64,000 bases of DNA from Hexactinellida sp. DTS-2022. Taxonomy: Eukaryota > Porifera > Hexactinellida. Numbering within the stretch: the stretch's first letter is position 1; the number at the start of each line of letters is the position of its first letter. The DNA lies in contig JAPNXP010000011.1 in the NCBI GenBank assembly GCA_028753945.1, positions 3,038,001-3,102,000 of the forward strand. Direction: 5' to 3'. This document shows, piece by piece, positions 1 to 64,000 of this stretch. The position numbers and the translations under genes were made by a program. The notes under the pieces were generated by a model. The model ran no database searches and was not told the DNA's origin. It worked only from the letters and a program-made list of their open reading frames with translations.

Positions 1-3000
1 TGTTATTATAGAGATATCCTTTTGGGAACAGTATATGACTAATGTTTATTTCTTAGTCGGGAACATAATAGGCACAGTTGTTATTATAGAGAGGTTCTTT
101 TGGCACCGTTTAGAAGTAAATATATTACTTAGTTGGGGACATAATATGGACTGTTGATATTATAGAGGGGTACCTTGCGCACCGGTTCTGACTAATGTAT
201 ATTCTTATTCGGGGAGCTTAAAAAGCACAGTTGTTATTATAGATATGTTCTTTTGCTCTCCGTTTATGAGTTAATGTGTTACTTAGTTTTGAACAAAATA
301 TGGACTGTTAATATTATAGAGAGGTACCTTTGATCACAGTTTATAAATAATGTATATTTCTTATTCGGGGAGCATAATAAGCACATTTGTGATTATAGAG
401 AGGTTCTTTTGCTCACAAAAATATGACAAATGTTTATTACTTATTCGGGGAGCATAATATGGAGTGTTGTTTTTATAGAGAGGTATTTTTGCGCTCGGGT
501 TATGACTAATGTATATTCTTAGTCGGGGAGCATTATAAGCACAGTTGTTATTTTAGAGGTACTTTAGAAACATTTTATGAGTAAATATAATACTTTGTTG
601 GGAACATAATATGGACTGTTGATATTACTGGGAGAAACCTTTTGCGCACCGCTTATGTCTATTGTATATTCTTAGTTGGGAGCATAATATGCACAGTTGT
701 TAGTATAGAGAGGTGCTTTGGGTACTGTCTATTAACTAATGTATTTTTCTTAGTCGGTGAGCATAATAAGCACATTTCTTATTATAGAGAGATGCTTTTG
801 ATCACCGTTTATGAATTATTTATATTTCTTAGTCGAGGAGCATAATAAGCACTTTTGTAATTATAGAGAGGTATATTTGCTCACAAATTTATGTCTAATC
901 TATATTTCCTATCCGGGGAGCTCAATAGGCACATTTGTGATTATAGAGTGGTTCTTTTGCGCACCGTTCATGAGTAATTATATTACTTTGTTAGGAACAT
1001 ATTCTTGACTGTTGTCATTATAGAGACGTACTTTTGAATACCGTTTATGACTAGTTTAGATTTCTTAGATGGGGAGCATATTAAGCACAGGTTGATTATA
1101 GAGAGGTTCTTTTGCGCACCGTTCATGAGTAATTATATTACTTAGTTCGGAACATAATTTGGACTGTTGATATTATAGAGAGGTACCTTTGTGTAACTTT
1201 TATGACTAATGGATATTTCTTAGTCGGGGAGCATAATAAGCACAGTTGTGATTATAGAGAGGTTCCTTTGCGCACATTTTATGAGTAAATATATTACTTA
1301 ATGGGAACATAATATGGACTGTTGATTTTAATGAGAGAAACCTTTGCTCCCGCTTATGACTATTGTATATTCTTAGTTTGGGAGCATAATATGGACTGTT
1401 GTAATTATAGAGCGGTTCTTCTGCGCACCGATTATGACCAATGTATATTTCTTAGTCGGAAAGCTTAATAAGCACTGTTGCTATTATAGAGAGGTTCTTT
1501 TGCTCACCGTTTATGATTATTGTATATTTCTTTTTAGGGGAGGATAATATGCACATTTTTATTATAGATAGTTTCTTTTGCTCACCGTTTATGACAAATG
1601 TATACTTCTTAGTCGGGGGACATAATATGCACAGTTGTGATTATAGAGAGGTTCTTTTGCTCACCGTTTATTATTAATGAATATTTCTTAGTCGGTGAGC
1701 ATAATAAGCAAGGAGTTATTGTAGAGAGATGCTTTTGATCACCGTTTATGAATAATGTATATTTCTTTGTTGGGGAGGCTAATATGCACATTTGTTATTA
1801 TAGAGAGATTCCTTTGCCCCCCGTTTATGACTAATGTATATTTCTTTGTTGGGGAGCATAATGAGCACAGTTTTGATTATAGAGAGGTTCTTCTGCGTCC
1901 CGTTTATGAGTAAATATATTACTTATTAGGGAACATAATTTGGACTGTTGTTATTATAGAGGTTACTTTTGCGTACCGTTTATGACTAATGTATATTTCT
2001 TAGTCGGGGAGCATAATGTGCACACCGTATATGAATAATGTATATTTCTTAGTCGGGGAGCATAATAAGCTCATTTGTGATTATAGAGAGGTTCTTTTGC
2101 TCACTGTTTGTGACTAATGTATATTTCTCATTCGGAAACATAATAAGCACAGTTGTTATTATACAGAGGTACTTTGGGCACCGTCTATGTCTAATGTATA
2201 TTTCTTAGTATGGGAGCATAATGAGCACAGTTGTTATTATAGACAAAGTTCTTCTGTGCACCGTTTATGAGTAAATATATTACTTTGTTTGGAACATATT
2301 CTGGACTGTTGTTATTATAGAGAGGTACTTTTGCGTCAGTTTATGACTAGTTTGTATTTCTTAGACGGGGAGCATAATAATCACAGTTTGATTATAGAGA
2401 GGTTCTTTTGCGCACCGTTTATGAGTAAATATATTACTTAGTTCGGAACATAATTTGGACTGTTGATATTATAGAGAGAAAGCTTTGCGCACCGCTTATG
2501 ACTAATGTATATTCTTAGTTGGAGAGCATAATATGGATGTTGATATTATAGAGAGAAACCTTTGCGTACCGCTTATGACTATTTATATTATTATTTGGGG
2601 AGCATAATATCGACTGTTGTAATTATTGAAGTTTCCTTTGCGCACCGATTATGACCAATGTATATTTATTAATCGCGGAGCATAATAAGCACTGTTGTTA
2701 TTATAGAGAGGTTCTTTTGCTCACCGTTTAAGATAAATGTATATTTCTTTTTCGGGGATGATAATAGCACAGTTGTTGTTATCTTTTGCTCACCTTTATG
2801 ACTACTGTATATTTCTTAGTCTCTTGAGCATAATATGCACATTTGTGATTATAGAGAGGTTTTTTACTCATCGTTTATTACTAATGTATATTTCTTAGTC
2901 GGGGAGCATAATGTTCACAGTTGTTATTATAGAGAGCTTCCTTTGTTCACCGTTTATGACTAATGTATATTTCTTGGTCTGGGAGCATAATAAGCACAGT

Positions 3001-3050
3001 TATTATTATAAACAAGTTCTTTTGCTCACCGTTATTTAGTTAACATATTA
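1..3050. repeat. Satellite A, ~78-bp tandem array (left block)
   Basis: Diverged tandem units recur about every 77-80 bp; the core GAGCATAATAAGCAC and variants is spaced 76-79 bp over 1231-1777. Each unit also holds versions of TTATAGAGAGGTTCTTTTG and CCGTTTATGACTAATGTAT. Two flavours are mixed: a GGGAACATAATATGGACTG form and a GGGGAGCATAATAAGCAC form. Copies differ by many substitutions and small indels, so the array is old. Short frames in it are by-products of the repeat. No gene is seen here. Confidence 0.93.
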
Positions 3051-3350
3051 CAGTACACCCTCGCTAATCCGTCGCCCCTAATCCGAACCCTCGCTAATAC
3101 GAACATGAGAAACCGAAATATTCTTATAATTAAAGTGGAAAAATCGTAAATTGCAATGGAAGTATAAAAAATATGTCTCAGCATAGATGACTTAAGTTAA
3201 GGATTAACCATTAAATCATGAAATTTGACCAAGGATGAGGAGGAAGGCCATTTTTTTATGAAACCACAATATTTAATTTCAATATTTTGATTTAAATACT
3301 CTGATTAATAATCCTTTTGTAAAGAATTGCTTGTATCTTTCTGTTTAAAT

Positions 3351-3533
3351 TAGTGTTTCTTAACCTTTTTAAACTTCCGCACCCCTTCAGCTTTCAAAAT
3401 CAACTCTCGTACCCTTGGTAAATGAAATATCGTTAATTTTAACTATAAACAATACTTGTACTCTTTTCCCGCATTCCCAGAATCGTATCTCGCACCTCCA
3501 GGGGGTGCCTGGACCCCCGGTTGAGAACCACTG
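3351..3533. mobile_element. hAT MITE inside the THAP element's left flank
   Basis: The right end reads GAGAACCACTG, matching inverted the left end TAGTGTTTCTTAACC (one terminal change from CAGTG). The flanks GTTTAAAT (3343-3350) and GTTTAGAT (3534-3541) agree at 7 of 8 positions, the hAT duplication size. No coding capacity. Confidence 0.75.
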
Positions 3534-3679
3534 GTTTAGATAAACATTTAGCTTTGTTCTGTTGTATGTACTTATATTGGTTATGAGTGATAACTTATTT
3601 GTATTCATTTGAATTTCCGATGTTTTAATTTTATGATGATTTTACGAATATCTGTTTAGTCACGTGTTAGTTCGACTTA

Positions 3680-6626
3680 ATGCCTAATAAATGTTCAGCT
3701 CCCGGATGTAAACAGAATTACAGTTCTACCGACTATGCAACTGTGTTCAATTTACCCAAACCACCTGAGCTCAGACGTCAGTGGATCCAAGCACTCCATT
3801 TAGTCGATATTCCTGTAAACACCTTTGTATGTGAAAATCTTTTTCTTATCGAAGATATTTCTCGCACCCATTTTGTACCTTCAGGACCCAATGGAAAACT
3901 TCAAGAAGTTCCTCGGAAGTTTCCATTACTTCGCAAGGGAGCTGTTCCATCCTTCTAACCAGGGTGTCCCAAATATCTTTCAGCACCCGAATCATCTCAT
4001 CCTAGTAAAAGGTTGAAGTTCGAATCAAAAGAAGACCAATTTTTCAGTCGTATGATACGAGAAAGTAGGGAAACATATATACTTGATGAAGAGAAATTTG
4101 GTGTAGTTAATCTAGATGAATTGAAACAAAAGCTGAGTCTCATTACTCTTAACAACTGGTTATTCTGGTCTAGTGATGATGATTCAGTCCATTTTATATT
4201 TCTAGAATTGGAAAATTCTACCATTACAATCATAGCAACACTAACAATTAATTCTTATTTAAGTACAGAAGCTTCTCTCCACAACGAACGAACTTATTTA
4301 TCACTCGAATTTGTTAGAGATATTCGTCAAATTGAAACACTCCTGGATGAAATTCTAAACAATTCGCACCTAAATACTAATACTCCGACTGATCAAACAC
4401 AATACCACATTCAATCAGCTCAACGCATATAATCAAGGTTATCGACACTATTGATAACTCGAGTGACTCAGGGTTGTTAAATGAAGAAAATGTTAGCATC
4501 TCCGCTTACCTCCCACGACTTAACTTTATTTTATGCCAGCTTGAAAATATCATGGTACCGAAAAATAGGCGCAGATACATCGTTATTACCCAGGTATGTT
4601 AATTAATTAAGTGATGCCACCTAAAATGCAAATGTTCTCCATAAATTTTAATATTTGTCTTTAGGTATTGTCACTTCAAGCCCATATTTATTCCCACGTA
4701 TGTTATACATACTTACAATCACTCGATTGTTTATCCCTACCACATTTCCACACATTACAGAGACTTTATCGACCTATTGGATTGGAAAGCGAATATTTTA
4801 TCTTCCTAAAAAACTCTACACGTGACTTCTCAGCTCAGCAAAAGAACGTTATTGTCCAAATTGACGAAGTTCATGTGAAATCCGATATCACATACAAAGG
4901 TGGCAGAATCATCGCACCTACAATGGACACAGGAGATCCTGTAAAGAGAGTTTTAGCAATAATGGTTTCAAGTCTCCACAAAAAGTGGTCAACAATCGTT
5001 CGATTATTCCCGCTTTCATCTACCAACGCTTCAGAACTGTTTCTCACTATCAAATCTGTAATTGGTGACATCGAAAAATGTGGTTTATTAGTTCAGGTAC
5101 TATGTTCAGATAACTACCCTCAAATGTAAATATCTTCAAGATGTTTTCCATTGATCAAAGAACACTCAGTCCTCTAGTTCCTCATCCATATGTATTAATC
5201 GAAAGCTTGTCCTTTTATTTGATGCCGTTCATATAATAAAATCTATTCGGAACAATTGGCTTAACACCAAAGATTTTAACCACACCTTTATATTTCCCTC
5301 TATTGATGATATTTCAATTGAACATATATAACATCCTCTTACTCAGTACAAAGCATGCTTTGAAGATGTCCGATTGCTTTATAAACAAGAACAACATTCT
5401 TTCGCAAAAATTGCTCACCACCTGACAGCAAAATCATGTTGGCCCACCAGTTTTGAACTTCAGAGCGTGAAATTAGCTCTCAAGGTATTTAACGAATCTA
5501 CTATCGCTGGCTTGAAAATTCAAAATGACGCACGAAACCCTAACTTCCAAACGCAGACGGCAGAATTTGTATCTATTATTTTAGACATATGGAAAATATT
5601 CAATCTAAGTACACCCCAGAAGGGAACCCGATTGAATGACGCCTTATCAAAGCCTCTTGTCAAGGATGATCCTCGCCTCCTCTTTTTAGAACGCTTAGTC
5701 TCCTGGATTGATGCATGGGAAGCAATCCCAAGAACTAGTAAGGCATCACTAACCCGTCAGACCTTCACTAGTTTCCGTCATACATGTTTAGCTCTACCTC
5801 ACTTAGTTCGCCACCTAACCAATACTTGTGGATTCTCATACGTTCTGACTACATTCCTCCATAATGATGCATTAGAGCAAACCATTCGGGATAATTATAA
5901 AGACAAATATCTGGAGCAAATTATCATATTTCCTACTATCAAATTCTTGAGTCTGAGCGTAGACTGAAGGTATCCAGCATTTTAAATCTGTATCAGTCTT
6001 CTAAAAAGCAAATTTCAGTCAGAGATTTCATCAAGCAATTTTCTAATTGCCAAGATCCAGGATGTTCGACTGTAACATCTCTACCCATCGAAAAATTTAT
6101 AGACAAACTCTCGGAAATAGAATAAATCGAGTATGATTCTCAAACATTTATGTCAGGATATGCAGTACATCAATTCTATAAGCGGTCTGAGAAATGCTCC
6201 ACCTGTTTGAATTACCTCACTATCGATAAGGAAATTATTATCGAACATTCACCAGACTCAAAATATCAATACTTAAGAGTTAGTTGACAGAGGGTCACTA
6301 AGTGGCCGTCAGATGTTATCTTATCAGCAGTTGTCATAATTTATAAGATCTTTGTTGCAATTGACAACGACAAGTCACTTATGACGGAGCTGGTAAAAGG
6401 ACCTTCGAAGCAGACTTTAGTCGCATTGGGTATTAAATACATCGAGAACACAGCTAGTGAAACTTGGAGAGATGTATGCCATTGTTGCAACACATCTCAT
6501 TGGGATATTTTGAAGCATGTATTTGGCGTGATAGCCAATTGTCTCATTTCCAACAAAGTCAATAATTATAATTCTCATCTTGCTAATCGAGGAAAAGATT
6601 CTCGAAAGATGGAGAAATTTAAGTAG
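3680..6626 (+). pseudogene. P-element/THAP9-type transposase, broken
   Basis: The start at 3680 gives the THAP opening MPNKCSAPGC. The zinc finger is C-x4-C followed by VCENLF, so the usual His of the C-x2-H pair is Leu. The closing AVPSF block ends at a TAA (3956-3958), after which the same frame continues to 4432. The catalytic region at 4668-5129 contains VQIDEVHVKSDITYKGG, matching the first acidic block of P/THAP9 transposases, and LCSDNYPQM. Shifts of frame follow between 5129 and 5374. The C-terminal part is 5374-5967 and 6381-6626. The block that reads DPLEHHFGLYR in the related copies is degraded to DALEQTIRDNY here. A 71-bp intron is likely at 4594-4664. The protein would have cut and rejoined the element ends in the nucleus; this copy cannot. 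Confidence 0.88.
4594..4664 (+). other. Probable intron in the P-type transposase
   Basis: Donor CAG|GTATGTTAA and acceptor TTTGTCTTTAG|GT bound a 71-bp AT-rich stretch. Coding similarity to the transposase at 33.8-37.2 kb runs straight across it (VITQ on the left, VLSLQAH on the right), and the other copy has no gap at this place. Inferred from splice consensus and alignment by eye. Confidence 0.7.
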
Positions 6627-6997
6627 TATAATGTTTAGTAATGTGATTCATATTGGTTTTAGTCGGAGATACAAATAAGATTCGAAACAATGTTAATATT
6701 GTAGTGAAATGGTGTTATTTTCAATATAGTGAATGGCCTTCGAACTCAACCATGGTACTTTAATGGTCAATCCTTATCTTTAGTCATCTATGGTCTCAGG
6801 AGGGAATTTTAAGGAGTACACTAGATGTTTAGTGCGGATTAACAAGGTTTGTACAAGTTTTGTTCGGATTACAGAGATTCTCATTATAGATGATGCCCAT
6901 AGAAAATGCATTACTTCACTAATCCGAACGAATTTAATAATCGGAGCAGAAGATTTTTGAATCGGAACACCTCTGTTCGGATAGCAAGGGTGTACTG

Positions 6998-7516
6998 TAC
7001 TTAGTTGGGAACATAATATGGGTATATTGAGGTTCTTTTGCACACCGCTTATGACTAATCTATATTTCTTTGTCCGGGAGCATTATAAGCACAGTTGTTA
7101 TTATAGAGAGGTTCTTTTGTGCACCGTTTATGAGTAAATATATTACTTAGATGGGAACATAATAAGGACTGATGTGATCATAGAGGGGTGCTTTTTGCAC
7201 ACCGTTTATGACTAAATATATTACTAGTTTGGGAACATAATATGGACTGTACAGAGGTCCGTTTGCGCAACGCTTTTGACTAATGTATATTTTTAGTTGG
7301 GGAGCATAATAAGCACAGTTGTTATTATAGAGAGGTGCTTTTGCTCACCGTTTATGACTAGTGTATATTTCTTAGTTCGAGGAGCATAATAAGCACAGTT
7401 GTTACTATACTGAGGTACTTTGGGCACCGTCTAATGACTAATGTATTTTCTTAGTCGGGGAGCATAATAAGCACAGTTGTTAATATAGAGAGATGCTTTT
7501 GATCACTGTTTATGAA
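6998..7516. repeat. Satellite A, second block
   Basis: The ~78-bp units continue after the THAP transposon, beginning TACTTAGTTGGGAACATAAT. The block stops at the next insertion; TTTATGAA at 7509-7516 is the target duplicated by that insertion. No gene. Confidence 0.9.
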
Positions 7517-7890
7517 CAGAGGCGGCGCCACGCTGGGGCAAGGTGGGGCAAATGCCCCACCTGGCCTTCGGCTTGCCCCACCACTGGTGGGGCAAGCCTT
7601 ATCAATAGCTTAGAATATATTTGGGCGCTTTTGAAGTTTTTTTCGCTCGTCTTCTTAATACGACGCTTTTTTAACCCAATTTTGTAGCATGGATTACGTT
7701 TGAATAGTTTTCATGTTTGCAAGCCTATCGGACAGACGAATGGGGCTCATATTGTAGTAATAGTACTAGCACTATTGTGTGTCTACCGATATTTTTTCAT
7801 AGTGGTTTTATAGTTAAAAATTATGCCCCATCTCAAATGTCCTTTGCCCCGGCCAGCCCCATCGCTCATTTTGGTCTCGCGCCGCCACTG
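7517..7890. mobile_element. hAT MITE with GGCGGCGCCAC ends
   Basis: The ends are CAGAGGCGGCGCCACG and GCGCCGCCACTG in inverted orientation. Exact 8-bp duplication TTTATGAA (7509-7516 and 7891-7898). The interior is GC-rich near the ends and has no transposase. A similar-ended element lies at 29790-30093. Confidence 0.88.
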
Positions 7891-8018
7891 TTTATGAATA
7901 ATGTATATTTCTTAGTCGGGGAGCATAATAAGCACAATTGTTAATATAGAGAGATGCTTTTGATCACGGTTTATGAATAGTGTATATTTGTTAGTCGGGG
8001 AGCATAATAAGCACATCT
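7891..8018. repeat. Satellite A, last block
   Basis: About one and a half further units of the ~78-bp satellite, ending AGCATAATAAGCACA where a Helitron-like start begins. No gene. Confidence 0.85.
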
Positions 8019-8397
8019 ATGCTATTTAAACACAAGCCTGGTTGGGTGTGTGTATATATTTGTTTGTATGTTCCGAGTTGATTGAAGAAACTGGACATTT
8101 CCAAATGAGATTTTTTGCATATAGGGGTAACTTTGGCACCAGCCAACAATTTGAGGTTTCCACTCAAATTTCTCGCACTTCGAGAAGTTATGACGTCATT
8201 GACACATTTCGAAACCCTGAAAATTTCTTAATCGCACATAATTCCAGCCCTCTAAGATATTAATATCTGAAAATTTAATAGAACATGTACATTAATGGTG
8301 CGGACACGTTGGTCACATCAGATTAACAATATGCATCCTCATTATCACATGATTACGTAATCATAAATTTCACATTGTTAAATTTGACTATTTAGGC
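8019..8397 (+). mobile_element. Helitron 5' portion, truncated
   Basis: Begins TCTATGCTATTTAAACAC directly after an A, as Helitrons do (A|TC). About 375 bp are similar to the reverse complement of the two Helitrons at 11721-12703, with shared blocks CGGACACGTTGGTCAC, TATGACGTCATTG and TTCCGAGTTGATTGAAGAAA. The 3' end is missing; a hAT terminus begins at 8398. Confidence 0.78.
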
Positions 8398-10065
8398 CAG
8401 GCTTGTCCAACCTTTTTGGTTTCGCGGCCCCATTAAGGGATCCTTGAGCTACCTGAGGTCCGCACGACCTTGGACATGCCAAGGTAGCATGATGACTGAC
8501 ATTTATTTGGGGATGGCGTTTAACGCGGTCCGGAAGATCATATATGAGACACTTAGGAAGATCACTACATATTATATTTTATTATTAAAAAACTATTGTA
8601 ATGCGATATTTGTTTGCACAAATAGTCAATTTCTGCTCGTATACTTGATGTCGCAATCCGTAAGATTCCTGATAGATGATTGTCTGTTAGGAGTGATCTA
8701 GATTTGCTTTTGACATTTTTCTTCTTTGAGAAAAGCTGTTCACAGGAATATGTGCTGCCAAATAAGGAAATAAATTTAAGGGCGTGTTGCGATATATTAG
8801 GAAATAGATCTGATTGAACATATTTACCATATAATGTCACAAGATCAGTCTCTGCAAAAGCTCTCTTTTTCTCAGAACTATTTTCGATTTCAATTAGTTC
8901 TAGTTGGAACATATTAGGAGCATTAGTGGCATCAGTTCCAAACGGAACTGCAAACAACTTCATTTCATTATATCTGTCACTAAAGTCCGAAAATCTTCGT
9001 TCAAATTCATTCATTAAGTTGTTGATCAGTGCTGAATACTTAACATGGTTCACTGTTTCACTTTTTCTTGTAGATAAGGTTGAGAAATGTACAACCTTTT
9101 TCAAGATAAATTGTTGATGAAATAATTGTAACTTGTTAATGAATGCTTTGACATGCTCATACAGGTTGTTAACGAATTGCTTTTTTCCTTGCAGTTTTAG
9201 ATTTAATTCCATGATATACTTAGTTATATCAACTAGGAATGCGAGATCATTCAACCACTGATCATCATCCAGAAAGCTTACATCCCTTCCTTTGATACTC
9301 ATGAATGTTTTTATTTCTTCAAGTAGTGACCAGTATCTGGCTAGAGTAGACGCTCTACTGAGCAAGCGAACTTGGCTAAAGTAAATAACATCGTTACAGT
9401 CTGATCCTACCTCTGCAAGAAACGCTTGGAATTGTATGTAATTGAGTCCCTTCGACCTTATGAAATTGACTGTATTGACAACATTTTCCATCACATGTTT
9501 CATTTCTAAGGTCTTGGCACAAAGTTGTTCTTGATGAATAATGCAATGGTATGCCATGACAGGAAAGGGCATTGATTTGAGCATTAGGCTAACAAAGCCT
9601 TTATGCTTTCAAGTCATAGCAGGGGCTCCATCAGTTGTTAGACCAGTTAATTTATCATCTGCAAGGTTGAATTTCGTGAAGACACATTTTACTTAATTGA
9701 AAATATCTTGTCCGGTGGTTGTGTCTTTCATTGGACATAAGTCGAGCAGTTCCTCGATTACTTCAAAGTTTTCTGTGACACCTCGTACAAAAATTGCCAA
9801 TTGAGCTGTATCGCTTACATCGGTACTTTCATCAATGGCTAAGCTGTAAAATTTGCATGCATTGAGCCGTTTAATTAGTGAAAATTCGATGTTGGATGAT
9901 AGATCATCTATTCTTCTAGCAACAGTTTGGTGTGAAAGACTGGTGCTCTCTACTATTGACTTCTTATCTGGGCATGCCACAGATGCTAATATGTCTAAGC
10001 TGTCTTTTACAAATTCACCTTCAGATAATTGTTTTCCACTCTTGGCTATCGCTTGCTTCTGTTAT
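8398..10065 (-). pseudogene. hAT (Charlie/GTF2IRD2-like) transposase, 5'-truncated
   Basis: The element's end CAGGCTTGTCCAACC lies at 8398. On the minus strand one frame runs from about 10065 to 8565 with in-frame stops near 9690 and 9620. Readable blocks in order are GKQLSEGEFVKDSL, FYSLAIDESTDVSDTAQL, MKDTTTGQDIFN, LTTDGAPAMT and the C-terminal dimerisation block FGSTYSCEQLFSKKKNVKSK. These are typical of the GTF2IRD2/ZBED branch of hAT transposases. The N-terminal zinc finger and the upstream end are absent; the sequence passes abruptly into the 19-bp minisatellite region. Confidence 0.88.
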
Positions 10066-10199
10066 TAGGCTTGAACGTTACATTAGAAAGTAAGATGACA
10101 AATAATCATAGAAAAGACAAATGGATTTGAAGGTTTCAAATTACTTGAAATTGCCAAATGATCCTAAATAATGTATTTCTCCCATTTATGATCAATTAT

Positions 10200-11720
10200 T
10201 TTGTTTAAGTCATTTGTAACGTTGAAGTCCATTCGTCCCGTTAGATCAATTTGTCTTATTCATTTTCAATTGTCTCGCTCAAGTCATTTGTAACGTTTAT
10301 GTCCATTCATCCCTTTCAGGTCGATTCGTCCCGTTCATGTCTATTTCTCCTAATTACTATCATTTGTCTCTTTCAAGTCTTTTGTGACGTTCAATTCCAT
10401 TCATCAATTTCAAGTCCATTCGTCAAGTTCAGGTCCATTGGTCCCGTTCAGCTCCATTCGTCCCGTTTATGTCAATTTGTACAGTTCAGATCCATTCGTC
10501 CCATTCAGTTCCATTCATCCCTTTCAGGTCGATTCGTCCCGTTCATGTCCATTTCTCTATTTATAATCATTTGTCTTCTTCAAGTCATTTGTCCTTTCGT
10601 TCCGACGGGTCCATTCTTCCCGTTCAGGTCCGTTCATCCCGTTCATGTCCTTTTGTCTTATTCATGTTCATTTGTCTTCTTCAAGTCTTTTGTAACGTTC
10701 AATGCCATTCATCCCGTTCAGGTCCATTCGTCCCATTCAGTTCCAATCATCCCATTTAGATCCATTCGTCTCTTTCTCGTTCATTCGTACAATTCAGGTC
10801 GATTTGTCCCGATCAGGTCCATTCGTTCCGTTCAAGTCAATTCGTATCGACAGGTACATTCGACCCATTAAGGTCCATTCGTTCGTTCATGTCTATTCCT
10901 CTTGTTCATGATCATTTGTCAAACTTATTCAAGTTATTTGTAACGTTCAGGTACATTCGTCCCGTTCAGGTCAATCTTCCCGTTCAAGTGCATTCGTCCC
11001 GTAAGATCCATTGGTCCCTTTCAAGTCAATTCGTCCCGACAGGCCCATTAGTCCCATTGAGGTCAATTCGTCCCGTTGAGGAAATTCGAATCGTTCAGGT
11101 CCATTCGTCCAGTTCTGGTCCATTCTTCTATTTCAAGTGCATTCAACCCGTTCAAATCAATTCTTCCTGTTAGGGTCAATTCGTCCCGTTCAAGTCAATT
11201 CATTCCGTACAGGTCCAATCGTCCCGTTCAATTCCAATCGTCCCGTTCATGTCCATTCGTCCCATTTAGGTGCATTCGTCTCGTTCATAACAAATCTTCC
11301 CGTTCCGGTCCAATCGTCACGTTTATGTCAATTTGTCTTGTTCAAGTCCTCTTATCCCGTCAGGTCCATTCGTCCCATAAATCCCTTCGTCCCGTTCAAG
11401 TTCATTCGTCCAGTTTATGTCAATTCGTCCAGTTAATGACATTCGTCCCGTTCAGGTCCATTGCTCCCGAAAGGTCCATTCGTCCCTTTCTTGTCCATTG
11501 TTTTTTATGGATAATTTGTGTTTTTGAACACATTTGTAACTTTCAAGTCCATTCGTCAAGTTTATGTCTATTTGACTTATTCATGATCTTTTGTCTTGTT
11601 CTAGTTCAATCGTTCCGTTCAGGTCCATTCGTCCCATCAGATCCTTTCGATTCCGATCAGGTCCGGTCCTTCGGTAGGTCCATTCGTCCCTTTATTGTCC
11701 ATTTTCTTTTTAATGGATAA
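10200..11720. repeat. Minisatellite B, 19-bp unit (block 1)
   Basis: Consensus GTTCAGGTCCATTCGTCCC, 19 bp, repeated with substitutions (for example ATGTCC for AGGTCC) and some irregular spacers. Because 19 is not a multiple of 3, each frame cycles through the repeat and long stop-poor frames appear in several frames, including two of about 200 codons. Their translation is just a 19-residue repeat such as VQVHSSRSGPFVPFRSI. I regard them as non-coding. The stretch 10066-10200 is degenerate or unique and holds nothing recognisable. Confidence 0.95.
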
Positions 11721-12225
11721 CTAGCGCGCTTCGCTTGCTAGGTCGCTTCGCGGCAGAACACAACCACACACCAACCGCTTTGCGGTTGGTGTGTGGTTTA
11801 TATACTCCTAATATTGATTATAAAGCGTAAATAGGCCTAAAAAAGTAGAATTTAACAATGTGGAATTTAGTGATTACGTCATCGTGCGATAATGAGTAAG
11901 CATATTGGTGATCTGGTGTGACCAACGTGTCCGCATCATTAATATTCATGTTCTATTAAATTTTCAGATTTTTATCTCTTAAAGGGCGCGAATTGAGTGC
12001 GATTAAGTGAATTTTCAGGGTTCTCGAAATGTGACAATGACGTCATAACTTTTCGAGGTGTGTGAAATTTTGAGTGGAAACCTCAACTTGTTGTCGGGTG
12101 CCAAAAGTTACCCCTATATACCAAAAATACATTTGGAAACCGTCCACTTTCTTCAATCAACTCGGAACATACAAACAAATATATATATCCACATACCACA
12201 CACCCACCCTAGCGTTTTAGTTGTA
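11721..12225 (-). mobile_element. Non-autonomous Helitron, copy 1 of a tandem pair
   Basis: Read on the minus strand, the 3' end is GCGAAGCGCGCTAG followed by T, with a GC-rich stem just inside (CGCGAAGCGACCTAGC), the Helitron CTAG terminus. A second perfect palindrome, ACCAACCGC/GCGGTTGGT, lies near 11775-11795. The 5' end at 12225 is diverged. No Rep or helicase. Its 5' end abuts the 3' end of the next copy. Confidence 0.82.
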
Positions 12226-12703
12226 CTAGCGCGCTTCGCATGCTAGGTCGCTTCGCGGAAAGAACACCAATACACGTGTGGTTTATTTAATCCTAATATT
12301 GATTATAAAGCGTAAATAGGCCTAAAATAGTAGAATTTAACAATGTAAAATTTAGTAAATACGTCATCATGCGATAATGAGTAAGCATAGTGGCAATCTG
12401 GTCTGACCAACGTGTCCGCATCATTAATGTGCATATTCTATTAAATTTTCAGATTTTATCTCTTCGTGGGCGCGAATTATGTTAGATTAAGTGAATTTTC
12501 AGGGTTCTCGAATTGTGACAATGACGTCATAACTTGTCGAGGTGAGAGAAATTTTGAGTAGAAACCTCAACTTGTTGGCGGGTGCCAAAAGTTACCCCTA
12601 TATACCAAAAATCACACTTGGAAACCGTCCAATTTCTTCAATCAACTCGGAACATACAAACAAATATATACACACACCCACCCTTGTGTTTTAATAGTAT
12701 AGA
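12226..12703 (-). mobile_element. Non-autonomous Helitron, copy 2 of a tandem pair
   Basis: On the minus strand the 5' end is TCTATACTATTAAAACAC preceded by A, and the 3' end is GCGAAGCGCGCTAG at 12226. The body matches copy 1 closely over its length (shared CCAACGTGTCCGCATCATTA, GACGTCATAACTT). The pair sits head to tail inside the 19-bp minisatellite. No coding capacity. Confidence 0.85.
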
Positions 12704-13289
12704 TAGATTGGTCTTTTTTTTGAAGTAATTTGTAACGTTCATGTCCATTTGTCTTGATCAAGTCATTTGGTTCCGTGCATTTCGATTTGACAGTTTCAGG
12801 TCCACTCGATCCGTTCAGGTCCATTCCACCTATTCAGGTCCATTCATCTCGTTTAGGTCGATTCGTTCCGTTCAGGTCCACCCTTCCCATTGAGGTCAAT
12901 TCGTCCCATTCAGGTCCTTTGACTCGTTCAGGTCCAGTAGTCCCATTGAAGTCCATACGGCCTGTCAAGTAAATTCGTCCCGTTCAGGTTTATTAGTCCT
13001 GACAGTTCCATTCGTCCCGTTCAGGTTTATTAGTCCTGTACAGTTCCATTCGCCCCATTCAAATCCATTCGTCCCGTATACGTTCATTCGTCCCGAAAAC
13101 TTCCATTTGTCCCGTTCAATTCCAATCGTCCCGTTCAAGGTCTTTGCTACCCGTCAGGTCATTCGTCCCTTTCAGGTCCATTCGTCCCTTTCAGGTTCAT
13201 TCGTCCCGTTCAGGTCCATTTGTCCCGTTCAAGTCCATTCATCCCTTACAGGTCCAATCGTCCCGTTCAATTCCAATCGTCCCATTGAG
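12704..13289. repeat. Minisatellite B, block 2
   Basis: The 19-bp array resumes after the Helitrons and continues to the hAT insertion. The unit CCCGTTCAGGTCCATTCGT is easily read. CCATTGAG at 13282-13289 is the copy of the target site left of the next element. No gene. Confidence 0.92.
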
Positions 13290-14447
13290 CATAGGCGCCG
13301 ATGTTGAGATTCTGGGGGTCCAGACCCCCCCAGGTCGGAAGGCTGGGGATTCCACTGGGGGCTACTGGGGGAATATAAACCTTAATTTATTTAAATTGGA
13401 CACGCACAGTATATATATATTGTTGTGCAATTATATTTATGCTATTAGTGCTAAAGAAAATATATTAACATCATCTGTAATTGTTATGGAATTTATAATA
13501 GAAGCTACTCGATCTCACAAAGTGACATCGAAAAGCTTCTATTTACAATTTGAAAACTAAGATTGTATGTAAGATTATATATACAGTCTACTCCGCTTAA
13601 TTGGGACACGTTTGTTCCAGGCCTCTTGTCCCAATTAAGCGGAGATCCCAATTAACCGAAAATATTCTGTAAAGTAGTGATCTACCTACGATTTACAACA
13701 ATTTTGGTTTTAAACATGTTATAACTATTCCACCAATGCCTGCGGAAACTTGATTCTACTCAAACGAATAGTATGACCCTTAATATTCTGTGGACCGTTT
13801 TAAATTATGCCTGAACCAAAGTTCATAATCCCATGTGAATTTCTATTTACACAATTTAATAATATAATTGGCCCTATTTATATATTTTGTCATGCCTTAA
13901 TGAGAATTGACCAAGATTATTTAAATTTGTTTTGATCAATATTAACTTTATATTTTTCGAGCACAATTTTGTACCCAATTTGTTGATTTTGTCCCAATTA
14001 AGCGAAGTTTGTCCCGATTAACCGAATATTTTAGTATTAGCTTCTATGGAAAGGATTCTGTTCTTGGGGAGTTGTCCCAATTAAGCGGCTGTCCCGATTA
14101 ACCGGTGTCCCAATTAAGCGGAGTACACTGTACTACCATACGCGTAAATGTACCTATCATGGTGGGCTCTGGGGAGTTAGGATCCCTCAGGTTGTTAATG
14201 TGCTAGCATCCTGTTGAGTGAAGGATTACCCATGCCATAAGGTTGTAAATTTAATGTGCTATATTTGTTTAAACCATTAGTAGCATCATCATTGGCCTCC
14301 GAATACTCAAGTCGCTCGATCTTGCAACGAATTGACCTTTTTAATCAACCTTCGACCTTGGGCGGCCAAGGTCGAAAATATTGCTCCCAAAAGTTGTGTC
14401 CCCCCCCCCCAGGAAATACCTCACTCCTACAAAGATCGGCGCCTATG
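13290..14447. mobile_element. hAT-type element, 1.16 kb, non-autonomous
   Basis: Ends CATAGGCGCCGAT and ATCGGCGCCTATG, inverted, with exact 8-bp duplication CCATTGAG (13282-13289, 14448-14455) made in the minisatellite. Subterminal runs of G/C (GGGGGTCCAGACCCCCC at the left, a C tract at 14401) are typical of such MITEs. No transposase is readable. A pogo-type MITE sits inside. Confidence 0.88.
13584..14130. mobile_element. Pogo/Tc1-type MITE, 547 bp
   Basis: Left end CAGTCTACTCCGCTTAATTG and right end CAATTAAGCGGAGTACACTG are inverted. TA flanks both sides (13582-13583, 14131-14132). Internal pieces of the end motif (TTGTCCCAATTAAGCG) are repeated several times, a usual pattern in these MITEs. 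Non-coding. Confidence 0.87.
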
Positions 14448-15474
14448 CCATTGAGATCAATTCGTCACTTTCAGGTCCATTCTTCCCGTTTAGGTCCATC
14501 CGGCTCATTGAAGTCCATTCGACCTGTCAAGTCTCTTCGTCCCTTTCAAGTCCATTCGTCCTGTTCAATTCCAACCAACCGTTGACGTCCATTCGTCCCG
14601 ACAGGTCCATTCGACGTTCTGTTGATTGACCCGTTCAGGTTCATTTGTCCTGTTAAGGTCCAATCATTCCGTTCAGGTCCATTCGTCAGTTTCAGGTACA
14701 CCCTTCCCATTGTGCTCAATTCGTCCCGTTCAGGTTCATTAATCCTGACGGTTCCATTCGATCCGTTCAAGTCCATTCGTCCCGTTTATGTCAATTCGTC
14801 CCGTTAAGGACATTCGTCCCGTTCAGGTCCATTACTCCCGACAGGTCCTTTCGTTCCGTTCAGGTTCATTCGACCTGTTCCAAGTCCATTCGTCCCGTTA
14901 GGTCCATTCGTCCCGTTCAGGTCCACCCCTCCCATTGAGGTCAATTCGTCCCGTTCAGGTACATTCGTCCCATTCAGGTCCATTCGTCCCATTCAGGTTC
15001 ATTCGTCCCGTTCAGGTCCTAACGTCCCATCTAGGTTCATTCGTCGCATTCAGAACCACCCGCCCCATTGAAGTCAATTCGTCACTTTCAGGTCCATTCT
15101 TCCCGTTTAGATCCTACCGTCCCATTGAAGTCCATTCGTCCTGTCAAGTCCATTCGTCCCGTTTAAGTCCATTCGTCCCGTTCATGTCCATTCATCCCGT
15201 AGATCCATTCGTACCTTTCAGGTCCATTCGTCCCATTCAGGTCCATTCGTCCCGTTCAGGTCCTAACGTCCCATTCAGCGACATTCGTTCTGTTCAGAAC
15301 CAGTCGCCCGTTCAGGTCCATTCGTCACGTTTATGTCCATTTGTCTTGTTCATGATCTTTCACCTTGTTCAATTCCAATCGTCCGTTCAGGTCCATTCGT
15401 CAGTTTCAGGTCCATTCGACCTATTCAGTTTCATTCTCCAGTTTAGGTCCATTCGTCCCATTGAGGTCAATCTC
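14448..15474. repeat. Minisatellite B, block 3
   Basis: The 19-bp array continues from the hAT element to about 15474. A frame of 181 codons at 14935-15480 is an artefact of the 19-bp period. No gene. Confidence 0.93.
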
Positions 15475-15482
15475 CTTTAGAG

Positions 15483-15661
15483 CAGGGCCGGATTTACTAT
15501 TAGGCTAAGTAGGCTATAGCCTTCGGGCCACTACAGGACCAATGTACAGGACACTACAGGACCAATGGGCCACTATAGGACCACTACCGACCAATGTCGA
15601 TCATGTTCGGGCCACTTCTGTGGTTCAGCATGCAGGCCACTCAAGGGTAAATCCTTCCCTG
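15483..15661. mobile_element. hAT MITE, 179 bp
   Basis: Ends CAGGGCCGGATTTAC and GTAAATCCTTCCCTG, inverted; exact 8-bp duplication CTTTAGAG (15475-15482, 15662-15669). Contains short internal repeats of ACTACAGGACCAATG. Confidence 0.9.
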
Positions 15662-15860
15662 CTTTAGAGAGCAAAAGTGGAAGGCACAGAGACAGATTTG
15701 GCAGTTCCGTTGGACAGCATCCATGAGAAGTTCCATGACGAAGTCGGTCATCCCGGAATAAATACGACCCTACATTCAGTTCAGCAAAGATACACATGGA
15801 CAGGCGTTTCCCAAGAAGTTAGAAAATATGTGAGTTTAATTATCAGGTATACTTTCCTAG
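15662..15860 (+). mobile_element. Integrase-bearing element fossil, short fragment
   Basis: A short plus-strand stretch resembles the zinc-binding N-terminal domain of retrotransposon-type integrases (GHPGINTTLHSVQQRYTW with an upstream H-x3-H). It is an isolated, broken remnant with no ends visible. Family: Ty3/Gypsy-like or Ginger-like; old. Confidence 0.65.
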
Positions 15861-16614
15861 GTAGCACGTGGTTCGGTCATAGCCGGACCACTTGCCATTC
15901 ACAGTGACATTATTATAAAGGATAGTCCATCTTTGGCCCCACTTCTGTATTTTGTTCATACTTTATAAAAATTTCCCACCTATCTCGTTTCATTTGAACA
16001 TTATTATTTTTATTATTCAATTGCGATATTTTAATTTTGAATCATTTTAAATGTTATAATGCATTCTAACTAAATGTATACTAATCCACCAAAACTATTT
16101 GAACAACTGAATTTTTATTCTTGATACAATATACTTCTCGTTTGCTACTCTCAAATGACTTTATCTTGTAATATAATTATAAATATCATAACATTATGAT
16201 TTTAAGTCATGTTTATCCAATAATTAACCATGAAGTGGCATCTGTGTCTATGTCACTTGCTACTTGTGGGACAAGTGGCACATAAGGAAATGTGGCTGTA
16301 TCTCAGTGGAAAATAATCGAAAATTCATAATGATTAGAAACTAGTCACTTAGATTTGTAACATAGTAGTACATCAGTGGCGGATCCAGACAAGTTGAAAA
16401 GGGGGGGCCCAAGAAAAATGCGAGCGTAGCGAGCAACTTATAAGGGGCTCTGGGGGGTAACTCCTAGATTTTTCTTTCCGTTATATACACTGAGAAGTCA
16501 TTTTAAACGCAAATTTCTTTATAAGGAGCCATAGTTCAAACTTGAAGCTGCAGTTTCTTAAATATTTTGTCAATTTCAACCTAAATTTCAGTCAATTTCA
16601 CAGGTAGTTACTAC
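15861..16614. other. Intergenic, with one solitary hAT-like end
   Basis: No coding signal. At 16374 the motif CAGTGGCGGATCCAG followed by a G tract resembles one terminus of a common MITE type; no matching inverted end is seen nearby, so it may be truncated. The rest is AT-rich unique sequence. Confidence 0.6.
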
Positions 16615-17036
16615 TAGGGCATTAGTCGATCGCCAAAAAATTGATCGCGATCTCGATCCCGATCTTCACTTAAAATAGTATCGCGATCTTGATCCCGATC
16701 GCATTTTTATAAATGATCGCCGATCCGATCCCGATCATTTTTGTGATCGTTTTTATTTGCCGTAGTAACTATTCAGGATGCTCAGGTTTCAACTTGACCA
16801 ACTTTTGGAAACAGTGAAGTTAGATTTTCAACAAACTGAAAAATATTTTTTTGTTACGGGCCTGTTTTATGGATAAATTGAATTAATAATCGAATTAATA
16901 ATAATAGTGCAATATTATTAATGAATTTAATTGGGCAACCTTTTCTAAAAGATCGGAATGTAGGATCGAAAATTTATTCAAAAAAGGATCGCGATCGTGA
17001 TCGCGCGATCTTTGATCGTTCGATCCTAATGCCCTA
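16615..17036. mobile_element. hAT MITE with CGATCG-rich termini
   Basis: Ends TAGGGCATTAG and CTAATGCCCTA, inverted; exact 8-bp duplication GTTACTAC (16607-16614, 17037-17044). Both arms are packed with GATC palindromes (ATCGCGATC, CGATCCCGATC, GATCGCGCGATC). Non-coding. Confidence 0.87.
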
Positions 17037-17222
17037 GTTACTACTAGATCATGCCTCAACTACTTCTAAAATTCTAAGCAGCATGAGGTTACATACAAGC
17101 ACGATACTTTAGGCAATCCAATATCTCAACAAGATACTTTTGGGGCATCTTTCCAGAAGGCTGGCTAATAGTGGTCCGGAGTAAGTCTCAGAAAGCCCTA
17201 GTATCGCTGTTATTGATGAAAA

Positions 17223-17740
17223 GTGGCAGAGAGAGAAATGTACTCTTTTGGGGCTGACTTTTCACTCAGTCATCAAGCAGCCGGTAAGCCTGAAAGGAAA
17301 GCCCTGAGTCTAAACGAGCCATCGGAGACAGAGAGTATTGTTGGAGATGGAAACTGTCTCTTTCGGTGCTTATCGAAGATAATCACTGGAAGTCAAGCAA
17401 CTCAGCTCCAGTGGTATTTTCGCCATAAAAATATGTATCCATCCAACTACTTACTAGATGAAAACCTGGTTAGTATAGAAGGCACGTGGGCAGGAGATGT
17501 AGAAATCATGGCTGCTGCTTATATCCTCCAGGCAGATATATTTGTGCGAACAACGATTGCATACCTGAAGGCTCATTAATTCGTGAGGTACGGTGGAGCA
17601 TGCTCAGAGCTAATGATGAATCTAACACATCCATCTACATTACCAACTATTTGGACCATTACGAACCTGTAATTTCAATGCTTAATTCCTCAACTCTTAC
17701 CTATGGAACGACATCTACCAACTTCATTAAGATCGAATGA
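17223..17740 (+). pseudogene. OTU-type cysteine protease fragment
   Basis: The frame from 17223 (first ATG at 17238) contains VGDGNCLFRCLSKIITGSQ, the OTU catalytic Asp-Gly-Asn-Cys block, and then WAGDVEIMAAAYILQADIFV, the typical middle of the fold. The frame closes at 17579. The expected distal part continues in the next frame, 17580-17740, with YITNYLDHYEPVI holding the probable catalytic His, so one frameshift lies near 17550-17580. OTU domains remove ubiquitin-like conjugates and are also carried by Helitrons and some retroelements. No such partner is recognisable beside it. A consensus splice donor (AATATCAG|GTGAGTT) occurs at 18031. It could be a captured host exon or a transposon passenger. 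Confidence 0.72.
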
Positions 17741-18080
17741 CGACTATCCACAATATCTCAATCCTCAGAATAATATCGTTTCAACATCATTGATTTTCGA
17801 ACCGCTCAAAAGCAAGGTATATCGAACCTTGTGGACCTCTGCCCGAGGTAATTCAGGCAACGTAATCCCTTTCATGGTGAGCCCAGATAATGGAAACGCG
17901 ACCTGCAACGGCATATCCCCAGTGGCGAAAACGCGACAGAACACTACACCAACACTCAACAATCTAAAGTGTATTGGGGAAAGGCAACGCAACTGACGAG
18001 TCCAAGCCGGGACGAAACATAAAGAATATCAGGTGAGTTGTAATTAATTAATTATTTTAGTTGTGAGTGTCTGTTTAAAT

Positions 18081-18497
18081 TGGGGCTGAAACTAATATTC
18101 GAAATGTAACGAACGAACCTTTTTCTAAACAAACGAATACCCAAATATTCGTTCGTTTTGATGGCTAAGCATTATATCAATTCAAGACTTTAATAAAGTG
18201 GAAAATAGTTATTTGTTTATGTTACAATAGTTTAATCTTAGCGATAAAGTATTAGACACAAGTTTGTTATTACAAAGGTTAGTTTAGTTAGGAATGTATA
18301 TTGACGATCTCTCCAATCTAAACACAAGACATGTTGTTATCGAAAAGTAGTTAACGAATATTTGGTTCAATCTAAAGCCCACCATACACGACGCAACTTT
18401 GTTGCATCGTATATTGTGGGCTAAATATTCTTTCGAATGAATATTCGTTTGGAAATGAACGAATATTCGAATATTCGGTAGATTCGTTCCAGCTCTA
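18081..18497. mobile_element. hAT MITE rich in ATTCG motifs
   Basis: Left TGGGGCTGAAACTAATATTC and right CGTTCCAGCTCTA are imperfect inverted ends; exact 8-bp duplication GTTTAAAT (18073-18080, 18498-18505). AATATTCG/CGAATATT motifs cluster at both ends. Non-coding. Confidence 0.82.
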
Positions 18498-18506
18498 GTT
18501 TAAATA

Positions 18507-18575
18507 CAGTCGACTCTGCTTAATTGGGTAACTTTGATCCGAGGATAGTTTGAACCAATTCAGCAGAATCGACTG
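18507..18575. mobile_element. Tiny pogo-type MITE, 69 bp
   Basis: CAGTCGACTCTGCTTAATTG at the left and CAGCAGAATCGACTG at the right form inverted ends around only about 30 bp. TA precedes the left end. It lies directly after the preceding hAT MITE's duplication. Same family type as the element at 13584-14130. Confidence 0.75.
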
Positions 18576-19389
18576 ATGTATGTGTTTTGTCTGAGCTGTG
18601 TCTGGTTTATATAGTTTAGTTATTATAATTACAATAGTTACGCTATACTTGCTATCTGGGATTCACCACCAGCTTAGGAATAGGAGTGTATTATCAGCTA
18701 GGTTGTAGCGATACTGGTATAGTGTAACTTGTTTTGTATGTGTCCTGTCTAAACTGTGTCTGTGTATTTACATGCTAACTAATAATTCTTCCTTCTAGCC
18801 ATTAATTTGTATATACTTTTTTAAATTGTATCAAAGATATAGCGTATTTTGTAGTACATTTCCACTGATTTTGCATTGCAAATCCTGTTATTTATGTATG
18901 TTGCAGTCTAATTGCGAATTTGGTCTTTTTGCGAATGGGCTGGCCCATTTGCAAATAGACCAACAAATTGGTCTATTCGCGAATGGGCCAAGCTAGCTTG
19001 GCCCATCTGCGAAATATTCTAAAATATTTTCATTTGGTTTATTAATAATATCCTAACTCTGATCCAAATAGCAACACTTAACTATTACGTATTATACTGA
19101 TAATATTATTACCGATACACTTTGGATCGCGGAGTAATCATGAAGTTAGTCAATTTACATACGATGGTACCGGTATTCATTATTTGTCCCATTTAATAAT
19201 TATATTGTTACTGGTAGTGTATATCGAGAAAGTATATTATGCTTGTATTTCGATGACTTACTAAGGTACACAAAACTAAATTAGTAATACGTCAATAATA
19301 AGATTAATACACGTCAACTTATACTAGATAGTATCTACTGCATTTAACTAGATATCGATGTAGTCTAATTAATGAGATATTAATTATTA

Positions 19390-20860
19390 AGTTTTTTGAA
19401 GCAAGTTTTGCCCTTATGGCATCTTGAGTGGCAATTTACTAAAGCCCTACGACAAGGACACCGAGAGGTTGAACAGTTCTTACATTTGCAAGAGTAAGTG
19501 ACACCTTGAGAAGCGTTAAGCATTGCCGTTCTTTGAGATATCTGGTTAGCCGGGACACTGTCTTGATTAAAAATTTAGATTTACATATATCGAATTGATT
19601 TGCTGTATATTTGTTATCTAGTATTCCATACTTCGTGCCAACAGAGTCTATGTTATCTTGTTTTCCCAATAGAATACCAATCATGTTTTTGTTACCGAAT
19701 GCTATTGAGTCTGGTTTGGCTATTGGCAGTAAATGTTGTCACCAATGTCTGCCTCAGGCATACGATTGCAGCTTGATTTGAGCATTCGCTTATGAAGCTC
19801 TGTTTGTTTTCGCTTAATTCCTCTAAGCTGAAATTCAGAATCCCTTTGTCTCCTCAAATGGTCACAACGATGACACCATACCGAAGTTCCAAATCCCTCT
19901 TCGCCTTCACTTCTGCCGCAAATAGTGTGAATATACCTGGAACATCCTGGACATGTGTGTACTTTTGTTGTTTCTTGTTCACAAACATCACAATTCGTGC
20001 TAACTATAGTACCCTGTTTATCAGTAATACTAGAGTTATTATTTTCCTGTTCTGCCGGTGGGAACTTTGAATTGAACGGAGAAGATGGTAATTGATGCAA
20101 CGAAGAAAGATCACGAAATTTGTCGAAAACACATAGGTTATCCGGGAAGGGCTGAGAAAGTTCGTCCAGATAAGGATCAGTAGTCTGGTGGAAATGATGA
20201 GGTGAGCTATATGTATCTGGTTATTTGTTAGTTCGATTGGAAGTCCAAGTTCACTTAAGCCGATCGGAGGCTTCCTATTAAAGAGCGCTTGAAAGGGCGT
20301 CATTCCGATGGTAGAATGGAAATTTGCATTCTTCTTGTATTGCACTAACCTAACGTATTTGGACTGCACTAACCTAACGTATTTGGTATCATTATTATCC
20401 ATCATCATTGTAGTAAAGTGCTTTTTGATATCCTGGTTGGCTCTTTCGACAGATCCTTGCGATTCTGGATGACGAGGCTTGCCGCGTATAATTTTAGTTG
20501 AAGGCCATTTTTCATTGATAAGCTGGAATAATAGAGAATTATTGAACTCTCTTCCATTATCTGAGTGCAAGATAAGAGGGGGGCCAAGTTCACAAAATAT
20601 GTCCATGAGTGCCTCGGTCACTTCTTTTGCACACTTTCTCCTCAGGGCTCTAAGACGCACAAATTTTGTGAAATGGTCCTAATATTCTAGCAGCCAGTTT
20701 AATGGTTGGTTTGCTTCAGGATAAACACTAGTAAATCAATTAGATCCATCTGGCTTCGAGAGAGATAATTCGATGAAGAAATAGGTTTTATAACAACGGA
20801 TTTAATTGACTTACGGGATTTCTTCAATTGACAAACCTCCCAGTGGTTTATGAATATTTG
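19390..20860 (-). pseudogene. Ginger transposase, core and C-terminal parts (fossil)
   Basis: Minus-strand similarity in order: an integrase-type catalytic core (LILHSDNGREFN and RHPESQGSVERANQDIKKHF), then a PHD-like zinc cluster (CPGCSRYIHTICGRSEGEEG) and a short cysteine-rich tail (KNCSTSRCPC). This order is known for Ginger/KRAB-A-type integrases, which carry out cut-and-paste transposition. The region has several breaks and is not a working gene. Confidence 0.8.
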
Positions 20861-21102
20861 GCAAATTGACCAAGTAGTCAGGTCGCTTAACATCGATTAC
20901 GGGAAACACTGGACAAAAGCACCAATTTTTTTATACGTAATATTTATGACCCTGGCATCAAATTTTTCCGCGGCCCCACAACGAACGGATACATTTTCGA
21001 TGTTATCTTGGACTTTTAAAATTCCGGCTCTCTACTAAATCGCCGGTATTACCCCGAACGGCAACTTTCTAAAATCAACTCTGGTCTACTTTTAAAGACC
21101 AG

Positions 21103-21829
21103 GGGCCTTATTCACTAAACATCTTAAACTTAAACTTAAACTTTAACTTAAACTTAGATTTAAACTTAAACTTAAACCTAAACTTAAACTCAAACTTAAA
21201 CTTAAACTCAAACTCAAACTTAACTTAAACTTAAACTTAAACTTAAACTTAAACTTAAACTTAAACTTAACTTAAACTTGGATATATATAGATAAACAAT
21301 ATCAACATACAATAAACAACTATCAATTCTTTCTTTTATGGCACTCGCTTTTCTACTTGATCTCGATCTTTCACAAAGTTTGTTATGCAATTGATTGCAA
21401 AACAATACTATCGCAATATCCACGCAATTATACGTATATTATTAATAATCCTAGTCCAACCATGATTTAAAAATAATTATGTGAAAGTCACTTCATCATA
21501 TTCTTATTTTAAGTGTATAATATGTTGGGAGATAGTACGAATTGTTACAAAGCTCTAAAATTATATTTATTGATGCCATCATTCCAAAAAGGAGCAAATA
21601 ATCAAGTTAAGTCTGCTTCGGACTAGACTTAACTTTTGCTAAGTTTTTACAGTAAAACTAAGCAAAAACTTAGTTTAAGTTTAAGTTTAAGTTTAAGCAA
21701 AAGCTAAGTTTAAGACGAAAACTTAAACTTAAACTTAAACTTAGTTTAAACTTAGTTTTGTAGCAAAAACTAAGTTTTTTCTTAGTTTAAGTTTAAGTTT
21801 AAGTTTAAGAAGTTTAGTGAATAACCCCC
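21103..21829. mobile_element. Fold-back element built of AACTTA hexamers
   Basis: Ends GGGCCTTATTCACTAAAC and GTTTAGTGAATAACCCCC are inverted, flanked by CAG (21100-21102, 21830-21832). The uninterrupted site is present at about 24200-24212 in the opposite arm. The left arm holds about 180 bp of tandem AACTTA hexamers, and the right arm holds the inverse TAAGTT hexamers. Possibly a Harbinger-type MITE from its GG start and 3-bp target, but this is not certain. Confidence 0.8.
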
Positions 21830-22025
21830 CAGATTCGTTGTCCACATGAAATTCCCCGTCGTTTAAGGGCTCACTTGAACATAGTTTATCCCTAGCAACG
21901 CAATAATGTCTCAGGAATGTGACAACATTCCTTTCTCAAAATTTGTCCTAAACCTATCGAGTGACCCCTTGTTCGACTCCCAACAGCTATCTGAGACTAG
22001 TTATAAATATAGTGACACTCTAAAT

Positions 22026-22229
22026 CAGGGACCGGCAACCTTTTGAATGATGTGTGCCAGTTTACATATAATGTTAACATATTTATGACCTTGCGTGCCA
22101 AACATAATTTATTTTTAGAGAAAACATAATATGGTCACCAAGGAAAATGTTTGGTGAATCACTTGGCGAGCCATGGAAAACACTTCGCGTGCCATAAGTG
22201 GCACGCGTGCCTAGGGTTGCCGACCCCTG
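22026..22229. mobile_element. hAT MITE, 204 bp
   Basis: Ends CAGGGACCGGCAACC and GGTTGCCGACCCCTG; exact 8-bp duplication CTCTAAAT (22018-22025, 22230-22237). The empty site is seen at about 24007-24014 in the opposite arm of its host element. Confidence 0.92.
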
Positions 22230-23413
22230 CTCTAAATCGTTATTTGATGCTGTTTACGACAATTTCCTTAGTTATCATTACTCTAATTAGTCCACCAGTG
22301 GGTAAAGGACCCAGGTGGACTATTAGAGAACATGGACCATTAAAGAATTTAGCCTTAAGTAACATCAAATATACATAATATACTGATATACGTTATAGTT
22401 AAAGTATATTAGTACTAGCAAATATAATCGAGAATATATAGAGTCAATATAAACTATTAGGGAATATGAACTGTACGTGAGTAATACGTAATAAAATCTC
22501 CTCTTTAATAGTCCATCTGTAGTTAGGGAGCCCATGTGGACGTTAGCTTAAATAACATCGAAACTAATTAAGGTGGGCAAATAGAGAAGTGGACGTTTAG
22601 AGAGAACTGAGTGTACTAGAAACAGTCAGGGCACTTAACACATAATGGTGACGAGCCCTTCGGTCTCGGTAGCTTTCCGACGGATCGGTGCTACACACCT
22701 CAAGTTAACGGCCGCTATGCGGCCTTACTCATCATCCTTGCTACCATGCAAAATGGTAGTGGATGTTATAACAAGCCTTTCTACCATTTCCCATAGTTTT
22801 AACTTGTTTACCAATAATACCCGTTGGAAGATAACTTGTAGGTTGATTTTGAATTTTAATTAATTTGTTTACCTATTATAACATCTGGAAGTTAGTTTAT
22901 ATCTTAAATAGAAATACGGTTTCGATTCCCTAAATACAATCCTGACAAACACACAAACAAACAAATAACAATCGAGTTTAAAATAGATATACTGGACTTA
23001 AGCTCTAAAATCTTTTTTTAGAAATATTGCTGCTAGGTCCCGACAAATTACACACTCACGAAATCATCAATAGCAAATTGACTGTTCCTGCAGCTGCATG
23101 AAGTAGGGTTAAGAGTCTTAAGACGTACATTCGGATACTACATACTCTATTAGCCGATTTTTCCTCCTATCTGATCCACTATAAATGATTCGGTTAATAC
23201 GTACTCAGATATGACGTACCTCTGATAAGACGTACCAATTTCTATTCCCAAGTAAATAAATATACTTGTATTTTAAATCGGTTAGTACGTACTCTAGAAA
23301 ACTATTAGCAAAACTCAGTTAGTAATTGGTTTAAGTGAGTAGGTTAAAACTAAATAGTTTAATCTCATCGTTAAGTATTAAGTATGTTAATTAAGACTTG
23401 AATACCCTACATC

Positions 23414-23733
23414 CAGGGGCTTATCTAGGATTTTCGTCGTTGGCACTTTATTATGGATACATAAATTTCCGGCACCCAAAAGGTATTAGCCATGATACAT
23501 AATTAGTAAAATTCAATGATGCGGCACCATTTTAATTAGGTAAATTGCAACGGTGCACAAACAGTTGTTTATCCAAAAAGCATTTCTGGACCAGAAAATC
23601 TAGCAATACGCCCAGCACCTAATTAAGTGCCAACCCGGCACCTAAATTGAATCGCAATTCAAGCACTTTTTCACTACATCTGATGCCTGGCCGGCACCTA
23701 AAAGTGCCGGCCAGGCATCTAGATAAACCCCTG
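23414..23733. mobile_element. hAT MITE, 320 bp
   Basis: Ends CAGGGGCTTATCTAG and CTAGATAAACCCCTG; exact 8-bp duplication CCTACATC (23406-23413, 23734-23741). Contains GCCGGCCAGGCAT palindromic pieces near the right end. Non-coding. Confidence 0.9.
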
Positions 23734-25223
23734 CCTACATCGTATTTATACCATCAAACAAGTCAGTATTTCGACCTCAGTTAGTACGTACCTTTCTTGT
23801 TTCCCAGGGTGGTACCTCTTAACCGAGTTCTACTAAACTTTAACTATAACGTTGTTAGTATATTATGTATATTTGATGTTACTTAAGGCTAAATTCTTGA
23901 ATGGTCCATGTTCTCTAATAGTCCACCTGGGTCATTTTACCCACTGGTGGACTATTAGAGTAATAATAACTAAGGAAATTGTCGTAAACAGCATCAAATA
24001 ACGATTTAGAGTGTCACTATGTTTATAACTAGACTCAGATAGCTGTTGGGAGACGAACAAGGGGTCACTCGATAGGTTTAGGACAAATTTTGAGAAAGGA
24101 ATGTTGTCACATTCCTGAGATATTATTGCGTTGCTAGGGATAAACTATGGGCAAGTAACCCCTTAATCGACGGGGAATTTCATGTGTACAACGAATCTGG
24201 TCTTTAAAAGTAGACCAGAGTTGATTTTGGAAAGTTGCCGTTCGGGGTTATACCGGCGATTTATAGTTAGGGAATTATAACTCAAAACCTCGAAAAAAAT
24301 TGTTACCAAACAATTTCTACACTAGCGTCTTCTTCTGTGTCCGAATAAACATAGAAAAAAAGTTGCAAGCCCAAAGCTGTGAGGAAAATTTTTTACACCC
24401 CTTCAAACCTGGGGACCAGGGGCCAAAAATCGCCGATCTTTTTATCTTTTTTTTTTCATTAAAATCAATTTATATGGTGTATTTTGGAATAAGGAATTGT
24501 TTAGAACCACCCATTTTATGCTAGCATTAATAGAACCTCTCGAACTTTGAGCATTTACTCGAAAAATTCGAATATCTGAAACCTAATACTACAAAAGTTA
24601 GGCCCTATCAAATAAATTACTTGTTTAATATTCCCGCCCGTCCCAAATTTTACACCTCGTCCGGATTCATTTACTATTAACTTATGAACTTAATGGTGCA
24701 AAATATTAGCTATTGACTGATGTTAAATATTCCTAATGTATCAATCTTAATAAGTCAAGAATTTTAGAGCATTACTTTTATATTTTGGGCATTGCCTTGT
24801 GTTTTTCTAATTAAATTAAATCAGAATATGTATTTTATTTGATATTGGATATGTTGTTTCATATTAATGGAATTAAAAAGAAAAAGAAAATCCCGTCCGC
24901 CGTCCTTATTTTCTAAAAAATCTGGATGATAAACAAGTAAATTTTTACATGTATTTATGTTGCGGTGTGTACCACACACACACACTGTCATGTTAGTGTG
25001 TGCAGGTACACACTGCTGTATGACCGCACACAATCAGTGTATTAGTGTGTGCGGGCACACACTGGTACCTGCACACAATTAATGACTAGACTACATTGTC
25101 TCAATAAACACTAAGGAGTTTGTGTAATTGCGAAAGAGATCGAATGCCGGCTGCTATCCTCATGTATTCGGTACATACAAACTATAATTTTTTATTCCGT
25201 AATAATAATTATTTAATTATAAA

Positions 25224-25836
25224 CAGGAATGTTAGAAATGTTGTAATAGCCTATTTTTCTGTTAACTGTTAACAGCATTACTCTTGCTGTTTACAGCTTA
25301 TTTTTTACACTCCTTTTTTATCAAGCCAATTTTCAGTAAATTTTTCAAGTATAGAGTATCTGGAAACACTTACGATGGGTGTAGATAAGGGGGGTAGAGG
25401 AGTTTTAATCACTCCAGATATTATACAAACTGTGAACTATATGCCCATACTATACATATAGTATATTACTCTGCTTGCGGTGTAAGCGCCACACTACTTA
25501 AAATTTATCTATTCACCTGCTTACACAAAAGTACACTTGACAATTGTCAGTATATTTAAGCCACATAAGCTAAAATTGTATTTAGCAGCTTTTTTTTAGT
25601 TTCTAGAAATAAGAAACTATTCGCTTTTAATTAAGAGGGCCCAGTAATTGCAAATCGTTCTTTCACAGTTGAATTTCGATCCCAATTATTATAGAATGTC
25701 TCCTATGAGATACAAAAGGAGATTAATGTAAATATCAGACCATTAATATGCTGTTAATGACGCATTTAATGTTACTAGTTAAACTACAGTTGGCTGTTAT
25801 ATTTGCTGTTAACTGTATCAGCTCCTTCCCGCCCTG
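25224..25836. mobile_element. hAT MITE with GCTGTTAACAGC motifs
   Basis: Starts CAGGAATGTTAG and ends TCCTTCCCGCCCTG, with exact 8-bp duplication ATTATAAA (25216-25223, 25837-25844). Inner motifs such as CTGTTAACAGCA and GCTGTTAACTG relate it to the hAT whose ends lie at 33321 and 43843. Non-coding. Confidence 0.78.
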
Positions 25837-26630
25837 ATTATAAATTACATCATTTTTCAGGCTGGCAATTCAGCTTTATAGATCAGCCCGTGACCAGCCT
25901 AACTACACAGTTGATGTTAGTTAGATCATACTACAAGTCAATAATACATAATATATAATACAAAACAGCTCACAGACAGGATGGATGACACATTCTTTCG
26001 TATGCTTCCAAATTTATGAATACTTTGGAACATGTTTTCGTTTTATTAAATAGAATTTCTTATTCTTTACATGACCCCGCAGCAAAGAGCATTCCCATAG
26101 GATTTCAACTCGCGGGAATTAACATAGCATGAAAATTTTCCCCATTCCCATCATATGGAAATGCTGTGGGTATTCCCATATCGACGGCAACACTGCCACC
26201 CAGTAGTAAACACTTTGAAATACATAATGCAGTAAGCAATATTCGTGTCGGTTCGCTATCCATGGAGACCCATGGAGTCTACCTAGTACCTACATGAAAA
26301 CCCTAAGCAACTCTTTAAACATACTTTGATTTTAATTCAATGTAGTAAAGTTTAAATGGAAAAATAACAAATACACTAAGTTCGATGTAATACTGGAATT
26401 GAATGAAAAATTGAGAATTCGAAGTTCGATTCTCTTTCTCCTGCCTAAATTTTATACCCCTATCATAAATGGTCTATTTAGGCTTATCTGTAAGGCAGAA
26501 AGGCCACCCAGAAAATAAGCGAACAATTTTGAAACTTTGCTGCTTAGAGTAGTATTAAATAGTTGCAGTATCCTACTATAGTCTATGATTAAATAATCAT
26601 TATTACGGAATAAAAAATTATAGTTTGTAT

Positions 26631-26879
26631 CAGGGAATGAAAGGTTCACGAACGGACTGAATAAACCAAATTCAGTTCATTTCAAATTAACGCACGTTCA
26701 GTTCGTTCACGTTCACCTCCTAACTTCAACACCACCAGCGTTCGTTCAGTTCGTTCAACTGCCGTTCAGGCAACCGTTGACGTTCGTTCAGTTCGTCCAG
26801 CGTAAATGCCATCGAAGTCTTGCGTTCAGTTCGTTCAGTTCAAGTTCAATAAGTTCGTCCGTGAACCTTTCATTCCCTG
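26631..26879. mobile_element. hAT MITE rich in GTTCGTTCA motifs
   Basis: Ends CAGGGAATGAAAGGTTCACG and CGTGAACCTTTCATTCCCTG; exact 8-bp duplication GTTTGTAT (26623-26630, 26880-26887). A second member is at 48060-48617. The interior consists largely of GTTCAGTTCGTTCA repeats. Confidence 0.93.
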
Positions 26880-27974
26880 GTTTGTATGTACCGAATACAC
26901 GAGGATAGCAGCCGGCATTCGATCTCTTTCGCAATTACACAAACTCCTTAGTGTTTATTGAGACAATGTAGTCTAGTCATTAATTGTGTGCAGGTACCAG
27001 TGTGTGCCCGCACACACTAATACACTGATTGTGTGCGGTCATACAGCAGTGTGTACCTGCACACACTAACATGACAGTGTGTGTGTGTGGTACACACCGC
27101 AACATAAATACATGTAAAAATTTACTTGTTTATCATCCAGATTTTTTAGAAAATAAGGACGGCGGACGGGATTTTCTTTTTCTTTTTAATTCCATTAATA
27201 TGAAACAACATATCCAATATCAAATAAAATACATATTCTGATTTAATTTAATTAGAAAAACACAAGGCAATGCCCAAAATATAAAAGTAATGCTCTAAAA
27301 TTCTTGACTTATTAAAATTGATACATTAGAAATATTTAACATCAGTCAATAGCTAATATTTTGCACTATTAAGTTCATAAGTTAATAGTAAATGAATCCG
27401 GACGAGGTGTAAAAATTGGGACGGGCGGGAATATTAAACAAGTAATTTATTTGATAGGGCCTAACTTTTGTAGTATTAGGTTTCAGATATTCGAATTTTT
27501 CGAGTAAATGCTCAAAGTTCGAGAGGTTCTATTAATGCTAGCATAAAATGGGTGGTTCTAAACAATTCCTTATTCCAAAATACACCATATAAATTGATTT
27601 TAATGAAAAAAAAAAAGGTAAAAATATCGGCGATTTTTGGCCCCTGGTCCCCAGGTTGAAGGGGTGTAAAAAATTTTCCTCACAGCTTTGGGCTTGCAAC
27701 TTTTTTTCTATGTTTATTCGGACACAGAAGAAGACGCTAGTGTAGAAATTGTTTGGTAACAATTTTTTTCGAGGTTGACCTATAATTTGGGCTAAAATTC
27801 CCTAACTATTAGTAGAGAGCCGCAATTTTAAAAGTCCAAGATAACATCGAAAATGTATCCGTTCGTCGTGGGGCCGCGGAAAAGTTTGATGCCAGGGTCA
27901 TAAAGATTACGTATGAAAATTTGGTGCTTTTGTCCAGCGTTTCCCGAAATCGATGTTAAGCGACCTGACTAAAG

Positions 27975-28225
27975 TAATTCCATAATATTCCATTGTGATA
28001 CGTTTATATAATCCTGTTCGGCCACAGTGATTTTGATCATCATGAACTCTTTTTAGCGTGTCGTATATATCCTCCAATGGTATCACTCTCTTATTTGGTA
28101 CTTCGCCATTCCCTTTAGGATATAGAATGTTTGACGTAGGACATTTCACTAAGGTGTACCTTTTGTTCAACCTGTACCATCTAGAATAAGGTACACCTTG
28201 TGTTGGCTCTCCTGCAATCAAGATT
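27975..28225 (-). pseudogene. Ginger transposase, zinc-binding N-terminal part (fossil)
   Basis: Minus-strand stretch with IPLEDIYDTLKRVHDDQNHC and RTGLYKRITMEYYGIT, resembling the H2C2 zinc-binding domain ahead of integrase cores. It is separated from the core at 19.4-20.9 kb by the long-inverted-repeat element. Upstream, 28230-29170 is AT-rich and shows no further domain. Confidence 0.75.
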
Positions 28226-29285
28226 CGTATTTTTTCATTGATATCACTGGTTGTTTGGAGTTCTGATTTGCTATCTCTCGGGATTTGAGAGATTTTTGTA
28301 TAAAAAGCTTCTTGTATTTCATTAAAGAATTAATCAATTATAGGAAGAATTGAATTTCGAAACGAAATGACTGTTCGCAATGTGGGAATATATACTCAAA
28401 CAAGCACCAAATTACCAGCATAATACGTAAAGTTAAAAGCGTTACCCCACCACCCTGAATAAGGAATTTTTAGGAGATATTTACATTCCTCGCGATGTTA
28501 ACTCGAAATATATGATATTTTTGGCACCTTCTCATACATTTCTATGGGAATTATCAAAAGTTCACAGTGCTGCTAGAAAAACATTTCAAACGTTCAATCT
28601 AGGTTTTAGTGTATGAGGAATCCAAATATGAAATTTTAAAGTCAATATAATGCATAATTTGCAATTTACCACATCTTATTTTTCAACACTTTGCGAGGGT
28701 ACCGACCTTGACCTATCAGATTTTCACATTATTCTGACTCGAGTTTTATTGGTCTATAATTCAATGGGTCAATTGTGTATGAAAGAAAACAACAATTGGA
28801 TGTCCCTTGCTATAGCTGACATGATTTAACCAATAAAATTTCAGCTTGCATTGAGTTGTCAATAGTCTCATTCCTAGGGTCCCCGTAATATTAATACAAC
28901 TGTTCACAATATTTTTAACATATTTCACATTTCACATATTTTACATTTCACATCCGTCATATCACACATTACACACATCCGTCATATTTCAAATCATAAA
29001 AAATGCCACTCAAGAAAGCTTTTTGTGGCCGACGGCGGCGCTTCGGCTATTAGTAATACAGTCAGGTTCTTTTATTATGAACATTCAAGGGACCTAATAT
29101 TGTGTTCATAATAGAGAGACTTCATAATATGCGAACTCAACTTAATACAAACCCTATGTAAGTTGTTAAATGGGACCATAGACCAATTTGTTGGTCAAAT
29201 TGTAAATGGCCCAGCCCATTCGCGAACGGGCCAAATTCGCATTTGGGCTGCAACATGTATATGTATATATTGTATTGTTTTATTT

Positions 29286-29549
29286 ATTACTTGGAATACC
29301 GTATTTATTCGAATAGTAGCCAAGGCGATTATTGTTTTTTAGGCCATTTTTTTACCAATAATTTTGTTACTTTTCGAGAATATCACATGGTGATACAATT
29401 TATTTAATAGAATCGGTTGATAATTATAATCGTATTGTGACTAATATTAGATAAAGAAATTTACTCAGGGTACCGGAAGTAAATTTGTATTTGCTAATAT
29501 TGGGGGGCTATTATTGGAGGTAGGCGATTATTCGAATAGGGGCTACTAC
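29286..29549. mobile_element. MITE-like inverted repeat
   Basis: CCGTATTTATTCGAATAG at the left and CTATTCGAATAATCGCC (reverse complement of the right end) form inverted ends around AT-rich sequence. No clean target duplication is recognised. Confidence 0.5.
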
Positions 29550-30308
29550 ATGCGGTCAAATACATATGTATTTGTATTTGAGAGTATTTAAATACTTTTT
29601 TTCAAGTATGTGTACTGTATTTGTATTTTAACTTTATCTAAATGAGAGTTTGTATTTATATTTAAACACTTTCAAAAAGTATTTAAAATATTCAAATACT
29701 ATATAAAAACAATCAAATATTAATGATACACCCATGATAAGTTCATGTTATCATATTGAGGTAGATGAATACAATTTTACCCAACATTACAGTGGCGGCG
29801 CGAGGGGGCGCAGCCAACTCGCTTATCTGATATAGGAGTACTTAATGATAATACGGAAATGCTATACGCCCTGGACAGGGAGTCCATAGCTAGCTGTTTG
29901 CTGAGATGCCCCACCGTTATTATTATAGGACAGATTATTTAACTAAGTTTGTCATTAAAAATGTCGATTTTGGTTTGAATGTGAATTTTTGGAATGTTTA
30001 CAACTATTGGGTTTGCCCCTCCAATGCATTGGTCTGCCCCTCTTTCGCACCCCCCCCCTCCCCCCGAAGTAGGCTGTGCTGGCGCCGCCACTGCCCAACA
30101 ACAATGGCAAAGTCCCACTCATTGATATTCATATCCATTATTGTTCTAATATTTAGAGACGGAGACGGGGGGATAGAGAATTTTTTTAATATAATAACCA
30201 TGGCCTGATCCAGGCGAATCGTAATAGAAAATGTTGAATTAGCATCGGTTTTTGCGAATTGTATTTGTATTTGTAATTAAATACATTCCAAAGTATTTGT
30301 ATTTGTAT
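29550..30308. repeat. TATTTG-rich repeat with a hAT MITE; inversion edge
   Basis: AAATACAAATAC/GTATTTGTATTTG runs begin at 29555 (GGTCAAATAC) and return at 30238-30308. A GC-rich MITE, 29790-30093, separates them. The segment ends ATTTGTAT at 30301-30308, and its inverted twin ATTTGTAT lies at 39884-39891, beside the other MULE copy. The stretch looks like one half of a MITE whose other half is at 39817-39891. Confidence 0.6.
29790..30093. mobile_element. hAT-like MITE with GGCGGCGC ends
   Basis: Ends CAGTGGCGGCGCGAG and GCTGGCGCCGCCACTG, inverted; similar to the element at 7517-7890. The flanks show CCCAACA on both sides but not as an exact adjacent 8-mer. A C-rich run lies near 30050. Non-coding. 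Confidence 0.7.
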
Positions 30309-30999
30309 GTAGCGATTCATTTGTTCGAATTAGCATGTTGTCATTCGTTCGACAATATTTTCCAATGTTGTCATTTGTTCTAAATTATGAGGTTGTTATT
30401 TTCGTAGTTAAAGTACTATCTGGCTACTTACGGAAATGTTTAATTAATTAAAATAGGTTATTAAGGCAATGATTATGTAACAAAGATTATGATAAATTAA
30501 TACTATATCATATTGTTAATTAGTAAATATCTGAAAAAGTATATTCTATTGGGGATTGACAAATGGGACATGTTTGCTCTAATTCTTCAATAGTTTCCGT
30601 GCATCTTACACAGCAATTTGCGTGCTTGCATGGCATAAATACACACGTTGTCTCTCTCAATCTTAGACAAACAGCACATAGATTTCTATTTTCCGAAGAT
30701 GAACTTTGTGTACATTCAATTAAATTATCATCAGCCTCATCATCAGAACTATAAGGATATGTGTTTATGTTATTTAGAGAACCCACTGTGTGACTAATAG
30801 CTCGGATATATTCCATTGGTGTGTACGAACCCCCAATAAGTTTTTCTTTACATTTACTACGTCGATCTTCATTATCAATATTTTTCTTTTTTCTTTTCCT
30901 TGTGATTTGCAATCCTTCTTTCATTCGTGCCAATACATTATCGGTATCAATTATGATTTCATTAAGTGTATCCAAAAAGTTCCATATCCTAGGCTTGCA
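30309..30999 (-). mobile_element. MULE copy 1, 3' portion (RING end)
   Basis: About 690 bp nearly identical to 41253-41942 but inverted. It contains the terminal motif at 30309 (GTAGCG...CATTTGTTCGAATTAGC) and the C-terminal coding end. At 31000 it passes directly into satellite C. Only the last third of the element is here. Confidence 0.9.
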
Positions 31000-31000
31000 A
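30520..31000 (-). CDS. MULE transposase C-terminus joined to a RING finger (partial)
   Basis: The minus-strand frame reads CCKPRIWNFLDTLNEIIIDT, the tail of the transposase, straight into a basic linker (ITRKRKKKN), an acidic Ser-rich stretch and a C-terminal RING. The RING has CAVC, MPCKH, CCVRC and CPIC: C-x2-C, C-x-H, x3-C-x2-C, C-x2-C, as in IAP-type RINGs at the extreme C-terminus. The frame is open throughout and ends at a TAA at 30520. The 13 residues upstream of 31000 come from the satellite. IAP-type RINGs act as ubiquitin ligases; whether this one does is unknown. Confidence 0.8.
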
Positions 31001-33065
31001 CACTCACAAATAATCGATTTGAGAGTTTTTTGAGTCATATCAGCAAATATAGGTTCAGATGTTTTTAAGCTCTAAATGATTGTAAATGAACGAAGTTTCA
31101 ATTCCTGGGGCACTATCTGGACACTTTTGACTATAAGAAATTTTTGCATCAAAAGAAATAGCCAGAAACGTGTTTAAATTCACAAATTTAACAATTTAGG
31201 AGTTTTCTCCCATTCATTGCTCCAAAAATGTTTTTGATTGTTTTTGAGCTCTAAAATGGTTATAAATGAACGAAGTTCAATTCCTGGTGCACTATCTGGA
31301 CACTTTTCACTATAAAGAATCTTTGCATCAAATGTAATACACGGAAACGTGCTTAAGGACTTCGGCTATTTCTTTGGATAAAAAAAGTTCTTTATCGTCT
31401 AAAGTGTCCAGACAGTGCCGCAGAAATTGAACTTCGTTCATTTACATTCATTTGAGAGCTTAAAACAATAAAACCATCTTTTGTGCAAAGACAGTAAAAC
31501 TCACAAATTGCTATATTTTTGGTTTAAGGACGTTGCGGCTGTTACTTTTGTTACTAAAATTTTTATATCGTCGAAGGTTTCCACACAGTGCTTCAGAAAT
31601 TGAACTTCAATAATTTACATTCAATTATGAGCGTAAACAATAAAAACCATTTTTTGGTGCAATGATTGTCAAAAAACTCCCAATTTGATAAATCTGTGAA
31701 TTTAAGGACGTTTCCGGCTATTTCTTTTGAGAATTTTTTTAAAAAAAACGTCAAAAGTGTCCAGACAGTGCCCCAGAAATTGAAATTCGTTCATTTACAA
31801 TCATTTAAGAGCTTAAAAACATCTAAAAACATTTTTCGTTGCAATTACTGTAAAAAAACTCTGAAATTCGATAATTCGTGATTTTAATGACGTTTCCAGC
31901 TTTTTCCTTTGATGCAAATAATTCTTTACTGTCAAAAGTGTCCAGACAGTGCTCCAGTAATTGCATTTCGATAATTTACATTCATTTAAGAGCTTAAAAA
32001 CAATAAAACCATTTTTTGTTGCAATGTCTGTCAAAAAACTCTCAAATCGATAAATTCGTGAAATTTAGGACGTTAGCGCTAATACTCTTGATGCAAAAAT
32101 TCAGTATCGTCAAAAGTGTCCTGACAGTGCCTCAGAAATTGAACCTCGTTCATTTATATTCATATTAGAGCTTGAAAAGAGGAAAAAACATTTTTGGAGC
32201 AATCACTATCAAAAAACTCTGATATTCGCTAAATCGTTTATTTAGGGACGTTTCCAGCATTTTCTTTCGATGCAAATAATTCTTTAGCCTCAAAAGTGTC
32301 CAGCCGGTGATCAGAAATTGAACTTCGATCATTTACATTCATTTGAGAGCTTAAAAACAATAAAAACCATTTTCTGGTGCAATGACTGTCAAAAAACTCC
32401 CGAATTGATAAATTCGTGGTTTAAGGACGTTGCAGGCTGTTACTTTTAATGCTAAAAATTTTATATCGTCAAAGGTTTTCACACAGAGCACCAGAAATTG
32501 CACTTCAACAATTTACATTCAATTATGAGCGTAAAATAAAAACCATTTTTTGGTACAATGACTGTCAAAAAACTCCCAAATTGATAATTCGTGAATATAA
32601 GGTCGTTAGGGCTAATGCTCTTGATGCAAATAATTCTTTAGCGTCAAAATTGTCCAGACAGTGCCCCAGAAATTGAACTTCGGGCATTTCATTCATTTGA
32701 GAGCTTAAAAAAAATATAAACCATTTTTGGTGCATTGTCTGTCAAAAAACTCTCAAATCGATTTTTTCGTGAAATTAAGGACGTTAGGGCTAATACTCTT
32801 GACGCAAAAATTCAGTATCGTCATAAGTGTCCTGACAGTGCCTCAGAAATTGACCCTCGTTCATTTATAATCATTTTAGAGCTTGAAAAGAGGAAAAACC
32901 ATTTTTGGAGCAATTACTGTCAAAAAACTCTGAAATTCGATAAATCGTGAATTTTGGGACGTTTCCAGCATTTTCTTTTGATGCAAATAATTCTTTAGCT
33001 TCAAAAGTGTACAGCCGGTGACCAGAAATTGAACTTCGATCATTACATTCATTTGAGAGCTTAAC
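31000..33065. repeat. Satellite C, ~178-bp array (block 1)
   Basis: The motif GTGTCCAGACAGTGCC or a variant recurs at about 31404, 31578, 31758, 31938, 32117, 32297, 32473, 32652, 32828 and 33008, a period of 174-180 bp. The unit also carries TTCATTTACATTCATTTGAG, GAGCTTAAAAACA and AAATTGAACTTCGTTCATTT. The first units (to about 31345) are in opposite orientation to the rest. Short frames in it are not genes. Confidence 0.93.
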
Positions 33066-33321
33066 AGCCAATACTAGCTATTCAAATTCAATAATTGTAT
33101 CAGTAAAATTAAGGAAAAGGGACAAGCAAAGAAAGATATACTAAAAAATGTTTAAATTCAAATTGTATATCGTATTTACATAACAGTGAAATTTGAAACT
33201 AAATAATTCTATAATAATATTTCAATTATTGCATTGGTCAGCATCTAGCTGTTAATAGCTTGGATTTTGATTTGCTGTCAACAGCCAGTGGCTGTTAACA
33301 GCTTGGCTGTTTCCATCCCTG
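33066..33321. mobile_element. hAT terminus with GCTGTTAACAGC motifs (end R)
   Basis: The stretch contains GTGGCTGTTAACAGCTTGGC and ends TTCCATCCCTG at 33321, followed by TATATGAG. It matches the other end at 43661-43843 (CAGATTCACCACCCCTG), also read as a right end. The two belong to one element whose halves are now in opposite orientation. Confidence 0.75.
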
Positions 33322-33339
33322 TATATGAGTGATATACAC

Positions 33340-33532
33340 CAGGGGTTTATCCAGGAGCGCGCCATACGCCTAGAGGCGTCTAAATTGGGCAATGTTTGCG
33401 TTTAGGAGCGCGAAAACTGCTGAAACTCCACATAGAGTAATACAAAACTAACCTTTTAGGCGTACAAAATTCATACTCTAGTGACCTTAGGGCAATTAGG
33501 AGCGTTCAATTTGAGTCCTGTATAATACCCTG
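33340..33532. mobile_element. hAT MITE, 193 bp
   Basis: Starts CAGGGGTTTATCCAGGAG and ends GTATAATACCCTG; exact 8-bp duplication ATATACAC (33332-33339, 33533-33540). GCGCGCC-type motifs near the left end. Non-coding. Confidence 0.83.
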
Positions 33533-33771
33533 ATATACACGTTTAGTAAACCCAACAATGATATATATGTCAGATATAATTTTCACTCAAAATTTCAATT
33601 TACCGATTATATGTTCAGACTTCACTTCTTCACTTGACAGCTCCTCTTGAATGAACATTCAAGTGTGATATATCTATCTATCACTACAAGATATATGATA
33701 AAAATATCACCTAAATCCAAGTGATATGATACTGATTGATATATCTCGATTTGAAAAAAAATAGGCATTAT

Positions 33772-36700
33772 CATAGCCTACTCTATATAAGGCCTACCAT
33801 CAAATGTACCATGGATGAAGTAGTGCACGATGAGAAAGTGATAAACACAGTTCAATGTTTTCAACTTCATTTAGAAATTAATCTGTTATAATAAATTAAT
33901 CTAGTAAATTAATAGATTTTCTCTATTGAGTCTTTATTGGTCACTTAATAACAATGATAAGAATACATAAAGAATAATGTGGGTTCAAATAACAATAATA
34001 ATAACAATAATAATAATAGAAGAGTAGCCTTCTGGAGTATTTCATTAATGTGAGAACTTCTTCAATTTCGCTTTTCTATTCCTTTAGATGCAACAGCGGA
34101 GTTATAATTTTTAACCTTGTAGCTAGTAAACAGTTGGCGCAAGTGAAAATAAGATTTTTTAGGATAGTCAAAATAGAGACACCACAAGAAATGCAACTCG
34201 ATTTAGCAATCGCATCAGTCTCTTCTAAGAATATCAACATTACTTCCACAATAATTTTTCTGGATGATCCTTGCATCAATATCGCCAACAAGTTGTCTTT
34301 GCTTTCAATTGCAATTAACGTCTTCCATAAAGTTACTTTAGATTCGAGGATAAACTCAGATGGATACTTTAGGCCACCACGGTCAGTTAATTGCAAAAGC
34401 CTGAACTCGGGTTGTGAATCTTCATCAAAGATAAAGTATTTGTCAATGGTCAAAAGATCAATGCAAACATGACAGGGCTGAGTTTTTTAAATATATTTAT
34501 GTACTGCATATCCAGCAATAAAAGCTAATGACTTAAGAGTCTGTAAACAACATTCAATGGAAGTTAGATCATCAATTTCATCCCAGACTAGTTGGACATC
34601 GATTTCATCGCCATTATTCGTATCAAGGGATGAGTATGAATCAATAAATGTCTGAATTGAATATAAGCCACAATCTTGTTGTGAAGCAAAAATCTTTAAT
34701 ATGTTGGATAACTTGAGGCGGCGTTCAGTTTCAAGGATTTCAAGATACGAGATATGATAGTTTGCACCTGACATCATACGATATAGGCCAAAGTGATGTT
34801 CCAATGGATCTGTCTGTAAAAAGGATGTCAAAAGATTGTTAAATCCACAAAATCCAGTTAAATGGTTAGTTATCTGAGGCAATACAGTTCAAGCATGCTT
34901 AAAACTGGTAAACGTTTGTTTACTTAACTTTCCTACATTTCCTGGCAAGGACAGCCAAGTCTCTAACCAAATAACAACACAAGCTAAGAATGAAAATCGT
35001 TCGTCTTGGTATGTTAGAGGTCTTGAGATATCATCATTTAAACCTTTACCTTTAAGTGGGGAATTTATGTTGAACAGTTTCAAAATTTGAAGAAACTTTC
35101 AACAAAGTCGTGTGTATTGTTTCGGTCTTCTTGGTTACGGAGTTCATTCTGTAACTTCAGAGCTGGAACAGTTAATTCGTTGAATACTTTCAAAACAAGT
35201 TTCACATTTTGGCGCTCAATAGCAGAAGGATAACAAGCTTTGATAGTCAAGCTAGGAGCTAACTTAGCTAATGATTCTTTCTCTAAATTATAGAGGAGAG
35301 GCACATCACTAAAAGATGCAGAGTAAACTTGAACAGGAAACACACAGTAATCCAGCTTAATGTTCTGAAAGTTGGTAAAGTGAAAAGTTTTCCTAATATC
35401 TTTCTGATTCAACCAGTTGTTTCGAATACTTTTCAAAATGTGCACAAAGTCAAAAGTAACATGGAGTTTTCTTTTATTATCAGAAGGGTGTGGTACACTA
35501 GTCTCTAACTGTTTAGTTGGAGAATATAACCTGAATAAGTTCACGTTTAAAGGGTAATTGTCGGTAGAAATAATCAGTACTTTCAAACCGCAAGATTCGA
35601 TATCCAAAATACAACACTTAATTATAGGAAAAAGGTATTCAGCAGATATAGATGTGCAAGGTATCAAACGAGAAATAGAGGACCATTTTTTGTGTCAAAT
35701 AGAAACCATGATAGCAAATACAGTTCTTGTGGGGTTTTCAGGGGATAAGTTAGGACCAAATATTTTCCCACCCTTATATGAGATATCAGACTTAACGTGG
35801 ATCTCATCCATCTGAATAATTACATTCTTCTCTTGAGAACTAAAATAAGAAGTTACCTGGCTAAGGTAAGTACAAGAGTCGTTTTCCAACCCAAAAGAAG
35901 GGTACAACTTTTCTAGTGTGTGAACATGTGGAAAAGAAATGCATTCTGAACTTTGGAGAAATTTGTAGCTAGCAGGAGAAACCAGATACGTTTTTATGGC
36001 CAGAATTTGTGTAATAACATTATATTTCCTTCTCTTCTTGTAAATACCCACATTCTCTAGTTGGCCAAGAATAAATTGTAATCTTGGCAAATCGGAACAG
36101 TTTGATTCTGTTTCATCACTATCTAATAGATTACATATGGCCTCCTCAATATGTTCTTTTGCTTAGAGATATGGTGAGGATGTTTCTTCTGAGGGGAAGA
36201 GCTAAGTTTCAGAGTAATCTCTGTAAACATCGTTTCAATTTGTCAGATATCAGTGATAGAGATAAGTGAGAGAGAAATGGACTCCCCATATATATATCCG
36301 TTCACAGATAAAAAAGAATTTATTTCAAGAGAAACATCTGCACAAATATTATGATTTTCCATCATAGGCAAAAATCTCACACAATTATCTGTTTGAATCC
36401 AAACTAACCAGTCAGTTGGGATTGTTATCAAAGCTAACTTATCTCGTATTTCTTGTATACAACCAACACGAAACTTCTCCATTTCTGTATTCTCTGATCT
36501 CAAGCTGAGATTAGTTGCTTGGTTCAATAAATCTTCCTCTTTGGAGTAGTAAGAGAACCGAGTTCGTTTGATTCTAATTGAAGGGGTAGAGGAATAATAA
36601 GACGGACAACCAGGAAGGAGAGAGGGGACAGCGAAAGGATTTAATTTGGGTCTTCCACGCGGGACCTCATAGGATGTGCCATCTCCTCTGGGTACCGTGT

Positions 36701-37170
36701 GAAAATATTGAATATCTTCCTTCTGAAAATGCTTAGCACACACATACACCATTTTGAGGTCAGAAATATCCTCACGATGGAGAGCAGGTATCCAGGCATG
36801 TCGTAACTCAGGTGGACCATCTGGAAGTTTAAAAACTGGGACGCGCTCTTCTGGGGTATAATTACCACTACAACCAGGGGAAAAACAGTTCGGCATTGAG
36901 AATAATTAAATATCTAACTATTTATTAAAAAGAAACAAAGTCAAATATAGTACTAGGAAGTGCTTAAAATATCGGTGGAAGGAGAATTGTATTAATTAAT
37001 TACTAAAAATTAACAAAAATCACTAACAAGTTGATCCAACTATTTTTAAAATATTTCTAACTGTAGAGATAAATGTAAATAACTATGGGTCAATAATAAT
37101 ATCGTACACTACTTCATCCTTGGTGCAAAATATCAGCTTTGATGGTAGGCCTTAAATAGAGTAGGCTATG
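33772..37170 (-). mobile_element. P-type DNA transposon, 3.4 kb, nearly complete
   Basis: The terminal inverted repeats are about 33 bp with one mismatch, starting CATAGCCTACTCTAT at 33772 and ending inverted at 37170. A further inverted block (GGATGAAGTAGTG) lies 15-25 bp inward. GCATTAT flanks both sides exactly (33765-33771, 37171-37177), so the duplication is 7 bp, or 8 bp with one mismatch. The single gene is on the minus strand. This copy resembles the transposase at 3.7-6.6 kb in protein but has entirely different ends. Confidence 0.93.
34076..36896 (-). pseudogene. P/THAP9-type transposase, few breaks
   Basis: Starts at 36896 with MPNCFSPGCSGNY. The THAP finger is complete: C-x4-C, W in LRHAWIPALH, VCAKHF giving C-x2-H, and the closing AVPSLLP. 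The catalytic block NVIIQMDEIHVKSDISYKGG is at about 35810-35870. Then come STDNYPLNVNLF, TSFLQTDPLEHHFGLYR near 34800 and the C-terminal DRGGLKYPSEFI to 34076. Breaks seen are shifts of frame between 36243 and 36090 and near 35083, and stop codons near 35696, 34888 and 34486. There is no intron at the place where the copy at 4.6 kb has one. The family cuts and rejoins its own ends and is related to human THAP9. Confidence 0.9.
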
Positions 37171-37218
37171 GCATTATATATACAGTATATCATATATAAT
37201 GATATATTCAAAGCCCTG

Positions 37219-37834
37219 TGTACAGGGGAAAATTGGGGGGCCGTACAGGGTTTTGACTTTAGTAGGTTGGAACTTGGCAGGTATGCAATATACCAGAGAT
37301 TGAAAACACTAAATACTTAAAAGAAAATTGTTAAAATTAATTTTTCGTCTGCTTTACGCTAGAGCATATCTATCTATTCTTTGGTGCAATTTCAATAATA
37401 AACCAGGGGAGGCATACCTGGGGCGGCAGGTACGGCGAGCGCCGTACCACTTTTCAGAGTGGTCCGGCGTCGCCGCACTTAATTTTCAAAAGATTTCCAA
37501 ATATCGGGGGCTTTATCACACAATGTTAAAATTAAATGGACTGAACCGCTAAAAACAAGTATAAATTCATGTGTGATACAAAGGATACGGATGCTACTAT
37601 CCTCAATTGATAGGTTAACGGTGATACAAACACTGGAACAATGACGATTAAATATTTGATGACGATTTTGTATGTTGGTAGTCCGTCGTCGCCGTACTAC
37701 TTAGAATAAATAAATTTTCCGCCGCACCAATTTTGAAAAGGATGTGCCGCGCCTGATAAATCCCTCCCAGTTTTAGTAGAAATAGGCTAAAACGCTGTAT
37801 GGAGCACTTCGCGGGACGGGTTATTAAATGAGGG
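37219..37834. other. Intergenic, MITE remnants
   Basis: No coding signal. GC-rich fragments such as GCGCCGTACCACTTTTCAGA and GCCGCACCAATTTTGAAAA, with CAGGGGAGGCATACCTGG at 37408, suggest one or two decayed MITEs. No matching ends or duplication could be fixed. Confidence 0.5.
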
Positions 37835-39012
37835 TTGCGGGACCCGCAATCCGCATTTAATCGATCGTCAGCACGAGTCAACGCTGCAGTAGATTTATCC
37901 AAGGGCTACGAGGCTATTTTGGCAGCGTTCTGCGAAATTACTAACGATATCAATCACACCGCTATTTCCCGGGTAGAGACGCGAGCTTTACGGGATCGTA
38001 TGGATCAGCTTGAAATGGCGATTTTAACCTATGTATGGTTTGAAATTCTGTCGCAGTTCAACAAGATCAGCATCACCCTGCAGACGGTTGGCATAGTTTG
38101 AACACAGATATTGGTTTGTTGAAGAGTTTGATCGCTTCGTACAGGAGAAGCTTGACAAGTTCGACTATTTTGAGAGTTGTGGCGTGGAGCGAGTTGGACA
38201 TGAAGAATATAAGGCAGAGAAGAAGCGTGTGCGCAAGCGGAATGTTCGATGGGACCTTGGAACTGGTGAGGAAGCAGTAGTGCAGCCTCGAGAACGCTTT
38301 CGAATAGAAATTATTACGATCATGGACAGCATGCTGGACGCGCTGCAGCATCGGCCGAATGCCTACGAAGCTATATCCGCCAAATTCAGCTTCCTCAGCA
38401 ACCTCAACACACCTTCAAGTAACGATATAACAATTGTAGCTGAGAGGCTGGTTCGCGCATATCCAGAAGATTTAGAGGAAGATCTCTCTGTTGACCTTAT
38501 TCAGTTCGCTAGTTTTGTGAAATCAACGCTGGTTCAGCAGACCTTAGCTTCTAAGGAACCAGATGTTAAAATTGGCAACGAGTTACGTTTGTTCCTCTTG
38601 CTCACAGAACTCAGCCTGGATCAGACTTTTCCGAACGTCGACATAAACCTCTGCATGATGATTCCTAACTGTGAAGGTGAGCGCTCATTTTCAAAGCTGT
38701 CTCGAATCAAAAACCAATTGCGATCGAGCATGGGCCAGGAACGGCTGGTCATGCTCACCCTTATGAGCATAGACCACGAGATGTTGCGCAAGCTTGATTT
38801 CAGCGAAGTGATTGATGAATTCGCAAAAGAAAAAGTCTCGCAAGAAGGCTATCTAAGTGAAGTTGTTTTGTTTCTGTAGTGTGAGATTTGTGGGATAAGT
38901 ATTGTGTGCTAATTTGATACTGAATGCTGTGGCATTGGTGGAATGTAAGATATATAGAGGTCCTGAAATTTTGTACAGCACCAGGGCCCAGATGACCGTT
39001 AATGCGGTCCTG
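37835..39012 (+). pseudogene. hAT transposase, ZMYM1-like, 3' half
   Basis: Two plus-strand frames, 37835-38101 and 38184-38879, give RVNAAVDLSKGYEAILAAFC, MDQLEMAILTYVWFEILSQF, then SFLSNLN and the dimerisation block CEGERSFSKLSRIKNQLRSS ending LDFSEVIDEFAKEK. This is the C-terminal half of hAT transposases of the ZMYM1 type. One shift of frame lies at about 38100-38180. The 5' half is missing. The element's end, AATGCGGTCCTG, is at 39012. Base composition is clearly more GC-rich than the surroundings, which suggests a later arrival than the satellites around it. Confidence 0.85.
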
Positions 39013-39891
39013 GTTAGGTGACCCACGTCGCGTTTTCTCGCGCACTTGAAAAATCTCTTAAATTCAAGCTATTGTGATTAGCTTCAATTTAAAAACTTAA
39101 TAACATTTGCAAGGATATATTTCAGCAATATATCTACAAAATAAGATTTGTCCGAACGCAGTTAATTCCAGTGATATAAATTTTGTTATTTCTATAAATA
39201 TCGACCTATTATCAAGGCTTCTAGAATTGAAATAGATTATATATAAGCCTATACGTAATTGAAAACTGAGTTTAATTTTCAATGACTAGTATTGAATGAA
39301 ATATTTACAATTATATCCTGTGGCGTGACCTACATTAAATAAGGCCTGTTGCGTAGAATTCTGAGATCGTAGAATCCTGAGATTCCAGTACTAAAAAACC
39401 ATGGACGCAATAGTAGTATATAATTCTGAGATTCACCATAGAATCGTGAGATTTAGAGTAAAATCTCGAGATTCAGTTGTGGTTGGATAATATTTGTATG
39501 TTACATACTATGAAATTGGGTATTACAGTGGACCTCTATAAGTAGGGATGTCAATATTTTTCAATTATCATTGGAATACACCTCTATAAGTGGGGAATTA
39601 CCACTAACTGGGAAATGGGTGGATATCAGAATGTTCGCCGGCCCAACTTCAGCCACTTAGAAGTATCAATGTACAATGTAAACTCGAAATATTCCCATTA
39701 TGCATTATATAGTTAAGACTTAAACCCTTCTAATGTGTAATTAAGGAAGATATAATCAATGATTCATTGTAAATATTAACAATACCTATCGTATATACTC
39801 TAATAATAGCCCAGACATGGGGTCAAATACTTTGAAAAGTATTTAATGACAAATACAAATACATGTGAAATTATTAAATACAAATACAAAT
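39013..39891. other. Intergenic; possible pogo-type end; TATTTG repeat half
   Basis: No gene. At 39528 TACAGTGGACCTCTATAAG looks like one end of a pogo-type element, but no partner end was found. TAGAATTCTGAGAT-type short repeats occur at 39355-39480. At 39817-39891 an AAATACAAATAC-rich stretch ends at the MULE; it is the inverted twin of 30238-30308. Confidence 0.55.
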
Positions 39892-41942
39892 GGGAGCGCT
39901 GCATTTGTTCGAATTAGCATGTTGTCATTTGTTCGAAATTTTGAGGTTGTCAATTGTTCGACTAGTATTTTCTTATGTTATCATTTGTTCGACAATATTT
40001 TCCTATGTTGTCATTTGTTCGACTGGTCTTCCCCTTTGTCACTCTTAATTCTAGACACCTCATTGATATACAATGAAAGGCTTCCTACTTAATTAATGAT
40101 TTGCTATCACACTTTATACCCCTTTTGATCACGGGATATATATATACAACACAATACCACACTGAATTAATAAGTATGGAGTACACATTAAATACTTACA
40201 AACAGAATCGTGGATCAATTTACACAACTTCTGACGTTCACAAATACCTAGTCACGAAAAGAAAGGATATTGATATCTATTTGAAATGTGTTCTATTCCG
40301 CAAAGGCCGCAAATCAAAAGCAAATCTCAATCAGGACATAAACAAAATAAGTTTATCTATCCAACATAACCATGGGCTTGATATGTATAATATGATATCT
40401 ACTCAATAAAGAATAAATGTAATGAAGCAGCAAAATCTTCAGGAGAGAATCTCGAAATATTTTCAATGACCAGACAAGAATAGTTCCGGCAGGCAGAAAA
40501 ATTTCTTTTGTGAATTTCGAATCGACTATGTATCGTGCAAGAAGGAACCTTCAACCAAAGATACCCCAAAACGCATTCGAACTTGAGTTCACTCTTCCAG
40601 GAACTCAATATGGAATTCATTTTAAAGGGTCAGTTGTTATTGGCAATGATCGAGCGTTTATATTTTTCTCAAATGAATTAATCCCCCTTTTGGTTGATGT
40701 CTCAGAAATATGTTTTGATGGGACCTTTTTTACAGTGCTAATCCAGTTTACCAACTATGGACAATATTTATTGTCGTAAATCAGCACATCATCCCAGCAA
40801 TACATTGCCTCTTGAAAAGGAAAATCTGAGCTGTTGTATGATAATCTATTATTAAAAATTCGGGAAATTGTTCCTCAATTTCAACCACAAAACTCAATGT
40901 CGGATTGGGAACAAGCAGCACGAAATGCAGTGAAACAAAACTTCAATGGCATAAAACTCCAAGGTTGCTGGTTCCATTATACACAGCGAATTTCACAATT
41001 ATGTGCGTATAATGGCTCTACCTTTCTTACCACCAGATGTAATACAATCAACATACAATGAAATCGACCATCAGTCTCTCAATCTGGATGAGGCTACAAT
41101 GGTCAATGTCATCAAATTTAAAACATATATTCAAAGAAGGTGGATTAATCAAATACCCGCTAACGAGTTATCCATCTTTCACCAGAAAATGGCTACTAAC
41201 AACGGATCTGAGAGCTACCATGGCAGATTAAAATCATTAATAAAATGTTGCAAGCCTAGGATATGGAACTTTTTGGATACACTTAATGAAATCATAATTG
41301 ATACCGATAATGATTTGGCATGAATCAAAGAAGGATTGCAAATCACAAGGAAAAGAAAAAAGAAAAATATTGATAATGAAGATCGACGTAGTAAATGTAA
41401 AGAAAAACTTATTGGGGGTTCGTACACACCAATGGAATATATCCGAGCTATTAGTCACACAGTGGGTTCTCTAAATAACATAAACACAGATCCTTATAGT
41501 TCTGATGATGAGGCTGATGATAATTTAATTGAATGTACACAAAGTTCATCTTCGGAAAATAGAAATCTATGTGCTGTTTGTCTAAGATTGAGAGAGACAA
41601 CGTGTGTATTTATGCCATGCAAGCACGCAAATTGCTGTGTAAGATGCACGGAAACTGTTGAAGAATTAGAGCAAACATGTCCCATTTGTCAATCCCCAAT
41701 AGAATATACTTTTTCAGATATTTACTAATTAACAATATGATATAGTATTAATTTATCATAATCTTTGTTACATAATCATTGCCTTAATAACCTATTTTAA
41801 TTAATTAAATATTTCCGTAAGTAGCCAGATAGTACTTTAACTACGAAAATAACAACCTCATAATTTAGAACAAATGACAACATAGGAAAATATTGTCGAA
41901 CAAATGACAACATGCTAATTCGAATAAATGAAGGCGCTACAT
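39892..41942 (+). mobile_element. MULE copy 2, full length, with RING-bearing transposase
   Basis: Ends GGGAGCGCTGCATTTGTTCG and, inverted, GTAGCGCCTTCATTTATTCG. Several copies of ATGTTGTCATTTGTTCGA lie just inside the ends. The interior holds all parts of a MULE transposase plus a RING. Flanking sequence on the left (ATTTGTAT in reverse, 39884-39891) matches, not the right flank here, but the flank of copy 1 at 30301-30308, evidence of an inversion between the two copies. Confidence 0.9.
40176..41728 (+). pseudogene. MULE transposase with FLYWCH-like and RING domains, broken
   Basis: Start ATG at 40176 (MEYTLNTYKQN), as in the copy at 51.7 kb. Parts in order: a FLYWCH-like zinc finger (YLKCVLFRKG...HNHG; its second Cys is replaced); the first catalytic Asp in ICFDGTFFTV (about 40710); SDWEQAARNAVKQNF with LQGCWFHYTQRI, the MULE C-x-FHY motif; ATNNGSESYHGRLKSLI with the catalytic Glu (about 41210); then linker and RING (41560-41700: CAVC, MPCKH, CCVRC, CPIC). 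The reading is split over about five frames with a stop at 41323; copy 1 is open across that last point. Mutator-like transposases cut and paste with 9-bp duplications. Confidence 0.9.
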
Positions 41943-43660
41943 TTGAAACTTTGTTCATTACTATGATTTAAGAGCTTAAAAGCATCTAAATCCTTTTTTG
42001 CTTCAATGACTCAGAAAACACTCAAATTGTCAATTTGTGAATTTAAGCACGTTTACTACTATTTCTTTTGATGCAAAATTTCTGTATAATAAAAGGGGTC
42101 CAGATAGTGCCCCATGAATTGAACTTCGTTCATTTACAATCATTTAAGAGCTTAAGGACTTCTAAAACCTTTTTGTTGTTTCATTGAAAGTAAAAAAACT
42201 CTCAAATTCGATAATTCGTGAATTTAAGGACGTTTACAGCAATTACTTATGATGCAAAAAATTCATTATATACGAAAGTGTACCAAACGTGCCCCAGAAA
42301 TTGAACTTCGTTCATTTATATTCATTTTAGAGCTTAAAAACAATCAAAACCATTTTTGGAGCAATACTGGGAGAAAAAACCCAAATTGTTAAATTGTGAA
42401 TATAAGCACGTTTACGGCTAATAAATTTTAATGGTAAAAATTCTTTAAAGTCAAAGGTGTCTAGATAATGCACCAGGAATTGAACTTCTTTCATTTACAA
42501 TCATTTAAGAGATTAATAACATCTAAAACCTTTTTTTGCTGCAATGACTATCAAAATATTCTCGAAACGATAATTGTGAATTTGAGGATGTTTCCAGCTA
42601 TTTCTTTTGATACAAATTATTCTTTATCGTCAAAGGTGTCCAGATAGTGCCCAAGGAATTGAAATTCGTTCATTTATAATCATTTTAGAGCTTCAAAACA
42701 ATTAAAACCATTTTTGGAGCAATTACTGGGAGAAAAGACCAAAATTGTTAAATTTGTGAATTTAAGCACGTTTCCACCTATTTCTTCTGATGCAAAAATT
42801 CTTTATAGTCAAAAGTCTCCAGATAGAACCCAGGAATTAAAATTCGTTCATTTATAATAATTTTAGAGCTTAAAAACAATCAAAACCATTTAAGTAGCAA
42901 TGACTGTCAAAAAACTATCAATTTGTATAATTTGTCACGTTTTTTGACGTCTCCGGATTTTCTTTTTATGCAAATAATTCTTTATCGTCAAAGTTGTCCA
43001 GACAGTGCCCCAGAAATTGAAATTCTTCATTTACATTCATTTAAATTTACGAATTTATCGATTTGATAATTTTTTGACAGTCATTGCAACAAAATATGGT
43101 TTTTATCGTTTTTAAGCTCTCAAATGAATGTAAATGTTCGAAGTTGAATTTCTGGGGCACTGTCTGGACACTTTTGACGATAGTGAATTTTTTAATTATA
43201 TGAAATAGCCGAAAAGTCCTTTAATTCAGAGATTTATCAATTTGTTAGTTTTTTGACATTCATTGCACAAAAAAATGGTTTTTCTTGTTTTTATCTCTTA
43301 AATGAATGTAAATTATCGAAATGCAATTTCTGGATCACTATCTGGACACTTTTGACAGTAAAGAATTATTTGCATAAAAAGAAAAAGCTGGAAACGTCCT
43401 TAAATTCACGAATTATCGAATTTCAGAGTTTTTGACAGTCATTGCAACCAATAAAGTTTTAGATGTTTTTAAGCTCTTAAATTGTTGTAAATGAACGAAT
43501 TTAATTTTCTGGGGCTCTGTCTGGACACTTTTGACGCTAAAGAATTATTGGCATCTAAGGAAATAGCCGGAAACGTCCTTAAATTTACAATTTTAACAAT
43601 TTGGGAGTTTTTTGTCTGTTATTGAACCAAAAATGGTTTTCTTGTTTTTAACAGCTCTCT
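41943..43660. repeat. Satellite C, ~178-bp array (block 2)
   Basis: Same unit as 31000-33065, about nine copies. Units to about 43080 read GAGCTTAAAA...; after that the orientation flips (TTTTAAGCTCTCAAATGAATG). It starts exactly where the MULE ends and runs into the GCTGTTAACAGC end at 43661. Confidence 0.9.
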
Positions 43661-43843
43661 TATTGGCTGTTAACAGCTCACATTGGCTGTTAACTGCTCA
43701 CATTGGCTGTTGACAGCTTAAATTGGCCTTAATTAACAACTTAAAGCGACTTAAACGCAGTTAAGGTTTAATGCCAATTGGGGACGAATACCTAGCTGTT
43801 AACAGCAAATAGTTAGCTGTTAACAGCAGATTCACCACCCCTG
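43661..43843. mobile_element. hAT terminus with GCTGTTAACAGC motifs (end L, inverted)
   Basis: Contains repeated GGCTGTTAACAGCTCACATT and TAGCTGTTAACAGC and ends CACCACCCCTG at 43843, followed by CTCATATA. That octamer is the exact reverse complement of TATATGAG after the other end at 33321. Confidence 0.75.
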
Positions 43844-43925
43844 CTCATATATCATTTGTGGATATGATATATATATCATTGATACATATCAGATATATAT
43901 CTGATATGATAAATTCAAAGCCCTG
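43844..43925. mobile_element. Other half of the GATAT-rich hAT MITE (X, inverted)
   Basis: Runs from CTCATATATCATTTG to AAATTCAAAGCCCTG at 43925. It carries the same terminus as 37218 and palindromic CAGATATATATCTG. Followed by CCTGTATA. Confidence 0.75.
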
Positions 43926-44545
43926 CCTGTATATTGACCAAAATCTTTGTAACCCCAAAGATTTTCTCGCTCTCAACGCTTGCTCGTTTAGGTATTCAAA
44001 ATACACTAAAACAGAAAGGAACACTATTCAAGCATAGCGCTATTAACTCAGCTTGCATTGCAAAGTTGTACTTTCGTGTAATTTATATTTGGAAACTTTG
44101 AAATAGGAACCGTAGGAATTCTAATGTAGACAATATCAGCCTTGTATTTTTTAATGACTATTTAAACTTTACTGAAAGCCCCTCTCTGGTCATTTGAGAA
44201 ATCGAGATTGGAATGTTTTTGACATTTCTCTAGGAGTCCTAGATGCACTGATAATTTCAATTAAATCGAATCAATAGTTTCAATGTTGTAGCATTTTGAA
44301 AATTCCTACCTAAATTGTCCTCATAGAGGTCTATTTTTATATACTATATTTGAATGGATTTGAAAATATCTTGGACTATTTAAATGCAATAACCTTTTAA
44401 CTGGCTATCCTATGTAGTATCATGTCATTATTAATATCGGTGTTAGACCTAAATTTAGCACTATAACAATGCCCAAATTTAAGATTCAGTAGTCCTATAT
44501 TTAAGTTTTCTATGAGTCAGCTAAAGGAATTCAGTATTACGCAAT
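43926..44545. other. Intergenic, nothing recognised
   Basis: AT-rich unique sequence without stop-free coding stretches, inverted ends or tandem repeats that I can see. Confidence 0.6.
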
Positions 44546-44553
44546 ATCCGGGA

Positions 44554-45247
44554 CAGTGATGTGCTCCGTTACTAAATCTTCCGTTACTCCGTTTCCGTTA
44601 CTTTATATCTCCCGTTACCGTTACTCCGTTATCGTTACTTTATTTGTTCCGTTACCGTTACTCCGTTACTGTTACTTTTTTTTCACCCGTTACTTTTACT
44701 CCGTTACCGTTACTTTATTTGTTCCGTTACCGTTACTTTTGTTTAGTTTGTCCGTTTACCTTTATTCAGTACAGTTCACCTTAATGTAACGGTAACTGAT
44801 TTGAAATAAAGTCGTACAGTCGAAATCGGATTATTTTGTCCAATTCTTTTCATGGATAATTCGACAAATAATCCGATAAGACAAATAAACCCGGTGTGAT
44901 ATCCATGCAAAATGGTATATATATCATAATTTTCCTCGAAAATTAGGACAAAATAGTCCGATAAACAAAATAATCCGATGACAAAATAATCCGATTTCGA
45001 CTGTAATGGCAATGGAATAAGTTTTTAATATAGTATCGGATACTGTGTTACGGTAAAGTAATGGTAAGAGTTATAACTGATTAAAGATAACGCTAACTGG
45101 TCAAAAGTAACGGATGCCCGTTCTATCGTTACCGTTCCTCGGCGATGCCCGTTTCCGTTACTTTTTTCCGTTACCGTTACTTGTCGACACCCGTTACCGT
45201 TACTTTTTCCGTTACCGTTACCGTTACTCCGTCGGAGCACATCACTG
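44554..45247. mobile_element. hAT MITE rich in CCGTTAC motifs
   Basis: Ends CAGTGATGTGCTCCGTTAC and GTCGGAGCACATCACTG; exact 8-bp duplication ATCCGGGA (44546-44553, 45248-45255). Both arms are built of CCGTTACCGTTACTCCGTTA-like repeats (and their inverse), giving short spurious frames. A pogo-type MITE lies inside. Confidence 0.92.
44817..45003. mobile_element. Pogo-type MITE, 187 bp
   Basis: Ends CAGTCGAAATCGGATTATTT and, inverted, AAATAATCCGATTTCGACTG; TA on both sides (44815-44816, 45004-45005). Internal GGACAAAATAGTCCGATAA repeats the end motif. Non-coding. Confidence 0.9.
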
Positions 45248-45313
45248 ATCCGGGACGATATAGACAGGGAGCCCTAGTGGTCCCATCGCAGCTCTGTTTC
45301 AGGCACTCAAAAC

Positions 45314-47730
45314 CAGGGTTGGGTTTTGTCCAGTCCAAAACTGGTTTTGGACGGACAGTGGACAAAACCCGGTTTAAACTGGACAAAACCGGTTTAAACC
45401 GGACAAAACTGGACAAAACTATTTTCATTGTTAGTGTTAAGGCTCGAACCGCACCATAATATCTACTTATGCTATTATGGTAGAGTACAACGTTTTCGTC
45501 TGATCTCTCAATGAAAATGTATCACTTATAGGATACAAAGCAAGTATATATTCTTCACACTAATAACAGTGAAGTGATTTTGATATAGTATATCAGTTTA
45601 ACTTCTACACTTGATCTGCTGTTTCTTTTTGATTAATTAATAATCACCACACGGGTTCACACACACACACACATGTATTATAGGTATTCGTCTTTGTTAT
45701 TCGTCCTTGTGTTATTCATCTTAATTTACTATATACGATTATACGTATACTCATTAGTATATTTAACTAACAATATTTCGGAAAATAAGCTCAAAAATTC
45801 TCTAAATTCTATATTTACTATTACGTATTTAAATTTCACAGAATTTGTTTCAATGAGTCAAGGAGGAAGACCCAATGACTCAGTGTGGAAATTTTTCATA
45901 ACGATCGAAGAAGGAGGGAAACTAACAAAAGCCAAATGTATTAAATGCGATAGTTTTGTTAGTGCAAAACCTTGTAGGCTTAGAGCTCACCTTGCGAAAT
46001 GTAGTTCAAAGAATTCTGATGAAATTCTTTCTGTATCACAAATTACAGATGCAGTAATTACAAGTAAAGATTATTTTATTCCACCAGCAAAACGTCCATG
46101 CAATACGAATATTCAACCCAAAATGAATAGCTTCACTATTAAAACAAGTTCTCAAGAAAAAGTTGCACTTGATGATCAAATTGGTCGTTTGTTTTATGCT
46201 TGTAATTTACCTTTTAACCTTGCTGAACATGTAATATTCAAGCAGACTATCTCAATGCTTCGACCAGGTTATGTTCCTCCTTCTAGAAAAGATTTAGCCG
46301 GTCCACTTCTTGAAAAGATTTACGAAGAGGTAACGAAAACTGCAGCCTCACAATTAGAGGGGAAAAATGTTACTTTAGTCCAAGATGGATGGAGCGATAT
46401 ACATCATACTCCTGTTATTGCACACAGTGTGCACACAGGTGAAAAATCTTACTTTGTTAAATCTATAGACACTGGTTCAAATAAATAAACAGCTACATAT
46501 TGTGCCTCATTGGCAATTGAAGCATCGTTAGAAGCAACTCAAAAGTTTGGCTGCAAGGTTGTCGCAGTTGTAACTGATAATGAGAATAAAATGCAGTCCA
46601 TGCGGTCTAAGTTGAAATCAAGTGATAATTCCCTTACTGTTTATGGTTGTGCTTCTCATTTCTTAAACTTGCTTGGTAAGGACGTAACGCCTTCACAAGT
46701 ATTAGTCCGTGTGACAGAAATAAACAAATATTTTCGCAATCATCATGGACCAGGAGCCCTTCTGGCTAATCAGAAAGGATCAATTAAACCACAATTACCT
46801 GTTGTTACACGCTGGAACAGTCAGCTAGAGTGTATCCAAACGTATTTAACAAATAGACCTTTCCTACTAATTATTTTGGCACAGAATGAAGATGTAATCG
46901 AAACTCCTATTGCTAACCTCATTAACAATATAGGTCTCTATCGTGAAGCGAAATATCTTCATGATCAGCTTCAACCAATTGCACTATCTCTGGATAAATT
47001 GCAGGGTGACGAATCCAATATTGCAGATTCATGTGAAGAGTGGTTAAATTTACTAGAGTTAGTGCAACTTACCAATCATCACACCAAGATTCAACAACGT
47101 TTTCATCAAGCTATCACACCAATTCACTATCTAGCTAATATTCTACATCCAAAATACATGGGACAGAGATTGACATGTGAGCAACAACAAGAAGCTAGGA
47201 GCATACTTGTTGAACAAAATGCGTCTCTATTACCACAACTCTACCATTTCAAGCAAAGACTGCACCATTTCCGGCATCATTATTTACATGCACTCATAGT
47301 TTAAAGCCCACAACGTGGTGGAGAACAGTCCAGGCATCTAAAAATTTTGTCTCGGATGATCTCTGTAACTTGGCCATTAAATTACTTAGCTTACCATCAA
47401 GTTCGGCATCAATTGAAAGAATATTTTCAAATTTTGGAATCATCCAAACTAAAATAAGAAATAGACTCGGACTGGAGAAAACAGCAAAGCTTGTAGCTTG
47501 TTATAGAGCACTGAGGGGATGCCAAGAACTAGAGTGGTAGTTACAGATATATACTTAATATTTCATTAGTAATTTAGAGATTTTTGATTAAATAACATAT
47601 TTTTCGTTCACTAATTAGGTTTTGTCCAGTTTCGTCCAGTTTCGTCCACTCATGAGGTTTTGTCCAGGACGGTTTAAACCAGGTTTTAACCACTAGGTTT
47701 TAACCACCCGGACGAAACCTGCCAACCCTG
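45314..47730 (+). mobile_element. Autonomous-type hAT transposon, 2.4 kb, nearly intact
   Basis: Ends CAGGGTTGGGTTTTGTCCAG and CTGCCAACCCTG; exact 8-bp duplication CTCAAAAC (45306-45313, 47731-47738). Subterminal repeats of GGTTTAAAC and TTTTGTCCAG flank a single transposase gene on both sides, the usual binding-site layout. It is the best-preserved hAT here and so one of the younger insertions. Confidence 0.93.
45853..47540 (+). pseudogene. hAT transposase with BED finger; one stop and one frameshift
   Basis: The start at 45853 (MSQGGRPNDSVWKFF) opens the BED zinc finger: W-x-F-F, KCIKC and LRAHLAKC give C-x2-C and H-x4-C. An open frame upstream to 45673 is probably untranslated. Then FYACNLPFNLAEH, MLRPGYVPPSRKDL, VTLVQDGWSD (the first catalytic Asp region), VVTDNENKM, GCASHFLNLLGKD, VVTRWNSQLEC, and the dimerisation block SSSASIERIFSNFGIIQTKI near 47400-47460. 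A TAA at 46486-46488 interrupts the frame and a shift occurs near 47300. All hAT parts are otherwise present. Cut-and-paste transposase of BED-type hATs. Confidence 0.92.
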
Positions 47731-47738
47731 CTCAAAAC

Positions 47739-48059
47739 TACTTGGTAATTTTTGTTAGACTCAGAATTCTATGCACGCAAATTATCCATTATTCTATAAT
47801 TACTCTGGTAACTGGTTATGCTAAAATAATATACATAGTATTAATTTGATATTATAGTAACATAATTATTCAAAAGTTTCCTTCCACCGGCAAATGCAAC
47901 CTGTTATAAGGCCGTCAGGACCACTCCTAAGTCACTAGTTAGGTCGGTCAAACGATGGCCTGAACACTTCCGCCGGCCCTGCCTTATATGTTGTTCATTT
48001 AGTTTATATTGGCAGGCTAAAGCTAGAAGCTTTCGGAGAACTGATCGATATATTTGGAT
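47739..48059. other. Intergenic with solitary hAT-like end
   Basis: CTTCCGCCGGCCCTG at about 47974-47988 is the right end of the CAGGGCCGGCGGAAG MITE type (compare 56348-56514). The left end is not evident. No coding signal. Confidence 0.55.
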
Positions 48060-48617
48060 CAGGGAATGAAAGGTTCACGAACGAACTTATTGAACTTGAA
48101 CTGAACGAACTGAACGCAGGGCTTTTAAGGAATTCACGGTGAACGAACGCCAACGGTTTCCGGACGGCAATTGAACGAACTGAACGAACTGGATTGAACG
48201 GATTGAACGAACTGAACTGAACGTATTAAACTGAATAAAGATAAATTATAAATATTGATTTATTATATATAATAGGTGACTGCAAAAAAAGTGGTAATTC
48301 CGGACATCCCTAGTGGACTCATGTCTCTTAGCTTTAATTCTAGCTTCTTAACCTGAATTTCAATAACAGTATGGAGGATAGAACTGTCTATCATAAACGG
48401 AATAGTTCGACCCACTCACTGTACACTGAACGAACTGAACTAAACGAATTGAACGGATTGAACGAACTGAGCGAACTGAATGAACATAATTGAACGGATT
48501 GAACGAACGCTAGAGGAGCTGAAGTTAGGAGGTGAACTTGAACGAACTGAACGTGCGTCAATTTGAGATGAACTGAATTACGTCAATTCTGTCCGTTCGT
48601 GAACCTTTCATTCCCTG
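48060..48617. mobile_element. hAT MITE rich in GAACGAACT motifs (second copy)
   Basis: Ends CAGGGAATGAAAGGTTCACG and CGTGAACCTTTCATTCCCTG, as at 26631-26879. The flanks ATTTGGAT and ATTGGGAT agree at 7 of 8. Tandem GAACGAACTGAACG occupies both arms; about 150 bp in the centre (48250-48420) is unrelated and may be another insertion. Confidence 0.88.
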
Positions 48618-50149
48618 ATTGGGATTTACCCGAGTTCGCAAACGAGTTCATTTTAGGAACATGTGCCATTTCGAATAACATCGCATCAGGGCCGGCGGAA
48701 GCAATTCTAAATTGGCACGGGCGTCGCACGGCTCTAAAAACTCTCCGGTCAAACAGTTAAAGTGGTCCGGCCAAAACCGGACCCTCCTATATAATATAGT
48801 AGAATAAATGAAAAGTGGTCCGGACCTGCCGGACCGCGTGCTACGCCTATGATTGGTCAGGCCTTCACAGTGGCTTCATCACGAGGAATAAGCTGATTTA
48901 ATCTACACCCTATTACTTTAATAGTGCAACCAATCTGAAGAGTGATATTGAAATCTATAAAACTATAATCAAATGCCTTTGGCTTCATTGGCTTTGATGT
49001 AGATGCTTGGCAATTACCAATTGATTGATATAATGGGCATTTCTTATTCTTAAACAGGCTACTGATTTAGTCCATATTTAAAGTTCTACACCCCTTTCTA
49101 TTTTTAATTATACAATAAGTTACAGCTATTTTTGTATCATCCAAACCTCATATATTAATATACCTACACAAAAATGATATTATGTTTGGAACATCTAGCT
49201 AATATTTAGATCATAAACTCTCACTTTACAATATTTATAATTTGGTTTATCACAGTATTCAGACCATAGGCGTAGGCTCCGGTAGGGCTATGTCCCTACC
49301 AATAATATTCTTTTCTCCATAGAAGCTAACACAATTATGCCAAGATAGCCCTACTAATCCTAACATCCAGCCTTTAAGGGCCCTACCAATCTCCAAAACG
49401 AGTCCACGCCACTGCAGACTGCAAAGAATAATAATGTCGCGTCGTGACGTGTTTTTTAATGGATTTTTATTAAAGCCTATATTTTACAAAATATAAAACA
49501 TTCATATCTCCCCGCCCAAAACCGCCAAAGTCACTTATTGTTTGTTTATCCAAAAAGTTTTAGAGTATATTTATTCTAAAATATTCTCAAATGTTTTTAT
49601 GATATATTTTTGTTATTAAATAAACTATCGCGAAGTATACTAGTTCCTAAACTCAAATTTTCAATCAGAACTTGAAGAATTTATTACAATCTACCAGTTG
49701 CTTCGTCTAGCAGAGGTGGAGCCAGGATTTTTCGGCAGGGGGGGCAGAAGGGTTTCAAGGGGGAACCTCTGAGGATTTTATGCTCACAGGGGGCAGCCTC
49801 AAATTATGGGAGGCTGAAGCCCCCCCCCCCTGGTTCCGCCTCCGGTCTGTACGCCACAGATTTTCTCCACTTAGGCCCGAGGGAATTCATATCGAAAGTG
49901 AAGCGATCTTCAACCTAAGAACTTTTAAGAATTCTTGTACATGCAATAATAAAATTGCCCGGACGGTCGATATAAGTTAAGAAAGGCGGGGATGATACAC
50001 AAGTAATTTATTTTATGTGGCCTAACTTAATATCTAGTGTACTTTCTTAATACTTTTTTGCCTCGATATTCACTATTCTTATTTTCCATTTCTTAAATTT
50101 AGATTTCACCAGTATATGGCGATCTTCAATTGAATACCTATTTTTTCAG
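48618..50149. other. Intergenic, MITE remnants, candidate splice acceptor at its end
   Basis: 48687: CAGGGCCGGCGGAAGC, a solitary hAT-type end. 49268-49418: CATAGGCGTAGGCTCC to GAGTCCACGCCACTG, imperfect inverted ends. 49713-49848: CAGAGGTGGAGCCAGG to CCTGGTTCCGCCTC with G/C runs, a likely MITE without a clean duplication. The stretch ends with CCTATTTTTTCAG (50137-50149), a fair splice acceptor directly ahead of the open frame at 50178. Confidence 0.55.
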
Positions 50150-50177
50150 CTATTCACTTGCACATTTTATCTAATTC

Positions 50178-51251
50178 ATGGATGAATGTTTAACTTATTG
50201 GTACCAATGGAAAAAGAAATTCAATTTTGATCAAATTGATTCTCTTTCAGAAATTGGAAATTGTTATTTTGTCATCTCACCTCATACTGCAGAACTTGAA
50301 CTTATAGTTTCTACATTATGTTTTGCATATTTGCAGGTAGTTGACACTGATTCAGGTGGTATAAATCGTCCTAATTTTATCCCAATTTTTAGTTTTCCTC
50401 CTGCTGCACTTTTCAGTAATTATATAACCGCGAATATTTTACAACTGATTTTGATTGATCCAAGGAATTTTATATTTATAGAATCGCTTCCTTTTGAGTT
50501 TAATGAAGACATACACACTGATCCTCGGGAAATCAAAATTTATAAATTGATATTTATCGAAAATTCGTTGAGATTAGTACACCTACAAGCTGATTTAAAT
50601 TTAACACTCAAATCTAATGAATATTCTACCTATTTCATGTACCTTTGTAAAGTGATATATGAAAAACCTTCATTTCAAGACAAAATTGTGTGTAAATTAA
50701 TTATTGCTACACTTTCTCAACTTATTCCAGCAAATGAAGAAACTCTTTATAAAAATACATTGACAGAATTTCTATCACTTTTGCCAGATTTCAATCTTGA
50801 TCATTTTTTATTCCAAGTTAATGATGTTGCTACCGAAACGATCATTTCATACAAAATGATAAAGATTGTCTGTGAAACTATTAAATTGTGTATTTCCTAC
50901 ATCAGCTCGCAAACTGTGAATACTTTTTTATCTAGACCAGATGCTATTAGTTCAATCTTAGAATTATTGACACTCGAATTTGCAGAAATCTATTTGGGAT
51001 TTACCTCGATCGTGCAGAATAGTAAAGTAATCCGTCAAATATTTTTGGTTTCAAAAGTTTTTCTTGATTTAAAAGATTTTTTAATATGGCATGGTCTTAT
51101 TGAAAACATCCTAAAATTTTCTGAATTAGGATTGGAAACTTTTGCTATTAACCACAGTGAAATTGTTAATTTTGATAAAGTGACCATCCAGGTACAATCG
51201 ATAAGTGCAGCAACTGTATATATTCTCAATCTAAATTTATGCCAGTGTTAA
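50178..51251 (+). CDS. Unrecognised 357-residue protein, probable host exon
   Basis: The frame starts at ATG 50178, 28 bp after a possible acceptor (50149); an in-frame TAA at 50171-50173 supports this start. It is intact to TAA at 51249-51251. No signal peptide, zinc motif or transposase motif is visible. Composition is rich in Leu, Ile, Phe and Asn. It seems to be mostly alpha-helical, with stretches such as IVCKLIIATLSQLIPANEET and IIKIVCET-like segments (around residues 165-260) that would fit ARM/HEAT-like helical pairs; this is inference only. I cannot name a family. The stop is followed after 9 bp by a MULE insertion, so the 3' end of the transcript is interrupted or carries the MULE. 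It may be one exon of a larger gene. Confidence 0.6.
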   Translation: MDECLTYWYQWKKKFNFDQIDSLSEIGNCYFVISPHTAELELIVSTLCFAYLQVVDTDSGGINRPNFIPIFSFPPAALFSNYITANILQLILIDPRNFIFIESLPFEFNEDIHTDPREIKIYKLIFIENSLRLVHLQADLNLTLKSNEYSTYFMYLCKVIYEKPSFQDKIVCKLIIATLSQLIPANEETLYKNTLTEFLSLLPDFNLDHFLFQVNDVATETIISYKMIKIVCETIKLCISYISSQTVNTFLSRPDAISSILELLTLEFAEIYLGFTSIVQNSKVIRQIFLVSKVFLDLKDFLIWHGLIENILKFSELGLETFAINHSEIVNFDKVTIQVQSISAATVYILNLNLCQC

Positions 51252-51269
51252 TCACAATACGTTTATTAT

Positions 51270-53223
51270 GGGCACGCTGCATTAGTTCGAATTTATATGT
51301 TGGAATTAGTTCGAATTTCTGATGTTGGCATTAGTTCGAATTAATTCTTATCTCGGCATTAGTTCGAATGTTAGATATACGCATTAGTTCGAAAGTTAGA
51401 TACGCATTAGTTCTAATGAATTTTGATGTTGGCATTAGTTCGAATTAATTTGATGTTACATGGAATCCCTCAAAGGGACATTGATTCGAATACATAGTAT
51501 ATTTGAAAGTATTCCATATAATTAATCAATTAAATGTGGTTTTACGTTTACAAATTGTCACTTGCATTAATATAGTATTATATACAATTTCGCAATGTGT
51601 TAATGAATAATGATATTCCTTCCTCTATAAAATCTGTTTTCATTTCAGTTACTTATATATATTAATCTATTTAATTAATTTAATCGTATGGAGTATACCC
51701 TGGATCAATATCGGCGCAAAGGTGGAAAAGTTTACTAGCTCGGATGGATATAAATACTTTTGTCATAAATCAAAAAATGATATACATTACCTAAAATGTA
51801 CTTTTTTCAAGAATGGATGTAGAGGGAGTGCAAAATTAAATATAGAAGTTAATCTAGTTTACCCCAAATCACTGCATAACCACAATGTTGAAGAATATAA
51901 TGCTGAAATTCATGAAATTAAGACAAAAATAAAGAGAAAAGCTATGACTTCTAGAGACAATCTCAGAGAAATTTTCAATGAAATTACAAGGTCAAATCCT
52001 GCAGGTTCATTGGTCACATTCAGAGAATGCGAATCTTCTATGTTTCGGGCAAGGAAATCATTGCAGCCTAAAATCCCTCAATCTGCCATTGAATTCTGTA
52101 AGCAGCTCCCATCGACAAATTTTGCATTACACCTAAAGGCTACCGTTGTACTCGAAGATCGAATTGCTGTTATCTTTTTCTCTGATAGGATATACGAAAT
52201 ACTTGCAGATGGTAACAAAATAGATTTCGATGGTACATTTTACGCCGTCCCTAAACAATTTTATCAATTATGGACGCTTTTTATTACGATTGGAAGACAT
52301 ATATTCCTTTGATCCATTGCCTACTTACTAATAAATTCTGCATGAGCTGATTGCTGATTATGATAATGAATTATCTCGTTTGGAACAGGGAAGGAAATAA
52401 CCAGATGTAGAAAGAAGAAAAACAGAATAAATGATGAATTACGAACAGTATGCAAGGAGAGGCTTATTAGTGGTATTTACACTCCCTTGAAATACCTAGA
52501 ATGTTTGAGTCAATCATCAGCGAATTGTATTTCTTTAAATAAGTCTACTGATTTCTTGTCAGATTCAGATGTAAATGATGAGCCAGATACATCTAGTAAA
52601 AATTTATGTGTTGTTTGCCTTCAAGAACGGTTGGATACATGGATATTCATGCCATGTAGGCATGCGAATTGCTGTGCACAATGTAGTGCAACTATTGACC
52701 AGTTGGGTCAGAATTGTCCTACTTGCAGAAGCCCCATTGAAGAGAAGTTTCATATATTTATTAATTTATTTTTATTGGTCTATTTCTTGTTTGTTTTATT
52801 TAGCACACTAAGCAATATATTATATACTACTACTCTTCATTTTTCCATTTCATTTTCTCTATTAAAATTCTAAACAAATATAAACATGTTATTTTATTCA
52901 TTTTATTAATATACGTTAAGATATAATTCGGAGTAATATCAGTCTAACTTTCGAACTAACGCCAACATCAGAATTAATTCGAACTATTGCATATCTAACT
53001 TTCGAACTAATGCCAACATCGGAATTAATTCGAACTATTGCATATCTAACTTTCGAACTAATGCCAACATCGGAATTTATTCGAACTATTGCATATCTAA
53101 CTTTCGAACTAATGCCAACATCGGAATTTATTCGAACTATTGCTTATCTAGCTTTCGAACTAATGCCAAGATCGGAAATTCGAAGTAAAGCCAACATAAA
53201 ATTCGAACTAATGTAGGCGCCCC
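51270..53223 (+). mobile_element. MULE copy 3, internally deleted, with exact 9-bp duplication
   Basis: Starts GGGCACGCTGCATTAGTTCG and ends, inverted, GGGGCGCCTACATTAGTTCG. Exact 9-bp duplication GTTTATTAT (51261-51269, 53224-53232), the MULE size. Tandem subterminal repeats: GGCATTAGTTCGAATT units at 51280-51450, and at 52945-53210 a ~60-bp unit with TTTCGAACTAATGCCAACAT. Same transposase architecture as the 30-42 kb copies but clearly diverged. Confidence 0.93.
51688..52770 (+). pseudogene. MULE transposase, FLYWCH-like and RING parts, middle lost
   Basis: ATG at 51688 (MEYTLDQYRR) aligns with the start of copy 2. After a shift of frame near 51735 comes a complete CCHH FLYWCH-like finger (KCTFFKNGCRGSAKLN...LHNHN), then SSMFRARKSLQPKIPQSAIE and the first catalytic block IDFDGTFYAVPKQF to 52312. 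The region with the second Asp, the C-x-FHY motif and the Glu is missing. A frame at 52487-52873 resumes with the linker and the RING: CVVC, MPCRHANCCAQC, CPTC (52602-52735). Beyond the RING a hydrophobic tail is likely non-native read-through. Confidence 0.85.
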
Positions 53224-53232
53224 GTTTATTAT

Positions 53233-54800
53233 CAATGCTGTTTTTGTTATGATACTATTGCATTATATGTGTAGTATATTCGTGTTAACCAAAATTATTT
53301 TCATTTTAAAGGCAACGAATGGTACTGAAAAGAACTCAAAATTTGTTCGTCATATCTGGAGTTTCGTACTTACTAAAGTCCACTGTATAAAAACTATAAT
53401 TTGGTAACTACACCGCCCATTATATGCACAAAGTCAGGTATATAAAATATGTATATATAGCATCGGATTTGTTTAAATTTAAGTCCATGTTCTCGACTAG
53501 TCCACATTGTGCCTTTTGTCAACTGGTGGACTACTAGAGAGGTATTAAGTAAAGAAAAAGTATGAATAATTAACCTTAATACATAATCTTTTCAACGATA
53601 CAAAGCTGATATCACTATCATTTTGATAATAGGTGAACTTGCTAGTATTAGTGGAACAGAATTAACATTAATTACTCGTTTGGTGAGTGAAAATTACTTT
53701 ATATTAGAGCAATATTGATGCGTGAGCAATTGTTATTACCACTGTAACCGAAATTAAACCGATTATGAAAATTAGGATGTTTATAAAGCTAATATTGAGT
53801 TAATTAACCCAAAATTTGTTCAGAATATCCAAATTTGGACTTCAAAAAATTATTTTGAACAAATGAACTAAAATTTAAGTTAATTTAGATAATTTCTACT
53901 TTTTAGTTTCTATTGGAATGAATCTGTCCATGAAAAATACTCATTTAATCGGTTAACCCCATTAAGCAGAGTCGACTGTATTTTGATTGCAATAAGTATC
54001 ATTAATGCTACCTACCTACCTACCTACCTACCTATGAATGTGAGAAATACTCGCTAATCCAACCCTAGCTAAGTAGAACTGGGTTAATAATGGACATCAT
54101 AAATTTAACTACTAAATTGTGATAAATCGTCAACCCTTAGTTTGGGTTATTTAGGATTACAAATTTACTAGATTCGGATTAGCAAGGCTGTCTGTAGTCA
54201 ACTTACCACAATGCTGACAATATGTGAATGAAGTATTGATATAAAATACCCGCTCGGCAGCTGAAACAAAATTACTGATAACTGTGGCTTAATGATTAAT
54301 AATGAGTTAATTTTTATAAATTTGACAATATTTCTTAAGATTAATTAGCGGGTAACTTTGGTATGTTACGATTTTAGGATGATAATTTATGGAATTAAGC
54401 TTTGGAATTTAGAATCGAGACTGTCATCGTAGCTCCTATTCTCGAATAGCAACTCTATAATATACATTGACTCAAGGATCTATTGATACCTTATAATACA
54501 GTTAATAAATATATGGGTTGAATTCCACCAGTATGACCTTCGGAAATGTTGAGTATGCTCAGCCAAAATTGTGCTTAGCTTACGACGATATTGACCCTGA
54601 GATTCAATTGCTATTAGTGGTATATGATATAATTTGAATCATTAAATAATAGAACATGGATACCACTTGAATCAAAACTATAATTGTTTACACAATTGTA
54701 CTTCCAATTCCCTGGAGGATTTACACAGCAAAACTACTAAGAGTCTACTGCGAGCCACTCGTGTTACCAGGCCCTTTCCCCTTTCGAGTGACACCTATGG
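53233..54800. other. Intergenic; CCTA microsatellite; MITE traces
   Basis: 54010-54034: about six CCTA units. 53951-53981: CATTAAGCAGAGTCGACTGT, a solitary right end of the pogo-type family. 54043-54198: ACTCGCTAATCCAACC at the left and GGATTAGCAAGGCTGTCTGT at the right resemble the ends of the THAP element at 3051-6997 and may be a non-autonomous relative. No coding signal. Confidence 0.55.
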
Positions 54801-55180
54801 ATATGGAATTTGTTGCTTATTGTGCTTCTGTTAGTAGATAGCAACTCCTTAGAGAGTTCTGTTGATTGTGTATTCGTTGACTCGATACCCCGTAGATAGA
54901 ACTCATTAGAGAGTGCTGTTGATTGTGTATTCGTTGATTCGATATCCCGTAGATAGGAACTTAGTAGAGAGTGCTGTTGATTGTGTATTAGTTGATTCGA
55001 TACCCCGTAGATAGGAACTCCTCAGAGAGTGCTGTTGATTGTGTATTCGTTGATTCGATACCCCGTAGATAGGAACTTAGTAGAGAGTGCTGTTGATTGT
55101 ATATTTGTTGACTCGATACCCCGTAGATAGGAACCTATTAGAAAGTGCGATTGATTGTGTATTTGCTGATATGATACGTA
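54800..55180. repeat. 58-bp minisatellite, about six units
   Basis: GTTGATTGTGTATTCGTTGA recurs at 54861, 54918, 54976, 55034 and 55092 (57-58 bp). The unit also contains CGATACCCCGTAGATAGGAA and AGAGAGTGCT. Units are highly similar, so expansion is recent. No spacer diversity, hence not a CRISPR-like array. Confidence 0.93.
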
Positions 55181-55636
55181 GTAGGTTAGTTCTTTATGAG
55201 ATTTTGACTTGAATAAAGATGGAAAGTTGGTTAGTAATACTATATGTAAACAAATTATGTACCTGTTGAAACCTTATATGCTTATAACTTATAATTATGC
55301 AAATTACACTACTGATTTAATTTTTATATATTAATGTTATAATTATCTAAAAGCGTGACCTTCGTTATATAAGGCCTTACTACTGAGTAGGTTTTGCTTG
55401 ACCATGGATTACTTAAAGGCCATTGATTATTAGCTGACATATCTTTATCTCAATAGCTAGAAATGACAAACCTGAGAAATGCATTATAATGGTATAGGAA
55501 GTTAGGAACATGATATCAAGGCATACATAACACCCTTTAGAATTGTGATATATCTCCATTTGATTGCGTAATCGCTATTTTCGTGGGAATTATCGTGTTT
55601 TATAGCCTGCTTTAACATAGTTAAACGCGTTATAAA
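55181..55636. other. Intergenic, nothing recognised
   Basis: AT-rich unique sequence; no open frame of note, no inverted ends seen. Confidence 0.6.
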
Positions 55637-55999
55637 CAGTGGCGTCGAACTATTACATTTTTCGAAAAATCATGCCGGGGGCGAGTTAGGCATTTTTAAA
55701 AATTTCACCTAGTAGAAAACGTGTTTTTCAGAAAAGTTGTTTACGAAATAGGTTCGTTTCGAACTAATCGTATGAATACTTTTCCAGCGATGTTCTCAGT
55801 GGGTCCAAACATTCAGGAAATTTGCTCAAAAGAGTTCAGAATTAATAGAAAATAGTAATCCATTATGGATACATCCAAATTATCACGAAACACACCAAAA
55901 ATCACCGGATTTCGGCAGATTCATGCCGGGGCGGAACAGTGGCCGCCCCGGCATGATTTTATCATGAAGGGGCACGCCCCGGCATGGTCGACGCCTATG
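55637..55999. mobile_element. hAT MITE, 363 bp
   Basis: CAGTGGCGTCGA and TCGACGCCTATG are imperfect inverted ends; exact 8-bp duplication GTTATAAA (55629-55636, 56000-56007). GCCCCGGCATG palindromes lie near the right end. Non-coding. Confidence 0.85.
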
Positions 56000-56109
56000 G
56001 TTATAAATGTTCAAAATTGGAACATGAGGATGTCCATGACTAGTTGAATGAAATATATCGAAATTATAAATGGAATGTTGACACATTCCTCGGTTTCCAG
56101 GGAAATGCA

Positions 56110-56222
56110 TATTTCTTAAAATGAGCCATAACTTATTAATGAATAGGAAGTTACCAATTGCGGCTAGCATAGTTTACATATAATAGATAGTTTTTGAGTT
56201 ATGGCTCATTTTAAGAAATATT
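56110..56222. repeat. Short inverted repeat
   Basis: ATTTCTTAAAATGAGCCATA near the left and TATGGCTCATTTTAAGAAAT near the right form arms of about 24 bp around about 60 bp. No duplication found; could be a small MITE. Confidence 0.6.
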
Positions 56223-56347
56223 TACAATGACGTTTTGTAAATTACCTTGAGCACCTTGTCCAAGATATCCATCATCCTAAATGTCTTCTGCTGGTTAATA
56301 GCTTGAGAATGTTGCTGCTTGTCCTTTTTTGACTCGATACCCAGTAT

Positions 56348-56514
56348 CAGGCCCGGCGGAAGCTCGTGAGAGGTGGGGCGGCCTTGTGAGATGTGGGGCA
56401 GCCTTGTATAATAGTATTACGAACCACGCCCGCGAAATTTCAAAGTACCATACAAATCACAGAAAAAGTGGGGCGGCCCAGGCCGCCCCAACCGCCCCTC
56501 TTCCGCCGGCCCTG
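56348..56514. mobile_element. hAT MITE, 167 bp
   Basis: Starts CAGGCCCGGCGGAAG and ends CTTCCGCCGGCCCTG; exact 8-bp duplication CCCAGTAT (56340-56347, 56515-56522). Inner GGGGCGGCC repeats. Non-coding. Confidence 0.93.
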
Positions 56515-56829
56515 CCCAGTATATAGTATTTATTGGGACAGAGTGATTAATGCTTTGTATTTACCTTTTTCCAGCTTTTTCTATTAAATAAAACTGGGTA
56601 ACAAATATTCAATTAATAAACAATAATTACTAACCTTATTGTGAAATAATCCTGATGTTGATAGACATGCTTATATTTCTACTGGGTTACACTATTAGGA
56701 TTTATCTTTTTTGTACCATGAATTTGGTGGCTGGAAGGTATCTAGCAATTGATGTTGTGTAATTATATGTGAAATCATAGCCTACTATAGATAATACCCC
56801 ACAGTAACTTGATAATTTTGGTTCATGGA

Positions 56830-57014
56830 CAGTGTTTTTTTTAAGGATTTGCTTAGAGGGCCTTACCAACAATTAGAGGCCCTCACCCCAACAATTAGAG
56901 GCCCTCACTCTACATTTCATGATATTGAGTACTTAGCACGTTAAAAATTAGAGGCCCATTGATAAAAATTAGAAGACCATTTTGGGCCTCTAATTTGCCT
57001 TAAAAAAAACACTG
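56830..57014. mobile_element. hAT MITE, 185 bp
   Basis: Starts CAGTGTTTTTTTTAAGGA and ends CTTAAAAAAAACACTG; exact 8-bp duplication TTCATGGA (56822-56829, 57015-57022). AATTAGAGGCCC is repeated five times inside in direct or inverse form. Confidence 0.93.
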
Positions 57015-57365
57015 TTCATGGATGCTGTCGAAGATGGATTTGTAAATTCTAAATTAAGTCGATTGCAAGCTGAATTATTGATAAACTAAGTGGCTAATTA
57101 TTAATTTGAGTATTTTGTGTCCATTGTAAATAAAAATACTGTCGTATACCCCTTCCTTGTATGAATTAGCTAATATCACTAATGATTGGACTGACAATAA
57201 TAATAAATTTAGTATACATCTATGTAATATAGTACAAAAGTACACATCTATATAATAGTTAAGTAGAAAACATACATTAATGTATTATACATTTTCTTAA
57301 ACAAATACAATAATAAATATACATTTTCTTAAACAAGATACAATAATACACATTAACAAGTAACA

Positions 57366-58365
57366 TTAGAATAAACGATACAGACCGAAATGGTGCTCTA
57401 GTGGGTCTGTCTGTAAGAAAGATGTTAATAGATAAGAAAATCCACAATTTTCTAACAGATGGCTAGTTATTTGGGGTAACGCAACACAAGCATGTCTAAA
57501 GCTTGTAAAAGTTTGGAGACTTAATTTTCCTTCCTTTCCAGGTAGTGATCTCCAGGCTTCTAACCAATAGACAACTCGCCTCAAAAACAAAAGCGCTCGT
57601 CATTACCACGAATGGGCTAGAGAATGCATCGTTTAAACGGACATGGTTATATGGAATGTTTACATTAAACATTTTCCAGAGCGAGAGAAATTTTTTGGAT
57701 AAAATCCGACGATCAGTTTGTAATTCTAGACAACGTAGGTCATTTTGAACAGCTTAAGCAGCTACTGTTGATTCATGAATAACTTTTAAGACAAGTTTGA
57801 CATTTTGGCGCTCCAGAATAGAAGGGTAACAAGAATTCAAAGTTAGGCGGTGGGAAAGTTTGGTTCCCTGAATGGTAAAGGACTCTGACATCCCGAAAAG
57901 AAGCTGAACATAATCTCAAAGGAAAGGAACAGTAATCTGTGTGAAAATTGTCTAAATCAGGATGAGCGAAAGTTTTGCTGTCTGATATTTGATTGAGCCA
58001 ATTATTTCGAATCGTTTTTAGAATGTGGACAAAATAAAACGTAAGGAAAAGTGGCCTGTTGATATCATAAGGATGAGGCACTCGCAAGGCCTCATTAAGG
58101 GGGGACAGCACCAGGGCCCAGACGACTCTTAATGCGGCCCTGGGTCTCGAGTCTCTAACTTACCAACAGGGAAAACAATTTGAAGAGTTCACATTTTGAG
58201 GATAGTTATCAGTTGAAATTACCTGAACCAGTAGTCCACAAAGTTCAATATCTTCAATACAAGATTATATAACAGAAAATATCTTTTCAGCAGAAATAGA
58301 TGCGCATGGCAATAAACGGACAATACAGGACCATTTTTTATGAAGAAATTGTGGCTTTAGTAAAA
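57366..58365 (-). pseudogene. P/THAP9-type transposase fragment (third copy)
   Basis: Minus-strand pieces matching the middle of the 33.8-37.2 kb protein: LFLTFYFVHILKTIRNNWLN and FRDVRVLYHSG (58111-57773), then a broken stretch, then VVYWLEAWRSLPGKEGKLSL and TSFLQTDPLEHHFGLYR (57590-57366). The N-terminal THAP part and the C-terminus are absent. A short hAT end has been inserted (58102-58142). The left side stops at 57366; the right side meets a repeat at about 58365. 57023-57365 is AT-rich without features. Confidence 0.85.
58102..58142. mobile_element. hAT end fragment inside the P-type remnant
   Basis: ACAGCACCAGGGCCCAGACG followed by TTAATGCGGCCCTG nearly repeats 38975-39012, the end of the ZMYM1-like hAT. 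Only about 40 bp is present; probably an extreme deletion derivative or a stray end. Confidence 0.65.
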
Positions 58366-58626
58366 GATTTTTTTAGTTTTGGAACAGACAAATTTTGAAA
58401 GGTGTTAAAGATGTGTCCAAAATTTGTGAATTAAAAATCGTAACCCCAGGTGCAAATTAGACGGTCCCTCCGCATCTAGTACCTACATGCCACGTTTCAG
58501 CCCATCAACTATAAAGCTCTGCCCAGCGCACCGTCTACGGAGAAAAAATAATAAAAATAATATAAATAAAGGCAGTGATTTCAATACTGGGCCACTATAC
58601 TAGAGTATTGTCGGCACAGTAAAAAT
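58366..58626 (-). repeat. Palindrome-bearing repeat D, copy 1 (inverted)
   Basis: Read on the minus strand: ACTGTGCCGACAATACTCTA, GGCCCAGTATTGAAATCACT, TTTCTCCGTAGACGGTGC, CACCTGGGGTTACGAT and a tail with GACACATCTTTAACACC. The same order occurs on the plus strand at 62150-62490 and 63715-64000. Breaks off at the P-type fragment. Family unknown. Confidence 0.82.
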
Positions 58627-58789
58627 GATGAGTATCAAAAACTTAGATTGAGTGAAATTTATTAGTTATGAACATATGAACTCGTCAAGAAGGGCGCTAG
58701 TTCTGACTTAGAGCCTGAACTGTAAGCAGCCGACGTAATATTCATCATTGCGATGAAACATTACTAAGCAAATTAAGAAGGAATCAAAA

Positions 58790-59384
58790 TGTTAATTTCC
58801 TTCAAGACGGCTAAGTCTATTGTGTATAATACATATTTTCTGTGCATTAAATTTGGATCACATTCAATAGGAGTGTCTAACTGATTGTGTAGATAGTTAG
58901 GGAGAATGTTCCAATTCTTTTAGTTGACATCAGTACGGTCGACTAATAATATGTCAATTCCATCCAAGGCGGCTAACATATTGAGTTCAACATTTGTACC
59001 CCATACATTGGGTGCAGAAATAGCGTTATTGTGTTCATGCAATACCTGCTCACTAAGTTTGCCAGATTTGCGCATAACATTGTAGTGATGCTGGGTACTG
59101 GTAATGAATTTATTAATCAGATTGTACTTTAGTATCTCGGAAGAATTTTCGGTGCCAAATATTATATGAGATAGGGTACGGTACTACAAACAGTTACCAT
59201 CTGGTAGAACATCATATACTGAAACATTCTGACCAAAATAAGTTGTCAGTTGTGCTTTAAGTGAGGTGTAATAATTGCTTGCTGCACCTCGAGTATCACG
59301 AATAGGTAAAATGGGTATCTCATATAATACAATACTATCCGCAATCTTCTGCCCCAGGGATAATGAGATTATTGACCGTACCAT
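58790..59384 (-). pseudogene. OTU-type protease part of a Helitron
   Basis: Minus strand: SNYYTSLKAQLTTYFGQN then VYDVLPDGNCL, the OTU Asp and catalytic Cys block, ending at a TAG at about 59184. Beyond it the same frame continues with LSHIIFGTENSSEILKYNLI, HNNAISAPNVWGTNVELNML and IDILLVDRTDVN, the expected OTU body. It lies downstream of the helicase remnant, where OTU domains are known in some animal Helitrons. The gene is broken. Confidence 0.75.
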
Positions 59385-59695
59385 TGAGAAAATACTCTGA
59401 CAAATCGTATGGATCTCTAATTATTGCATCAAATATACATTCAGGATCTGATAGTGATAATACAATTACAAATAATTCAGCTATATCCATTTTTGTCTAT
59501 CACTTCCAATGGGATAATATTATTGTCATTAAACTCATGAAGTTTAATGATTTTCCCTTTGTCATCAGATATATTTTGGACAGACTCCCTCTTTGTAGGG
59601 GGAGCATAGCCTCAGGCAAGGAGTCATTGTCAATTGGGGAACTTGGAAATGTTTCAATCAATAGAAAACATATTTCATCTATGTCTTCTATGGGT

Positions 59696-60500
59696 TCAAT
59701 ATGAGAAGAGGATTAAAATTGCCTCCTGAGGATAAATGAAGTTCAGACTCAGAAGAAGTAAAGATAATTCATGGTATAAACACTCGCTTATGCTTGTTTG
59801 TACCAGTTGCGATCTCGCGTCAATTGCTCGGTTTGAGAATGCTCTGTTAATCAACCGATTACCATTACAAATACCCTCATCGGGATCAAGGTTACGCAAT
59901 AGAATTACAGTCGCAATTTCAAGAATTGCCGGTGAGGAGGCATACCATTAGGAGTGATGGCATTTAAAAACTAATTTGGAATTTTTTTTGCAACAGAACC
60001 TTCTACAGAATCTGCGCTCAACAGAGTTATACCGTCACCATGAAGCTGATGAAAGACGTAATCGTTTATTAAATCGGCTACTATATCATTTAGGACACGG
60101 AATAATTTTTTGTCTTACATATTAACGATCAGCATAATTTACAATTATATCACCATAGACTGAAGTAACCAAGTCTGTAATGGAATCACCTGGTACTACA
60201 AATTTGTTATCTATGTGAATCATTTGATTGTCATCCTCAGGTTCAGTGCCTTCTCCCACTCTTAATAAAAAGTTGAAAATGTACTTACCTCGAGGGCATC
60301 TTGTGACAATAATTCTCAAGTAGAACCGCTCTCCCTCAGTTGGATGATCAGAAAACACTCGACCAACCATGGTACCGTGCCCCTTAACTCGCGGCTTCCA
60401 TTCTCGCTTAGTTTTATCCCATACAAAATATTCAGGAAAATCTAAGTAAGTGATTGCCCGAGCAGATGGAAATTTTTGGTTAGCTAGATACTATCCTGTT
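59696..60500 (-). pseudogene. Helitron helicase (Pif1-type) remnants
   Basis: 60370-60122: MVGRVFSDHPTEGERFYLRI and RCPRGKYIFNFLLRVGEGTE, the segment linking Rep to helicase. 59899-59780: MRNLDPDEGICNGNRLINRA, the C-terminal helicase block known from Helitrons (RNLxPxEGLCNGTRL). The central helicase motifs are missing between them (59900-60120), so the enzyme cannot work. Confidence 0.82.
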
Positions 60501-60689
60501 AAAATGGAATATTTTTCTACACTTAACACACCCTCAATATCAGCGTCATCTCGAAAAACGACAGATTGTTGATTTTCAAGATGAAGAGCTAACCTCATCA
60601 CATGTGGCAAATTAGCATGGAGATCGTAGGCAAATATTGTATACCAAGCCTCACATGCAGATATTTACCGAGCTTCCACATAATTAGAT

Positions 60690-61540
60690 ACTTCGTCTAC
60701 CTGCCGGGGTTTATCAGTGTGATAACCCGATTGAAACTCGATAAATGCTCGATCATGGCCTTTATAGACATCCTTATAGAGGTACTTAACTGCTCTATCT
60801 GTGCTGCAATTTCAACGTTAATGTGAGCATTATACTTTAACAAAAGGTATGGGTTATATGGTATAACCCAACGATTGTCAAGCTTCATGCCTGCTACCTC
60901 TCCAGTATGGGAGTTATCTCTGCGCCGATACAATGGGTAACCATCCTTAGTGTTATAGTAACGTCAGAGAATTTCTTTGGATATTGTTTCGAACATGAAC
61001 CATTGCGCATTGAAAGTGCAGCCTTCTTTGCAGTACCACATGGACCATGTAACAAACAGCGCTTCACAATCTTATGCAATCAAGGATTGAGATCAGGATC
61101 AGGAAGTTCAGCACACACAATCTGATCGTAATCAGAAGGGTCACGTGGTTTGCAATCATCAGCTAAGATCACCTATATATGAGCATGCGGAATCCACGCT
61201 TCTGAAATTCAATTGCGTAGACGTGTGCAACGGGTTTACTAAGAACATGTTTCTTAAGAATGTCATTTAGTAATTAAGTTTAAAACACGAACAATTAAAT
61301 CGGGACGATCATTAGCTTTCTGGTTAGGCAAAAAAGACTACACATCATTTCGTCCCAAAGCGGATTACATGTAAATGTAATGAATAAATTTGACTTACCA
61401 AATACCCGTACTATTGTCATTGCGCCCTGATAAAGTTGGAACAATTGCCTCGGAGAGTTGCTATAGCTCGAGGGTAGAATAATATTCCGTCCCAACTCAG
61501 TCGCGTTAGTGTCTCCTTTGGACAATCAGCTGATTCAGCT
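60690..61540 (-). pseudogene. Helitron Rep (HUH nuclease) remnants
   Basis: Minus-strand blocks in order: ELGRNIILPSSYSNSPRQLF and LFITFTCNPLWDEM (61495-61345); YAIEFQKRG with the HUH motif PHAHI readable in the adjacent frame near 61180; LLHGPCGTAKKAALSMRNGS (about 61040); RRRDNSHTGEVAGMKLDNRW and PYNPYLLLKYNAHINVE (60930-60820); and KYLYKDVYKGHDRAF with the paired Tyr near 60760-60790. Several shifts of frame separate them. Rep nicks and transfers single strands in rolling-circle transposition. This copy is dead. Confidence 0.88.
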
Positions 61541-62149
61541 TCCTGACTCTATCAGAAATCCATTTCAAGGAACATGGACAATTTTAACTAAAATACATTT
61601 ATGTACAATTTTCTTTCTCACCCAAATCCCTTTTGTCACTTTCTAATTATAGAATGCCACAATTGAAATATTGTCCAAAAACAGTGTGTGTTAGATCCAC
61701 CCTTTGGCATCCCTGCTACTCAATCCTCTGTTTTTATTTATTAAGTTCAGGATTGGCCGGTTTAACTCACCCCCTGGGTTCTACCCAGGTATGATCTAGG
61801 TTTAAATCGGGCTTGGCAAAACCCATTTTTGTGTGTTAAATCTCATTATTATAAGTGAATACACTTTATAGCCCATATTCATTTGGGCATAATATACCTA
61901 GATAGTCTATATCTAATTAACATTATAATCTCTACCAATAGACTGACCTAAGAATAAATGGAATTCATAGAAGTTAGAATTATTTATAGTGCTAACGAAA
62001 GCAAAATATGTTATGCATTACTATTTAATAGTCATGTCAACCCACTCATTTATATATATTTACTAATTATCCGTGAACTGACTGCATATCGATAAGTTAA
62101 ATAATTTATAGTTTAGTCGATAGACCCAGTGACCTACCCTATTCGGAGT
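61541..62149. other. Intergenic, nothing recognised
   Basis: Follows the start of the Rep remnant. A small hairpin-like CCCTGGGTTCTACCCAGG lies at about 61772. Otherwise AT-rich without coding signal; a Helitron 5' terminus was not found. Confidence 0.5.
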
Positions 62150-62490
62150 TTTTTACTGTGCCGACTATACTATAGTATAGTGGCCCAGTTCTAATCTTAC
62201 TGCCTTTAATATTATTACTGTGCCGACTATACTATAGTATAGTGGCCCAGTATTGGAATCACTGCCTTTATTATTATTTATATTATTATTTTTTCTCCGT
62301 AGACGGTGCCCTGGCCAGAGCTTTATGGTTGATGGGCTGAAACTTGGCATGTAGGTTCGGAGTCGACGTCTAATTTGCACCTGGGGTTACGATTTTTTAT
62401 TAACAAATTTTTGACACATCTTTAACACCTTTCAAATTTTGTCTGGTCCATAACTCAAAAGTTGTTTTACTAAACCCCCAAATTTTATTT
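62150..62490 (+). repeat. Palindrome-bearing repeat D, copy 2
   Basis: Contains two tandem copies (about 60 bp apart, 62155 and 62216) of TGTGCCGACTATACTATAGT, whose inner part ACTATACTATAGTATAGT is a perfect palindrome. Then TTTCTCCGTAGACGGTGC and CACCTGGGGTTACGAT. Inverted relative to 58366-58626, direct relative to 63715-64000. Confidence 0.85.
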
Positions 62491-63586
62491 CACATTTGGA
62501 CTCGCCATAAAATTCTGCGTCTGATGGGACAAGAAAGTTTCGCATAAAGGGTTTAATTTCTGCCATAAATGGGGCTTTAAACTTCTTTGTTTACTCACAC
62601 TTCAATTTCAGTAAAACTGTGAAATCTAATTCCATTGTTTCAACTTGTAATAATTATATTGATTTAACTTGTTAAATCTTACTCTATTGATTCAACTTGA
62701 GATAATTAAATTGATTCAACTTATAAATTCCAGCTGGCTTCTATTTAATTGTAGCATTACTATACAATGGATTAAATTAAATTAATTTATATAAGGAATT
62801 TGTTGACTTTACTCAACTCACCGTGGATAACATTGCTAAAATAAATAACTAATAATTTTATTTATTATCAATAAGTAATGAATGAATGGCATTTAACTAA
62901 AGATGGTTTATGATAGAACCGTTAAGATTTTACATTCCACAACAACGACAGATTAAGTGATTATATTTATTTCGGCGAGAATATTCTTTTTGCACAATTA
63001 ATGTACTGACGTAATTTATTATAATTAATTCCTTTTGTATTTAACTTATAAAATTTTCCAATTGGATTATTGGGGTTAGCGAGTGCGCTGAATTCAAATA
63101 TGATAGTGAAATTCGATTTAAATTAATAATAAGTGCAAATAATTGAACTTTATTTATTTTGCTGTACATAATAATGGTGTTAAATTATTAATTTATTAAT
63201 TAAATATTTATACTAATTAGGTAAATTTCATTAATCTCAGAGATGATACAAGATAGAGACAAACTTTCAATTTATCAATTGGTCCTTATGCCAGGTACCA
63301 CCTATACAAGTGGATCTTGACACCTTGAGGTGATGATGACATCGTCAAAAAAATGTATTTTACAATTTTGTTAATTCGATATTTAAAATGGATTAGTTGA
63401 TGTTGGGTGATGACCCAACACTCACATAAAAAATGCTGAGTCATCAGCTATTATATTCTACTCAAACTTGAATATCTCTAAAATTATATGAACTAAATGG
63501 AAACTTCCACCACTCTAAGGGTCGATGCCTTCTGTGACACCTTTTTGAAATAATTTAACACCTTCATAGTGATGATGACATGGCGG
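62491..63586. other. AT-rich intergenic stretch
   Basis: No coding signal. TTGATTCAACTTG-like short motifs recur at about 62640-62730. The first ~70 bp may still belong to repeat D. Nothing else recognised. Confidence 0.55.
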
Positions 63587-63714
63587 AAAAAAAATCCAAA
63601 ATTGCAGCCTGCGCCGACAGCATGTTCTTTTGGAGGCACTATCAATAAACAACCAACAAAATATAGTGCCACCAAAGGAACATGCGTCGGCACAGGCTGC
63701 AATTTTGGATTTTT
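63587..63714. repeat. Long hairpin, arms ~52 bp
   Basis: AATCCAAAATTGCAGCCTGC on the left is inverted as GCAGGCTGCAATTTTGGATT-like sequence on the right, and both arms carry CATGTTC(C) and GTGCC motifs. The loop is about 20 bp. It lies immediately before repeat D copy 3. May be a tiny palindromic MITE. Confidence 0.8.
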
Positions 63715-64000
63715 TTATTATTACTGTGCCGACTATACTATAGTATAGTGGCCCAGTATTAGAATCACTGCCTTTATTATTTTTATTATTTTTTCTCCGT
63801 AGACGGTGCCCTGGCCAGAGCTTTATAGTTGATGGGCTTAAACTTGGCATGTAGGTGCGATGGTACCGTCTAATTTGCACCTGGGGTTACGATTTTTGAT
63901 TAAGAAATTTTTGACACATCTTTAACACCTTTCAAATATTGTCTGGTCCATAACTCAAAAATTGTTTTACTAAACCCCCAAATTTTATTTCATATTTGGA
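63715..64000 (+). repeat. Palindrome-bearing repeat D, copy 3 (runs off the window)
   Basis: Same order as copy 2: TGTGCCGACTATACTATAGT, GGCCCAGTATTAGAATCACT, GACGGTGCCCTGGCCAGAGC, CACCTGGGGTTACGAT and the ACACATCTTTAACACC tail. High similarity to copy 2. Continues beyond the window. Confidence 0.85.

What the first reader, a model, noticed from the sequence alone, without database searches (positions are those of the whole stretch)
30309..41942. An ~11-kb inversion between two MULE copies, proven by three split target-site duplications
MULE copy 1 (minus strand, 30309-30999) and copy 2 (plus strand, 39892-41942) share a nearly identical 0.7-kb end. Neither has matching flanks on its own two sides. 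Three octamers match only if the segment between them is turned round: (a) ATTTGTAT at 30301-30308 and its inverse at 39884-39891, each beside a MULE terminus; (b) TATATGAG at 33322-33329 and its exact inverse CTCATATA at 43844-43851, each after a GCTGTTAACAGC-type hAT end; (c) TGTACAGG at 37219-37226 and CCTGTATA at 43926-43933 (7 of 8 when inverted), each after the AAGCCCTG end of the hAT MITE that hosts (b). The TATTTG and GATAT repeats at the edges are also halved and inverted. Ectopic recombination between inverted MULE copies explains all of these with one event.
Basis: seen in the sequence. Interest (0 to 1): 0.86.

Follow-up and report, generated by a model that had tools for sequence, protein, structure and literature searches.

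The report
Small inversion between two transposon copies
About 11 kb of this eukaryotic DNA has been flipped, most likely by recombination between two facing copies of one jumping gene, because the insertion scars of several older jumping genes fit together again only when the piece is turned back; this kind of event is already known from fruit flies.

Summary
Of 15.7 million same-handed end pairs, only four would be completed by an inversion; (b) and (c) are two of them. I add a fourth split element, d (ends ~29548 and ~39813, flanks 7/8), which would enclose the split MULE. Corrections: (c) is not a hAT MITE but a P-superfamily element with a THAP domain; M2 ends at 41940; duplication (a) is 8 bp in a TATTTG repeat, whereas a related in-place MULE has 9. 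The duplications confine the breaks to 30309-33321 and 39892-43843. The best inverted homology there is the 695-bp, 98.3% MULE end, so MULE-MULE ectopic recombination is the best explanation. It is not proven: no crossover is resolvable, and aberrant MULE transposition, breaks at TTAA sites in the satellite, and misassembly remain open. Known kind of event (Drosophila Galileo); modest interest.

The parts
29548..30308 (+). element d, left part (hAT-like; GGTCAAATAC end); flank GGCTACTA at 29540-29547
   Evidence: boundaries set by eye, terminus has lost about 4 bases
30301..30308 (+). half (a) of the split MULE target duplication, ATTTGTAT
30309..31002 (-). M1: MULE right end, truncated at 31002, joined to satellite
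   Evidence: 98.3% to 41246-41940
31003..33321 (.). element b, one arm: satellite A (31004-31352, minus), satellite B (31353-33064, plus), GCTGTTAACAGC repeats, terminus CCATCCCTG at 33321
33322..33329 (+). half of split duplication (b), TATATGAG
33330..37218 (-). element c (P superfamily), larger part with THAP transposase pieces; terminus at 37218
33340..33532 (.). small CAGGGGTTTATC-ended element nested in c, in place, duplication ATATACAC
   Evidence: read by eye; its ends fall below the threshold of the scan
37219..37226 (+). half of split duplication (c), TGTACAGG
39813..39891 (-). element d, right part; flank TAATAGCC before it
39884..39891 (-). half (a) of the split MULE target duplication, ATACAAAT
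39892..41940 (+). M2: MULE with both termini; MULE and RING domains, broken frames
41941..43843 (.). element b, other arm: satellite A (about 41941-42890, plus), B-like (about 42890-43042, plus), B (43043-43652, minus), GCTGTTAACAGC repeats, terminus CCACCCCTG at 43843
   Evidence: the A/B change near 42890 is by eye
43844..43851 (-). half of split duplication (b), CTCATATA
43852..43925 (-). element c, separated end (..TCAAAGCCCTG)
43926..43933 (-). half of split duplication (c), CCTGTATA

Best explanation
A chromosomal micro-inversion of roughly 10-11 kb. Before it, the locus read: element d (hAT-like) with a complete MULE (copy F) inside it, flanked by ATTTGTAT on both sides; then other DNA; then a P-superfamily element (c) with element b inside it (duplication CTCATATA), b being a CAGGG-ended, satellite-filled transposon that carried a left-truncated 0.7-kb MULE copy (G) facing F. 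Homologous (ectopic) recombination between the right ends of F and G turned the DNA between them round. The duplications of F, b, c and d were thereby split between the two breakpoints, and both MULEs became recombinants: M1 keeps F's right flank but is joined to b's satellite; M2 keeps F's left end and flank and now ends in b's satellite. Shown: split flanks, same-handed ends, near-identical inverted repeats at both breakpoints. Inferred: that these are scars of one inversion (strong); that the exchange was homologous and in the MULE tract (moderate).
For: Four families (MULE, b, c, d) have partner ends split, flanks matching 8/8, 8/8, 7/8, 7/8, in the orientation that a single inversion predicts. 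Undoing it adds b and c to the 9 in-place elements and loses none; b and c are 2 of only 4 qualifying pairs among 15.7 million. In exact-string searches the opposite-handed ends of c (CAGGGCTTTGA), b (CAGGGATGG, CAGGGGTGG) and d (GTATTTGACC) do not occur on the plus strand of the window. Controls keep their duplications in place: the 9 elements (8 with 8/8, 1 with 7/8) and MULE3 with 9/9. Satellite on M1's truncated side resembles that on M2's right side (mean 0.806) slightly more than the B arrays (0.780, 0.782), as expected if G sat in one A block.
Against: No reads, allele or outgroup: no genome held; two viral-contig scans gave nothing. The 10 M1/M2 difference events give p = 0.24, 0.12 and 0.03 for three post-hoc clustering statistics, so no crossover or conversion tract is resolved. 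The MULE duplication is 8 bp in a TATTTG repeat, while MULE3 has 9. Copy G must also have lost its left end and about 76 bp of satellite (phase 177 to 75). Two satellite orientation switches at TTAA are left unexplained. The A/B satellite difference is small (A-A 0.80, A-B 0.78).
Confidence: 0.55

Rival explanations
1. Hybrid-element or one-ended insertion: a single MULE in d, present on two sister chromatids, used ends from both copies to insert into b's satellite, inverting the DNA between; M1 later lost (or never had) its left part.
For: Needs one MULE insertion instead of two. M2's right terminus joins satellite exactly at the MULE end (41940|41941). The Galileo authors state that this model gives an outcome strikingly similar to ectopic recombination except that the copies are identical rather than chimeric (PMC2775673 section 10 part 1); M1 and M2 are 98.3% identical.
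Against: The diagnostic new duplication on M1's left side is missing. Copy G with an intact right terminus explains the exact junction equally well. No call shows this behaviour for a MULE.
Confidence: 0.15
2. Breaks at TTAA sites in the satellite: b originally held only the continuous B array; d held a compound MULE-satellite-MULE transposon; the flip joined TTAA to TTAA at 31353-31356 and 43041-43044 with loss of about 76 bp.
For: Removing the block between the two switches, with one TTAA, makes the B array continuous to the base; both switches lie on TTAA. All split duplications are equally satisfied.
Against: Requires a compound transposon with a duplicated right end and satellite inside d, and both breaks in related satellite of two different elements. 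A separate insertion of an A block at TTAA explains the same joins.
Confidence: 0.12
3. Assembly artefact: the chromosome has the uninverted order and the assembler flipped the segment between 0.7-kb inverted MULE ends; or the sample is heterozygous for the inversion.
For: The MULE ends are near-identical (98.3%) inverted repeats with exact runs up to 167 bp, and the uninverted order is the one with whole transposons.
Against: The window has no N. 12 differing columns would let long reads tell the copies apart.
Confidence: 0.14
4. Chance octamers beside unrelated solo transposon ends, no inversion.
For: (a) lies in a TATTTG repeat, (c) and d match 7 of 8 only, and 2 of the 4 pairs look like chance.
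Against: b and c share family-specific CAGGG ends, are nested, and need the same flip; all-against-all comparison of nine ends gives at least 7 of 8 only for the four same-family pairs.
Confidence: 0.04

Closest known systems
Galileo-generated inversions of Drosophila buzzatii (2z3; also 2j, 2q7), PMC2775673 (abstract, passages and section 10 part 1 seen)
   Same: Two inverted DNA-transposon copies at the breakpoints, exchanged target duplications, other transposons nested there.
   Different: There the agent is a P-superfamily element, and uninverted chromosomes and reference copies showed chimerism. Here the agent is a MULE, one copy is truncated, the segment is about 11 kb, and the evidence comes from bystander elements b, c, d cut by the flip, with no relative to compare.
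Alternative (reversed-ends) transposition inversions of maize Ac/fAc, PMC8225341 (passages seen)
   Same: Inversion between two copies of one DNA transposon.
   Different: Those leave new matching 8-bp duplications at the inversion junctions; here old duplications are split and a new one cannot be seen.
Tetris, a foldback-type element with internal ~220-bp tandem repeats in Drosophila virilis, PMC4079207 (abstract and outline seen)
   Same: Element b is likewise an apparently non-autonomous transposon filled with ~179-bp satellite.
   Different: b's ends are short, and in the undone order the B arrays of its two arms run the same way instead of as inverted repeats.
Inversions with arrays of hAT-derived elements at breakpoints, PMC12368964 (search listing and three short passages seen)
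   Same: Inverted DNA-transposon repeats at inversion breakpoints.
   Different: Long tandem hAT-derived insertions, per the passages seen; no MULE or Mutator is mentioned in the main text.

Membership tests
Transposon-mediated inversion by ectopic recombination | two homologous copies in opposite orientation at the breakpoints | tested here: met
   M1/M2 ends, 695 bp, 98.3%, inverted
Transposon-mediated inversion by ectopic recombination | target duplications exchanged between breakpoints | tested here: met
   MULE F ATTTGTAT split 8/8; for copy G only one flank survives, so its half of the exchange cannot be seen
Transposon-mediated inversion by ectopic recombination | both copies chimeric against other genomic copies | not testable with these tools
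   no genome held; difference pattern inconclusive
Transposon-mediated inversion by ectopic recombination | uninverted arrangement found in an allele or relative | not testable with these tools
   no eukaryotic collection offered
Hybrid element insertion | copies identical at origin; new target duplication at the new junctions | tested here: inconclusive
   98.3% identical; M1's left end is missing
MULE (Mutator-like) for M1/M2 | MULE transposase domain | tested here: inconclusive
   PF10551 in one of the four M2 pieces sent, E 3.6e-5, 24.5 bits, below the curated cut-off 27.6
MULE (Mutator-like) for M1/M2 | terminal inverted repeats and 8-11-bp target duplication (length range recalled) | tested here: met
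   M2 termini align with each other and with MULE3; MULE3 has 9/9 GTTTATTAT in place; M2's own duplication, 8 bp, is split
P superfamily for element c | THAP domain and P-type transposase | tested here: met
   THAP PF05485 1.2e-11. TNP-like matches in c itself are below threshold (PF21787 E 0.05-0.07, PF21788 0.13, no better than unrelated families there), but a c piece is 48% identical over 101 aa to the protein at 4668-5129, which scores PF21787 3.4e-12
P superfamily for element c | 8-bp target duplication (recalled) | tested here: met
   7 of 8, only after undoing the inversion
   about 3.8 kb without its inserts; THAP transposase
piggyBac for the satellite A block | TTAA duplication with matching terminal inverted repeats (recalled) | tested here: not met
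   TTAA at both ends, but the ends are plain satellite with no visible inverted repeat (by eye)

The most novel reading that the evidence does not exclude
The MULE's own transposase made the inversion: hybrid-element or one-ended insertion of a single MULE into a neighbouring satellite-bearing transposon, i.e. a natural alternative-transposition inversion by a Mutator-like element, legible from the split scars of bystander transposons.
Probability: 0.15. Interest if true: 0.5.

Novelty: new member of a known kind. Interest (0 to 1): 0.36.

Why it matters
It is a worked example of reading a rearrangement, and which order is the derived one, from a single sequence: target duplications of elements older than the event act as built-in markers, so no outgroup is needed (if the assembly is right). 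It suggests MULEs as agents of small inversions in a eukaryote, beside the Galileo/P and hAT cases. In two paper searches aimed at MULE/Mutator-like inversions (4 papers listed; 4 listed, one of them the Galileo paper), no listed title or abstract opening describes such a case; apart from the Galileo paper I read none of them, so this is not a claim of absence from print. The scan for same-handed ends that an inversion would complete could be run genome-wide.

Tried and rejected
Own-genome search: none held. Viral-contig scans with a satellite pattern and with the MULE RING protein: nothing related. Rfam at gathering thresholds and tRNA scan of the window: nothing. PDB sequence search with one piece of c: nothing. 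Paper searches; four papers opened, in part.

Crossover mapping inside the 0.7-kb repeat: 10 difference events (two adjacent substitutions, and one indel with its neighbour, merged from 12 columns); p = 0.24, 0.12, 0.03, statistics chosen after looking. Inconclusive.

Random-inversion control: the first version was faulty, because elements turned round were counted as new. Corrected: of 300 random inversions 77 gained one pair and 23 two, and 69 lost one. One search lists them: 121 of the 123 gained pairs are the four pairs (b 35, c 26 plus 1 shortened at a breakpoint, 43019/49674 30, 52433/61960 29) and 21 of the 23 double gains are b with c; 2 gains are other chance pairs. So many flips over part of this region would join b and c; the control does not fix the breakpoints, and the two chance pairs are gained about as often as b and c. 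What singles b and c out is their family-like ends, their nesting and the agreement with a and d.

Rejected: 'hAT MITE' for c (THAP transposase); piggyBac for the TTAA-flanked satellite block (no suitable ends); simple in-place inversion of the satellite block inside b (leaves a junction out of phase, 1 to 103); a 9-bp reading of duplication (a) (only 8 match).
Full report
WHAT WAS CLAIMED. An ~11-kb inversion between two MULE copies, read from three target-site duplications whose halves match only when the segment between them is turned round.

THE OBSERVATION. The octamers are at the stated coordinates: (a) 8/8, (b) 8/8, (c) 7/8 after inversion. The MULE ends 30309-31002 and 41246-41940 are inverted and 98.3% identical over 695 bp. 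Two random octamers of this window agree 8/8 with frequency 6e-5 and at least 7/8 with 8e-4. (a) taken alone is weaker than (b): both its flanks are TATTTG repeats, and ATTTGTAT occurs 17 times on the two strands.

AN ANNOTATION-FREE TEST. I scanned the window for CA...TG elements of 80 bp to 16 kb with a 9-bp terminal inverted repeat and an 8-bp flanking repeat (at least 16 of 17 positions, simple repeats left out). Nine are found in place: 7517-7890, 13290-14447, 23414-23733, 26631-26879, 44554-45247, 45314-47730, 48060-48617, 56348-56514 and 56830-57014; eight have 8/8 duplications and one 7/8. After undoing the inversion (breaks set at an arbitrary homologous point of the MULE repeat, 30640/41608) the nine remain and two are added, b and c. 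Twenty Markov sequences of equal length gave five false elements in all. The converse scan, for ends of the same hand that would form an element with a duplication if one were inverted, examined 15,687,021 pairs and returned four: b, c, and two pairs that I take for chance. Among 300 random inversions, 100 gained at least one pair; 121 of the 123 gains are these same four pairs, and 21 of 23 double gains are b with c. This control therefore does not single out one pair of breakpoints; it shows that b and c are completed together by flips over this region.

A FOURTH SPLIT ELEMENT. GGTCAAATAC occurs twice on the plus strand (29554 and 39821) and GTATTTGACC not at all. In the undone order they are the two ends of one AT-rich, hAT-like element (d) with the MULE inside it; the flanks match 7 of 8. 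Its boundaries were set by eye and the left terminus has lost about four bases, so it is supporting rather than independent proof, and it did not pass the scan.

WHAT THE ELEMENTS ARE. c is not a hAT MITE. Its minus-strand frames begin with a THAP domain (PF05485, 1.2e-11). TNP-like matches in its other pieces are below threshold and no better than unrelated families, but one piece is 48% identical over 101 aa to the protein at 4668-5129, which scores PF21787 at 3.4e-12. I place it in the P superfamily, about 3.8 kb long without its inserts, cut by the inversion so that one terminus is at 37218 and the other at 43925. b is an apparently non-autonomous CAGGG(A/G)TGG-ended element with GCTGTTAACAGC palindromes and ~179-bp satellite. 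M2 has a MULE domain match (PF10551, 3.6e-5, 24.5 bits against a cut-off of 27.6, one of the four M2 pieces sent) and a RING finger (3.5e-10), with broken frames. A relative, MULE3 (51270-53223), keeps a 9/9 duplication in place. A 193-bp element nested in c (33340-33532) keeps its duplication ATATACAC (by eye).

WHERE THE BREAKS LIE. Together a, b, c and d allow a left break between 30309 and 33321 and a right break between 39892 and 43843 (inference). The best inverted homology between these intervals is the MULE end, with exact runs of 167, 162, 152, 73 and 67 bp; satellite offers at most 35 bp of exact match, at 76.5-82.9% in the 11 satellite rows printed. Recombination in the MULE tract is therefore favoured.

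THE SATELLITE COMPLICATION. The array changes orientation at 31353 and 43042, both at TTAA. If the block between them (in the undone order: 31352 to 31004, the MULE piece, 41941 to 43040) is removed with one TTAA, the B array runs on to the base, as in uninterrupted monomers. Most of the block is a second subfamily, A; the difference is small (mean identity A-A 0.80, B-B 0.81, A-B 0.78; six diagnostic columns). Across the MULE piece the phase jumps from 177 to 75, i.e. about 76 bp are missing. Either an A block entered b's B array at TTAA before a MULE landed in it, or the TTAA sites are themselves the inversion breakpoints. The second reading needs a compound MULE-satellite-MULE transposon in d; I rank it lower but cannot exclude it.

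RECOMBINATION OR TRANSPOSITION. The Galileo paper states that hybrid-element insertion gives an outcome strikingly similar to ectopic recombination, distinguished by whether the copies are chimeric (PMC2775673, section 10 part 1). Here M1 lacks its left end and no other close copy is at hand, so chimerism cannot be tested; the 10 difference events give p = 0.24, 0.12 and 0.03. Reversed-ends transposition as in maize leaves new matching duplications at the junctions (PMC8225341, passages); M2's right flank is ATTTGAAA, and the partner site is lost.

ARTEFACT. A 0.7-kb inverted repeat is a place where an assembler can flip a segment, and the undone order is the one with whole transposons. No reads, allele or relative could be examined. 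I give this 0.14.

VERDICT. Observation confirmed and extended; an inversion strongly supported for the sequence as given; MULE-MULE ectopic recombination the best mechanism, about 0.55 overall. The kind of event is known; the neat part is that older insertions serve as markers. The organism is a eukaryote, probably an animal, judged from the THAP, FLYWCH/MULE and hAT content (inference; no call identifies it).

Noticed in passing
31353-31356 and 43041-43044: Satellite orientation switches, both on TTAA; without the block between them the B array is continuous to the base. Looks like a TTAA-duplicating insertion of satellite into satellite without piggyBac-like ends.
   Followed up: partly
51270-53223: Second MULE-family element (FLYWCH match below cut-off, RING-like piece) with a 9/9 target duplication GTTTATTAT and ~51-bp tandem repeats near its right end.
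   Followed up: partly
4013-5967: Another P-superfamily transposase (PF21787 3.4e-12; PF21788 below cut-off), related to element c.
   Followed up: partly
29790-30093: hAT-like CAGTGGCGGCG...GCCGCCACTG element inside d; CCCAACA stands on both sides but offset by 2 bp at the left, so its duplication looks damaged.
   Followed up: no
26631-26879 and 48060-48617: Two members of one CAGGGAATGAAA-ended family, with 8/8 and 7/8 duplications.
   Followed up: no
10174-15471: Long degenerate tandem repeats with open frames of FRSIRPVQVHSS-like peptides, interrupted by an element at 13290-14447 with duplication CCATTGAG.
   Followed up: no
1-3051 and 7000-8015: A ~78-bp tandem repeat shared by two places; an element at 7517-7890 with duplication TTTATGAA sits in the second.
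   Followed up: no
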